From Aedes albopictus (Eukaryota; Arthropoda; Insecta; Diptera; Culicidae): 64,000 nucleotides of DNA. The notes under the pieces were generated by a model, which saw only the letters and a list, made by a program, of their open reading frames with translations, was not told where the DNA came from and did not search any database. Positions 1-64,000 of this stretch are shown one piece after another. The DNA is taken from NCBI RefSeq assembly GCF_035046485.1, contig NC_085136.1, positions 223,762,853 through 223,826,852 on the forward strand. The letters are read 5' to 3'. The position numbers and the translations under genes were made by a program. Each line of letters starts with the position of its first letter. Position 1 is the stretch's first letter.

Positions 1-339
1 CATCGACATGTGAAGAGTCGACTGTAGCAGAATTTGACCAGACGCCAGAATTTGAAAATGTTAGGCCAACGGACTTCGATCAGTCCTCAAGCTTCATATG
101 ACATGCCTCATTGGCTATGTCAGTTTACCCTGCTGGACTAAGTTAAGCGCATTCCAAGTTCCAACTCATTTCCGCTGTTTTGCGCTATAAGTCGTTGCCG
201 TTATATCAGTTCGTAAACTGTAACTTTCAGGTTCTGTGGCGTATTTTGGGTTTTGAGAACAGCAGGTTGTTGACTTAAGGTCCATTTTCCACCGTGGTGG
301 GGCTGCCACCTAAGGTATAGATTCCGGTGGGGGAGTATT

Positions 340-590
340 CCTTAGTCAGATTCAGGATGCCAGTACAAACGTTGTTTGAACCCCAACTCCTTGGTGAACA
401 AACGCTCGGGAAGCACCTCCTCAATCTAGTGGAAGTCATATAGACAACAGTGCCTAGCCTGCACTATCAGCTAAACACACAGCTCTTAGCAGGCGGTATT
501 TGCCGTCAACTGATCCGTGGAAGCATGAGGTAGACACTTACGTGGACCATAGCCGAGAGCTATGTTGGGTGCTCATTCCAGGTTGTCTAT
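340..590 (-). mobile_element. RTE-type LINE 5' fragment
   Basis: This stretch is clearly similar to 59560-59760, which is continuous with the endonuclease-bearing part of an RTE LINE on the minus strand. Shared blocks include GGTGAACAAACGCTCGG and GTGGAAGCATGAGGTAG. It is therefore read as an isolated, diverged 5' fragment of the same family. No open frame of useful length remains. Confidence 0.6.
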
Positions 591-599
591 TCACCTGTA

Positions 600-2055
600 A
601 GTATGAATTACTGATTACTGAATTACACTTAAAAAGAAACCATATGCGAATGAAACTTTTCCACGTCCTCTATAAATCTGTATTGTTTAACATCCACAAA
701 GTCCACATTCCTAAATGAGCATATCTTGCATTCCTTCTGAACAAATAACATTTTCCATAACCTTCGCTGTGCTCATTCCGTATGCAAACACAGAAAAATA
801 TGGAAATTTACATTTTATCCCCATCGTTCTTCCATTTGCCAACCGCTTGGTCTCTCAGAGACACTCCACACATGAATAACCTGTCCTATACAAGTTTCTC
901 ATAGCCGTAAACTAAGAAAGGGAATAAAAATGTCAAATGATAAATTATGACAAATTATTGCACTTTACCATATGGTTGCAAGTCCTTTTTCGTTTTATTT
1001 ATTTAGACTTTTTCTTCTGCGTCATACTCAGTCGATCCACTCCGAATCCCGTACACCATCCCGAGGCGAGCCGACTTATGTTCTCGTCTCATAACTCAGG
1101 ATGTGGAATTCCACTCGAGATGGAATAAGAACGCCATCAGAATCATTTCACCCGGTCTAATCCTCCCTCAGCTGCTTTCACCCAATCTCCGGTCAACTTC
1201 ACCCCAAATGAAATGAAAGAGGAAAAAAAAATCCACTAAATTGTTTCCTATTTTGCGGCCATCAGACCCGGAGAGGTCACCATCAAGATCAGATATGCTG
1301 CGCCTGGACGTGAAACACCGCTTCCTGTTTATTAGTAAGGCTTCCCTTTTCACCCGTGGGTCTGCGTCTGGCTGGCATCCCCCCATCTCTCCGGGTTCAC
1401 CAGCTTGGGTTTTATTATACTTGAAGAGGAAGGATTCCGGAACCGTTTTCTTAAGACGGCGCGCATTAAATGAAGGGAAAAAAGTCCCACTGCGGACGGA
1501 GAGGGCGTAACTGCTCGCTAGGCTGGAAAATTGCTGCTAAGCCGAAATTTATGAGGACTGCTTAAAATGAGGGAGATTTTTTTTTTCTTTTGGTATTTAC
1601 TTTCCAGTTGCTGATGGTCACGGAAAATCCTAGAACGAATACAAGTGCCAAAGCTCCAACTGGGACGTGATGAGATTTTTTTTTGCACTGTGCATAATCC
1701 GTCTAAGAAGCACTCTTTCTGGAGAGTAAAAAATGTCGTCAGAGAAGCAGACCATGTGGCCGGGCAGGGTAATAAATTTTCCAATTTGAAGTGGCGATAG
1801 TTATGGGTGGATAAGATATTGGTTTGGCACGCTGGGTAGTACTTTAAGGACGATTAAAACTCATGGTAAATATATTTGTAAATTTTGTGTTTTGTTAAGT
1901 TTACTATTTGAAAACTCACTCCAGTTTTATTTGTCTTCTTTGCACTTTGTATTCCTGTTCTCTTGATGCTCTCGATTTATTCAAACCACTTACTTGCTTT
2001 TCTGTTCTGGACATTCCATGAAGGTGCAGAGAGTCGAAATAAAGCCGTTATTAAT
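600..2055. other. No gene seen
   Basis: Low-complexity to moderately complex sequence with only short, unsupported open frames on both strands. I see no repeat structure, splice-flanked exon or RNA gene that I can support. Confidence 0.5.
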
Positions 2056-2059
2056 GATT

Positions 2060-3720
2060 ATTCATACTCCTAGACTTCTTCCTGAAATTCCTCCTCTAAT
2101 TCCTTGTGGAATTCCTCCTGGAATTCCTCCTGGAATTCCTCCTGGAATTGCTCTTGGAATTCCTCCTGGAATTCTTCCTGGAATTGCTCCTGGAATTCCT
2201 ACTAGAATTTCTGCTGGGAATCCTCCTGCAATTCCTCCTGGAATTACTCCAGGGATTTCTTCTTTAATCACTCCTGGAATTCTTCCTGGAATTTCTCCTG
2301 AAATTCCTGTTAAAATTTCTACTGTAAATCCTCTTGGAAATCCTCCTGAAAATCCTCCTGGAAATACTCCTAGACATCCTTCTAGAATTCCTCCTGGAAT
2401 TCCTCCTGGAATTTCTCCTGGAATTCCTCCTGGAATTAATCCTGAAATTCCTCCTGGAATTCTTCCTAGAATATTATTATTATTAGCTTTATTAGGGAGA
2501 TTTTCAGCCCGAGGCTGGTTCATCTCCAACCTGGAATATCTGCTGAAAAAATAATGGAATATCTGCAAAAATTCATTCAGGACTTCCTCTTGGAATTCCT
2601 CCTGAAGTTACTCCTGGAATTCCTCATGAAATTTCGCCTGGAATTCTGCTGGAATTCCTCTTAATATTTCTACTGGAAATCCTCTTAGAAATCCTCCTGT
2701 AATTCATCCTGGATATCCTCCTGCAATTTATCCAGGAATTCCTCCAGAAAATTCTCCTGGAATTCCTCCTGGAATTCCTCCTGGAATTCCTCCTGGAATT
2801 CCTCCTGGAATTTCTCCTGGAATTTCTCCTGGAAAAACTTATGGAATTTCGCTTGAAATAACTTCTGGAATTCCTCCTATAATTACTCCTGGAATTACTT
2901 ATGGAATTTGTCTTGGAATTACTTCTGGGATTCCTCCTAAAATTACTCCTGGAATTTCTCCTGAAATTTCTCCACGAATTCCTTCTGGAATTCCTCTTAG
3001 AATTTCTACTGGAAATCCTCTTGTAAATCCTTCTGGAAATCCTACTGGAATTACTACTGGAATTCCTCCTGGAATTACTCCTGGGATTCCTCCTAGAATT
3101 ACTCCTGAAATTTCTCCTGTAATAAATCCTGGAATTCCTCCTGGAATTACTTCTACAATTCCTCCAAGATTTCCTCCTGGAATGAGTCCTGGGATTCCTC
3201 CTGGAATTCCACCTGAAATTTCTCCTGGAAATCCTCCTGAAATTTCTCCTGGAAATCCTCCTGAAAATTCTCCAGGAAATCATCCTAGAACTGATCCTGG
3301 AATTCCTTCTGGAAATCCTCCTGGAAACCCTCCTGGAATTCTTCCTGGAATTTCTCCAGCAATCCCCCCTGGATTGCCTCCTTGAATTCTTTCTGAAATT
3401 CCTCCAGGAACTACTCCTGGAATAACTTCTGGAATTCCTCTTGAAATTATTCCTGCAATTCCTCCCACATTAACTCCTGGAATTCTTGAAATTCCTGCTA
3501 GAATTCATACTGGAATTCCTGCTGTGTCATCCTGGAATTCCTGCAGAAATTCCTCCTGAAATTCCTCCTGAAATTCCTCCTGAAATTCCTCCTGAAATTC
3601 CTCCTGAAATTCCTCCTGAAATCCCTCCAGGAATTCCTCCTGAAATTTCTCCTGTACTTCCTCCTGAAATCGCTCATTATTAGAATTTCTACGGGAAATC
3701 CTATTGGAAATCCTCCTGGA
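2060..3720. repeat. 12-bp satellite, CCTCCTGGAATT type
   Basis: An imperfect tandem array of a 12-bp unit (CCTCCTGGAATT and variants such as CCTCCTGAAATT). Twelve is divisible by three and the unit has no stop codon in any frame, so long frames open on both strands. They read as PPGI, LLEF or SWNS repeats on plus and IPGG, NSRR or FQEE repeats on minus. These frames are by-products of the repeat, not genes. A tightly conserved sub-block of CCTGAAATTCCT units sits at about 3540-3620. Confidence 0.9.
2470..2527 (-). mobile_element. Hairpin 3' tail of a SINE/LINE inside the satellite
   Basis: Within the satellite, 2494-2527 read on the minus strand is a stem-loop (GGAGATGAACCAGCC ... GGCTGAAAATCTCC). 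It is followed by an AATAAAG and (TAA)n-like tail. The same hairpin occurs at 16447-16478, 49853-49885 and 59186-59215. It is interpreted as a severely 5'-truncated retroposon. Confidence 0.6.
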
Positions 3721-3728
3721 AATCCACC

Positions 3729-4051
3729 CAAGGTTGCGACCATTCATTTGCAAAGATTTACATTCATTTGCTATTATCTCAGTTCAGAAGCATGCTATCG
3801 AAAAACAATGTATGGATGAATTTAACCTTGTAGTTTTATCTGAAAGTAAATTACATTCACGCTGTGGAAAGTTGCCTTCACAGCTTGCTCACGACTTTGG
3901 TATGCGTGTGCGACCCCAATGTTATTCGGGCAACTTTCAGATAAAACTACAAGGTTAAATTCATTCATATATTGTTTTTCGATAGCATGCTACTGAACTG
4001 AGATAATAGCAAATGAATGAAATTCTTTGCAAATGAATGGTCGCAACCTTG
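3729..4051. mobile_element. hAT-type MITE with 8-bp TSD
   Basis: A 323-bp element with TIRs of over 100 bp beginning CAAGGTTGCGACC and ending GGTCGCAACCTTG. It is flanked by the perfect 8-bp duplication AATCCACC (3721-3728 and 4052-4059), which lies in satellite sequence. The 8-bp TSD and CA...TG ends fit the hAT superfamily. No transposase frame is present, so it is non-autonomous. Confidence 0.88.
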
Positions 4052-4059
4052 AATCCACC

Positions 4060-4895
4060 TGCAATTCCTCCTGAAATTCCTCCTGGAATGACTCCTGGAA
4101 CTCCTTCTGGATGTTTCCTCCTGGAATTCTTGCTGAAATTTATCCTGAAATTTTTCCTGGCAATCCTCCTGAAATTTATCTTATAATTCCTTCTAGAACT
4201 ACTCATTATTAAAATTTCTACTGTAAATCCTCTTGGAAATCCTCCTGGAAATCCACCAGGAATTCCTCCAGCAATTCCTCCTCCTGGAACTTTCATTGGA
4301 ATTTGTCCTGGAACTTCTCCTGGAAAATCTCCTGGAAATCCTTCTGAAACTCCTCCTGGAATTTCTCCTGGAATTCCTCCTGGAAGTACTCCTAGAGTTA
4401 CTCCTGGAATTACTCCTGGAATTACTCCTGGAATTCCTTCAAGAATTCCTCCTGGATTTCCTTCTGGAATTCCTCCTGGATTTCCTTCTGGTAGTCCTCC
4501 TGGAATTCTTTCTGGAATCCCTCCTCGAAATCCTCCTGGAACTCCTCCTGGAAATCCTCCTGGACTTTTTCGCGCAGTTCCTCCTGGAATTCCTCCTATA
4601 TTTCCAGCTGGTTTTCCTCAAGAAATTCCTCCTGGATTTTTTTCCTGGAATTTCTCCTGGAATTGCTGCTGAAATTCCTTCTGGTATAACTCTTGGATTT
4701 ACTCCTGGAATTCATCCTGTATCTATTCCTTCAATTCCCCATGAAATTGCTCCTGGGATTTCCCTTGGAATTTCTTCTGGAATCCCTCTTGAAATTTCTC
4801 CTGGAATTTCTCCTGGAATTCGTCCTAGAATTCCTCCTGGGATTCCTGCTGGAAATACTCCTGGAATTACACCTGGATTTCCTTCTGAAAAGTTT
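4060..4895. repeat. 12-bp satellite, right part
   Basis: Continuation of the 2060-3720 array after the MITE, with the same CCTCCTGGAATT period and more divergence. All frames are open for the same compositional reason. Confidence 0.88.
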
Positions 4896-5380
4896 CTGGC
4901 AACCGTGCCATGATAGAACGCCGCGAATAGAGCTCTCGCAATTATCGATAAAAACGTGTGAAATGTATCTCCATCGGAATTAATCAACAACTCCATCAGT
5001 AGTTTTCACTATCGCGATGTATATTTAATTGTAATATTTGACATTAGAGAGATATCTGAACGGAAATTTGGAAGTGAAGTTTTGGTACGACATCAGAGGG
5101 GTACACGATCGCTGCCATCATTCTTATCGCTGATCACCCAAGAACATTGTGAGAAACAATCTGTGAGCCATGGCGACTAGTGAGGAGCAAAACTTTAGAC
5201 GCCTGCGCAGTAACTTGTCTCCGGCTCAGGGATCGGTTCAGAAGAAGGACAACGAATCGAAGTCTCCTCTTTCTCTGGAGACTGTTATGTCAATGCTCGA
5301 CAAACGCTTCGACGAGACGAATAACAAAATCGACATCATGAGGACCGAGGTTGCCAGCAAGCTTAACGAACTAAAGCAGG

Positions 5381-5617
5381 CACTAGCGTAGCCAGAAATT
5401 TGCTCTGGGAGGGGTTTTCGATGTTCAATAATAGCTTTTTTTATTCGACACTCACATTTCGTAAATATATACAGTCAATTTGAGTCGTAGGTTGAAAATA
5501 GCGGCGCAGCCGAAATTTTTTTTCGCCACAAAGCGGTTTATACTGGAAATTTGTTCCAGAAATTTTGGCTCTGGGGGGGGTTTTAACCCTAAAACCCCCC
5601 CCGTGGCTACGCCAGTG
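5381..5617 (+). mobile_element. hAT-type MITE in ORF1, 8-bp TSD
   Basis: A 237-bp element with ends CACTAGCGTAGCC and GGCTACGCCAGTG. It is flanked by AAAGCAGG at 5373-5380 and 5618-5625. It has no coding capacity. Its insertion created the stop right after the coiled-coil half of the LINE ORF1. Confidence 0.87.
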
Positions 5618-6052
5618 AAAGCAGGACATGCAGAATGAAATCGACGAAGTCAAGAGCGACATCGAACATCTTAGAGCCAGTTGTGTCAGTGAGTCAAATT
5701 CGTTTCGTACTGACTTGGGAACTGTTAAAAATCGTGTGAACTCAGCTGCTGAGGCCGTCTGTAGCCTGGAAAATAGATCCGATCTGATTGCCGTTGGTAT
5801 CCCTTATTTCGCTAACGAGGATTTGCGGCGCTACGTGTCTGCGATATCGGAGGCTATTGGTATTGAAGAGTGGAAGGTAACTCACATCCAGTGTAAGCGT
5901 CTGCGTTCCGGGAGACTATCTGATGGTAGTCGGTGCCTCACACTGCTGCAGTTCACATCGGTTTGCTTGAGGGATGAGTTCTACTCCAAGTATCTCACTA
6001 AGCGGGACCTCAACCTACGTCACATCGGAATTGACTCTACTCATCGCATATA

Positions 6053-6972
6053 CAGGGGATAGACAAAAGGATCGGGACAGGCAAATTTTTTCCTTCTCAA
6101 AAATTTTTCAAACAGCTGTAACTTTTCGAAAAGTGCATAAAATATTCTCAAATTTTCACTGTAAGTTAATCAACTAGTTGTGTATCAGTGGACAAAATTT
6201 GGAAAACATCAGGCTATTACGCGTGAAGTTATAAAGATTCCAGGAAAGCTATAATTATCCGATAGCCAACTTTGAGTTGTAATATCTTCGGATTCAATGA
6301 ACCGAATGCAATTAAATTTTGACCATTTATGACTTATATAATATGCTTTGAAAACCTTTTGACTAAACTTAAAATTTTTAACACGGAAGAAATTATAACG
6401 ATTGGGTTATTTATCTAATGAAACACCAAATTTTCTTAAATTTCAACACCGTTTCAAAATTCAAGATGCTAATTGTAGTTGATTTAAATTTCATCTAATT
6501 GTCTTGAATATAAATATGTTTTGAAAGAAAAAAATATCATAGCCGGAAATTCATTGAAAAAGTAATGGGATTCATATAAAAAATAGACCAATTTACTAAA
6601 AAATCATAAAATACATTAAATCGCTCTAACTTTTTCTCTTGTTAATAATTTCAAGTTGAGTCAAACGTTTTTCAGAGCTCATTATATAAGTCATAAATGG
6701 TCAAAATTTCATTGCATTCGGGTCATTGAATCCGGAGATATAACAGCTCGAAGTTGGCTATCGGATAATTCTACCTTTTTCTAAACTGCTTATAACTTCC
6801 TGCAAAATAGCGCGATTTTTTCCAAATTTTGTCCACTGATACTCAACTAGTCGATCAACTTACAGTGAAAATTTGAGAATATTTGATGCACATATAAAAA
6901 AGGTTACAGCTAATTGAACATTTTTTGAAAAGTGAAAATTTTGCCTGTCCCGATCATTTTGTCTATCCCCTG
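6053..6972. mobile_element. 920-bp foldback MITE, TA target
   Basis: The ends CAGGGGATAGACAAAA and TTTTGTCTATCCCCTG are flanked by TA at 6051-6052 and 6973-6974. The similarity between halves runs about 330 bp inwards (for example the CTCAAATTTTCACTGTAAGTT blocks near both ends), so most of the element can fold into a hairpin. The TA target fits Tc1/mariner-type mobilisation. No transposase frame was seen. Confidence 0.85.
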
Positions 6973-7291
6973 TACATCAATGAGAACTTAACTGTGAATG
7001 CGAGATTGATCAAGCGAGCTGCCTTGAAGATGCGTCAAGAAAATCAATTAGTATCAGTTTCATCAAAGAACGGTATCGTACATGTCAAAAGAACTGCTGA
7101 TGGCCCATCAATTCCAGTTACTTCAATCGAGCAGTTATCCCAGTTGTAGTCAAGATTGTGTTTTTGTCTATTCATTATGTTTTTTCGATATTGTGTTTGT
7201 ATAAGTGCTAAGAAGATTGTATTTGAATGTATTTGCTTGTTAAGTCACCGTTATATGCAGCCCTTGTTCATTGTTTTCCATTGCTGTGATA

Positions 7292-8100
7292 ATGTCTAGT
7301 TTTTCGGATGCCACTCCTTCACACACTATTCCGAAGATTGTGTTAAATACTGTTTTAAAAAATGGGAAGCTAAATATTTGTCATGGGAATGTCCAAAGCT
7401 TGTGTGCACAACAGTTGAGCAAATTTGAAGAAGTGAAAGAACTGTTGATAATGTCCAAAATAACAGTTGCTTGTTTCACGGAGACTTGGTTTAACGAGGC
7501 GATACCTGATGGTACGATAAGGATACCCGGCTATAAAGTAATACGAAATGATCGTTTGTATAAAAGAGGAGGCGGTATTGCTGTTTATATCAAGGAACAT
7601 GTTCGCAGCAAAACAGTGTACTGTACTTCTATCAGTGATGATTTCACGTTGAAAACTGAGTGCCTCGGAATAGAAATCAATATAGGTGCTATCACTGTTC
7701 TTGTGCTCACTGTTTACAACCCACCTGAAAGTGTTTGTTCTTTGTTTTTTTTAAACCGGAGCTGTCGGGCATCATTTCGATGTATGAGCATATTGTGGTA
7801 TTGGGTGATTTTAACACTGACTTGTTATTGCGAAACAACAAGTGTGCAAGATTTCAATCTACGCTAGAAACATATGGTTTGGAAGTGATTGGTAGTGAAC
7901 CAACTCACTTCCATGATAATGGATGCTCACTTTTGGATTTATTGATAACTAATAAGCCTGATGAAGTAGTTGTATTCGATCAAGTTGCAATGCCAGTTCT
8001 TTCGAAACATGATCTTATTTTCTGCTCGTTGGATATCGAGGTACGATCTCACTCTCCGCAAACAACATACCGTGATTATGTGAACTTTAATTCCATGTAA
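7292..8100 (+). pseudogene. LINE ORF2 endonuclease domain, frameshifted and 3'-truncated
   Basis: Apurinic-type endonuclease at the start of ORF2 of the LINE whose ORF1 lies just upstream. Motifs in order are LNICHGNVQSL, CFTETWFN and GGGIAVYIKEH. After a frameshift at a T-run (about 7735-7755) come VVLGDFNTDLLL and LSKHDLIFCSLDIE. The first frame ends at 7867 and the second opens at about 7735. ATG 7292 is chosen as the first methionine of the frame. Sequence turns into 12-bp-type satellite at about 8100 and no reverse transcriptase follows. Loss of the 3' part is unusual, because LINEs are normally truncated at the 5' end. Confidence 0.78.
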
Positions 8101-8280
8101 TTTTCTTTAACTCCTCCTGCAATAGCTCCTGAATTTCTCCTGGAAGTCCTACTGGAATTCTTCCTGGATTTCCTCTTGGTTTTCTTCCTGGAATTCATCC
8201 TACAATGTCTGCCAGAATGCCTCTTGGAACCCTTCCTTAAATTATTCTTCGAATTCCTACTGGAATTGCAATCTTTTTCT
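8100..8280. repeat. Degenerate 12-bp satellite
   Basis: CTCCTGGAATT-like units resembling 2060-4895 but strongly diverged. They directly abut the broken end of the LINE ORF2. This suggests the LINE lies within one former satellite block. Confidence 0.65.
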
Positions 8281-8381
8281 CCTGGGAAACTTAGCTTTAC
8301 ATAGGATTGAGAAAAATGATACAAATTCTTCAACACTCTCCATTACTTAGCTACTTAGCTAGGGAACTATAACCAGTCTTT

Positions 8382-8579
8382 TCAATCCTCCTTAACGCTA
8401 GAGGTTATCTCATCGGCCAAACTTCCTCCACCACGCGATGATGTTTTACGTAATAACCCACTTCCTGAACGACCTTCGGTAATTATTCCGCTCCAGTAGA
8501 TCACATTCACACTACTCCTGCACTGAGCTGTTGCTTGCACCACTAACCATCCAGCAGAGACCACTGCGAAAACAAACAT
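8382..8579 (-). CDS. Hypothetical small secreted peptide (weak)
   Basis: An open frame of 65 codons starting at the first ATG of the frame (8579). The N-terminus MFVFAVVSAGWLVVQATA looks like a signal peptide with a plausible cleavage after ATA, followed by QCRSSVNVIYWSG and a Gly/Ser/Arg-rich tail ending in KED. There is one cysteine in the mature part and no dibasic KR site, so no neuropeptide family is recognised. No splice sites or neighbours support it. It could be a chance ORF or a first coding exon; confidence is low. Confidence 0.25.
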   Translation of the reverse strand: MFVFAVVSAGWLVVQATAQCRSSVNVIYWSGIITEGRSGSGLLRKTSSRGGGSLADEITSSVKED

Positions 8580-8599
8580 GTGTTCCAACTACACAATCT

Positions 8600-8985
8600 A
8601 TTTGCGTTCGGCATCAGTGAACTCGTTTCCAGCAATGGGTGCCTGCCTATGAATGGACGAAACTTCTTGCTTCGAAATTCTAAGAGACCCCGGAAGGAAT
8701 AGCCTAGTGTGTGTGCATGGGCTTCCGTTGTCCTTAGTCGGTCGACGGTTTCGGTAACAGCGCGGAAATGGGTCGCTCGCTACAGAAGTGCTGCTGCTGT
8801 CTTGCTTGGTTTGGTTGGCTTGTACATGTAAATTATTCTCGACATTCTGGGGGAAAGATGGTGATTGTTAGACGATCTGCTAAGGAAGGATGGGATGAAA
8901 TGCGTTTTGTGAAAATAAATTCATAGTTGCCTGCACATAGAAGTTGACTGTTTTAGTCACCATTTATCTATAGGGGCAAATAATG
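8600..8985. other. No gene seen
   Basis: Apparently non-repetitive sequence between the small ORF and the BEL/Pao element. I found no supportable feature. Confidence 0.4.
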
Positions 8986-8990
8986 GGGCA

Positions 8991-9586
8991 TGTTGGGAAG
9001 GAGTATACGAATATCTTTTGAGCACGCTGTGTAGATCTCACAAACGATGAAACGCTAAAAGCTATATTTATCATTTTAGTACAAGTCATTGGAACTTACA
9101 TTGATTGCGCTTACATTGGTCTATCCTCACTCCAAATTAATTCCTTATTTCCCAACAATAACTCATCAATAGGCTCGATCTGACTGTAATAAACTATACA
9201 TTAGTTCAAACAATTTCAAGGGTTTTTCATATTTACTTGTAGGTGTCAACTATCGATTCAAGTACCCTACGAATGTACGATTATCAGCGACCACCGCGAG
9301 CTGTAATTCAATATCGACAAAAATAAGTACAATTCCATTTTCTAATTTAGCTCTAGCGGTACTCACTCAGAATAATATTGTATAATAAAGAGAAATTATA
9401 ACTTTAACGAAATGGTTTATAAACTTATCCTCGTGGAACCAATATGATATTCATCACATTCATCGAACAATAGTCCCTAATTCTCTTTCCTCTTTCATTC
9501 GGCTTATGTCAACGCAAATCATTTATTGATATCGCCGGGTTCGGCCGTTATGTCGACCAAACGGGGTTCAGTCGGTTACATCAACA
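8991..9586 (-). repeat. BEL/Pao 3' LTR
   Basis: A 596-bp direct repeat matching 15799-16394 with no difference that I noticed. It starts TGTTGGGAAGG and ends GGTTACATCAACA on the plus strand, giving TG...CA ends for the element on minus. The GGGCA target duplication lies at 8986-8990. The gag-pol stop codon lies 19 bp inside this LTR. Confidence 0.95.
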
Positions 9587-12500
9587 GTTCCCCGACCCGT
9601 AAGGCTGGCCAGAGGTCCATCTGGTCCGGCTTTACTACCTTCAACATCCAATAGCGCTATTCTAGATACCGGACGATGAACCAATCCATTGGCGGTTTGT
9701 ACTACGGCGTCACGAACTCGGCCATCCTTCCCTACGTTGATCTCGGCTACCCGACCTCGAATCCACCCATTGCGAGTTTTCTCCTCCACCATCATAACCA
9801 AATCCCCAACTTCAATAGCTTTCACGTCTTCGAACCACTTGGTGCGTCGTGCGATGGTCGGGAGATATTCTCGCACCCAGCGGCGCCAGAACTGATCCAC
9901 CATAATTCGGCAATGTTCCCAATCGGTCCTGCATGCTTGTTTCGGATCTGCTATAGTATTGGGTGCCTGTACCACTCCACTCGAACTTAACAGGAGGAAG
10001 TGGTTGGGTGTTAAAGCTTCCTGTTCAGCCGACTGCAGTGGGATATATGTCAGGGGTCTTGAATTTACTATACTTTCAGCCTCCACAAGTATAGTAGCGA
10101 ATGTCTCTTCGTTAGGTGTTTTAGGAGTATCCATTGCAGCGAGAGCAGCTTTAACGGACCTCACTAGCCGTTCCCATGCGCCCCCCATGTGGGGCGCTCC
10201 AGGTGGATTAAATATCCACTTCGTATTAGCGTTGGTAAATGTTGAAGCGAGCTCGCTATTCGTTTGTTCCATTTCCTTCTTCAGATCGTTACTCGTTCCC
10301 ACGAAGTTTGTGCCCCTATCGCTCCGAATCTCGACCGGTGTTCCTCTACGTCCAATGAAACGCCTGATCGCCAACTTGCAGGACTGCGTTGACAATGAGT
10401 GGACGACCTCAAGATGAATGGCCCTGGTGGTCATACATGTAAATAAAGCTACCCAGCGTTTCACTACGCTTCTGTTGACCTTTACTCCAATTGGTCCAAA
10501 ATAATCGATACCAACGAATGAAAACGAGCGAACATGTGGCCGCAGCCTCGCTGCTGGAAGAGAAGCCATTCTTGGTATTGTTGGAACTGGCTTCTTGATT
10601 CGGCACATTTTACATTCTTTCCCCACTCTTCGCACTTTTGTTCGTAGCTGCGGAATATGGAAGCGTTGTCTGACTTCGTTCACAATAGTTTCTCCATTTG
10701 CGTGAAGGTACATTTGGTGATACCATTGGAGAACTAAATCGGTCACTCGATGATCTTTTGGCAAGATGAGAGGATATCTCGTATCTAATGTAGCAAACTT
10801 TGCCGCTGCGATTCTGCTATCGGACCGCATAACACCTAACTCGTCCAAAAACGGCGAAAGAGTCCGAATCTTGCTGTTTTTCTCCAATGCAAACTGTAGT
10901 CCAGGCTGCTTATTATGTCCGTTGGTCAGAGCTACAACCTCATCTGGATATTCTTCCCATTGCACCCAACGAAAAATGGTTGCTTCTGCTTTGTGCAACT
11001 CCTCTTGCGTAAGCAGCCCGTTGGTTCGTTCTTTCCTGGTTGCACTACATCGTAAGTTGTTCACATAGCGATGAACGTATGCAACTGCTCGGTACAGTCG
11101 AGTCCACTTTGAAAATCGATCCCAGTTTACGAAAGGCACCGTGTTGGCTTCTCGATGAATCATACAAATCCTTAGCTCTTCGTTGGTTTTGTCGATTACT
11201 AGTCCTTGATCGTTGTCCCACTGATCTTCCGGTAGATACAGATCATCTTCCCCTCGAAACCAACGGCTATTTGGAGAAAAGCAGGGCCCTTTGCCCCACT
11301 TGGTAGCCTCATCAGCAACGTTTTTCTTAGTAGATATCCATCTCCATTGTTCCGGGCGGGACTTGGACAGGATTTCTCCCACACGGCATGCCACGAACTG
11401 TCGATACTTTCTATGGTCCGAATTTATCCATGCCAGCACCGTCTTGGAGTCACACCAGAATATCGTTTTCTCTATCGCCAGAGAGTGTCCACTTACTATC
11501 GTTTTCATTAAGCGTACGCCGATCACCGCTGCCATCAACTCTAGCCTGGGTATGGAGAGCGCCTTCAGCGGAGCCACTTTAGATTTTCCTCCGATCAATG
11601 AGACTTGAATTCCGTTAGGAAGCACCGCGCGCCAGTAAGCGACACAAGCATAGGCTTCTTCGCTCGCATCGACATAGATGTGCAACTGAAGCGACACAAT
11701 GTCTCTCACCGAATACTGCGAGAAATAGCACCGCGAAACACTTATCTGATCTAAGTTTTGGAACATAGTTGTCCACCGTATCCATCGTTCGCACAATTCC
11801 TGGGGAATCAGCTGGTCCCATTCAGTTTTGGCTCGCCACAAGTCCTGTATTAAGATTTTGCCATGGATCAGGAAGAAGCATAACAGCCCAGCTGGATCAA
11901 ACAAACTCATCACCACACGAAGAGCTTGTCGCTTGGTAGGATGCTCGACGCTAGTAGCCAATGAAGTCGAGAATGTGAACACGTCCTGCTCTGGTTTCCA
12001 GTACATTCCGAGAACACGCTCTGTAGATTTGCCCTTTTCTAGCTGAAGTAGTTTGCCTGATTGTGATTCCTTTTCCCCGATCCGTGCGAGCACTTCTTCC
12101 GAATTGGAAAGCCAGTTCCGCAGGTGGAAACCTCCAAGGGAATGAACATGTTTCACCTGCAATGCTAGTTGTACTGCTTCTTCGACACTGTCGGAACTAT
12201 CGAGGTAGTCGTCTACATAATGCTTCCGAATGATAGCATCAGCGGCAGCCGGATACTCGTTTGAATGCTCCTCCGCATTCAGGTTTTTAACGTAGTGCGC
12301 AGAACACGGAGAGCACGTTGCGCCAAAGGTAGCGACGTCCATCAAATAAACCTCGGGCTGTTTAGCCGGATCATCTCGCCAAAGTAATCGTTGTGCATGT
12401 CGATCTTCCGGCCTTATTTGAATTTGGTGGAACATCTCCTTGAGGTCCGCACACAGAGCAACGCGCCTTTCTCGAAACCCAAACAGAACTTCCAGCAGTG

Positions 12501-15500
12501 TTTTCAAAAAATCTGGTCCTTTTAGTAACATTGTATTCAAAGACGTACCATCAACTTTCGCCGCGGCGTCACAAAAGATGCGGATCTTCGATGGTTTTTT
12601 CGGGTTTATAACAACGCCTAAAGGCAAGTACCACGTACGACGTATATCCGCCTCGTTCAGTTCTTCCACGGTTGCCCTGTGAATGTACCCTTTCTGTTGG
12701 TATTCGGAGATCTGCCTTTTCACGCTGTCTCCAATAACCGGATCACTCTGCATCTTTCGTTCCAAACACTGTAGACGTCGAACTGCCATCGGGTAACTAT
12801 CTGGGAATTCGAAATAATCGTATTTCCACAGAAGTCCAGTTTGAAACCGCTGTCCGATGCGTTTAGTAGTTTCCTTCAGAATCCGATTTGCCCGTTGTTC
12901 TTCCTCAGATTCTACTCGTGGCACATGCATTATACCCAAGCTTTCGACTGAAAAAAACTGCTCAACTAGTTCATGCACTGATTGGTCATCGTCCTGGCAT
13001 TCGCAGATGTGAAAGCTGTGCTTAGTTTCCGCAGTTCGATCCTGGCTAGAACCGTACACCGTCCATCCTAGACGCGATTTGGCAGCGATTGGTTCTCCTG
13101 GTCTGCCATCACGAGTTTTGAGGGTAGACGTCACATGTGCGTTGTCATTCCCGATCAGTATACGTGGTAAGACATTCATGTAGTCCTCTATCGGCAATCC
13201 TTCCAGATATGGATACGATGCTGATAAATCTGCGTAGCACAACGACTGTCGTGGTAGCTCCAGCTTACTTACAGTGCGCACATCCTTCAATGTGTGTCTG
13301 CCGGCGCCGTTGTTTCCAGCGATCTCTAGAGTAAGGCGTTGCGAGTTGGGCTCCGTCCTTTTTACATTTGAAGTCCACTGCAGACACAATGCTTGCGGCT
13401 CTCCTACTACTCCTAGCTTTTTTACTACGTCTTCATCCACTAGCGTTTTCTCCGATCCATCATCTAGGAATGCAAACTCTGTTACAGATCGGTTGTTTCC
13501 ATACAGCGTAACGGGAATGATACGGAAGAGAGTTGACTTCCCGGTGAAATGATGGTTGGTAGCAGCATTGGTCTCGGTCGACTTCTCTGTTGAGGGTCCT
13601 GGTCTGGGTTCATTCGATTCAGCCTTAGAATTGCTGAATTTCTGGGTAGAATGCAGCATTGGATGATGCCGACTCGGACATCCATTTATTCCGCACTGCT
13701 TGCGTACCTTGCAAGGTCTCCTACCATGTGACCCGAGGCAAAGACGGCATAAACCGATTTGTTGTACGATTCTCCACCGATCATCCACTGTTTTCTGGTC
13801 GAACTCATCGCAGTCTTTCACTCTGTGCTCCGGACTCTTGCAGATGTAGCATGTCGGTCCGGTTGGGTACGATGCATTTGGGGCTGATTCCGTTTCCATA
13901 ACCGCTTCTGAATCCTCCTTCGCCGTGTGAGTGCCGCAGAAACTTTTCTTATCTTTCAACGTACGTTGTTGATATTGTGTTGGATCATAGTTCAGTGTCA
14001 CGTCGGTAGCTGCTCGCACCAACGTCTGCATATACTGCGAAAACGTTCGCAGATTTACTGCTGCGCACCGCTGCTTGTAAAGCGACCAATCCAACTTCAT
14101 GTGTGCAGGAAGCTTTTCAACCAGCTCAAACAATAACATCGGGTTGTTGAGATGTGCTTCCTGACGACCAGCTTCCAAGTGGTCACTAAGGTTTTGAACG
14201 GCCATGCCAAAGCCAATCAGCGTATCGAGTCGGTCTTGTTTCGGTGCAGGTACGTTTCTGACCTTCTGTAGCAGTGAATGTATAAGCAATTCCGGCCTTC
14301 CATACAACGTTTCAAGCGTAGCGAGGACGTGTGGAACGCTAGAAGGTAGAAGGAGCCGGCTGCGCACCGATTCCAGAGCATGCCCTTTCAAGCATCGCTG
14401 CAATCTCGCCAAGTTTTCCGCGTCTGAGAAACCACATGCTCGCGTAGAGTTGTTGTATGAGCTGATAAACAGCGGCCAATCCTCCGGATTTCCAGAAAAG
14501 GTTGGCAGCTCCTTCGCCATCACATGCCTTGCCGCTAGTTGCCGTGCCGTTGGTTCGAAGTCCACATTTTCCACATACCCTGAGTGTTGCACTGGCGAAG
14601 GACCAGCACCATCGTGAGTCTGGATGGCGTGAATTGGTGGACGCTGCAAATGAACTCGACGATCATCGGACGATGGTTGTTGTACACCAGGTAATGTACA
14701 CTGTCGAGGAACAAACACTTGGTTGTTTAACGGTAGCGGATACGATTCTCCGAGTAGATCTTGTACCGTCACTGTGCCTCTTCCATGGCTCGCACTGATT
14801 TGATTGACATTATTCGACTGCGCGGAAACTGAATTTGGCGGATTTTCAATCGCCGAAACGATATTACTGACAGAAGACTGACACTGGGGAGAGGGAACGT
14901 TAACGGATGGAGGAATGACATGCTGTTCCCTAACAACGTCCTGCTCAGTGACATTTTCCGTTCGACCGATAAGTCCTCCTAAGGTTGGCTCTAAATCTAC
15001 TGGCCCTAACGAAATACCTGCTAAAGCCTTTCCCAGAACGTCTTCTGTTTCGCTAGTTGGTTGTCCTGAACTGTCCTGCCTGGCTAGTGTCCCTGTCGTA
15101 GCTGTTACTTGTTCGTTACCTGGGTCTGTTGGGTTTTTCTCCGCCATAGTCTTCATCGTCGAGTTCATAATTCTCCACCTCTCAACCTTGCTGATAGAAC
15201 TCTGTTCCGATACTCTGCTGCCGCCGTCATCGTCGTTGTCCTCGGTTTCGATAATTTCCCGCAGCCGAAATGATTCGTTCATAACGGTCTGCTCCATTTC
15301 CAGCTGCAACTTTTCCAGTTCTGCATTCTTCCGTTGTCGTTCTTGATCCAGCTTGAGCTGCAATAACGTCTCAGCCTCCTTCTTTTGTTGCTCCAGCCTC
15401 CGATCCTGCTCTCGACGTTCCAGCTCTATTCGCTTCATCGCTAGAGCTTTTTGGGCCTCGAGACGCTCGAGCTGTAAACGAGCTTTCTTCGCTCGCGAGC

Positions 15501-15768
15501 TGGCGGTTGTAGACGTTGAGCTGGCTTTACTGCTGGCCCTACTAGCAGAAAATCCACCAACTGGAAGTTGTGCTGATGGTTTTTGGCATATCGGGCATGT
15601 AAACGTTCTCTCGGGTTCTGCGATGCTCTCATTAACACCCACACACGCGTAATGCCACCATGATCCACAATGACCACAACTGACCATCCGATCGGTATCG
15701 GGTTCCTTGCACGCTTGGCAGTGGGTTTTTACCTTACGACTGCGAGTGCTTCTCGTACTGCCCGGCAT
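9568..15768 (-). CDS. BEL/Pao gag-pol polyprotein with N-terminal PHD finger
   Basis: A single 2066-aa polyprotein, full length for BEL/Pao. Residues 17-61 form a C4HC3 PHD finger (C17, C20, C31, C34, H39, C42, C58, C61). About 90-165 is a strong coiled coil. About 410-560 is the gag-like DUF1759 region (KELPTFSGNPEDWPLFISSY). Zinc knuckles start near 637 (CYICKSPEHRVKDC). An aspartic protease with FLDDGSEKTLV is near 768. The reverse transcriptase carries YVDD near 1184, and the RNase H-like domain starts near 1358 (HIYVDAS). The integrase zinc-binding part is near 1700 and its catalytic core has D in GIDYFGP, D in RSDRGTNF and E in GGAWERLV. A DUF5641-like tail ends the protein. It replicates the element through a cytoplasmic particle and nuclear integration. 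The start is the first ATG downstream of the LTR, and the stop lies inside the 3' LTR. Confidence 0.96.
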   Translation of the reverse strand: MPGSTRSTRSRKVKTHCQACKEPDTDRMVSCGHCGSWWHYACVGVNESIAEPERTFTCPICQKPSAQLPVGGFSASRASSKASSTSTTASSRAKKARLQLERLEAQKALAMKRIELERREQDRRLEQQKKEAETLLQLKLDQERQRKNAELEKLQLEMEQTVMNESFRLREIIETEDNDDDGGSRVSEQSSISKVERWRIMNSTMKTMAEKNPTDPGNEQVTATTGTLARQDSSGQPTSETEDVLGKALAGISLGPVDLEPTLGGLIGRTENVTEQDVVREQHVIPPSVNVPSPQCQSSVSNIVSAIENPPNSVSAQSNNVNQISASHGRGTVTVQDLLGESYPLPLNNQVFVPRQCTLPGVQQPSSDDRRVHLQRPPIHAIQTHDGAGPSPVQHSGYVENVDFEPTARQLAARHVMAKELPTFSGNPEDWPLFISSYNNSTRACGFSDAENLARLQRCLKGHALESVRSRLLLPSSVPHVLATLETLYGRPELLIHSLLQKVRNVPAPKQDRLDTLIGFGMAVQNLSDHLEAGRQEAHLNNPMLLFELVEKLPAHMKLDWSLYKQRCAAVNLRTFSQYMQTLVRAATDVTLNYDPTQYQQRTLKDKKSFCGTHTAKEDSEAVMETESAPNASYPTGPTCYICKSPEHRVKDCDEFDQKTVDDRWRIVQQIGLCRLCLGSHGRRPCKVRKQCGINGCPSRHHPMLHSTQKFSNSKAESNEPRPGPSTEKSTETNAATNHHFTGKSTLFRIIPVTLYGNNRSVTEFAFLDDGSEKTLVDEDVVKKLGVVGEPQALCLQWTSNVKRTEPNSQRLTLEIAGNNGAGRHTLKDVRTVSKLELPRQSLCYADLSASYPYLEGLPIEDYMNVLPRILIGNDNAHVTSTLKTRDGRPGEPIAAKSRLGWTVYGSSQDRTAETKHSFHICECQDDDQSVHELVEQFFSVESLGIMHVPRVESEEEQRANRILKETTKRIGQRFQTGLLWKYDYFEFPDSYPMAVRRLQCLERKMQSDPVIGDSVKRQISEYQQKGYIHRATVEELNEADIRRTWYLPLGVVINPKKPSKIRIFCDAAAKVDGTSLNTMLLKGPDFLKTLLEVLFGFRERRVALCADLKEMFHQIQIRPEDRHAQRLLWRDDPAKQPEVYLMDVATFGATCSPCSAHYVKNLNAEEHSNEYPAAADAIIRKHYVDDYLDSSDSVEEAVQLALQVKHVHSLGGFHLRNWLSNSEEVLARIGEKESQSGKLLQLEKGKSTERVLGMYWKPEQDVFTFSTSLATSVEHPTKRQALRVVMSLFDPAGLLCFFLIHGKILIQDLWRAKTEWDQLIPQELCERWIRWTTMFQNLDQISVSRCYFSQYSVRDIVSLQLHIYVDASEEAYACVAYWRAVLPNGIQVSLIGGKSKVAPLKALSIPRLELMAAVIGVRLMKTIVSGHSLAIEKTIFWCDSKTVLAWINSDHRKYRQFVACRVGEILSKSRPEQWRWISTKKNVADEATKWGKGPCFSPNSRWFRGEDDLYLPEDQWDNDQGLVIDKTNEELRICMIHREANTVPFVNWDRFSKWTRLYRAVAYVHRYVNNLRCSATRKERTNGLLTQEELHKAEATIFRWVQWEEYPDEVVALTNGHNKQPGLQFALEKNSKIRTLSPFLDELGVMRSDSRIAAAKFATLDTRYPLILPKDHRVTDLVLQWYHQMYLHANGETIVNEVRQRFHIPQLRTKVRRVGKECKMCRIKKPVPTIPRMASLPAARLRPHVRSFSFVGIDYFGPIGVKVNRSVVKRWVALFTCMTTRAIHLEVVHSLSTQSCKLAIRRFIGRRGTPVEIRSDRGTNFVGTSNDLKKEMEQTNSELASTFTNANTKWIFNPPGAPHMGGAWERLVRSVKAALAAMDTPKTPNEETFATILVEAESIVNSRPLTYIPLQSAEQEALTPNHFLLLSSSGVVQAPNTIADPKQACRTDWEHCRIMVDQFWRRWVREYLPTIARRTKWFEDVKAIEVGDLVMMVEEKTRNGWIRGRVAEINVGKDGRVRDAVVQTANGLVHRPVSRIALLDVEGSKAGPDGPLASLTGRGTVDVTD

Positions 15769-15798
15769 AATGAATCGTACGTAGCCAATCTTTTAGTT

Positions 15799-16394
15799 TG
15801 TTGGGAAGGAGTATACGAATATCTTTTGAGCACGCTGTGTAGATCTCACAAACGATGAAACGCTAAAAGCTATATTTATCATTTTAGTACAAGTCATTGG
15901 AACTTACATTGATTGCGCTTACATTGGTCTATCCTCACTCCAAATTAATTCCTTATTTCCCAACAATAACTCATCAATAGGCTCGATCTGACTGTAATAA
16001 ACTATACATTAGTTCAAACAATTTCAAGGGTTTTTCATATTTACTTGTAGGTGTCAACTATCGATTCAAGTACCCTACGAATGTACGATTATCAGCGACC
16101 ACCGCGAGCTGTAATTCAATATCGACAAAAATAAGTACAATTCCATTTTCTAATTTAGCTCTAGCGGTACTCACTCAGAATAATATTGTATAATAAAGAG
16201 AAATTATAACTTTAACGAAATGGTTTATAAACTTATCCTCGTGGAACCAATATGATATTCATCACATTCATCGAACAATAGTCCCTAATTCTCTTTCCTC
16301 TTTCATTCGGCTTATGTCAACGCAAATCATTTATTGATATCGCCGGGTTCGGCCGTTATGTCGACCAAACGGGGTTCAGTCGGTTACATCAACA
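15799..16394 (-). repeat. BEL/Pao 5' LTR
   Basis: The 5' LTR for the minus-strand element, same 596-bp length as 8991-9586 and apparently identical. GGGCA follows at 16395-16399. Transcription should start within it and run toward lower coordinates. Confidence 0.95.
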
Positions 16395-16424
16395 GGGCAG
16401 TTGCTTAAACATAACATTAAGGTT

Positions 16425-16570
16425 TTTTTTTTTCTATCTGTATTAACGAGATTTTTAGCCCTAGGCTAGTTCATCTCGGGACCCACGCTTTACTTCCCTT
16501 CCAAAGGAAGAACTCGCATTTTGCGAGTTTGTCGGGAGTGGGATTCGATCCCAGGTCCTCGGCGTGAAAC
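16425..16570 (-). mobile_element. tRNA-related SINE, short copy with TSD
   Basis: Flanked by the 12-bp duplication AACATTAAGGTT (16413-16424 and 16571-16582). On the minus strand it has a pol III B-box-like GGGATCGAATCCC, a self-complementary ACTCGCAAAATGCGAGT, and the hairpin tail GAGATGAACTAGCC ... GGCTAAAAATCTC before an A-rich end (T-run on plus). The A-box end appears truncated. Confidence 0.8.
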
Positions 16571-16728
16571 AACATTAAGGTTGCAGGTAGTTCAGGTGCC
16601 CGACGAAGTGCGTCTTCCACCTTTCAATCAACTTTCTTCTATCCGTCAATAGGCTCCCGTGCTTTTTCCTGTACATTTCGGCTCGCGGCATGAAGACGCT
16701 GCGGGATATCTTGAGATCCCAAGTAAAA

Positions 16729-16807
16729 CAACAGTCAGGTCTTTTTTTACGCGGTTTTCATTTACGCGGCCGCGTATGTATCCCCCGCGTAAAAAAAACC
16801 TGACTGT
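16729..16807. mobile_element. Very small TIR element
   Basis: About 78 bp with inverted ends CAGTCAGGT...TTTACGCGG and CCGCGTAAA...ACCTGACTG, around a CGCGGCCGCG core. It resembles a minimal mariner-type MITE. The TA flank is present on the right side only. Confidence 0.6.
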
Positions 16808-16829
16808 ACAGTGATTTTGAGATCGATAC

Positions 16830-17970
16830 GGCATGGTTATCTCATGGTTCTTTTCTACAGCGCTATTTTCCACCCTGTGTTCTTCTTTTCGTATTTTTTC
16901 TTTCATCGATTTCGTGTCTCATACGCATTACATTATTCCAGAGCCTTAAAGACGACAATCCGTAGTAGTGCAGTGCAGTCACATTTTATACCGATTCCCT
17001 TCTCGAACATCGTCCAAACAAAAGGCCGAACTTCCATTTTCACTTGCTTGAAGTCGTCCGGTTGCAGTCTTCCAAAGGAACGATTTCAATTACATTTTAT
17101 GGGCCAAAGATAGTTTCCATTTGTCGGAACGGTTCGAGTACTAGGAACGTGAGGATGGCGAGGGTCCTACTGTCCAAGGTCTTGGAAGTCTTGAATGTCG
17201 CTGTGCCTTCTTGAATGTGGACAAGGATTTAATTAAATTTAGCTGAATGGGCAAGAACTGATAAGGGAGACAAAAAGGGAACAACTTCTCGAGCGCTCCC
17301 CATCGGAAAACATTGTGTTCAATTGAGCGAGTCGATTGTTGTGTCATGTTGTGTCGTCGTTATGGGTGTTGGCTCGCCACCGCCGACACGCCGCCGCTTC
17401 AAACGGATCTGAATTGATGTGATTTTGTGCTGAGCTATAACAAAATGTGAAGAGTTTCACTTCCGTATGGTTGCGGGGACTGTGACACCCACTTACGAGG
17501 GGTTGTCTCTCCTTAGTAGTCGGATAAAGTGTAACATCCATTTCCTATTAGCCCTGACAGCTTAAGTGATGCCATAATTCATATTTCACTTACGGTTGAC
17601 ATTGGATCATGAACTGGCCGGTATGTGCCATGTGGTACAATGCGTTTCAAAATTGTATGACCAAGTGGTATATCAAAAGCGCCATTCTGCTTTAAATTGA
17701 CAACGGGCAGTCCTGCATAACACATTACAATGGAATCTCTTTTTATGGCATTGGTTGGGGGTGTACAAATTAAACATTAATATAAGTTTAATAGGGCATA
17801 AATAGATCGAATATTGTGCAGTGACCAAACTAAGCCACAGCTCTAATGAGAAAATATAGTTCGCAAGAACAGGTCATGCTCATGGAAATTCGAAATGGGG
17901 TCAAGGGGGTCTTCAGGGGCGTTTTATGAACCTTTTAAGGACGTTCTGTCAGGTTTCATTTCTTTTTTAA
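16830..17970. other. No gene seen
   Basis: Mixed-composition, apparently single-copy sequence with short open frames on both strands and no recognisable domain. It may be host intergenic or intronic DNA. Confidence 0.4.
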
Positions 17971-17981
17971 CTTGATTTTAA

Positions 17982-18179
17982 GGCTCAAATGAGAATCGCA
18001 TATTATTAAAAACTGAAACTTTTCTCCAGAATAACGAAAAAGTGAACCAAATCAGCGTGTCCGATTGTCATATTTGACTAAACAAACAATCGGACATTCT
18101 TATTTTCTTCGATTTGTGAATCATTTTGGGCAAAAAGTGCTTTTTTAGTTCTAAAACATTTGCCATTCTCAATTGAGCC
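17982..18179. mobile_element. TTAA-flanked MITE
   Basis: Inverted ends GGCTCAAATGAGAAT and ATTCTCAATTGAGCC are flanked by TTAA at 17978-17981 and 18180-18183. The element is 198 bp, with an internal inverted CGGACAT/TCCGATTGTC block. TTAA targeting is the piggyBac signature, but the TIR start is not diagnostic. Confidence 0.6.
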
Positions 18180-18183
18180 TTAA

Positions 18184-18305
18184 ACCTGGTGCTAGTTCCT
18201 TCCGAAGGAAGAACTCACATTTTGTGAGTTTATCGGGAGTGGGATTTAATCCCAGGTCCTCTGCGTGATAGTCACGTGCTTTAACCATCACATCAGGTCC
18301 GCTCC
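18184..18305 (-). mobile_element. tRNA-derived SINE fragment
   Basis: Related to 16425-16570. On the minus strand it has an A-box-like ATGGTTAAAGC (18281-18291) and a B-box-like GGGATTAAATCCC (18241-18253), followed by ACTCACAAAATGTGAGT. This copy carries the tRNA-like head that the 16.4-kb copy lacks, but not the hairpin tail. Confidence 0.7.
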
Positions 18306-18309
18306 AAGT

Positions 18310-18835
18310 TTAATGGCATTTCAAAGGATTTTAAGGGCGAATCAGTGCGGGTGGTCTCAAGGGCGGGTTTCAGGGGCGTCTTAAACTGTTTCAGAGAGTT
18401 TTAAGGAGTTTCAGGAATGTTTCAGGCGCATTCCGAGAGGTTTGAGAGGTGTTTAAATGGGTTTTCAGGGTTGGCTCATGGAGTTTCAGGAACCTTTCAA
18501 GGGGTATCAGGTGTATTCCACCCTAGGACATCTTTGAACTGAAAACCACCCGAGGCCCCATAAAACGTTCCTGATACCCCAGTGAACCTACTAAAACCCC
18601 ATAATATTCCATGAAGCCTCCCATAATAAACCCTGGGACTTCTTGAAACGCCCCTGAAAACTCCCATGATCCACCCCTAGATCCCTTAAACACCTACTAA
18701 AACCCCCTGAAACACTTTCAGGTACCCTCTTGGATCCCCTGAAACTTCCTGAAGGCTCCTGGATCGCTCCTGAAACATCTAGGTACCCTCCTGAATTCTC
18801 TGAAATCCCGGGTATCCCCATAAGGGGTTATATAT
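18310..18835. repeat. TTTCAGG-type degenerate repeat, inverted pair
   Basis: The left part (18310-18520) is rich in TTTCAGGGG and TTTTAAGG on the plus strand. The right part (18530-18820) is rich in CCCCTGAAAC and CCTGAAACTTCC, the reverse complement. The two parts form a degenerate palindrome centred near 18525. No coding meaning is seen. Confidence 0.65.
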
Positions 18836-19084
18836 ATTGAGGTCGAGCACAAAATCGACTTTTTTAATTCTTTTATCTTAAAGTATGGGTTCTTAAGAAT
18901 GCTATGTGAAATTTTCATAGAGATCCAAGCAGTACAAGCAAAGATATAACGTTTGAAACTTTGTACGCGATTATCTCGGAACTATGTTTTTTTCCGAAAA
19001 CGTCAATGCGGCGACTACTCAAGTATTGTCCATACTGTGAGGAAACGCTGATCAGTTTCGGCATGGTGTGTGATTCATTCACAG

Positions 19085-20599
19085 GACGAAAGACTTCCGG
19101 CCCCTGACCTCCAAGAGATTGAGGAGGAGATTGGCCGGTTGAAAAACAAGAAAGCCGCTGGAGCAGATCAACTACCAAGCGAGCTTCTAAAATGCGGTGG
19201 AGAAGCTCTGGGTCATTACCAAGATTTGGGAGGAGGAAGTATTACCGGAGGAATGGATGGAAGGTATCTACATCTACAATCCCATCTACAAAAAGGGCGA
19301 CAAGTTGGATTGCGGGAACTACCGCGCGATCACATTACTGAGCGCTGCCTACAAGATACTCTCTCAAATTTTATGCCGCCGTCTATCACCGATTGCAAGA
19401 GAGTTCGTGGGGCAATATCAGGCTGGATTTATGGGTGAACGCGCTACAACGGACCAGATGTTCGCCATCCGCCAGATGTTGCAGAAATACCGCGAATACA
19501 ACGTGCCCACACATCACTTGTTCATCGATTTCAAATCGGCGTACGATACAAACGATCGAGAGCTGCTATGGCAGATTATGCAGGAATACGGATTCCCGGA
19601 TAAACTGATACGATTGATCAAGGCGACGATGGATCGAGTGATGTGCGTAGTTCGAGTATCAGAGACACTCTCGAATCCCTTCGAATCTCGCAGAGGGTTA
19701 CGGCAAGGTGATGGTCTAACGTGCTTGCTGTTCAACATTGCGTTAGAGGGTGTAATAAGGAGAGCGGGGATTAACACGAGGGGTACGATTTTGCTGATGA
19801 TATTGATATTATTGCTCGTAAATTTGAGATGATGGCGGAAACGTACATCCGATTAAAGAGTGAAGCCAGGCGAATCGGATTAGTCATTGATGTGTCGAAG
19901 ACAAAGTACATGATGGCAAAGGGCTCCAGGGATGAATCACCGCGCCCGCCGCCCCGAATGTATACCGACGGTGATGAAATCGAGGCGGTTGACGAATTCG
20001 TGTACTTGGGCTCATTGGTGACCGCCGACAACGACACAAGCAGAGAAATTCAGAGGCGCATTGTGGCAGGAAATCGTGCTTACTTTGGACTCCGCAGAAC
20101 TCTACGATCGAATAAAGTTCGCCGTAACACGAAGTTAACTATCTACAAAAAGCTGATTAGACCGGTCGTCCTCTATGGGCACGAAACGTGGACCCTACGT
20201 ACAGAGTACCAACGCGCCCTTGGAGTTTTCGAACGGAAGGTGTTGCGTACCATCTACGGCGGAGTGCAGATGGAAGACGGGACTTGGAGAAGGCGAATGA
20301 ACTACGAGCTGCATCAGCTGCTGAGAGAATCAAACATTGTCCACACCGCGAAAATCGGGAGGCTACGGTGGGCAGGTCACGTCATCAGGATGTCGGATAG
20401 CAATCCGACTAAAATGGTTCTCGAGAGTCATCCGACCGGTACAAGAAGACGTGGAGCGCAGCGAGCTAGGTGGGTCGACCAAGTGGAGGACGATCTGCGG
20501 ACCCTACGCAGAGTGCGGAACTGGAGACAAACAGCCATAGACCGAGTAGAATGGAGACGGCTACTATGTACAGCAGAGGCCACCCCGGCCTTAGCCTGA
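19085..20599 (+). pseudogene. RTE/JAM-type LINE reverse transcriptase remnant
   Basis: The 3' two-thirds of an RTE-clade LINE ORF (endonuclease missing). Segment 1 reads PDLQEIEEEIGRLKNKKAAG. A frameshift near 19200 leads into LSAAYKILSQILCRRL, HHLFIDFKSAYDTNDRELLW and RRGLRQGDGL. A second lesion near 19790 deletes about ten codons before ADDIDI and shifts frame again. The rest (SKTKYMMAKGSRDESPRPPP to VEWRRLLCTAEATPALA, TGA at 20597-20599) is continuous and includes RLRWAGHVIRMSDSNP. The element is 5'-truncated at about 19080. The other copy of the family is the split one at 44655-59790. Confidence 0.85.
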
Positions 20600-20879
20600 T
20601 CGGTTAGGTAAGTATGTTCACAATCACTGAACAATCAGCATGATGCATTTTGAGCCATATCGATTGGATGTTTCGGATGGATGGTAGGGATGCAAAGGTA
20701 GGGGAACAACTTAACTGCATGCTCCTCGGGGAATCTGCTGAACCCTCTTGTTTCGGTTCTTGCGAGATCGATAGCTATTTGAGGAGATCCAAAAGAGATG
20801 TTTCGTGTCCACCAGTTCATAATATGCCAGGAAGATGCGCACAGCCAACGGATACTCCAGAGAGCATCCCTTGATTTTC

Positions 20880-21385
20880 GAAGGATATCAGAAACGTTAC
20901 AGAGGCCTTTTCGAGGGCTTCGGAGGGTCTTAGGAACGTTACATAGGGCCCGAGGGGTTCAGGAAGTTTCAGAGGATTTTCGTTAAGTTTCCGAGACGTA
21001 CCAGGGGCGTGTCATAGATGTTTTTGGGGTCCATAAGGGCTTTAGGGGGATTTCGAAGGCATATCAAGAAGCTTCAGACCAAGACTTCAGCGGGTTTCAG
21101 AGGCGTTACTGAGGCGTTTTTGGGGTACGTTACAGAAGGTCCTACGAGCTATCAGGGAGCTCGGGACGATTTTCAGCGGGTTTAAGAGGCATTGCAAAAC
21201 CACCCTGAAATGTCCTGTAATTCATTTAAACCTAAAGCGCCTTGAAATACCCATTGAATTACCCATAAAAGATCTCCCTAAAAACACCTTGAATAACCCT
21301 AAACCTCCTGAAACGCATCTGAAACAACCCTAAAACATCATGTAACTCTTTGATACGCCCCTAAAAGCCCACCTGAAATTTATGA
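20880..21385. repeat. TTTCAGG-type degenerate repeat, second inverted pair
   Basis: Plus-sense GGTTTCAGAGG-like motifs at 20880-21190 switch to CCCTGAAATG and CCTGAAACGC motifs at 21195-21385. This mirrors the arrangement at 18310-18835 on the other side of the RTE remnant. Confidence 0.6.
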
Positions 21386-21399
21386 AGGCGGCATTTTTG

Positions 21400-24300
21400 T
21401 AAGTGTTCTGGTTTAAGAGATATCAAGGTGAGTCAGTGTGATGCAATACTGTTGCAATCTAGGTTGCAATACTTTTTGTGAGTCCGTACTTATGACGGGT
21501 AGTGTAAGGGTACTTAGGGTACATTTCGCCTTTCACACTATCGCCGATCAATTTTACTTCTAGTAGTTATAGTTAAGGTGGTCATATTATTCTGAAATGC
21601 AGTGCAATACCCTAGTTGACTTTCTGTTGAATTGAGGGGGAACCTCCGGGAAGGAAACAAAACTAACATATGTCGGTATCTTCGCAAAGGAGAAATGAAA
21701 GCACATTCAGAATAATGTATGCAATTTACCTTTTTCCAAGGAGCAAGTAGATCCCATTTGAGATGGTTTTAAATGTCAGGTCGTTTATTCTTGCAAGCTT
21801 TACTACGGTGGTGTTGAAACGGCCAGCACTGGCAAGCTTTCCACAATCAAAGAAAATGAACGTATTTGACGATGGCACATGTGACTGTGACTCCAATAAT
21901 GCAATGAAACGCTTGCCAACCTTCCATTATCGTTTCCAACTGTGTAATTAAGCGGTAACGATGTGTTCCGGGAAAATCCGCATCAATCATTTTAATATCA
22001 TCAATTATGATAAAAATAACCGATGATAGCATCTCCGATATTGAATCTCGTCAAACGAGGAAGGAAAACATCACAGCGAAGCGATATTTTCCAACCACCC
22101 TGGTCGATAACAAACCAGAATTCCAAACCACAGCCACATGGGAAGCGAGAGCGAGAGTCGTACAAAAAAAAAGAACCCAGGTCGTGCCATAAATTACCAG
22201 AAACTGAGAAAAATATTTGCTCACATGTTTACGATGTACACACCGGGCCAGGCCATGCGAATGGGAAATATCGATGGGCCACCACCGACCAATCGACCGA
22301 CCGACCAGGTTCGAACGGATTCGATCCAGCGCTGGTGGTGCGGTCCAGGTGGAATCAATATTTTTACGTACATATATAATACGAACGCTGATATTCCCAT
22401 GCCTGGCTTCCTCCTGGGGAATGGGGAATTGGGAAGCTTGTTTGCCAGGCATCAAGGTTCGGCAGCAATCAATGTAAGTGAACTTTAATGTTTCATTCCG
22501 TTTCAATAAAACCAGGGTGTATGTTTTGCAGACAACAGGATTTTGGAGCTTTGAAGAATGGCAATGAATAGATGGATTTTATTATCAATAGCAGTACTCT
22601 GGGACAAGTGGATCCTAAAAATGGGGAAATTTGGGCTTACGTACCATGATACCTTGTGGCCTTCAACTTTACTGCAGCACCGAGCGTATCGTAGATCACT
22701 ATCTTCATTGGTCGGTGTTTGAAAGATCCAAAATGCAAAGCTGAAAAGATACTGTTAAGTTAAATGTGCATAAGAAATTTGCAATGACGAATGGAGATAG
22801 TCACAGATTTAGTGCTACATATGTTGGTTTTTTAAAATGTGTTACCAAATACAGAATAAAGCTTACTTCTACACAGCTTTATAAATCTGATTAAAACAAT
22901 GAAACCATTTAAATGAAAAGATTTCTCAAAATTCAGAAAACACATGCAATCCGTGCTCAACCCTAATCAGTATGCATCGAAATTATTCATTACATTCAAA
23001 TGAAACATTGGTATTCTTTATCCAGACTTGAAAGTACTTTTGGCCAAACCTGAGCTTTCGTATGTAATGCATTACGTTTGCCGTCGACACGGCATTCTCA
23101 CGACCTTCCCATGCGGCATTGCATTGGTGCCTTTCCCAAATTAGCATGACTTGTTCGTGATTTACCGTCGTTTCGTTTCGGTCTGGGATCCGATTTTCCA
23201 CCAGTGCTCAAAGTACCTACTGGTTAATCAAGTTATGAACCTGTTTCAAAGTCGTTTGGAAGTTGTTCGTCCAAAAGAGAAACAATTTTTGCATTTGGAA
23301 AATCTAAGAACAATTCCAAAGTGTACACAGACTCGGTACTAACGACACCCACTAATAGGGTCCGTTTTCGTGACTCTTACCAACTGCACCGCGCACCGGT
23401 GTGCGGCTGACGGCGACCAGTATAGTTTGAAGCGACCGCCAGAGCGCGGGTTTCCACTAGCTGCTCAGGGTGCTGTTATTAATTTTTAATTATAAGCCAA
23501 TTTAAGCTGCTTACGAGCTTGAATTTAATTATACCGTACAATCTCCTCCACTCTGGGCTCTAGAGGGTTCTTCTTCTTCTGTCGAGGTTCAGTCCGGCGG
23601 AAAGCTAACAACGGGACATCCCAGAGTCAGTCAGTGTCAGGACATAATCAGATAAGGAAAAAAGTACACTCGGCTGTCGTGGACTTGCCCCGATACGATG
23701 CGATGACGGCGACAGATAGGGAAAGAGGTAAAAGTAGCAGCAACTGCAAACGAGCAGAAATAACGAATCCCTTCCGCAATAGGATCGGTGCGATGCGGTG
23801 GTGCCTTGAGTGAAGAAGCTTGCTCGGCTGCCAATCTTGTCTCCTTCGGGCTAACTAGCTGTGATTGCCAGGGATTTCATTACACAAGTTTACAAAATAA
23901 AACGAAAGTCGTGAACTTCTGTCAACGACCAAAATTTTTGAAGCACAATTTAGTGCTGATTTCGAAACCGACCTTCAAAAAATTTAAAGTAGAACAGTTT
24001 TTGAGATTTAGCTCAATATCGAGTTCTGCAACTTTTCAAAATATGTAATTTACTAAAATTCAAATATATTGCGTTTTGTTCAACCAATTTTAAATCTTTT
24101 TCCATAAATTAAAAGCTGAATACAATACCATTCGGTCATCTGAATACAGGTTTTGCGTCAGATTGATGAAATTCAAGATATTGGCGAGTTTTAGGGACGA
24201 TCTTCTTAAATTTTAGCAAAATTCCCTAATTTTTATGAAGAAATGTATTTTTTTCAATAAGAAAAAACCAAGTTAAAAATTCTTTCTCGACGTTTATTTG

Positions 24301-24725
24301 ACATATCATATGTAGGCGAGTTACTGTAAAAAATTCAGCTCAATCGGAGCATTGATTACGGAGAATGAGGTGTGTGTGAAGTGAGCGACGTTGCTTAAAA
24401 ATAGAACAAAAATCGATTTCAAATCATCAACCTTGTATGGAAAGTCGAAAAAATTTCCGCTCTACTGTAATTTTTTTCCTTCGCGTTTTCGAACTCAGGG
24501 CATGATTCTACACCAAAAATGATCATCAGCTTACCGAGTTCAAAAATGCTGTAAACTAGTGTTATTGGTTTCACTATCAAATTGGCCCCGTGAGGGTTAC
24601 GGTTCGTCGGTTGCCATTTGTGTGGTCAGCAAAAGATACTATTGCCGCTTTTTTTCTACTTCGTAGCTGCTGTGATCAGAGCAGTACACACTAGATTGAC
24701 CCTTCAAGTTTATACATAAAAATTC
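21400..24725. other. No gene seen; mostly single-copy-looking DNA
   Basis: Several overlapping open frames occur at 22020-22510 on both strands, but none shows a domain and they overlap one another. 23350-23840 is GC-richer (CCGCGCACCGGTGTGCGGC, AGTCAGTCAGTGTCAGG) and could be a regulatory or 5' leader region. A motif block at 24120-24210 resembles 46770-46850. Nothing here can be named. Confidence 0.4.
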
Positions 24726-24730
24726 ACTTT

Positions 24731-25650
24731 AGGGGAACTGGGGGTAAGACGCCCACGTTAAGGAAGAGTCCAATTTCAACCACGAAACACTTCATAATAC
24801 ACACTTTTTTGGCACTAACATGAAGCACCAACATGTTTCCTTCCAAATCGAAGAAACCATAAATCAGTTTTATGCTTTACTACTGAGAAATTCAAATTTG
24901 AAAAAAGTTTGATTTTCAGAATTTTAGTTTTAATGTGGGGTAAAACGCGCCACTAGCCACAGCTAACGCCAATATGCCAAATTGTGTAGCTATACTTGCG
25001 TGCCTGGTTTATTGTCAACTGTTATTGTTCGTGAATGGTTAACAGTCATTACATAATTATGGATCATCTGTAATTATGGGTCAATTCCATTTAAACGTCA
25101 TAGTCTGCTGTTTTATCAATAATAACTACAAAATGACGCATGGTTGTGTGATTAATGAACTTATTTATAGTAAAATGTGCTGTTGCTTGGTTCCAACTTT
25201 TGTTCTACATAATTTATGCCAGAATTTTAATCTAAATGGCTATTTTAATGTAAATAACTAGGGGTGGGCATTTTACCCCACACATGCCCACAGAAGTTTG
25301 GACCCTTGTAAAAAAGTTATAAGGGTCAAATTCGATACTTTTTCCGCTTGGTACACAAATAATGGGAGTGTGCAAAACAGTTTATGGGGATAGTGAGAAA
25401 AAAAATCTATGAAATGATGTAAAAAAGGGCAAAAATTTGACAGGCTAAAATTACATCAAAAGTAACCAAAATCTTTTTTTGAAGTTTTTGTACAATTTTT
25501 TTAGTAAAATATGAAAACTTAAATATAAAGAAGCATTTTTATTCTTATTTTAATGATTGCAGTTGAAAAAAGTACTGAAAATAACGTGGTTTGCCTAAAA
25601 CAAGGGTGGCGCAACTTGCCCCCTATGGGCGTTATGGCCGCAGTTCCCCT
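24731..25650. mobile_element. TIR element, AGGGGAACTG ends
   Basis: A 920-bp element with ends AGGGGAACTG and CAGTTCCCCT; the flanking TTT/AAA extends the symmetry. The interior has GGGGTAAGACGCCC near the left end, GGGGTAAAACGCGCC and a mirrored GGGCATTTTACCCC. No coding potential. Similar motifs mark elements at 36083-36775 and 59834-61578. Confidence 0.65.
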
Positions 25651-25689
25651 AAAAGGTCAAGATTTTGAAACCATGCCGCAGTTTGTTGC

Positions 25690-25993
25690 AAGCAAGTGGT
25701 TAAGCAGTGAGTGAAACCGCGGGCACACGAACAAAACGTGTTCCGCCGTTTTCTCTAAATCACCACAAACCGGACATTCGTGAGAACTCGTATGACCGAA
25801 ACGGTGTAGATACTGTCAGAAGCAACCATGGCCTGAAGGACCTGAGTCAGGTAGAATGTTACTTCCTCTGGCGCCTATTTACACAACTACCTTCATCTCG
25901 ACGGGATCAACCTGTGGGACCACCTTCCTTAGGTGGAACTGTCCCACGCGCGCTGTCATTTGACCATGGCACTATGGGGGATTCCCATACAAG
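25690..25993 (-). pseudogene. R1-like LINE ORF2, C-terminal end
   Basis: On the minus strand the frames read GRWSHRLIP, then VTFYLTQVL, LHRFGHTSSHECPVC and LEKTAEHVLFVCPRF. This is the C-terminal cysteine-histidine motif region of R1/I-type LINE ORF2. Several frameshifts and stops are present. It joins 26825 across the 831-bp TIR element. Confidence 0.72.
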
Positions 25994-26824
25994 CAGGCGG
26001 ACAAAAATATTTTCGTCATATTTTCGAGGATTTATTAGTATTCTGTAGTTGGTTCGACTAAAATATATTGTTTATGAACATTTTTAAACATCACGACCAA
26101 GTTTTGAAAAGGGCATATTTTCAATATGGTCAAATAACTGATAATATATAAAAAGTTTGGATTTGTTTTATTTTTTAAATTTTTATTTTGTTTTTTTTTT
26201 GTGCTTAGAATGATCAACACTATTGTGTAGTTACTTTCAAAAATGAATTCCAAGGGAATTTGCTTAGAATGTTTGAGAAACGTCGTTTAATCTCAAGGGG
26301 TGCGCCCGGGCGGTCTCGTGCGTAAAAAACGCTGAATCTCCCAAGACCGCAATTTACCGCAGCATTTCGCATACAAAATCATTAGAGTAGACCTTAAGCT
26401 TGACCATAAACTGATTTTGAGCCTGGGAATGTTTGGAAAAAAAAAGATGCCGATTATCAAAAATTGAATCTCATACCTTTTTCAATTTCTTCTTCTTCTT
26501 GCACCTTTTTTTCATACAATGGTTCAATTATTTCACAAAACCACGTGTTTGTTGGAAAGCATGCTTCATTATCTTACCAATGATGTATTGAAACCAATAG
26601 ATAATGATGATAATAATTAGAAAATATCGGTTTGAAATTATCGGTTGTTTTTTTGCGAAAATTATATTTTTTAGCTTTACTCAACTTTGATACTCAATAT
26701 TTTTGTAACTACATCAGCTAGAAACTTCTAATTCTAGATTTCTCTTAGTTTATATGTTTATTATCGATAGAAAATTTCAGAACAAGCATTAGTGGAAGTC
26801 ACTTTTCTGATTTTTGTCCGCCTG
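25994..26824. mobile_element. 831-bp TIR element inside the LINE
   Basis: Ends CAGGCGGACAAAAAT and ATTTTTGTCCGCCTG form a perfect 15-bp TIR. No clear target duplication is visible (AAG left, ATA right). The interior is AT-rich and non-coding. It separates the ORF2 C-terminal end from the RT-proximal part. Confidence 0.75.
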
Positions 26825-28932
26825 ATATCCTATAGTGCATGGAGGCCATCATGGCAGTCCTGCAAATGCCTCTTGTGCCGCGCATTGCGAAGCACTTCAT
26901 TTCCTCTCTGATAAGGATGTCGATAGGCACCATACCAGTGATGACGCAGAGCACGTCGTGTGACACGGTACGGTACGCGCGCGCAACCCTCAGGCTACCC
27001 ATCAGCCTGTATGTACTTTCCAGCTTACCACGGTAGCTTTTGGTACTTAGCGTCGTGCCTCATGCCGGGCCGCCATTTGGCCATACCTTAGTATGGACTT
27101 AGCGGCACTAGCCAGAAGCTTGCGCTTACTGGCGTACACCGCAGAGCTATTGGACATCATCCGGGACAGTGCCGCAATAGCTGTGGAGGCTCTTTTACAG
27201 GCATAATCAACGTGGCTACCGAAGGTAAGTTTATCGTCGATCATCACCCCCAAGTGTTTGACGGAGCGTTTTGACGTGATAGTGCAATCGCATGTATTGA
27301 TCACCGCTTGCTGCTCCGACTTCCGGTTATCCACAACCATCACCTCAGTTTTGTGGTGAGCCAACTCCAGTTTCCTGGACCTCATCCACGCCTCCACAAC
27401 CTTGATCGAGTGGGTAATAGTCAACTCCACTTCTTCGATCGACTTACCGTAGACTTCCAGCGTAATGTCGTCAGCAAAGTCGACAATCTCCACTCCCATC
27501 GGGAACTCTGAATTAAACACCTCATCGTACATGACATTCCATAACACCGGACCCAATATGGATCCTTGCGGGACTCCTAAGATCATGTGAAAGCACTTCC
27601 TCCTCTGTGTCGTAAACTAGCACTCGATTCTAAAAGTAACTGCCTAGAGTCTTGTACAGGTACTCGATAACCCCAGACGCAAGAGCGCATCGACAATAGC
27701 TGACCAACTGGCGCTATTAAACGCGTTCCTTACATCCAGAGTCACTACTGCACAGACAGTGGCGAATCCCCCTTCTCTTACGCTTGAGTACTTTCCCGGC
27801 CGTTTTTGTAACTGACAGGATAGCGTCCACGGTCGACCTCCTCTTGCGGAAGCCGTACTGGCTACTCAAGAGGCCATTTACACCCTAGGTGTGCCTCAAC
27901 ATTCGCTTGAGGATGATCATTTCAAGCACCTTCCCCGCCATGTCGATCAAGCATATTGGTCTATAGGCCGACGGGTCTCCGGGTGGTTTCCCCGACTTTG
28001 GCAAAAGAAACAGGCTGTGCCTCTTCCAAACTTCTGGGAAAACTCCCTCGTCCAGGCATTTTTGCATAGCAGACCTGAACATCTCGGGAGCCTCTGCAAT
28101 AGCTACTTTTAAGGCCAGGTACGGAACTCCGTTCAGACCTGGGGCCTTACCTACGCTAAGGGACTTAGCTATCCCCGCAAGTTCCACATCGGAGACCCTC
28201 TCCTCATCGCCAGCCCCAGTCCCAGGCTATCCTACGAAAGGAGGCCAAGGACTATGATCATGACGCGGAAAAAGCCCCTTGATGATCCCCTCCAACATCT
28301 CTGGAGATTGCTCTGTAGGAGTCATCACACCTCTCGTCTTGGCCATAACGATCCTGTAGGCATCACCCCACGGGTTCGCATTAGCACTCTGGCAGAGACC
28401 CTCGAAGCAGCCCTTTTTGCTTGCCCCTATCTCACTGTTCAACGCGGATTTTGCAGCGGTGAACACCACCCGTCGTTCGTGTCGCTCTTCCTCAGTCGTG
28501 CTCGCTGCATCCGCCGCCTAGCCCGTAGGCAGGCACACCGCAGATCCGCAATCGCTTGAGTCCACCAGTAAGCTTATGGTCTCCCATTTCTAGGATGGAC
28601 TTGCCTAGGCATGGTAGCATCGCACGCATGCCAGAGCACCGCTACCAGCTCGTCACCGCCTAAACCGAGTAGGTTTCGTTCACGGTGGAGCGCTTCCCTA
28701 AATACTCCTTTGTCGAAGCATGATGTCTTCCACCTGCGAGGGCTTGGCCTGGGCCTAGCCGCCGCTTCCTCTACCAACTGCCTGCTGTTGTTGTAGTCGA
28801 TACTGTAGCAAACCAATAGGGGATCGCTGTGAGTGTAGCTATCGTCTACTCTCCAGTTCGAACTACTTGTTAGGCCAGGACTACAAAAAGTAACGTAAAT
28901 AATCGACTCCGCACCGTTCCGACTAAAGGTAC
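26825..28932 (-). pseudogene. R1-like LINE ORF2: endonuclease end and reverse transcriptase
   Basis: Minus-strand LINE ORF2, reading from 28932 down. The endonuclease C-terminal part is NGAESIIYVTFCSPGL and NWRVDDSYTHSD. A linker follows. The RT start is IAKSLSVGKAPGLNGVPYLA and KSGKPPGDPSAYRPICLIDM. After damage at 27590-27880 come LGVPQGSILGPVLWN and VDFADDITLEV (the ADD catalytic motif, with N-terminal FADD). The post-RT region reads VMVVDNRKSEQQ, LGVMIDDKLTF and LRVARAYRTVSHDVLCVI. Multiple frame changes mark it as dead. The upstream endonuclease half is at 31871-32180. Confidence 0.82.
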
Positions 28933-29459
28933 GTATTCTCGTGGCAAACTCACCTAGGGTGAATAGCCACGTTAATAAAGACAAAAACCCAAATTAATCC
29001 ACCTAGTGGTGATAGTGCCTTTCTCGTCGAACATGTTCTCACAATGTTTCCGACAACGTAAGTCAAAGTGTTTCTGAATCCTAATATTTTTATAGAAAAG
29101 CATTTTATCAAAGACATCTTTGAATTGACTTAAAACTTATTGATTGCACATAGTCCGACGTTATGTTCAACGTATAAGCAGGGCTGAAAAATATCAGACT
29201 TCTCAGTTGACTGCTTGAGCACTTTGTTGAGCACCTTCACTAACACTGGAGGCTGATCAATATCAAGACGATACTAACTAGCTAAGCTATAACTCTTTAC
29301 ACAATCACAGATCACATAATTTTTTCTGAACATTTGGGCTATATCTTATTGACTGTTGAAAACAAGAGCGATAGATAGTGAGTATAGTGCGACGTCTGTT
29401 TGTATGTGCGTTTAATTTGTAAGATTTTGTTCTCTTACACATATTTATCGCTTGCATTG

Positions 29460-31560
29460 ATTTTATTTACTTCCGTAGTTCCGGCGAAGCACCAAACGCT
29501 GGTTGTGTAACCCTACCGGTAGTCTGTAACAGGGATGAGAAATGTACTGGAAAAAACGGTTACCGCCTGTACATTTGACATTTTTCCACACGAACATCAC
29601 AGGCCCAGCCAAACTCAAACTGTTCGAAAAATAAATGTCATAACATTTTTTTTCCTGCAGCCTTCTTCCTCGAAACGGTTTCCAAGCGCGAGAGCGCCAG
29701 TACTCGAGCACAACGACGACGGAAATTTCTGTCTCTCCCGTTTTCGCATATTTCTGCGTTTCAAACCGCTTCTAGACAAACTTCTTTACATGCATCACAA
29801 AGCTAGGAGTGTGCTCTAGCTATTTGTGCAAATCGATTTAAATTATTTATTAAAACAAGTGAGTTATTAGCAGTTGAAAATATTTGACATTTTTCGCAAT
29901 CACCTGCCTCAGCATGACTGCTCATAAATATTTTCGTGGGGAAGCGAAAACCATCAAGCGTCTGCTTGACTGCCGTCGGCGCGGCGTCTGATGGTATTGG
30001 TGCTGCCGATGTTTTGTTTTTATTTTACTGCCAGTATCGATGAACGGAAAAGAGAAAAAAGTATTTTTGCCATCCCTGGTCTGTAATGTGGTGTGAGCCT
30101 ATTTTCTAGTTAACCGTTCCTCGGGTTATTCAAAAAGCCGTGATGTAATATGTTGCATGGTACATTTGGTTACTTTCGATGCGGTACCGGAACAGGTTCC
30201 GGAGCACACCGGGTCTCCCAAATATAGTCTGAGACTATTTCATTGCTAACGTTCATTAGGTTACCCAAAAAAAACACGATTTGATTTATCTCATGCATGG
30301 GTGGGTATAGATCACATTTACATTTGGCCACTTCCAGTGGGATACCCAGAACTGGTTTTGGTACACTACCGGTAGTCTTAAAGTGGCCTGAGATTTTTCT
30401 TGCTGACCGTTCTGCGCGTCATCGAAAAAGCAGATATTTAATGCGCGGTGTGCATGCGTTTGGTTCCGTTCTACATTTGACCACTTCCGGCGGAGCACCT
30501 GGAACCGGTTTCGGCACAGTATTGGTTTTCCAAAGTGTGGTCTATGATTGTTTCTCTTGTTAACCGTTCATCAGGTTACCAAAACAGCTATTTATGGGAT
30601 TGGTTCTCCTTTACATTTGATCACTTCCGATGGGGCACCCTTAAACGGTGAGGAATACTACCGGTTGTTCCAAATATGGCCGGAAACTTTTTTTTTGGCC
30701 AATCAAGATACCTAAAAATCCGCGATTTGATTTGTCGCATGGGTTTGGTTCACTTTTTTGTTTGGCCATTTCCGGCGGGACACCCGGAACCGGTTCCGGA
30801 TCACTACCGGTTCAGATACATATGGTCTGAGAATATTATCCTGCTGACTGTTCATTAGGATATCAAAAAAGCCACTATTTGATATGTCGCATGTATGGGT
30901 TTGGTTAACTTTTAAACTTGGCCACTTCTGGCGGGACATCTGGAACCGGTTCCGGAACACTACTGGTTCCTATATGTTCTGAGAATGCTTTCCTGCATAC
31001 TGTTTATCAGGTTATCGAAAAAGCCGCGGTTTGATATGTCGCATGCATGGTTTTAGTTGAATTTCATATTTGGCCACTTCCGGCGGGATACCCGGAACCG
31101 GTTCCGGAACACAACCGGTTCAAATATGGTCTGAGAATATTTTCCTGCTTACCTTTCAACAGGATGCCACTATTTGATATGTCGCATGCATGGGTTTGGT
31201 TAACTTTTATACTTGGCCACCTCCAGCGGGACATCTGGAACCGGTTCCGGAATACTACCGGCTCCAGTATGGTCTGAGAATGTATTCCTTCTTACTGTTC
31301 ATCAGGGTATCGAAAAAGCTGCGGTTTGATATGCCGCATGCATGGGTTTAGTGCACTTTTATGTTTGGCCACTTCCGGCGGGACACCCGGAACCGGTTCC
31401 GGGACACTACTGGTTCAGTTCAGTCTGAGACCATTTTTCTGCTTACCGTTCATCAATTTATCGAAAATGTTGTAGTTTGATGTGTCGCATGGATGGGTTT
31501 GTAGCGTTTTCATATATGGCCCCTTCCTGGGGTACCGATCCGGAACACCTAAATGGCCAT
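29460..31560. repeat. ~150-bp tandem array with GGAACCGGTTCC palindrome
   Basis: Units of about 146-152 bp, seen from the spacing of GTCGCATGCATGGGTTTGG-like anchors at about 30735, 30886, 31037, 31183, 31335 and 31483, with more diverged units before. Units carry TTGGCCACTTCCGGCGGGAC and a perfect palindrome GGAACCGGTTCC, often extended to CCGGAACCGGTTCCGG. The array is split by the element at 29530-30078. Short open frames within it are not considered genes. Confidence 0.85.
29530..30078. mobile_element. hAT-type MITE with 8-bp TSD
   Basis: The ends CAGGGATG and CATCCCTG are flanked by GTCTGTAA at 29522-29529 and 30079-30086. The 549-bp interior is non-coding. It inserted into a unit of the ~150-bp array, so it is younger than the array. 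Confidence 0.83.
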
Positions 31561-31689
31561 AACTCCGGAACGGCTGGACCGATCGAAACCATTTTCAATA
31601 GGAAACAATGGGACCAGATTCCCCGTCGAATGAACCGTCGGTCATTAAAATCGGTTCAGGTTTACTGCCAAAAAGTGATGTGAGTTTTT

Positions 31690-31745
31690 TTTGTACACAC
31701 ACATACACACACATACATACACACACACATACATACACACAGACA
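31690..31745. repeat. CA/CATA microsatellite
   Basis: Alternating ACACAC and ATACACAC stretch near the right end of the 2.93-kb insertion. Confidence 0.85.
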
Positions 31746-31870
31746 TCACCTCAATTCGTCGAGCTGAGTTGATTGGTATATGTGACTCGACCCTCTATCG
31801 AAAAGTCATTTTTGGAGTGACCATATAGCCTTTCCAGTACACTTGGTGTACGAGAAAGGCAAAAAGGTAC

Positions 31871-32180
31871 CGATAGCCAGGTCAACATCTAGTATGGCCT
31901 GTGTCTCTATAGCAGGATCTGACCCCGCTGGGTGTTTGGTCTTCACCCTGTTAGCACGGTCGTCATACAGTCCAGCATCTGCGTGAACTGCTCGATTGAC
32001 CACTGCGGAGGCGCATAACAGCTACAGAAGAAGACCACGTTTACTTTGGCGACCATAATGCCCTCGTAGGTAGTAGACACCAACTCCGGGACGGAGTATT
32101 CACCCGTTGTCCATGTCGCCACCATTTTCTGGATCCATCCGAGACCCAATTGCCGTTGCCAGCGCCTGCGGGTACTCGGT
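31871..32180 (-). pseudogene. R1-like LINE ORF2 endonuclease, N-terminal half
   Basis: On minus, the frame starting near 32149 reads GEYSVPELVSTTYEGIMVAK, VVFFCSCYAPPQWSIEQF and MLDCMTTVLTG. This is the core of an AP-type endonuclease. The later frame ILDVDLAIGT meets the 2.93-kb insertion, and the protein continues at 28932. Frameshifts are present between motifs. Confidence 0.78.
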
Positions 32181-32249
32181 ATGGGTCTGCTGCAAAAACT
32201 GCCTGACGAAGCAGTTGCTGAGCTGCATCACAGTTGTTCAGGTTCAGTT

Positions 32250-32720
32250 GCGTTAGCTTTCTTTAAGGCCGAGCACCTTGGACCACTCGTTATTCGCCAC
32301 GGATTTCCCAGTACAAATCAGACAAATAAATTGACTCGTGCAGCCTTGTGCCTTATGGCTTCCTGTGCCGCATCTCCTGCATAGTTTGCTCCTGCCAGGG
32401 CCTTTGTAGTCCCATGACTTATGACACTTGAAGCAAACCGCCGGAGGCTCGTGGATTGTCAGATGATATACGCACCAGCCTACTTTTATCCTCTGTCCAT
32501 TAACGGACTTTTTTACTTCCGCAGGTAGCTGAACCAAGGCAACCTGTGTCCTTGCCGGCCCCTTTCATAGCCTAACGGCTGCGGTGGCCACCTGCACCTC
32601 GCACTGTTGCCGCAGTGAACTCTTCCACTTCAGTGACCTCGGCTAGATTCTTCACCTTAAGAGTGTTATCGCACAAAGGGTATAATCCCGAGACGCTCGC
32701 TGGGGACGAGGCCTAACAGG
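32250..32720 (-). pseudogene. LINE ORF1 (gag-like) C-terminal part with zinc knuckles
   Basis: Minus-strand frames read NTLKVKNLAEVTEVEEF and, after a shift, the zinc-binding region CFKCHKSW, SKLCRRCGTGSHKAQGC and ICLIC. This is the usual CCHC array at the end of R1/I-type ORF1, placed just before ORF2 as expected. The first knuckle is irregular. Frameshifts are present. Confidence 0.75.
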
Positions 32721-32894
32721 CCTGGTCACCAGGGTTCCCAAACTCTTGGTCACAGGGTCGGCACTTCGCGCTGATCAAAAGTCCGAAACACAATGCTCTT
32801 CCGTTATTAGTTTTATGAGACTTACGGGTGTAGATGTGGGTGTGTAATGTGGAGCCGGCCGGCGGGGAGGATTGCTCTGCTCAACGGGTGTTAG

Positions 32895-33167
32895 CTAAGG
32901 AAGGTCACTCGTCGTCGCAGATGTGATGGCTTGATCCGGGTGCGGGCTTGCAGAACGTGCTCGCGGAACGGGCTTCCTATCTCGGTTTTGGGCGTAGCTT
33001 TCACGGAGGAAGTTGCTCAGGGTTTGGGGATACCTGGCCGTAGAAATGGCTCTCCGCGTGCTCCACCGGGTATCGTCGTACCAACAGGCAGGTATGGCGA
33101 CGCTAAACGAGCCTAGCCGATACCAAATGGGTCGTAAAGGGATTTGGGAAGGTCGCAGGGTACACAA
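32895..33167 (-). other. Open frame of unknown nature upstream of LINE ORF1 part
   Basis: A 90-codon frame rich in Arg/Ser/Pro (for example RDRKPVPRARSASPHPDQAI) that ends just upstream of the ORF1 C-terminal piece. It may be decayed LINE leader or ORF1 sequence. No domain recognised. Confidence 0.25.
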
Positions 33168-33229
33168 ATGCCACTTGGGTTTTCTTACAGATTAATTCAC
33201 CTGACCGTTGCGGATTTGTAGGCGAGGAT

Positions 33230-33620
33230 AAAACTACACTATGTCACAAATTACTGTCACTGTACTTGTAATTCACTTCATAGAAAACGTCTGGATAGCT
33301 CCCAGTCTCAAGTGGAAAAGACCGACATGCTCCAATTTTCCTCTTGGCATACCCAATTCTTTACCTCCCTTTCACATTTCCCAGCCTCCATTCACCTCTC
33401 TGTGGCCCCTCCATTCAATCGTTCCATTCGTTGTTCTATTATCCAAATGATCCTCCCACTTCGTTGTATGTGTACTTTGTTTTATGTGTGTTACATTTTG
33501 ATGTATTTTTCAAATTCACAGTTGAACTTAGGGAGTATGCCTTATGTTTAGCTACACGCAACCTGAGATTGGCAGATTCTAATACAATTGGGTATGAAAC
33601 ATATACAAATATTGTATTAG
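33230..33620. other. No gene seen
   Basis: Pyrimidine-rich and then AT-rich sequence with short open frames in several registers. No recognisable feature. Confidence 0.4.
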
Positions 33621-33639
33621 GGCCTTGCAAATACAAAAA

Positions 33640-33900
33640 TTGGTAGGTGGCAGTATACCAAAAATTGTATTGGCTTCCTAGAATCTGGAAAAGGAAAATT
33701 TCGCATGTGTGCGTGTGTTCTGTTGCACTGGTTTCTCATTATTTGTTCTATTTTTAGACTGATCATGGCAGCAGCGGCGGCATCAAATACCAATACATGT
33801 TTAAAAAGAAATACGGGCGGCGGCGGGAATCGAACCGAGACACTATCATAGTGATACACAGTATCCTGCGCTCTAACCAGCACGGCTATAACTGCACATG
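33640..33900 (-). mobile_element. tRNA-derived SINE
   Basis: The head at about 33812-33897, read on minus, has an A-box-like GTGCTGGTTAGAGCGC and a B-box GGTTCGATTCCCGCC, 45-50 bases apart, like a tRNA with extra loop sequence. A body with CAGCAGCGGCGGCATC follows. The 3' limit and TSD were not found, so the left border is approximate. It is not a functional tRNA gene: the anticodon arm region is not tRNA-like. Confidence 0.65.
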
Positions 33901-33972
33901 GAAAGACAAGAGGCTGAAAGCCATCATGATCAACACAAACGTGGCTTGGTGATGGAAGTGATACAGCCGCCA

Positions 33973-36036
33973 CACTGCACAATGGGTCCAGAGCCGTATT
34001 TGCGAAGACAAAACTGTTTAAGCTTCAGCTTTAAGTTTTTAGACACATATTGTGTTTTAGAAAGTTTATTTTCAATTGTTGACCCTATTCCCTATTATTG
34101 TTATGTTAGGGTGGTTCGTCTGGTTAAACTGATTCAAAAATCTGCTTTCTAATAATTTTATTTGCGATGCCATGATGGATGGTGATGGATCGTTTAATTA
34201 GAAATTCCACCAGTAAACGGCAAATTCTAAATTTCATATATCTGAGGACTCTCACCACTTAGAAAGTTGGTGTCTTCGACAACGTTGTTAAGTGAGTCAA
34301 GGGCTTACAGTTAATGGTCCACTAGGCGGCGCTAGTTACACATTTGCAAAATCATTCAAATGATTGATATTTTTTCGTGAAGTAATCAACAAGCTGTAAG
34401 TTTGTTTTCTTTGAACGCGTCTAAGTCAAGTCAAAGGTTTTTCAAAGAGCTATGTATTAGTCATAATTGTGTAATGTCGCATTTCATTCGGTTCACTTGA
34501 TCCAGAGATATAGCAATTAAACGAAGAACACTCAAATATGAACTACTTTATTAGAGTTGCTCCAATTTTATGTTAAGTTATCCAATCGAGCCCAAATTTG
34601 TACCGTTTATAGCTTACTAGTTGTTCAACTGGCAGGAAAAAATTGAGAATATTTGGTGCATTTTTGAAAAAGTTACAGCTTGCTGAATATATTTGAAATA
34701 ATAAATAAAAGTTGCATGCTTCAATTAATTCGTAACTAGCGCCGCCTACTGACATAACCTTGAACCAATCAGCTAATCAACTGAGCGGCCGTAACCAACC
34801 TAACAACATCGCCGAAGACATCAACTTTCTAAGTGATCTGAGTCCTGAGATATATGGAATATAATATTTGTTTGCTCACTAGCGCTGCCTTGTGGTGGAA
34901 TTTTGAATCAAACGGCTCATCATTTATTAGTTCTTGACCAGCCAAATAATATTGCCGAAGACACCAACTCTCTAAGTAACCAGGATGATGAGATATTTAA
35001 TACAAACATTTCATCAGTGTTACGTCTGTTTGTCTCTGGTATGACAGATATCACAGACAGCAAGACGTAGCACTGGTGAAATTTCCATACCGTACATCTT
35101 AGCACCATGATTACTTAAATATTCGGTTTACTTGGCAAAGTTGTTAGGCCAGCCAAGGTTTTACTGGTGATGGGCCGTTTGATTCAAAATTCCACCTCTA
35201 GGTAGCGCTGACGATAAATTAATTATTATATTCCATATATCTCAGAACTCTGATTACTTAGAAAGTTGGTTTCTTCGGCAATGTTGTTTGGTTTATTAAG
35301 GCGTTTCAGTTGATTATCTGATTAGCTCAGGATTCTGTCAGTAGACGGCGTTAGTTGCAAATTAGTAGAAGCATGTATCTTTTACTTATTATCTCGAATA
35401 TATTCAGCAACCTGTAACTTTCTATAATGTGTAGGGAATATTCTCAAATTTTATCTGCTAGGGGAACGTCCATAAATTACGTCACGCCAAATTTGCTGAT
35501 TTTCAACCCCCCCCCCCCCCCCTCTCCGCTATGTCACACTTTTTGTATGAAGACTCGAAAAAAATTCTATGGGTCGTCACACTTTGCTGAACCCCCCCTC
35601 CCCCCTCAGAGCGTGACGTAATTTATGGACGCTGGCTAGTTGCACAACTAATTAGCTATAAATGGTACAAATTTGAGCTCGATTGGATAGTTTTACATGA
35701 AGTTGGAGCGACTCTAGTAAAATGTTTCATATTTGAGTGTTCTTAGTTAAACTGCTATATCTCTGGATTAAGTGAACCGAATGAAATGAAATTTCGCACA
35801 TTTATGACTAATATATAGCTCTTTGAAAAACCTTTGACTTGACTTAAATATGCCAAGTTTTAAAAATTGCCTAAAACATTTTGATATTGTATAGAGAATA
35901 ATTAATCAGCAGATTTTTGGATAAGCCACACTTGATTGACCGTAATCATTTCACAATAATAAAAAAAAAGAAATGACAGAACTTGGCAGAAACATTTTTG
36001 CCTTCGTAAATACGACTCTAGACCCATTGTGCACTG
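33973..36036. mobile_element. ~2.06-kb palindromic TIR element
   Basis: The left end CACTGCACAATGGGTC and right end GACCCATTGTGCACTG match, and similarity continues (AGCCGTATTTGCGAAG against CTTCGTAAATACGACT). Blocks such as CTCAAATATGAACTACTTTA and TTCAAAGAGCTATGTATTAG recur inverted at 35700-35850. CA/TG ends suggest hAT. The candidate 8-bp flanks (CAGCCGCC against AAGCCCGC) match only imperfectly. A smaller MITE at 35461-35635 is inserted in the right arm. Confidence 0.65.
35461..35635. mobile_element. Tourist-like MITE, CTA target
   Basis: 175 bp with TIR core CGTCCATAAATTACGTCACGC and an internal run of about 16 C on the left plus C-rich blocks on the right. CTA lies at 35458-35460 and 35636-35638. 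The same type, with GTCCATAAA near the ends and C-runs inside, occurs at 58490-58655. Confidence 0.78.
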
Positions 36037-36082
36037 AAAAGCCCGCATCCAGCAGGTTGCTGTTTGCAAGTGGAAAATTCCA

Positions 36083-36775
36083 TGTAGGGGAACAGAGCCC
36101 AAAATGCCAAGATGGGGTAAAATGGCCCAACTCATAAAATCATTCCTCGATGTGATTTGACCATAACTATCGGTGAATGGTGTCAAGATATGTTTACATA
36201 AAACATTCTTCTAGAAGCTAGGCCGCCTTACCCATAGAAAATCTTTCGATTTCCCAATGAAAACTGTCAACTTCCGGTTTTTTGTACTTGCAATTAAGGT
36301 TTTCAGGTGATTTTATTACCAGCCAAGTGTTTCCAAGCAGATTGAGACACACATGGAGGCGCCTGGTTGTTGATGTCTAAGATTTTCATGTTAGGGGTCA
36401 TTCAAATATGACGACCATCGTTTAGCGGGGAGAGGGGTTTCACTCCATGTATTGAGCATACAAAAATAGCGGACCAGAGGAGCAAAGGAAGTCAGACATG
36501 TCCGAAAAATGAATAACGTAATTTTTGAACGTTTCCATGAAGTGGCATCTTACCCCATGGCAGATGGCCTTTTTGCACCACTTCCGTTTTACGAATCAGT
36601 TTTTGAAATCGCTAAAAATCGATGAAAATGCGTTAGTTTAGTGAATATTTTTGCTGAAGTATCGAGCAAATATTGTCTAGTTGCTGTTACCACCTTGAAA
36701 GCCTAACAAGTGAGGCTAATTATCATTGAAAACGATGAAAGTTTGAAAAATGGCATTTTACCCCACTTGACCCTA
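36083..36775. mobile_element. Probable TIR element with GGGGTAAAA motifs
   Basis: Begins TAGGGGAACAGAGCCC then GATGGGGTAAAATGGCCC. Ends TGGCATTTTACCCCACTTGA then CCCTAGACA. The inner motifs are inverted, but the terminal repeats are poorly preserved, so the borders are approximate. Confidence 0.5.
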
Positions 36776-37149
36776 GACAATAGGACGCGAAGCTCAGCAG
36801 CGAAGCGAAAGTTATTTTTAGACGCGACCCGGTTCAACTTCTCGGGTTTGAATGGAGGTGTTTGTGTGTAGTGGTATGGAAGCTATGGAACCGTGTAGCG
36901 CATCTTAATACAACGAATGGATTATGATTTATCACATTTTCTGTACGTTTTTAATACATAAATTGGTAGAAAAGGCATATCTCAATTTTTGGTAGCTTTT
37001 CTTGTTTTGCGTGTACAGTTACAATTACAAACCTTCTTCCCTACAATATTGTGTACAATAAACAAGCAAGCTTTACGAAAATACTTCATAACGAACAGTA
37101 TATACCAATTATCTCTACTCTCTGCCTTACCTCTCTGCCTGCCTTAATA

Positions 37150-38110
37150 TGCGCTCGGGTTGGATCCTAGGGTAAAGTACCCAAAACGGTAACAAGAGTC
37201 GCCTCTGTTGTAAGGGCCCTCACCTGGACTCCTTCACCAAGGACCAGGATCTTTTCACCCATACCAGTACGTCTACTTCTGCGCACGTCTGCTCCCAGAT
37301 CCACGAGCTTGGCGTTGCTTTACACCGTCCTCAAGACCTCCGAGTATGAACAGTCTGGTCCTGATGACGAGCGCGTTGCCCTTCACGCGCTAGGCATCTG
37401 CTCTTTTACGCCTTCTTGGTTTGGCGTCCCTGATATCCTCGGCTTGCGGTTTTTTTTTCTTCCTCTTCCGCTCGATATTCGTCCAAGGGGCGTCCTCCCT
37501 TTGGTTCGCCCTACTCTGTGGTTACAGAGGGCCTTTCAACGGTCGCAACCCCCCGTTCCCTTCCATCCGGGACGGTTCAGTCCTTTCAAGCCCACCCTTC
37601 CCAGCGTTCCGGGATGCCTGGCTGGGTCCGACTTGCCGGTATAACTGCCGACTTTCGGTGTTAGTATCCACCCAGCCTTGTGTGCACTGCCAGAGAGCTC
37701 CGTCCTGTCGGCCGCCTCACCCGCTTCTGCGAGTGCTTGTCAAAAAAAGTCTCATCCGTTGCACCTTTTGGGCTTCCTGCGAAAGCGAAGGCCTCCGTCT
37801 GGGTAGACTTCGTAACCTTTGCTTTCGCCGGTTCTTCCGCTGCTGCAGTCTTCACGAATCTTTCGTGGTCTTGTTTGACATCGCCCATCGACTTACGAAG
37901 TCGCAACAGGGCCGTTTTTAGGTCCTTGCTTATGTTGGACTTCGTGGACGCAAAGTTGGTGATCTCGCCAAGCTGCTGCTTGGCCACCTCTATTGCAGAC
38001 ATCCCATCTCCTTTTTGGTCCTCTGGTGGTACTTTGATGGTCCTCATCAGCCACACTCCGTACAATATCTTCCCCGGCAGGCCAGCCGGAGAATGAATCG
38101 GAGCTAACAC
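37150..38110 (-). pseudogene. R1-like LINE ORF1, N-terminal part
   Basis: The frame at 38110-37661 reads PGKILYGVWLMRTIKV, then the helical SNISKDLKTALLRLRKSMGD and KQDHERFVKTAAAEEPAKAK, then a basic linker ending HTRLGGY. Downstream frames to 37150 include GMGEKILVLGEGVQVRALTT. This layout matches the coiled N-terminal and middle parts of R1-type ORF1. It could be the upstream half of the ORF1 at 32250-32720, separated by later insertions, or a second copy. I cannot decide. Confidence 0.6.
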
Positions 38111-38164
38111 GCTGGAGTGGAGGTGGGGTTGTGATGAGGTTCATCAGGCCCAGGACTGAATGTC

Positions 38165-38245
38165 TGCTGCCTAAGCAATCCATATAGCTCTGTGCGGTAG
38201 ATACTGTCGTATGCTGCCTTAATGTCGCGAACTGGCGATGCGTTG
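38165..38245 (-). pseudogene. RTE reverse transcriptase scrap
   Basis: On minus, 38240-38165 reads RDIKAAYDSIYRTELYGLL, the conserved RT block equivalent to FKSAYDTNDRELLW in the 19-kb copy. It is isolated on both sides. Confidence 0.6.
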
Positions 38246-38249
38246 AGAA

Positions 38250-39280
38250 TGAATTTTATGTAGCCACGAAGAGTCGATGGTTTCTTCGTTTGTCCAGAAC
38301 TTGGCAGTGATAGATGTTATCGGTCGGCAGTTGCAAATCACTCCAGATACGGTCAAATCTAGACTAGAATTTACTAGGTCTAGTTGTGACCCACTGAGTT
38401 GAACCCAACCTGACACCTTGAAGATGTCGAAATAGATGTCTGCTCCGAGACTGACACGAAAGCGGATGGTTGATTGAAGCTTGTGCCGAACGCGCGATGA
38501 AAACTGTCCGATTCCAGTTATCGGTACCTACGTTAACCTAGGTAAGTTTAGACTTGATCAGCTGAGCGAGCGCTTCGGTTATAATGTCGCACTCACTAAC
38601 GTAGTCTAGGAGGGCTCTTGCTGCAAATTCGACAAGAATGACTACTGCGAAATCACGCGTGTTAATTTTATACCGTAAGAAGTGCAGCTAACGGTTTCAA
38701 AGCGATACTACAAAGGTGGAGTTTTGAGGTTGCTCTTGTACGACGGGAGCAGAGGGGACATCTTCCGAAGTTCTGGAGTTTGCAGACGCTGGAAGGGCTT
38801 CCCCGAGAGAGTAGAGTATGTTGGTGGCGTGACAGGTGTGACAGGTGCTGAACGAGAGTTATTCAGGAACTTGATGTCTATTACGGAGACCATTGTGGCA
38901 GATGCGGTGACGTCGAACATCCTCCTTCTTGTCTTGAAATGGTAGTTTTTTTTAGAAAATAGCGCATTGGTGCAAGCGTGGCGTGAGGAATAGGCTTCAA
39001 AGGGTACTATGAGGCACAGCTTTAATTGGCTTGTTGATTATATGCAATACGATGACTTTATGTTGTATGTAGGTCGTTAGTAGGGATAGAGACAAATTGG
39101 AAATCTTTGCGCGTCGCACACGTTACAACGAAACAGCATAACCAACTCGAAGGAGGCGAATATGTAAAATCGGTTGTTTGCTGCACACAGCTGCACACTA
39201 CATTTTGCCGTGCGTTGAAATTCTCTTGTCACCCGAACTCTGCCGTATGTACTCTTTTGTGCTTGGTTCTATGCTTATTC
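38250..39280. other. No gene seen
   Basis: Mixed sequence between the LINE scraps and the TTTCAGG-type repeat. The short open frames show no domain. Confidence 0.35.
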
Positions 39281-39289
39281 CTTGACTTT

Positions 39290-39665
39290 ATACGATATTT
39301 TTTCAGGATCGTTTCAGAGAAGATCCAGGATGTCCAGAACAGAGTACCACAAGTTAAAGAAGGATATCAGATTAGTTCCACTAGTGTTGCAGGGCGTTTC
39401 AAGAAAGTTTAGGTGTATTCGCGCAAGGGTAGACCCCGTAGGAGCGCTTCAGACGTTGTCAGGGAGTTCCAGAGAAAATTCATTACCATTTTAGGGGGTT
39501 TCAAGGCGTTTCAAGGAATTTCAGTGACGATTAAAGTGGTTTGAGGGATTATGGAAGCTATACAGTGGTTTTCAGAGGGATTTCAGAAGCGTTTGTGAAT
39601 AGGTTTACGGGTGTATTAGAGAGTATCTGTACGTGTCAAGGTGTTATAATGGGTTTTCAGAGCGG
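39290..39665. repeat. TTTCAGG-type degenerate repeat
   Basis: GTTTCAGAG, GTTTCAAGG and TTTTCAGAGG motifs every 20-40 bp. It continues after the SINE at 40125-40400, so the SINE inserted into this block. Confidence 0.65.
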
Positions 39666-39680
39666 TATCTGGACCGTTTT

Positions 39681-40110
39681 TTTATTCTTCAATCACTTAA
39701 CCTAATTTACAGCTCTATTGTCCACTTGAGCACTGCGTGAGCGATTCCAATTGGAAGCTGTACATACACTTTTTGTACAGCGCCTAAATGTATTCTATTT
39801 CTAATTGTACTACATCAAACTGATTGCCGTTGCACTGCTTTCACTCTCTACCCTATCATGGTAGAAAGATGAGCACGAGGATGTTGATGAGTGGCTGTTG
39901 GTTGTTCCTGTTTCCAGTCCGATTGGGGGTCCATTATGGGTTGCCGTTCGCCGATGTCCAAATATCCGGGTTCATTTGAGCTCAGAAGAGGGTCAGTGTC
40001 AGCTGCTCTCAGGGGGAAAGAGCAACTGATAAAAGGACCGGGGCTGGGTTCGAACCCATGATCATCTGATTACGAAGAAACGTGTAGCAACTACGCCACG
40101 GGCTCCGGTG
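39681..40110 (-). mobile_element. tRNA-derived SINE, 430 bp, 14-bp TSD
   Basis: Flanked by ATCTGGACCGTTTT at 39667-39680 and 40111-40124. Read on minus, the head is GGAGCCCGTGGCGTAGTTGC (A-box TGGCGTAGTTG), then GGGTTCGAACCCAG (B-box) about 40 bases on, as in a tRNA. A 350-bp unrelated body follows and ends in an AATAAA-like tail. Complete in length. Feilai-like SINEs of Aedes have this plan, but I do not assert the family. Confidence 0.87.
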
Positions 40111-40124
40111 ATCTGGACCGTTTT

Positions 40125-40410
40125 ATGGGATTTAAATTTGATTTCAGGGGGTTTGAGAAGCATTTCCAGGGGTTTCAGGGCATTTCAAGAGGCTTTAGTA
40201 ACGTTTCAAGGGCTTTTAACCCACAGATGTGACACCGATGAGGTTTCAGCAGCAGTGGCGAAACACTCTAGCTCCAGAAGGTTAAGGGAATTCAGGAACA
40301 TTTCAAGGATTTTCAGGGTGGTTTCTGGAGGGTTTGAAGAGTATTTTAGGGGGTTTCAGATGGATTTCTCGAGAGATTAAAAAGCGTTTTAAGGCGGTTC
40401 AAGGCACTTG
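40125..40410. repeat. TTTCAGG-type degenerate repeat, right part
   Basis: GGTTTCAGGGCATTTC-like units continuing the block at 39290-39665 after the SINE. Confidence 0.62.
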
Positions 40411-40414
40411 TTTC

Positions 40415-41140
40415 ATGAATTAGACATTTAAATTTATTTAAGGGCAAATGTCTCATGAAAGTTTCAGGACAGATGCGCAGTTCCCTGGCCTTGGAATACA
40501 GGCAGACCCACTGCTACCCCTGGAACCCGCCTGGAACTTCTCTAGAACCGTTCCTGAAACACCCTAAAACGTCCATGAAGACCTATGCTGCTGTTCTACA
40601 CCCCATATTCCCATGTTTTATGGAAATCGGATTCCCGGAATCCCATATAACATGGGACAACTATACGTAGAACGGCAGTACGTTCTTGGCGAACGAATGA
40701 AAATATGTTATTCGGAAGAATATGGCCATCTCAGTCTTGATTGTCATTTGCCCGACGTTTCAGCAATAGGAAGTGGTCTTTTTCAAGGAAAAAATCTGGG
40801 TTTTTGAGCTGACAGTTCTACGCTTAATTGTCCTATGTTATATTGGATGCCCATATGACATGGGATAATTATGCGTATAAGGGTAGTGGTTTTGTGGTAA
40901 AGTTGTTCGTTTGTACCGAGAACGAAGTTGGTGGGTTTGATTTCGCACATGTCGTATACGAGTTACGACAGCGCAATTTTAGGTTTTATAGACGTCACTA
41001 TGACTTACTTCTAGCATTATATTAGAAGTAAGTTATAGTAATTCCAAAACTTACGCTGCCATGACTCTTATGTGACATGCGTTTTGTTTTTGAGGTCAGT
41101 AGGCTAACAAGCGGACAGAACGAAGCCTCCAACGTGAAAA
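40415..41140. other. No gene seen
   Basis: Contains a near-repeat of CATATNACATGGGACAACTAT-like sequence at 40644-40665 and 40852-40872. Nothing else is supportable. Confidence 0.35.
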
Positions 41141-41149
41141 AATAGGATT

Positions 41150-41580
41150 CTAAGGACCATCAGATATTGATCCAGGCTCTCGTTGTCCAGCATCTCGAGT
41201 TCTATCTGCGTTGCGTTGAAGTCCTTTCAGAGGATCAAAAGATGTTAAAGACGCACCGAAACCTTTTGAGGATCCCGCTGCTCCTGGTACATTTCTTCTG
41301 AGACGAAAATCTTGAAGAAATTGAATGGAGGTCAAGAGACTCTTCAGGCGATTCATAAGGTCCTTGATACGACTTTCCGTTGTGAGCTAGCAATTATTTC
41401 CAGGAAGTATTGTATCCTCTTTACGTGTTCAAATAATGACAGCGACACGACGTAGTGATCTTGTATCATCCACGTTGTTGCCAACGACAGCACCTTGCAC
41501 AGACTCGAAAGGAGCGTTATTAGCCTAGCTAGATGGGCTGGACAGAATTCTCCAATAGATTGGCCCACTACTACAGTCAC
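41150..41580 (-). other. Coding-like stretch of unknown origin
   Basis: Two overlapping minus-strand frames (41580-41353 and 41356-41150) read as helix-rich, non-repetitive protein: CPAHLARLITLLSSLCKVL and HVKRIQYFLEIIASSQRKV, then MNRLKSLLTSIQFLQDFRL. They overlap by 4 bp in different registers, as a frameshifted pseudogene would. The upstream minus sequence has no in-frame ATG before 41580. I do not recognise the family. It could be a host exon or pseudogene, or chance. Confidence 0.3.
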
Positions 41581-41589
41581 ATTTTAACA

Positions 41590-42415
41590 CCAAGTGGGCC
41601 GTCAGTGGGAAACTTTCCGTTTGACGAGAAGTTTTCTCCGGCTGGAGTGGAAACCGAACTAGTTTGTTGTTTCTTCAGTTCACCTTTCTGAAGATGAACT
41701 GAGAACACCGTTCAAATATAATTAATCAATATCTGATTGTAGACGGACACAGCACTATCGCACCTCCCTCCAGCAATGTATATGCAAGAAAACATCGAAA
41801 TCAAATCGACCAAATTGACTGCAGCTAATCAATCTTCCAACAGGCGTCTGACAGCGCTATCCGGATAGTTACTTAACGATGCGATGGTCGGATGCTGTGG
41901 CTGTACCCGAGGCTAAATCACCCTGACTTCCTAATTGCTGCACGATTCGATTGTAATAAGCTAAACACAGTCGAATCAGTTAGTGGAAGGACGTTGACGA
42001 TGGGGTCTTGTGGTCAGCAGCTTCTCCAGGATACCAGACCGACCAGGTCCTGACCTGAGCCGAGTGGAAGGATATCACTTTACCAATTAATTATGTAGCA
42101 AAAGTGGCACCATCACGTATAGAGAGAGAGGTAGCCAGCAGAAGAGGATTTTATATTGTGCTTGGGGATTGAAACGCCTACACCATCAGCCACTACCCGG
42201 CCAGCGCCACCATCGCAAGCGAAGAGGCCTCCGTTGCAAATTGAATAGGTGCACGCTCGATCAATCATTGATTGGATCGCAAACAGTCATTAGCATTGAT
42301 GAAATTAAACATTGTATTTGGGAACGGAGCCGTTTTTGAATTAGTGGACCGGGCGTGAGAATTTGTCTTCATTATGTGTGGCTCATCGAACGCGAACAAA
42401 GTGGGTTTGTGTTGT
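41590..42415. other. No gene seen
   Basis: Apparently single-copy sequence without a supportable open frame or repeat. Confidence 0.4.
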
Positions 42416-42420
42416 GGATA

Positions 42421-43555
42421 AAGGGTGATACGGTCAAAATTTGGTCACACGATTTTTTTCATAACTTTAGACTGCGTGCACCAAAACAGCTGAATTTTGG
42501 ACCAGTAATGCTACATTATATGTAGCTTATACCATAAAATTTTCATCAAAATCAATTGAGTATTGGTTGATATATAGACAAAACCATCGACCTACCTTTG
42601 TAAAATTTTGTACAAAGGCGCTCCATAGTAAATTTTCGGAAATTTAAGGTCAATAAAGCACAATTTTGATTATAGAACTACCAATACTGCTCCGATTTTT
42701 ATCAAAATTTTACAGTATAGTACTATTATGAAAATACGTTCTTAGTAAAATTTTGAGGCATTTTGTATGAATACTTTCAAAGTTGTAGCAGTTTGAATAT
42801 GAAAAAAACTGATCGGGTTCCACTTAAGCAAATATAACTTTGTAACGGCTGGATCAAATTGAATGAAATTTTTACACAACATTTTGATATGCATACTACA
42901 CATACAGAAAAATTTTCATTGAAATCGGTTAAGTATCTCTGGCTCTATAAATAAAACAGTAAAAATGTATGAATCCTCTTTGCACAAAATTTTAAAATTG
43001 CGGATCTCAGGGTTCAACAATATCTCCGCAAATACTAGACCGATTTTGATGAAAATTTTATGGTACAAGCTACATATAATGTACCATTACTGATCCAAAA
43101 ATCAGCTGTTTTGGTGTACGCAATCTAAAGTTATGAAAAAAATTGTGTGACCAAAATTTGACTTGACTCGACAAAATTTGACAAAATTTGACCACCTAAA
43201 CAAATATAACTTTGTAACGGCTGAATCAAATTCAATGAAATTTTTACATAACATGTTGATATGTATACTTTACACACAGAAAAATTTTCATTGAAATTGG
43301 TTCAGTATTTCTGGCTCTATAAAAAAAAGAGTAAAAATGTGTTCTTATTTTTTAATCCACTTTGTACAAAATTTTAAAATTGCAGTTTTTAGGATTCACA
43401 ATCTCTCCGCAAATACTAAACCGATTTTGATGAAAATTTTATGGTATAAGCTACATATAATGTAGCATTACTGGTCCAAAAATCAGCTGTTTTGGTGTAC
43501 GCAATCTTAAGTTATGAAAAAAATTGTGTGACCAAATTTTGACCGTATCACCCTT
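42421..43555. mobile_element. 1135-bp MITE, TA target, AAGGGTGATACGG ends
   Basis: TIR AAGGGTGATACGGTC at the left and GACCGTATCACCCTT at the right, flanked by TA at 42419-42420 and 43556-43557. The inverted similarity continues through GTCACAC. The right half carries an internal direct duplication: CAAATATAACTTTGTAACGG at 42829 and 43200, each followed by about 330 similar bases. A partial inner terminus lies at about 43150-43195. Non-coding. Confidence 0.87.
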
Positions 43556-43559
43556 TAGG

Positions 43560-44290
43560 TGGTGACCTGAATTGAAAATTGGCTTTAAATTGATTTGTTA
43601 CCTATTGTTGGTAGGAAAATAGGAGATTATTTGATTATGCAGCAGGAAAACCTGTACTGCGACAAATTAAACATGCACGGTTGATTTTCAAAACAAACCT
43701 AATCCTTTAATTCGGGCTTTTCATTCGATGCATTGCATTGAGAGAAACAAAGTTAAAATGAAGTGCATATCTAAAAGAGTGAATACTGTCTATATGTTAT
43801 ATTCCCATAGGTAACAAAATATAATTATAAAGCCTAATAATAACACTGGATTATTAAGATTATATGCAGGAAATACTACAACAGATCCCGCTGCTATCAT
43901 GAAAAACTCGCTGGTATAGAATCCGTAAGTAATTAGTGTATAGGACTGATAGGTAAACATTCGCAGCGAAAAAAATGTTAGATCAATCGGAAAAACTAGT
44001 GTGAGTTCCATGCCAGAAGTGGTTACTATTGTGAATAGATGAACGAAAAGAAAAACTTTTTAAGATACGACCTCTACATTATTTACAAACGTTTGTGTTT
44101 CCACCTTCACGTTAACATGCTCCAGTGCAATGTTGCAAGTGACAGAAGAAGGCCCTGGGGTACCAGTAGAAGCAGAAACACGCCAAGAAGCAGTCTTGCA
44201 CTTGAATAAACAGCAACGAGTCGGACAAATTCAGCGTCAACCTTTACCTACAAAGCTGCGTCTAGCGCAGCGCTAGAAGAGAAATCAGAA
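43560..44290. other. No gene seen
   Basis: AT-rich sequence; no supportable feature. Confidence 0.4.
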
Positions 44291-44306
44291 GCGATAGAAC
44301 GATGAG

Positions 44307-44567
44307 TTGAAGACGGTGATGCAACTGCGAAGGAAGAAATCAGAAAGCATTCGAGCAGAGGAAGATGGAGTTGGAGATGCCGATGATGAAGAAGAACAAC
44401 AAAGAAGATTGACAGCGGAGATTCAGTGGCTGAAGGCTACCCATGAACCGTTCGAGATGCAAATGGCGGCCAGGGATGAGAAGTTGGCGGAGCTGTTGTG
44501 TCACCGACACCGAAAGAGGACTACGATATCACCACGAGGACGATGGAATTTCCCTATTCGGATCTGA
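44307..44567 (+). other. Coiled-coil-like open frame, possible gag scrap
   Basis: 86 codons from a probable non-AUG-limited frame, strongly charged (EEDGVGDADDEEEQQRRL, MAARDEKLAELL), predicted helical. Such segments occur in the N-terminal parts of LTR-element gag proteins, but no diagnostic motif is present. It abuts the broken 3' end of the RTE copy. Confidence 0.25.
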
Positions 44568-44654
44568 AAAACCAGAGCTCAAATCAATCCATAAACGCGA
44601 AGACAAGGAAAAGTGCTCCGAGGAAGAAATCTCACAACATTCTCCGTACTGAAG

Positions 44655-45351
44655 TTGAACATGTGTCAAGTTTGTGGGAAGACTGTACGCAACACCTTCC
44701 GTTTGAATACTCCAAGGGCGCGTTGGTCCTCTGCACGTAGGATCCATGCTCATAGAGGATTACCGGTCTAATCAGCGTTTTGTAGATAGTTAACTTCGTG
44801 TAACGGCGAACTTTGTTCGATCGTAGAGTTCTGCGGAGTTCAAAATAAGCTCGATTTCCTGCCACAATGCGTCTCTGAATTTCTCTGATGGTGTCGTTGG
44901 CGGTGGTCACCAGTGAGCCAAAGAACACGAATTCTTCAACCGGCTCGATTTCATCACCGTCGATATAAATTCGGGGTGGCGGGCGCGGTGATTCCTCTCT
45001 GGAGGCATTTGCCATCATGTACTTTGTCTTCGACACATAAATGACTAATCCGATTCGCCTGGCTTCACTCTTTAGTCGGATGTACGTTTCCGCCATCGTC
45101 TCAAATTTACGAGCTATAATATCAATTTTATCAGCGAAACCAAGCAGCTGAACGGACTTCCTGAAAATCGTCCCACTTGTGTTTATCCCCGCTCTCCTTA
45201 TTACACCTTCTAAGGCGATGCTAAACAGCGAGCTCGAAAGATCATCACCTTGCCGTAACCCTCTACGAGATTGGAAGGGACTCGAGCACGTCCCTGATAC
45301 TCGAACTATACACATCACTCGATCCATGTTCGCCTTGATCAATTGTATCAG
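44655..45351 (-). pseudogene. RTE LINE, RT 3' part (segment 1 of a split copy)
   Basis: Minus-strand frame from 45342: IKANMDRVMCIVRVSG, RRGLRQGDDLSS, LLGFADKIDIIARKFE (the catalytic ADD is altered to ADK), then SKTKYMMANASREESPRPPP and LRSNKVRRYTKLTIYK. It breaks off after the ERKVLR equivalent near 44680. The upstream continuation is at 48873-49313, on the other side of the provirus at 45352-48872. The next segment upstream is at 58329-59790. Confidence 0.87.
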
Positions 45352-45527
45352 AGCCAGGAGTTTCGGCTTTGCGATACTCTTTTTAAAAAACCTTACGCTT
45401 CAACTACTCACCAAATAAAGAGAGCAAGCCGCATGGCGCGGGCACTTTTATTGAAAAACTAGCCGACCCTGCATTTCCTATCGATCCTATGGCTACTTAC
45501 CGACGCGCAACGTGTCACCAAATGATG
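45352..45527 (-). repeat. Errantivirus-like 3' LTR, main part
   Basis: Starts AGCCAGGAGTTTCGG and matches 48685-48853 with scattered differences, including a GATC insertion near 45482. The last 18 bp of this LTR (TGACTGCAATTCCTAACG) are at 47208-47225, beyond the TIR element at 45528-47207. Confidence 0.82.
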
Positions 45528-47207
45528 CCCGAGCAGAGGAGAACAGCAAGTTAACAACTACGAAATCACATAACCTGTTTTTATATCTTATTTTGTTATT
45601 ATTAAATTAACAAGGCATAGCTTTTCCATAACAAATTTTGTTAGACAATCTCATTTTGTTATTATCAAGCTATTGATATACATTAACTGAATGACATTTA
45701 AATAACATGTTTTGTTGAAGTACAAGTTTAGTTATTGTTGTACTATTGATCAACTTATCAGCAATAGCACAACAGTAACAAGTTTTGAAATCACAACAAC
45801 AATTCGACAATTATGTATGACATGTCCCATCGTGTTGTTCCATTTTTGTATTCAGTTAAAAAGGAAATTCCTGAACGACTCCTTTTAAGAATTCCTTAAA
45901 TAATTTTTGGATAAGCACTTGGAAGTTCTGGAGGAACCTTTCGATATTTTCTTAGAAATTCCGAAGTTAATTCTTCAATTATTAGGATTCTTGACAGAAT
46001 CTTTTGAAAAACTCCTGGAGAATCCTTCGGAAAAACTCATGGTGAAATCCTCACACAAATTTTCAGAAAATCTTAAGGTGAACTTCAGGACTAATGATCA
46101 CAGGAAACTCTGAAGTAGCCCTTGAAGGGATTCTATGCAGGATTCTGGAGGAATTTCTAGAGGAGTCTTTGAAAATCCATGAAAGATTCCGTCAAAGAAC
46201 TCTCGGAGAAATTTCTGGAAGATTTTTGGAGTCATTTATAGACAAGTTTATGGCCAAATCTGCTGACAAATTTTTGGAAGAATTTTATGACGAAGTCATT
46301 TGATAAACATAAAAGGGGTTTTTGACGGGATCCTTAAAGAAATAAATAGAGGAATTAAAGAAAAAAATATTGCAAAAATTTCTGGTGAAAGTCCTGTAGG
46401 AATCATCAGAGGAAGTTCAGGAGAAATTATAGCAAAATTTTTGAAGGAATTCTTGTTGAATCTTGGGGGAATATTCGACATAATTCTTGAATCCAGGGAA
46501 AATCGGAGAAATTAATACAATCTTTCCAGGAAAATTTTAATAATCTGTACAATATTTCCAATATCCCAAAAAATTTCTGCAAAACTATTGAGCATTCTAA
46601 AAATTCTTCAGTTTCTATGCTGAAAAAAACAAAGGACACACGTGCTTCGAAAACAATTAAAATATAACAGTTTATAAATTACAGGGGGAAATCGTAGCTC
46701 GTATTTGGTAATATAAAAATTACTAAAGTTCGATTATCTTGTGACTTCAAATCTCTTAGAATGAATTAAAAAGCTGAATATACTATTTTTCGATCATTTG
46801 AAAATATTTCTTACGTCAGAGTGATGAACCTCATGTTATTGGCGGGTTTGTGAGAAAAAGCGAATAAGTTTATATAATAAGTATTATAACTTATTTAGTA
46901 ACGAGTTTGGTATCATAGCAAATTTTGCTCTCCGATTATTATCAATAACATATTAATATCAAAATTTGTTATTGAAATATTTTCCGAATTCACTGTTATT
47001 AAGTTGTTATTGAAACTAACAAAACAAGTTATTAAAATGGTTTTCCTGGAACATCTTTTTGTTATGGAATTTGTTATTTTGCCGCTTATGACAGACAAAT
47101 TTTACAATATGTTATGGTAATAATTTAAAAATAATCGATTTTATTATTCAGTTATTTTGCCGAAATAACACAGCTCCTTATGCTGTTGTTATTCCCTTCT
47201 GCTCGGG
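45528..47207. mobile_element. 1.68-kb TIR element inside the LTR
   Basis: The inverted ends CCCGAGCAGAGGAGAACAGC and GCTGTTGTTATTCCCTTCTGCTCGGG interrupt the LTR at ATGATG|TGACTG. The intact LTR at 48853 reads ATGATGACTG, so the duplication is about 2 bp (TG). Many inverted AACAAATTTTGTTA-like motifs lie near both ends. The middle (45840-46600) is GGAATTTCTGGAGG-type degenerate satellite. The short open frames there are satellite by-products. Confidence 0.72.
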
Positions 47208-47272
47208 TGACTGCAATTCCTAACGGCCTCCCCCTTGGTGGAAAGCTGTCCTCAGCGTTTCTGCGTCCGGTG

Positions 47273-48411
47273 TCACTCCTGAGGAACCATGGCGATCTTC
47301 GGGTACTCGTCTTCGTAATGCTCTATTGCGTCTTCTGTTGTCCGTTGGCCTCGATTGTCTTGTACGTGTGGTGATAACTTCGGTGTTAGTGCTTTCTTGA
47401 TCAAAATCACAGCTGTTCCAATGAAAATGATGATTACTAGGGAACCAAATCCGAACGATGACCATCCGATTAGTTTGAGCTTGAAGTGGATGTTGCCCGT
47501 TTTTAGATTGATGTGGTCTTAGTGGTCTCGTTGTTCCAGATGCAATGTCTGTAAATATTTTATTGGGATTTTGTTGACTATCGCCGTATAATTTACCTTT
47601 AAACCGGTGGTTGGTGTAAATGACGCCAAACGAATTGCCTTGTCGATGATGGAGTACATCTCGTCGTTGATAAAAAGCGTGCAGTTGGAGAACTGAACCA
47701 AAAACGATCCTTTGAGGTGTCTTGTCAATGTGCAATTTGATGTCAGTGTCACTTCGGCACCATTGATGATTAGGTTTGAGTCGCCGACTCTTTTGATGAT
47801 GTTGTTGGTGTATGTTCGCACTGTAGCTGTGGGACTATGAGCTAGCTCTCCTCTAAAAAGTTGTTGGATGCACTTTGTTACTGGTTCTAGTTGTGAGTTA
47901 GAACAGACGTAAAGATTTCTATTCATAGCGCATGGTGATTTCAGGGCGAATGAGTTTTGCCCTTGTAGATAAAGGTGTTCACGCAACACTATACAATATA
48001 TACAATTACCCTACTAAGAACCTCACACCCATTGTAATACACATAACACACAACTAGCAGTCAAATAAACAGTATCAAGTATGTCTCCGCCATGGCTGGA
48101 CGGGAAATAACTGTCGTTTCATTTATTCAACCAGAGCGTAGGAAACATTCCTGGCCGGTGTGCCAACAAAAGGTTTGTCGGTATATGGATACGGGAGTTG
48201 TTGTATATCACTGGTTCAATATAGTTGAGGCTATATTCCGTGTCTTTAATCCTAGGGATCTTTAGGATGTAAGCGATTGATTCTTTTGAAGACACAACGT
48301 AAGCACTGGTGAAGTCTAAAGCTCCTATAAAAATACCACTGCCTTCTAAAAGATTTTGGACTCTCGTCATCTCATCGGCGGTGATTACTCTGCTGCTGGG
48401 GATGCCGTGTT
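47273..48411 (-). pseudogene. Errantivirus-like env remnant
   Basis: Envelope-type glycoprotein remnant of an insect endogenous retrovirus, minus strand. The first block (48411-48119) is open and ends at a stop. About 110 bp without matching frame follow. The second block (47989-47519) includes several NxS/T sites and cysteines, then an in-frame TAA at 47519. The same frame reopens and carries a hydrophobic membrane segment at about 47464-47395, a short basic cytoplasmic tail, and ends at TGA 47273. No start codon or signal peptide is preserved (a stop precedes 48411). It is a broken copy that cannot make the full protein. Family assignment rests on the TM layout, glycan sites and position before the PPT and 3' LTR. 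Confidence 0.7.
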
Positions 48412-48684
48412 AAGCATTTTCAATTTTCACTCACTATTCAATCACAAGCACTTTTTTCACCAAGAATTAAGAAAAAAGGTTACTTACGAGGATATTATGA
48501 GCATAGGACTCATCGATGTAGAGGTTAAACTGAAAGCGGGCCTTAGGCTGTCATCCTCCAAGGTATCGCGTCGTCCCGATGATGATTTATTACACCGGAT
48601 GGTTGACGTGGCTTCTCCTCGGGATCACTATCGCTGGGCCTGTTTGTATACACTTCCAGAGTTCAATCCTACCACCGCTGCACC

Positions 48685-48872
48685 AGCCAGGAGTATCGGT
48701 TTTGTGATACTCTTTTTAAAAAACCTTACGCTTCAACTACTCGCCAAAGAAAGAGAGCAAGCCGCATGGCGTGGGCACTTTTATTGAAAAACTTGCTGAC
48801 CCTGCATTTCCTATCCTATGGCTACATACCGACGCGCAACGTGTCACCAAATGATGACTGCAATTCCTAACG
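48685..48872 (-). repeat. Errantivirus-like 5' LTR
   Basis: Starts AGCCAGGAGTATCGG and ends ATTCCTAACG. Homologous to 45352-45527 plus 47208-47225. The RTE sequence resumes at CAGTTTATCCGGG. Confidence 0.82.
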
Positions 48873-49313
48873 CAGTTTATCCGGGAACCCGTATTCGTGC
48901 ATAATCTGCCATAGCTGTTCTCGATCGATTGTATCAAACGCCGATTTTCAAATCGAAGAACAAGTGATGTGTGGGCACGGCGTATTCGCGGCATTTCTGC
49001 AACACATGGCGGATGGCGAACGTCTGATCCGTAGTACCACGTTTACCCATGAATTAAGAATTGATATTCCAGCCACGAACTCTCTTGCAATTGGTCATAG
49101 ACGGTGGTATAAAATTTGAGAGAGTATCTTGTAGGCAGCGCACAGTAGTGTTGCGATAGTTCCCGCAATCCAACTTGTCGCCCTTTTTGAAAATGGGACA
49201 CACGATACCTTCCATCGATTCTTCCGGTAATAGTTCCTCCTCCTAAATCTTGGCAATGACCCAGTGTAGTGCTCTCACCAGTGATTCTACACTGTATTTT
49301 AGAAGCTCGCTTG
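48873..49313 (-). pseudogene. RTE LINE, RT 5' part (segment 2 of a split copy)
   Basis: Minus-strand frames contain the equivalents of SELLKYSVESLVRALHWVIA, YKILSQIL, VPTHHLFFDLKI and DREQLWQIMHEYGFPDKL. Frameshifts and stops are present. The left border joins 45351 across the provirus. The right border (AGCTCGCTTG) joins 58329 across the foldback element, with CTTG duplicated. Confidence 0.85.
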
Positions 49314-49468
49314 CCACTAAGGGCCAGAATCACAATCTAGCGGAACAAAATTAATTACTCCAAAACGAAGTATTTCCGGCACATGGTATCTTCGACAAAG
49401 TTGATTGACATCAGCAGGGGCATCTATTGCTAAGAACGCAGTAGTTCGCAAATCGTCCGCATAGGTGG

Positions 49469-49668
49469 TGTAGGGTCTACCCTATAGCATTAAGAGACAG
49501 CATCGCAGTAGGCACAGTTGGGAAGAGAGAGGATTCATGGTCAGCGACCGACAGAGTGTAGTCGTGTGAATGAGAGCTCTAGAGTAAAGTGGTGGAAATA
49601 TAGTGAAAGTATTATTCAGGAAGTTTGGGCATTATTAAAGAATAATTGTGATATCCGAATATCCTACA
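49469..49668 (+). repeat. Gypsy 5' LTR
   Basis: 200 bp, TGTAGGGTCTACCC to CGAATATCCTACA, identical by eye to 56194-56393. The target duplication GGTGG lies at 49464-49468. Just downstream ACTGGCGACGAGGAT (49669 on) supplies a TGG-starting primer-binding site; the tRNA is not assigned. Confidence 0.95.
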
Positions 49669-52096
49669 ACTGGCGACGAGGATAACGGTAAGAGTTTTTA
49701 TTTCAATTTTAAAACTAATAAATGTGAAAGTGATATAAGAATGCCGCTCTTTGGCTCGGTTTGGAAATGATATGTGTTGATGGATGTATCGGATGGTGTG
49801 CTTCTATAGAATGTGATTCGAAATTAAATATCGACACTTTGGGTCTTTATTTCAGAGACTTTCAGCCCTTGGCTGGTTCGTCTCTACGTGTACGGAATTG
49901 TTGGGTTGAGTGAGAATTCTTTGATAAATGAAAATGTTTCGATTTCGATTATGCATTTTCTGCTGTGCTGACTTGCAATGGGAAGTGAAGGGAGTACCAC
50001 CGTCGTCGTTGGTGAAAAAAAAAAACATGTTGCTATAGTAACACGGTGCGCGGGCTACGCATGCTGCGATACACGCTGTCCACTTGCGACGATTCTAAAA
50101 ATTCAAAATTTTGCTTTCTCACTCTAGCGTGTTGGTTACGTCACTCATTGGTTGGGCTTCTGCACTGCTTCTGCTAGCGCTCTGCTTGGTTTGAATGATG
50201 ATGGTGATGATGATAATGATGACGATGAAGACGTACCTATGTGCGATGCGCGCATGCGTGCGGCGAAGGGTAAGAGAGTGATGGAAAACGAAATCAATGA
50301 ATTGTGTCATTGGTGGAAACGAGAGAGATGTTTGTCGTCTAGCTAATATTGGACGGTGGTTGAACGGTATTCGGAACCTGAGAACCTCAGTTCAGAACGA
50401 TTAACGGTATTTGGTGAACCCAGGAGTACAGCATTACTTGTTTTGTTTTCTTATGTATAAACTGATTGTTCATATCAGGAATGAAGGGAATATTGCAGTA
50501 CATCATCATTGTGCCGTGTTGTTCTATTGCAAAGAATTGGGAAAACTAACGTGAAGAAAATTTGGTTATGTTTGTTTATGCGATCCAGTTTCATTAGCTG
50601 TTTGTTTGTTTGTTGTTCCCGAGTATCCCGAAGTAACAAAATGAAAAAAAGGGGAACTCGCTCTTCATTTGAATTTATTTTTCTTTTATTTTAATGGGAA
50701 TTATATACAAAATTGAGAAATTAAACCACATGGCATAGTTACTTCAGTACATGTATACGGTAAAAAAAAATACATTATTATATTTTCCAAGTATATTACC
50801 TATATTAAATAATGGGCAAATTAAAATAAAGAAAGTCATGAAAGATGTTTCCGTTGGTTGTAATTAATTTAAATGTTTATATTTTCCTGCTTATCGATGA
50901 CAAATAAATGATGATGCGAAACAAAATATTTTTTAATTTCTTATTATATGTGTGTCTCTAAACGATTGAAGTATAATGTTTCAAAGATGGGTCTTGTCCA
51001 ATATCTACTGTTGATACCGTTATTTTCAGCCATTGATGAAGTAGAGGATTACTGAACCAGTAGCGTTCAGAGGAGTTGTGATTGAACCAGTAGCGTTCAT
51101 AGGATTACTGAACCAGTAGCGTTCAGAGGAATATTGTTCGAACCAGTAGCGTTCGTAGGATTACTGAACCAGTAGCGTTCAGAGGAATGTATATTGAACC
51201 AGTAGCGTTCGGAGGATTACTGAACCAGTAGCGTTCAGAAGCATGTCTATTGAACCAGTAGCGTCCATAGGAATGTTTATTGAGCCAGTAGCGTTCGGAG
51301 GATTACTGAACCAGTAGCGTTCAGAGGAATGTTTATTGAACCAGTAGCGTTCGGAGGATTACTGTACCAGTAGCGTTCAGAAGAATGTCTTTTGAAGCAG
51401 TAGCGTTCAGAGGTATGTTTATTGAGCCAGTAGCGTTCGGAGGATTACTGAACCAGTAGCGTTCAGAGGAATATTGGTTGAACTAGTAGCGTTCGTAGGA
51501 TTACTGAACCAGTAGCGTTCAGGGGAATGTCTATTGAACCAGTAGCGTTCAAAGAAATGTTTACTGATCCAGTAGCGTTCAGAGGATTACTGAACTAGTA
51601 ATATTCAGAGAAGTTGATTGAACTAGGACCGTTCTGATTTTTTTCAATTAGTAGCGTTCTGAGAGTTACTGAAACTGGACCAGTAGTTTTCTAAGAAAGG
51701 ATGAAAGTTGAATGAATCAGTAGACGACTAAGGACTGGTAAATGCGAAAGATCATTTCATAGATATAAAAAATAATAATAATAAATAAATAAAATTGAAA
51801 ATAAAAAAGTGAAGTATTTTGCGTTGAATAATTTATTCACATTTACTACATTAACATGAACATAAACATATGTTTATGTATGAATAGTAAAAGCATAAAA
51901 TGGTTTGATAAATGCTGATGATATGCTTTCCAGCTATGGGTTTTTGAAATATTGGGGATATGTTAATACCTGAAAATTATTTGAAGTTTTCATAGCCATC
52001 ATCCGATACCATCAAACATATGTATTTTAGAATGAAAAAAAAAATGTCTACACATGAATAATGTGGTAGAAATTCTTGTATATACTACTGTTCCAG
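49669..52096 (+). other. Long untranslated leader of the Gypsy element
   Basis: 2.43 kb between the LTR and gag. Contents: a hairpin retroposon tail at 49853-49885 (minus sense), a GAT/GAC trinucleotide run at about 50196-50232, AT-rich DNA, the tandem array at 51045-51660, and an ATAATAATA/AAATAAAT run at 51770-51795. The open frames here are short and lack similarity to retroelement proteins. Confidence 0.8.
51045..51660 (+). repeat. ~20-copy tandem repeat, core GAACCAGTAGCGTTC
   Basis: About twenty copies of GAACCAGTAGCGTTC at 28-29 bp spacing, separated by alternating linkers of AGAGGAATGTTTATT and GGAGGATTACT type, decaying at the right end. The core has inverted GAAC/GTTC half-sites 7 bp apart. 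The array lies in the untranslated leader, about 440 bp before gag. It is not CRISPR: the linkers are themselves repeated, and the setting is eukaryotic. Confidence 0.93.
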
Positions 52097-53700
52097 ATGG
52101 AAGAATCACGTCAAATTCCCCCATTCCGTTGTGAATCAATCGAGAAGGGCAAACTTTCTCGAGAATGGGAAACGTGAAAGTGGTCTTTGGAGTGCTATTT
52201 CGAAGCGTATAGCATCAGCGATCAGAAAATAAAGCGAGCCAAACTACTCCACTTGGGAGGAGTAGAACTGCAGAGAATTTTTCGAAGTCTGCCCGAACAT
52301 GATAAAACACCTCTGGTAGCATTGGAACCCAAGGTGTATGATTTTGCCATTGAGTTACTTGATACGTACTTCCAAGCTGGCAGACAAGATGTGATTGAAC
52401 GCCGTAAGCTCCGTAAATTGAAGCAAAAGTCAAATGAAAAGTTTTCTCACTATGTCATCCGGTTGAGACAACAGGCACTGAACTGTGGTTTCGAGAAGTA
52501 TGGAACAGAAGTCACCGAAATCTTGAAGGAAATTTATCTGGTCGATGTCATAGTGGAGAATTGCCGTTCAGATGATCTTCGCAAGGCCATTCTCAAACGC
52601 GATCGATCGATCAGAGAAATTGAGGAAATAGCAGCGACAATTGAGGATACGGATCAGCAAATGAAGGAGTTGAAGGATCACGCCAATACGTCCCGAGAAG
52701 TAGCAGTTTATGAAGTCAACCGACCAAATCAGGCACGACCTGCGGTGCGCAGAAACTCAACAGCAGATCGTAGAACACACCGTGGGCAGCTGTTCGGGGT
52801 TACATCCAAGCGTGAAGTTGCTACCAAACTGACGGCGTTCAAAGGCTCGAAATCATCTTGTTTTGCATGTGGGCAGTCCGGGCATTTGGCAAATTCACCT
52901 GATTGTCCTGCACGTGGTCGTATATGTCGTCGTTGTCGTGAATTGGGTCACTTCGAAACTGTTTGCAGGAAGCAAAAACAGAGATCAGAAGCTGTAAGGA
53001 GACCAAGGAAGATCTACAACATCGATAAATCGTCAGCAGCAGAGCAAGAGGAGGAAGATAAGGATAAGCGAGATGATTCTCCGGAGCCGAAAAAGGTGTA
53101 TTATGCGTTCTATGGAGGAAACCAAACAAATCTTTTGGACGGAGTTATTGGAGGAATCGCGGTGAAGGTTTTGATTGATTCGGGAGCAGATGCAAATTTG
53201 ATTCGGCTGGAAACGTGGAAAATGATGAAAGAGAGGAAGGTCATTGTAGTAACGTCGACGAAAGGGTCATCACGAGTTTTGAAAGGATATGGAAGCGATA
53301 CACCGTTGGACGTGGTAGGCACATTCGAGGCCGAAGTTTCTATCGGGCGTAGGACTACAGTGGCGGAATTCTTCGTTGTCAATGGCGGACAGAAGGACAT
53401 TTTGGGAGACGCGTCTGCTAAGGAGCTGGGTGTGCTGAAAGTTGGAATCGAAGTTAACAACGTCGACAAAGAAATGAAACCGTTCAGTAAAATCAAGGGT
53501 GTGAAGGCGCAGATAAGAATGATGGCAGATGCTCGGCCTGTCTTTCAGCCAGTTCGTCGAGTGCCGATTCCAATGGAGGATGCAGTAAACCGGAAGCTGG
53601 ATCAATTATTGCAACGAGATATCATTGAAGTGAAACAAGGACCGGCAACATGGGTTTCTCCGCTGGTAATCGTTGGGAAGCGAACCACGAATTTGTTTGG
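52097..53700 (+). pseudogene. Gypsy gag-protease with in-frame TGA
   Basis: ATG 52097 opens MEESRQIPPFRCESIEKGKL. An in-frame TGA stands at 52175-52177 (codon 27; probably once Trp), after which the same frame runs on to 53719. Gag core: SLECYFEAYSISDQKIKRAK and LRQQALNCGFEKYG. Zinc knuckles are CFACGQSGHLANSPDC at 52858 and the canonical CRRCRELGHFETVC at about 52930. The aspartic protease is VLIDSGADANLI at about 53170. The frame then begins the RT (RPVFQPVRRVPIPMED, ATWVSPLVIV) but shifts at about 53672-53690. Restarting at a codon after the TGA would drop about 30 residues. Confidence 0.88.
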
Positions 53701-54047
53701 ATCTACGACAAGTGAATGAAGCGGTAGTCCGAGAACATTTTCCTATGCCGGTAGTGGATGAGTATCTAGCAAGACTCGGAAGAGGAAAAATCTGGAGCAA
53801 GCTGGATATTCGTGAAGCATTTCATCAGATTGAGCTGGACGATGATTCGAGGGACGTGACAACATTCATCACGAATAAAGGATTGTTCCGGTTCAAACGG
53901 CTTCCGTTCGGACTCGTGACTGCCCCTGAAATATTTCAAAGAATAATGGAGGAGATTTTGTCAGGTTGTGAAGGTACATACTGGTACCTAGATGATGTGA
54001 TGGTAGAAGGTGAGACGAAGGAAATCCACGATAAAAACTTGAAGAAG
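53673..54047 (+). CDS. Gypsy reverse transcriptase, exon-like segment 1
   Basis: After a one-base register change relative to gag, the frame reads SEPRICLDLRQVNEAV, KLDIREAFHQIELDDD, RLPFGLVTAPEIFQ and the catalytic YWYLDDVMVEG, ending DKNLKK at 54047. It is followed by the 78-bp interruption. The frame has no AUG at its start; expression would need frameshifting or a corrected sequence. Confidence 0.9.
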
Positions 54048-54125
54048 GTATTGTAAAGAGATAACAGCAAACATAATGTAATAAACTTGAATGGAATAAT
54101 AAAATTAGTTATGTAAAATTTTTAG
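54048..54125 (+). other. 78-bp GT-AG intron-like interruption of pol
   Basis: Starts GTATTG after AAGAAG and ends AAAATTTTTAG before GTGCTCGAT. It is very AT-rich and contains in-frame TAA right after entry. Its removal (phase 0) joins NLKK to VLDRFKERGVELNWEKCEF, the expected Gypsy RT thumb sequence. The length suits a minimal insect intron. It could also be an unrelated small insertion. Confidence 0.7.
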
Positions 54126-56171
54126 GTGCTCGATAGGTTCAAAGAACGTGGCGTAGAGCTTAACTGGGAGAAGTGTGAGTTTGGGGTATCGTGGCTGGAG
54201 TTTCTCGGTTATGACATTTCGAAAGAAGGTATAAGTCCATCTAGTACCAAAGTCAAAGCTGTATTATCCTTTCGCCCTCCTACATCTGAATCAGAAGTAC
54301 GAAGTTTTCTAGGATTGGCAAACTATCTAAACAAATTCATCACAGATCTCGCCACTATAGCTGAACCATTGAGAGATCTGACGAAAAAGGCAGTGAAATT
54401 TGTTTGGAGCGACGAACATGACCGAGCTTTTCAGCAAATCAAAAATAAGCTAGCTGCAGCCACTAAACTTGGTTTTTTTGACGTCAGAGATAAAACCACA
54501 GTCATGGCGGATGCTAGCCCCACCGGACTTGGTGCAGTGTTGATTCAAACTAACAGCTTGGATGTTTCTCGAGTGATTTGTTATGCATCAAAATCACTCA
54601 CGGATACCGAGCGGCGCTATTGCCAAACGGAAAAGGAGGCTTTGGCACTAGTGTGGAGCGTGGAACGTTTTCACATGTATCTATACGGAAGACCATTTGA
54701 ACTAATGACAGACTGCAAGGCTTTGGAATATCTGTTCACTCCTCGCTCTAAGTCTTGTGCCCGAATAGAACGCTGGGTATTACGGCTTCAATCGTTTGAT
54801 TATCAAATAGTACATATTCCCGGAAGCCAGAATATAGCCGATAGTCTTTCTCGACTAGCTATAGTGAAACCCAGTCCGTTTGATGCAGATGAAGAGTTGA
54901 TCATAAGAGAGATAGCAGTTTCGGCTGGCTCGTCAGTGGCCCTAAAATGGAATGAAATACGAACAGAAAGTGACAATGATGCTGAAATTTCAGAGGTCAT
55001 ACAAATCATCCAAAGCGGAAATGAAAAGGACATGCCGATTGCTTACAAGGTCATTGCGAGTGAACTATGCATCATTGATACTGTATTGCTACGGGTGGAC
55101 CGTATCATCATTCCCAGAAGTCTGAGATCCAGGGTATTGCAAATAGCTCATGAAGGTCATCCAGGAGTAAGAATGATGAAGAGCCATCTGAGAACGAACG
55201 TGTGGTGGCCTCGAATGGATCAAGACGTCGAGAATTTCGTGAAACAGTGTAAAGGATGTACGTTAGTATCGGCTCCAAACCCACCAGAACCTATGATTCG
55301 ACGGGAACTCCCAGATCAGCCATGGAGAGATATTGCAGCTGATTTCCTTGGTCCATTACCGGAGGGGCAATATTTGTTGGTTGTAGTAGACTATTACAGT
55401 CGCTTTATGGAAGTTTGCGAGATGAATGTGATAACAGCTGCTGAGACCATCAAAGAACTTGCCATCATATTCAGTCGATATGGGCTTCCTTCAACTTTGC
55501 GTGTTGACAATGGCCCACAATTCAGCTCAAAATGTGAAGATTTCAAGGAGTTTTGTGAAAGTAACGGGATTGCATTAGTAAATACAATACCGTTTTGGCC
55601 TGCCATGAACGGCGAAGTAGAACGCCAAAACAGATCGTTACTGAAAAGGATGCGAATTGCTCAAGAATTGGGAAAGGACTGGAGAGCAGAAATGCGGAAG
55701 TATCTGCTCACATATCACGCAACGAGTCATAGTACCACCGGAAAGTCTCCTGCTGAATTGATGTTTGGCAGAAAAATTCGTAGCAAGCTACCCCAAGTTG
55801 AATCTGCCAACTTAAATGACGGAGAAGTACGTGACCGAGATGCAGTATCAAAGGAAAAAGGAAGAGTTTATGCAGATTCAAAACGGAGAGCAAAGGAAAG
55901 TGATATTAGCATAGGAGACCGCGTTGTAAGCACAAGGATGAAGAAGAATAACAAGTTAGAAGCAGATTTTTCTGCAGAGGAATTTGAAGTTATTAAAAAG
56001 GTAGGAGGGGATGTAACAGTTAAGTCGTTGGAAACAGGAAAGAAATACAGACGAAATGTAGCTCATTTGAAAAGGATCGAAAATAACACAGGGCCGCATG
56101 AGCGCGAAGGAATCCGTGAAAAACGTGTTAGGGTAGAACCTGCAAGATTCAAAGATTTCATCCCACATTAA
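54126..56171 (+). CDS. Gypsy RT end, RNase H and integrase
   Basis: 681 codons uninterrupted. The RT C-terminal part is ELNWEKCEFGVSWLEFLGY. RNase H has VMADASPTGLGAVL, QTEKEALALVWSVERF and LMTDCKALEYL. The integrase zinc domain is HEGHPGVRMMKSHL through CKGC. The catalytic core is D in IAADFLGPLP (about 55340), D in RVDNGPQF (about 55500) and E in NGEVERQNRSL (about 55610). A basic C-terminal tail (KKYRRNVAHLKRI) ends at the TAA at 56169-56171. It follows on from 54047 in the same register once the 78 bp are removed. All catalytic residues are present. Confidence 0.93.
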   Translation: MLDRFKERGVELNWEKCEFGVSWLEFLGYDISKEGISPSSTKVKAVLSFRPPTSESEVRSFLGLANYLNKFITDLATIAEPLRDLTKKAVKFVWSDEHDRAFQQIKNKLAAATKLGFFDVRDKTTVMADASPTGLGAVLIQTNSLDVSRVICYASKSLTDTERRYCQTEKEALALVWSVERFHMYLYGRPFELMTDCKALEYLFTPRSKSCARIERWVLRLQSFDYQIVHIPGSQNIADSLSRLAIVKPSPFDADEELIIREIAVSAGSSVALKWNEIRTESDNDAEISEVIQIIQSGNEKDMPIAYKVIASELCIIDTVLLRVDRIIIPRSLRSRVLQIAHEGHPGVRMMKSHLRTNVWWPRMDQDVENFVKQCKGCTLVSAPNPPEPMIRRELPDQPWRDIAADFLGPLPEGQYLLVVVDYYSRFMEVCEMNVITAAETIKELAIIFSRYGLPSTLRVDNGPQFSSKCEDFKEFCESNGIALVNTIPFWPAMNGEVERQNRSLLKRMRIAQELGKDWRAEMRKYLLTYHATSHSTTGKSPAELMFGRKIRSKLPQVESANLNDGEVRDRDAVSKEKGRVYADSKRRAKESDISIGDRVVSTRMKKNNKLEADFSAEEFEVIKKVGGDVTVKSLETGKKYRRNVAHLKRIENNTGPHEREGIREKRVRVEPARFKDFIPH

Positions 56172-56193
56172 CGGAATAGAAGCTAAGGGGGGT

Positions 56194-56393
56194 TGTAGGG
56201 TCTACCCTATAGCATTAAGAGACAGCATCGCAGTAGGCACAGTTGGGAAGAGAGAGGATTCATGGTCAGCGACCGACAGAGTGTAGTCGTGTGAATGAGA
56301 GCTCTAGAGTAAAGTGGTGGAAATATAGTGAAAGTATTATTCAGGAAGTTTGGGCATTATTAAAGAATAATTGTGATATCCGAATATCCTACA
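56194..56393 (+). repeat. Gypsy 3' LTR
   Basis: 200 bp, identical to the 5' LTR by eye, preceded by the purine tract at 56180-56192 and followed by GGTGG (56394-56398). Confidence 0.95.
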
Positions 56394-57126
56394 GGTGGCG
56401 CCACCATCTAACTTCTTTGTTTTACGTCCTAGAGACTTGGCATCTTCGGCAAAGTTGTTCATTTTGGCAAAATAAATAACTCTTTCTCAGACGTCAAAAT
56501 TCCACAGCCTACTGTTTTCGAGTTATTTTAAAAATAAAATACATTCAATGAAAAACCAGTTTTTTAAGCTTATTTTGACATTTTTACTAGAAACCATGTG
56601 AGTTTAAATTTTTTCCCAATGCAAAAATGTCAAACCAAACACATTCTATGGAAATATGTTCAATATTATCATTTTAAATTTGAAATTAAAATACAAATTC
56701 GATAAATAGTGTGAATTTCAAGCCTTAATATCTCACAAAGCGCAAAAAATCGCAACTTCAAATTTTCAGCAAATACGAAGCAATACTAGGTGAACATACT
56801 GTCAAAAATTTGGAGAAGTATTTTTGGTGTTTTTGAGATAATAGCTTTCTAGTAACACCATAAATATAAGTAGTGCCAGCGTGTAACTTTTTACTGTTAC
56901 ACATTAGAGAGTTTATGTCTTCGAGAAAGTTGTTCATTTTGACTGAATAAACAACTGTTTCTTAGACGTCAAAATTCCACGGCCTACTGTTTTCGAATTA
57001 TTGTATATAAACTAGATTTTATTGATAAAATTTGTCAATAAAACACATTTTGATGCAATAGTATGAACTATTTTTTTATTGTTTTAATTTTTACGATACA
57101 TAGTAGGTCATGAAAATGTCAGTATA

Positions 57127-57253
57127 GGGTAAAAGCACTAGACTTCGCCACTGCTCTAGTCTTCGCCCCCTCCATACAAATCCCATTTTTTATGTATGAA
57201 GTGGCGAAGATTAGAGCATTTTTTTAGGGGGGCGAAGTCTAGTGTTTTTACCC
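57127..57253. mobile_element. Small MITE, TA target
   Basis: The ends GGGTAAAAGCACTAGACTT and AAGTCTAGTGTTTTTACCC are flanked by TA. The middle has two inverted GTCTTCGCC-type blocks and CCATACAAA. It lies in the spacer of the foldback palindrome. Confidence 0.78.
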
Positions 57254-58489
57254 TACTATTGTCAGCATGGCTCAAGGTAACTTTTAACTTTTTGCATGTT
57301 ATTTTCTAAATGTTTTAAGCTTAACCTTTTGTGTCAATCATTTTAAATTTTAGAGCGCGAAATATCTTGCTGAGAGCTCGTGGATTTGTTCCTGGATGGA
57401 AAGGACGTTGATCAATCTCTAGAGATTGTGAAACTGGAGCTCCCCGAAACTGACATTTTCATGACCTACTATGTATCGTAAACTCAAAAACAATAAATTC
57501 ATTCTATTGCATCAAAATGTGTTTTATTGACAAATTTTATCAATAAAATCTAGTTAATACACAATAACTCGAAAACAGTAGGCCGTGGAATTTTGACGTC
57601 TAAGAAACAGTTGTTTATTTAGTCAAAATGAACAACTTTCTCGAAGACATAAACTCTCTAATGTGTAACAGTAAAAAGTTACACGCTGGCACTACTTATA
57701 TTTATGGTGTTACTAAAAAGCTATTATATCAAAAACACCAAAAAATACCTCTCAAAATTTTTGACAGTATGTTCACCTAGTATTGATTCGTTGTTGCTGA
57801 AAATTTGAAGTTGCGATTTTTTGCGCTTTGTGAGATATTAAGGCTTGAAATTCACACTATTTTTTCGAATTTGTATTTTAATTTCAAATTTTTAATGATA
57901 ATATTGGATATATTTCCATAGAATGTGTTTGGTTTGACATATTTGCATTGGGAAAAAAAATTTAAACTCACATGGTTTCTAGTAAAAATGTCAAAATAAG
58001 CTTAAAAAACTGGTTTTTCATTGAATGTATTTTATTTTTAAAATAACTCGAAAACAGTAGGCTGTGGAATTTTGGCGTCTGAGAAAGAGTTGTTTATTTT
58101 GCCAAAATAAACAACTTTGCCCAAGACGCCAAGTCTCTAGGACGTAAAACAAATAAGTTAGATGGCAGCGCCACCTATGCGGACGAGTTGCGAACTACTA
58201 CGTTTTATCAATAGATGCCCCTGCTGATGTCAATCAACTTTGTCGAAGATACCATGTGTCGGAAATGCTTCGTTTTGGAGTAATTAATTTTGTTCCGCTA
58301 GATTGCGATTCTGGCCCTTAGTGGCTTGGTAGTTAACCTGTTCCAGTGGCTTTGTCGATTTTCAACCGGCCAAGCTCCTCCTCAACCTCTTGGAGGCTGG
58401 GGGCTGGAAATCTTCCGTTCTGCGCACGTACTCCTAGATCCACGCCATCTTCGGTGCTTGCAACTTTGTCACTGAGGTGCTCATCGTAA

Positions 58490-58655
58490 GGGGCTGTCCA
58501 TAAACCACGTGGTCATTTTTTTGGGACTTCTCAACCCCCCCCCCCCCTCGCGTGGTCATTAGTCCATACAAAATTTTTTATTCGTCCATACAAAATGGTC
58601 ATTGGCCGAACCCCCCCCCCCCCCCCTCATGACCACGTGGTTTATGGACAGCCCC
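58490..58655. mobile_element. Tourist-like MITE, TAA target
   Basis: 166 bp with perfect ends GGGGCTGTCCATAAACCACG and CGTGGTTTATGGACAGCCCC. TAA lies at 58487-58489 and 58656-58658. Two long C-runs inside. The 3-bp TWA-type target fits PIF/Harbinger (Tourist). Confidence 0.88.
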
Positions 58656-59185
58656 TAATGCTGCCACCACTTCTCGACTACCTCATGCTCGCTCGAGAGA
58701 AGATTCCCGTGATTGGCTCGGCCCATGTCGGCTTGTGGCACGAAGCCTTTACGCGAGCGGTTCTCGTAGAACTTCCTTATGTCCTTTGCGCGGAACAGTC
58801 TATACCGTGTCTATACCGTGCCTTATTCGCTCTCGTACGGTGTTGTAGCATTCTCGCCCATGCATTCTTCTCGTTTTTCAACTGTTCACATTCGTCGTCG
58901 TACCAGTCGTTTCTGTGATTCGGGGTCGCGAAGCCTAGTGCTGCCGCCGAGGTACTACCTATGACGGATCGGTTGTCGCCTCCAGCAATCTTCCAGTGTA
59001 GCTGCACCAAGCTGCTCTTCCGTTGGTAGGGCTAACTGCTGCGCGTAGTCTTGAGCCACTTCTACGTTACGCAACTCCTCGATGTTAAGCCGCGGCGTTC
59101 GACTTCGACGAGTGGTATTAACCGTCGAAAGTTTTGAGCGTATACATACAGCGACTAGGTAGTGATCCGAATCTATATTCGCACT

Positions 59186-59244
59186 AAGAGACAAACCAGC
59201 CAAGGGCTGAAGGTCTCTGAAATAAAGACAAATCAATCAATCAA
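59186..59244 (+). mobile_element. 59-bp retroposon tail with 12-bp TSD
   Basis: An extremely 5'-truncated insertion consisting of the hairpin AGAGACAAACCAGCC...GGCTGAAGGTCTCT, then GAAATAAAGAC and (AATC)n. It is flanked by TATATTCGCACT at 59174-59185 and 59245-59256. It shows that this hairpin plus AATC tail is the 3' end used for target-primed reverse transcription. Confidence 0.88.
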
Positions 59245-59931
59245 TATATTCGCACTGCGGTATGTGCGGACATTGGTTGTATCCAAGAAACCGTCGATTA
59301 GAACATGGTCGATTTGGTTTTCTGTTTGATGATCAGGCGATCTCCAGTCCTGATTTCGTCGCATGGGTCTTTGGCATGAGACTCTTTGCCGATTGTACCG
59401 AATCGTAATTTCTCCTATGTTATTCGCAATGGGGATTTTTACAGGTGGCCAACACTCCTATCTCGCTAGTAGTCTCAACCAACACTAGGAAGACCACACT
59501 GATGGGGCTACCAGCTTGGATCTAGCTGGAAGTGGTACAGCGTTTCTTACTTAGCCGCTGGATGCCAGAACAGACGCTGTTTGAGCCGCACCTCCTTGGT
59601 GAACAAACGCTCGGGTCGTACCTCCCCAATCTAGCTGAAGTCAGAAAGACAACAGTGCCCAGGCTGCACTACCAGCTAAGCACACAACTCTTAGCTGGCG
59701 GTCTTTGTCATCGCTTGACCCGTGGAAGCATGAGGTAGGAACTTGTGAGGATCAGAGCTATATTGGACGCTCTCCTTATCGACTCACCGTTTTGCAGCCC
59801 AACACAGTTTATAGTACATATCTCATTACGATAAGGTACCCCGGGGCAAGTGAGACCTACAGCTATATTTTGTTTTATTTTTTCGTTTTAAGGCAAACAT
59901 TCTTCATAGAAAACATAGGTAGGGTATCGCG

Positions 59932-60136
59932 CCACTTGGGCGGTGGCTTCTATATTCGTCTGTTTTCCACTATAACTCAGTCAATGTTGAATCAATTGAC
60001 TTGAAATGTTGCACAAGGGTAGATACTATACCTATCTCACCACATTCAAAAAGTTGTGTCAACTGGTTCAAATTTGACTGAGTTATAGTGGAAAACAGAC
60101 GAATATAGAAGCCACCGCCCAAGTGGCGTGATTCCC
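59932..60136. mobile_element. Nested MITE, 205 bp
   Basis: The inverted arms of about 65 bp include CGCCACTTGGGCGGTGGC and GCCACCGCCCAAGTGGCG, extending through CTGTTTTCCACTATAACTC. TA flanks on both sides. Confidence 0.8.
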
Positions 60137-60384
60137 TATCACACCAACGGATACTTTCAATTCAAAAATTGTTATTGTTCTCACCATAAAGAAACCATAT
60201 ATGTTATTGTTGTTCATATGTAATTTTCAATTCACTAAGTAAGATTAACGTACTCTACTATATTCGTTGTTTAAAAATAGAATAACAAATGAAGTAAAAC
60301 TTTTTCGGCTTCAGGATTATATTTGGAGTGCTTGCAAATTATTTTAAGCGAAAAAGCTGTAATTTATTTTCATTTATTACCTTT

Positions 60385-60597
60385 AGTTAAGGTGAATATA
60401 TAACGAAGCCACACTTCGAATTTTCAAAAGCACAAATATGAAGAGCCGAGGCTTGGTTTGCGCTGAAAAGTTGATCGATTGGCCACCACCAGCGGATAAC
60501 CAATCGATCAACTTTTCAGAGCAATCCGTCTTTTGGTTCCTCAGATTCGTGCTCTTGAAAATTTGAGGAGTGGCTTCGTTATATATTCACCTTAACT
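60385..60597. mobile_element. Nested palindromic MITE
   Basis: The ends AGTTAAGGTGAATATATAAC and GTTATATATTCACCTTAACT, continuing to CGAAGCCAC, with an inner mirrored TTGATCGATTGG / CCAATCGATCAA. Highly self-complementary. Confidence 0.78.
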
Positions 60598-61589
60598 GCT
60601 CTCACTTGCCCCAGTGCATTTCAGCATCTGGGGCAAGTGAGACCTATGAGAGTGAACAAACACAATTTCATAGTATGATTTCGCTTTCTTCAGCCTTAGT
60701 CGAAATGAACACAAAAGTGATGCAAAAATCGGCGCCTTAAGTAATCAATCGTTGAATTATACTTAATTACTTCTATTCTGATGATGAAGCTATTGTTTAA
60801 AATGGTAAAGTCTTTGGAAGAATATTTTTTTCGAAATCATCTATTTTTCATGTTTTCGTACAAGAACTTCTATCATTTTCTCGTTTTTCGCTGCATAATG
60901 AGCTTTTCTGAATTTTAAGAAACCGGCCATAAATTATGAAAAATTGGAAAACGACTTATTCGAAGTTCACGTTTTTGAAATCTTTATTTAATGATCGTAA
61001 AAATATGTAAGGGAAAACATAACAACTGCAAACCTTGAAAAATCTTTTGGCGAGATTCATCAACTACGTAATATGAAAAGTAAGTTTGGAAATCTTTCGG
61101 CATTGAACCTTAAGGCGTTTTTTGTATAAACAAAATCAATTTGTTTTGCACGAGCTGCTAGAATTAAATCATTTTTTTTTCAGTGATTCGTTGTTATATG
61201 TGTTACGTAATTTATGCACGATACCACAAAACTTTTCCAACATAAATTGCTGAACATAGTTATTCGCATAAGATATTCATAATGTATTCTACCTTACATA
61301 TATGCAGCAACTATATTCAGCCATTTGTACAAAAATTCCGAATGGGTCCCACTTGCCCCGTGATACGGTGTAAATGAAGATCTGCTCCACTTTTCATTAT
61401 ATGCAGATTATACACAATTTAAAAAATTTGAAATAGTTTTAATGCCCTTTAATAAGAAGAAGTATACCAACATTTTCTTTGAGAATCATTGGAATTATAA
61501 AATTATTTATGTTTAGAATTTTTTAGCTTGATAAAACCAAACTAGCATTTTTTTGGTCCCACTTGCCCCTGGGTACCTTACTTCAATTG

Positions 61590-62345
61590 GAACGGGAATG
61601 ACTTTTTTCCTGCAATTTGCTTTTTTACGTATGCTCCAACAATCAAACTTTTCATCACTTCAACTCGTTCCACATGGGTTAGCAGTATTTATTCTCAATA
61701 GTTACAAACTTTTAGCAAGAAAAACCAAACTATGTATATATAAATTCCTCTTACCGGTTCGCCCAACTCACTTTTGCCATCAAACTTTCTCCCTATATGT
61801 ATGCATCCAAAAAGTTCCATTTTTATCATTCTCGCCGGTTCCATTTTTCTTTCGCAATCCTTTGTAAACCAACAGACGGAGCATCGTTGATGGTCAAAGT
61901 TGTATGGGTTGGTTTCCCTTTTTCCCTCAGCGTTCGTCAAAGGGATGGGTAGATTGTTTATTCATGCAACGGTCCGGTAAAGAGAGCGAATACAACTTCG
62001 TATATATGATGAGGTTTGGCCGACGTCCACGACGATATGGACGGAAATGGGGCATGGCTTCGGTGAACTAGCCTAGATTTTTTTGTTTTGTCGTTGGCCG
62101 TCCTGATGGTCTCCAACCGCTAGCAGATTCCCCGATATTATGGTTTTAGAAACACAGGAAGTGATGCACTTTTGTCCATCGTGTCAGCGGTCGGCAACAG
62201 ACAACGACAGGCGTGCGTGGGTCAGACGCTGTAAAAGCTTGTTGTTTCTGAGTTTTGTTTAAGCGTTAGTTATTTTTTTCCTGCTCTGCGTTTGCGACGA
62301 ACTTTTAAAATATTCGTGACACTTGTGGTTGTGTAAAAACTGACC
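61590..62345. other. Single-copy-looking DNA upstream of the splice-site candidate
   Basis: No repeat structure or open frame with a recognisable domain. Composition is more balanced than the neighbouring elements. Confidence 0.35.
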
Positions 62346-62349
62346 GGTA

Positions 62350-62381
62350 TTTTTTTTTATTGTTTCTCTTTACAGGTAAGG
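62350..62381 (+). promoter_or_regulatory. Candidate recursive (ratcheting) splice site
   Basis: A T-rich tract from 62350 leads into CTTTACAG ending at 62375, followed at once by GTAAGG (62376). A 3' splice site immediately followed by a 5' splice site, (Y)nNCAG|GTAAG, is the known form of recursive splice sites in long insect introns. An ordinary 3' splice site before an exon starting GTAAGG is the alternative. Confidence 0.4.
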
Positions 62382-62389
62382 ACCCTTGT

Positions 62390-63000
62390 TCGACATCGCA
62401 TGGGAGCTAGTCTCGTTGAGCTGAACAACAGCTTTGAGGTTAGAATGCGTTGCCTCCGGAATGTTCCCGTTCGGAAGCTGCTAGCGTGCATCTCACCCAC
62501 ATTCGACATATTTCCGAACCGATCACATTATTTCACATGTTTCAATCCCATATTATTCAAACAGTAGCTTAATAGTGCAACCAATCAACATCAATAATTA
62601 TTTGTCCGTTATTGTTTGGATATTTTCTTTTTGCTCCATTGAATTTGCATTTGCGGCAGTAGAATAGCACGGTTGACTGCAGAATCGCTTGCTTGCATTT
62701 CATTTGAATTGTGCACTGCAGTTATTTGATCTCTAGGTGTGGAACAGTTAAGCTTTAGCAGTTAAACAAAGCATATCACATTTGATAACTTTAACTACAG
62801 TAAGTACGTGTTCATTCGTTTCCAGAAATTTCCAGGATAATTTGCTTTGGTATAAGTTTTATTTTATTGATAAGAAAGTTGCTTGTTTCGACTTTTGAAA
62901 CTTTAGGAAATTTAACTATCCACATAATCCACTTCAAAGATGTCCTTCATGAATATCTTATAAAGTGTTTAACATTCAATTATAACTGAGCACCTAATTA
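62390..63000. other. No gene seen
   Basis: If an exon begins at 62376 it would lie here, but I see no clear conserved coding frame or donor to delimit it. Confidence 0.35.
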
Positions 63001-63009
63001 GTCAAGTGT

Positions 63010-63170
63010 CTTAGGTGGTGTCCATTAACTATGCAGACTTATTTTTGGCCATCTCAGACTTCTCTCCCCTTCGTACATACAAAAAAAAATTGTATGGAAC
63101 GTTGACGTTGGCCAGATCTCCCTTCCTCGTAAGAGTCAAAGTAGTTTATGGAAATAGACCTGTTTCGTCT
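63010..63170. mobile_element. Decayed Tourist-like MITE
   Basis: GGTGTCCATTAACTATGC at the left and AAAGTAGTTTATGGAAATAG at the right are roughly inverted. A central CATACAAAAAAAAATTGTATG is shared in type with 35461-35635 and 58490-58655. Borders are approximate. Confidence 0.5.
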
Positions 63171-63529
63171 AGACGCAGCTTTCTGTGAGAAGTAACCCAA
63201 TAGGAAAAGAGTGGAGAAATCGCAATTGTGAGCACATTTTCATCCTTTTGGATTCCTTAAATTATCGGTTTTACTAGAATAGGAAACCTTAGAAAAATCA
63301 TGTTTTTATAGCCCCATACAATTTTTCAGAACTTTCTATATTCTTCCATATATTCGCACTGAAAAATTTATTTTGGATTTAGTGCAGAACATTCCACAAA
63401 TTTGACAAATTCCTTTCAAGGTTCCTTTTAACCTTCCTAATGCATCACGTTGGCAACAGCTCGTTGACGTAGTGCACGTTTTGGGTCAAAAATGATCCCA
63501 ATGCACAAGAAGGGTTAAAATATCCTTAC

Positions 63530-64000
63530 CACTGGGATTTCTGCAAAACTTCTTTCGGCGATTCCTCCCGGAGTCATATCTGGACTGTTACCAGAAGTTC
63601 TTTTGCGATACCTGTCAAAGTTCCTTCGGGGATAAGCGCAAATTATGTTGAGGTTCCTGCTCGAGGTCTTAAAATTGTTCTAGGTCTTCCATCTGGGATT
63701 TCTCCTGGAAGCCTTTCTCTGTGCTCTGGGAATACTTCCAGGACTTTCGCACAAATTCCTCGAGGTCTTCAGGATTTACTGAAATATTTCTCGACAATTT
63801 CTCTTACAGTTTCTCGGGAATTTCTCCACGAGTTCCTTGAGCATTTCTTCAAAAGTTGCTCACAATGATTTTCCCCAAGAGTGCCTAGGGAACTCGTCCA
63901 GGAATTCCTCGGGAATTTGCCCAGAAATTCCACGGGAATTCCTTCAGAAGTTCCTCTGGAATTGCTGCAGGAATTCTTAGTATATTCTTCCAGGAATTTC
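63530..64000. repeat. Degenerate GGAATTCCTC satellite
   Basis: Units of 12-24 bp resembling TTCCTCGGGAATTTCTCCAGG run to the end of the window. A diverged relative of the 2060-4895 satellite; continues beyond the window. Confidence 0.7.

Follow-up and report, generated by a model that had tools for sequence, protein, structure and literature searches.

An RTE retrotransposon copy split into three pieces by nested insertions in Aedes albopictus, one of them a Gypsy element with an intron-like segment in its reverse transcriptase

Three minus-strand pieces of RTE sequence in a 64,000-nucleotide stretch of Aedes albopictus DNA (the window, analysed as a whole) read as consecutive parts of a single non-LTR retrotransposon copy (copy 1) that inserted first and was later cut by independent, nested insertions, a reading to which we assign a probability of about 0.95 (Table 1). 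The preliminary description of this DNA had proposed such a copy, cut by four insertions, with RTE as the oldest element, the provirus and the foldback element next, and the TIR element and the Gypsy copy last. This order fits the nesting, the joins and the target site duplications (TSDs), while four is an undercount, in that a MITE and a SINE-like piece with exact TSDs also lie in the RTE copy and a palindrome lies in the foldback element. Nested transposable elements are ordinary in such a genome, TEs being reported to make up 55.03% of the Aedes albopictus assembly AalbF2 (PMC7448346). The window also holds a BEL/Pao ORF of 2074 codons (9568-15792, minus strand), which is 100% identical to the Aedes albopictus LOC134289727 protein over the 801 residues searched. 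Against this ordinary stack, the more novel feature is an intron-like segment in the reverse transcriptase (RT) of the nested Gypsy copy.

Table 1. Elements and parts of elements in the nested stack, and the second RTE copy, by position in the window.
Feature	Position	Strand	Description	Basis
RTE copy 1, piece 1	58329..59469	-	C-terminal endonuclease part, linker, RT start	tblastn, 8 RTE proteins
RTE copy 1, piece 2	48873..49313	-	First RT part	Copy 2 and protein matches
RTE copy 1, piece 3	44678..45351	-	Second RT part, element 3' end missing	Copy 2, proteins, Pfam
Upstream sequence, possible RTE 5' UTR	59494..59758	-	77% to window 289-553	
RTE copy 2	19082..20599	+	5' part absent; serves as internal reference	
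Errantivirus-like provirus remnant	45352..48872	-	Env-like part 47519-48010; TSD CAG	
TIR element	45528..47207		Inside provirus 3' LTR; ends CCCGAGCAGA...TCTGCTCGGG; TSD TG; 1680 bp	
Foldback element	49314..58324		Ends CCACTAAGGGCC...GGCCCTTAGTGG; long inverted arms; TSD CTTG	
Small palindromic MITE-like insert	57125..57255		In foldback centre	
Young Ty3/Gypsy copy (Mag-lineage-like)	49469..56393	+	TSD GGTGG	
Tandem repeat array	51045..51634	+	Gypsy 5' leader; periods 56, 86, 142 bp	
Intron-like segment	54048..54125	+	GT...AG, 78 bp, 79% AT, phase 0	
MITE, 166 bp	58490..58655		Inside RTE piece 1; ends GGGGCTG...CAGCCCC; TSD TAA	
SINE-like piece, 59 bp	59186..59244	+	Inside RTE endonuclease part; (CAAT)n tail	

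On their alignments the three pieces are parts of one copy, because they are collinear and equally diverged on the second RTE copy of the window (copy 2) and collinear on RTE proteins. Positions 44685-45351, 48873-49264 and 58324-58422 align to copy 2 at 20250-19605, 19607-19208 and 19180-19082 with 85.5%, 85.4% and 83.8% identity, respectively, and the bases between the second and third matches (49265-49313) are covered by the join alignment described below. On reference protein P0001 (903 aa) pieces 1, 2 and 3 correspond in turn to residues 126-418, 416-564 and 564-789, overlapping by no more than 3 residues, at the TSDs. Apart from this, neither overlapping or non-adjacent parts of the element nor different subfamilies emerged on copy 2 and the proteins, and the pieces are consecutive as the preliminary description had them. 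Piece 2 is frame-shifted, with protein matches in frames -2 and -3, and piece 3 matches Pfam RVT_1 (1.5e-07). RT of the RTE clade is present collinear with endonuclease; this clade assignment is independent of the missing 3' end of the copy.

Removal of the inserts in silico restores continuity at the base level. Empty-site joins of 50+50 bases, with one TSD copy kept, were aligned to an uninterrupted reference for the foldback element in RTE, the provirus in RTE and the Gypsy copy in the foldback arm, the last with the opposite arm as reference. Each alignment runs straight across the junction, and none of 500 controls per test, in which the right flank was shifted by 4-2000 bases, reached the score. 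Both RTE junctions, described earlier as exact, align through the empty site and carry TSDs: at GTAGTT, where the foldback element enters with duplication of CTTG (49310-49313/58325-58328), TSD and empty-site alignment agree, and the provirus is flanked by CAG (45349-45351/48873-48875). The cut of the foldback element by the Gypsy copy is likewise borne out by the GGTGG duplication (49464-49468/56394-56398) together with the alignment of the join to the opposite arm, and the TIR element is flanked by TG (45526-45527/47208-47209). Six inserts have exact TSDs, with a length of only 3 bp in the provirus. Errantivirus-like LTR elements leave a 4-bp TSD, which in the provirus would carry one mismatch (TCAG/GCAG). 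The SINE-like piece has a 12-bp TSD (TATATTCGCACT) and a relative at 49843-49890, and we infer its SINE label from the tail and the TSD, not from a family match.

While the inner edges of the RTE pieces stood as first drawn, the outer ones did not. The 3' edge lies at about 44678-44685 rather than 44655, and piece 1, previously taken as endonuclease up to 59790, shows endonuclease homology with 8/8 references up to 59346 and with 1/8 (P0012, weakly) at 59347-59469, beyond which the N-terminal endonuclease is absent. An ORF start read by eye at about 59350-59440 was dropped, P0003 matching only from residue 245 (E <= 0.01). Sequence farther upstream (59494-59758) is a possible RTE 5' UTR; among the 8 reference proteins none matches it or window 1-900. 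At the opposite end P0001 residues 790-903 find no match beside 44678, the RTE 3' end being absent from copy 1, and copy 2 and the proteins run about 114 residues past the end of piece 3. Elsewhere in the window the missing 3' part was found in copy 2 only, and a search for the mate of the 44685 break gave nothing convincing. RTE elements are usually truncated at the 5' end, which cannot account for a missing 3' end, so that a later deletion is needed, or one more insert with an unrecognised far side.

The provirus is 3521 bp long (1839 bp once the TIR element and one TSD copy are removed). Its env-like ORF piece matches Pfam PF07253 (Gypsy) at 1.2e-06, just above the cut-off (27.9 vs 27.5 bits), and an adjoining ORF piece gives a PF07253-type env match of 0.021, below the cut-off; no Pfam match to gag or pol appeared among the 6 distinct ORF pieces scanned. 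Because an env-like part is present but gag and pol are not recognised, the provirus is, by its ORF content, a deleted remnant and not a member with a full gene set: the earlier claim of an errantivirus-like provirus inserted in RTE holds, with a correction for the state of the provirus. Its LTRs (45352-45527 plus 47208-47225 vs 48685-48872) show 9 differences in 190 positions and one 4-bp indel. The claim that a 1.68-kb TIR element cuts one of them stands because this LTR is cleanly broken, by 1680 bp with a TG duplication, and the other LTR is uninterrupted. Taken alone the TIRs are moderate evidence; the ends are identical for the first 10 bases and match at 18/22 positions overall, a score equal to the highest of 500 shuffles. 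There is no ORF of 100 codons inside the element.

The foldback element spans 9011 bp (2081 bp without the Gypsy copy and one TSD copy) and has a short centre between long inverted arms, together with a TSD, as expected of its class. No coding part was recognised in it, and a viral-contig scan for its end returned 0 stretches. Besides gaps, the arms differ at 6/151 (outer) and 32/727 (inner) aligned bases, but the arms may have differed at insertion. The Gypsy copy, within one arm, has two LTRs (49469-49668 and 56194-56393) without a single difference in 200 bp, in keeping with its earlier designation as recent. The nesting places RTE first, the foldback element before the Gypsy copy and the provirus before the TIR element. 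Nesting alone does not tell where the Gypsy copy entered the foldback element, and the two could have moved into RTE as one composite unit, the Gypsy insertion then being no later event at this locus; with identical Gypsy LTRs set against foldback arms that differ by about 4%, an indirect argument, we regard this as unlikely. The element divergences agree with the order inferred at the outset: the Gypsy LTRs (0/200) are less diverged than those of the provirus (9/190; Fisher p=0.0014, assuming equal rates and no gene conversion), and therefore the provirus probably entered before the Gypsy copy, given those two assumptions.

Chance adjacency of three independent RTE fragments is very improbable. 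RTE fragments are frequent, and apart from copy 1 at least one other copy, plus a short match (16590-16727), occurs in the window, yet collinearity and the exact joins contradict separate fragments: two joins coincide to the base, with TSDs, and the pieces share strand and divergence from copy 2. P0011 (Aedes albopictus), the closest relative of copy 2 among the 8 reference proteins, also has the highest identity of the 8 in 5/6 of the stretches of copy 1 that it matches; at 59185-58613, the exception, it is surpassed by P0007 (over just 70 aa), P0002, P0001 and P0004, and its match to the 3' piece is limited to 110 residues. The three best proteins show 69-73% identity to a query that combines copies 1 and 2. 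An assembly error joining unlinked repeats, to which repeat-rich genomes are prone, deserves just as little credence, since TSDs flanking each insert and collinear flanks mark real insertions, unlike random joins.

In the history of a single, repeatedly cut RTE copy, this copy landed first and was then cut, independently, by the foldback DNA element, the errantivirus-like LTR element (now reduced to its remnant), the MITE and the SINE-like piece. Afterwards the TIR element entered the provirus LTR, and the Gypsy LTR retrotransposon entered the foldback arm. From knowledge of the families, RTE and the SINE would have entered by target-primed reverse transcription, the LTR elements by integrase, and the foldback element, TIR element and MITE by a transposase supplied in trans. 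No sign of joint function was seen among the stacked elements. The stack itself has little import beyond local annotation; it yields one clean relative order, and it is a warning that counts of fragments overstate RTE copy number.

The ORFs of the Gypsy copy contain a zinc knuckle, RT, RNase H and integrase, and the Ty3 order (RT, RNase H, integrase) is present together with short LTRs and a 5-bp TSD. A viral-contig search with its pol returned 11 stretches, none a relative. ORF1 and ORF2 part in frame within RT near 53681, where the protein is continuous in 6/6 homologs matching both, and therefore the copy looks defective, or the assembly is in error there.

The intron-like segment separates ORF2 from ORF3 within RT, 17 residues behind YLDD. 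It is 79% AT, as compared with 57% and 56% in its flanks, has stops in all three frames, and is matched in AT content by 0/755 coding windows of 78 bp (maximum 68%). In homologs matching both ORFs the last residues of ORF2 and the first of ORF3 stand side by side, the GT-AG segment falling between contiguous codons. Its donor is GTATTG, unlike the usual GTAAGT. Among the 120 homologs listed, 62 match both ORF2 and ORF3, 11 start precisely with the residue that follows the segment, 4 (P0129, P0151, P0155, P0167) have a short extension ending in Q directly before its position, 5 start upstream and read through, and 37 start further inside (32 within 46 residues, 5 at 63 to 183), the remaining one (P0184) being misplaced. 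The terminal Q of the four extensions is as expected from a CAG acceptor. With its start 63 residues in, the nearest relative (P0121, 98%) is uninformative on the segment. Gene-caller habits could shape start sites; a shared start residue still needs a shared upstream block.

On a midpoint-rooted tree of 119 homologs and the window sequence (P0184 left out), a group of 68 rows that includes the window (support 100) contains 51 interrupted and 17 continuous rows, and the remaining 52 rows contain 2 interrupted and 50 continuous, where the interrupted label includes the 37 starting further inside and may be wrong for some, above all the 5 far ones. The label changes 10 times on the tree, at least 8 of these changes being required by supported branches, as compared with a mean of 39.5 after shuffling (0/500 as low). 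Interruption is clustered on the tree, but not as one clean origin without later changes. Near relatives cluster anyway. Five of the group's 17 continuous rows are gene models of named mosquitoes (P0144, P0152, P0158, P0168, P0179), which may have been spliced by the annotator; the remaining 12/17 may lack the segment or derive from RNA. The tree holds no continuous relative more than 88% identical to any interrupted protein, and no within-family pair showing splicing or loss.

From its composition, its position and the homologs, the segment is probably a conserved intron. We lean, with reserve, towards a mosquito Ty3/Gypsy group whose RT would be split by a phase-0 spliceosomal intron behind YLDD that controls the Gag/Pol ratio. 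Gag with a truncated Pol would be made from unspliced RNA, which would double as the genome and would need to evade splicing; the full enzyme would come from spliced RNA, and splicing would set the ratio of Gag to Pol. If this is true, an intron has been kept in RT through repeated reverse transcription, genomic RNA escapes splicing, and splicing offers a testable control of Gag/Pol output in a mosquito retrotransposon group. In titles and abstracts, mainly of open-access papers, we found no description of an intron in the RT of an insect Ty3/Gypsy element, though one may be in print; passages of PMC3286476 (10 places) and PMC3026039 use 'intron' only for host genes.

Compared with known systems, copy 1 shares with mosquito RTE clade elements the endonuclease-RT order and homology over both domains, and differs in being degraded, with neither the 3' end nor the endonuclease N-terminus. 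The provirus resembles the Errantivirus/Gypsy lineage in the single ORF piece that matches its env family (PF07253) just above the cut-off, and differs from it in being deleted, with no gag or pol recognised. Nested TEs are in standard use for relative dating (PMC3014933, PMC7728395), as in TinT (transposition-in-transposition; PMC3014933); the present stack shares with TinT nesting as a relative clock and differs in being one locus with no family-wide matrix. In the Mag lineage of Culex, as described, LTRs measure about 200 bp, most TSDs have 5 bp, and three families carry tandem repeats in the 5' UTR (PMC3286476). The Gypsy copy shares the LTR length, the 5-bp TSD and the 5' repeats and fits this lineage by description, and differs in the intron-like segment that interrupts its RT. 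Splicing within the coding region is reported for copia, BARE1, Ogre and CRR, and for env in Bagy2 (PMC3735527), and Cer1 is also reported to produce spliced mRNA (PMC10309623). From copia, BARE1, Ogre, CRR and Bagy2 the present segment differs in lying inside RT, in a mosquito Ty3/Gypsy group, and in being known here from DNA and proteins; what it would share with them is a removable coding segment that could set the ratio of products.

The tandem array in the leader of the young Gypsy copy inserted in the foldback arm is marked by 19 copies of AGTAGCGTTC; a motif count over the full length of the window places all of them within 51045-51700. Within the reverse transcriptase (RT) of this element the frames of ORF1 and ORF2 differ (53660-53720) despite the identity of its LTRs, reflecting either a break specific to this copy or an assembly error. 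The RT also contains a GT...AG intron-like segment (54048-54125), positioned at the residue where many homologous ORFs start.

The BEL/Pao ORF carries a PHD finger and matches an Aedes albopictus protein with 100% identity across 801 aa. Another stretch with RTE-like protein similarity, at 16590-16727 on the minus strand, is short and separate from both the interrupted minus-strand RTE copy and the plus-strand reference copy.

Coordinates of the open reading frame, tandem array and palindromes
Feature	Position	Description
BEL/Pao ORF	9568-15792	2074 codons, uninterrupted
Tandem array	51045-51634	Gypsy leader
Palindrome, MITE-like	59920-60138	83% complementary
Palindrome, MITE-like	60385-60597	84% complementary

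Both palindromes adjoin the interrupted RTE copy on its 5' side. Repeat units of ~150-195 bp, in both direct and inverted orientation, occupy 42419-43557. The RTE copy itself ends abruptly at 44678, short of the 3' end of the element; whereas truncation of LINEs is usually 5', this copy instead lacks its 3' end.
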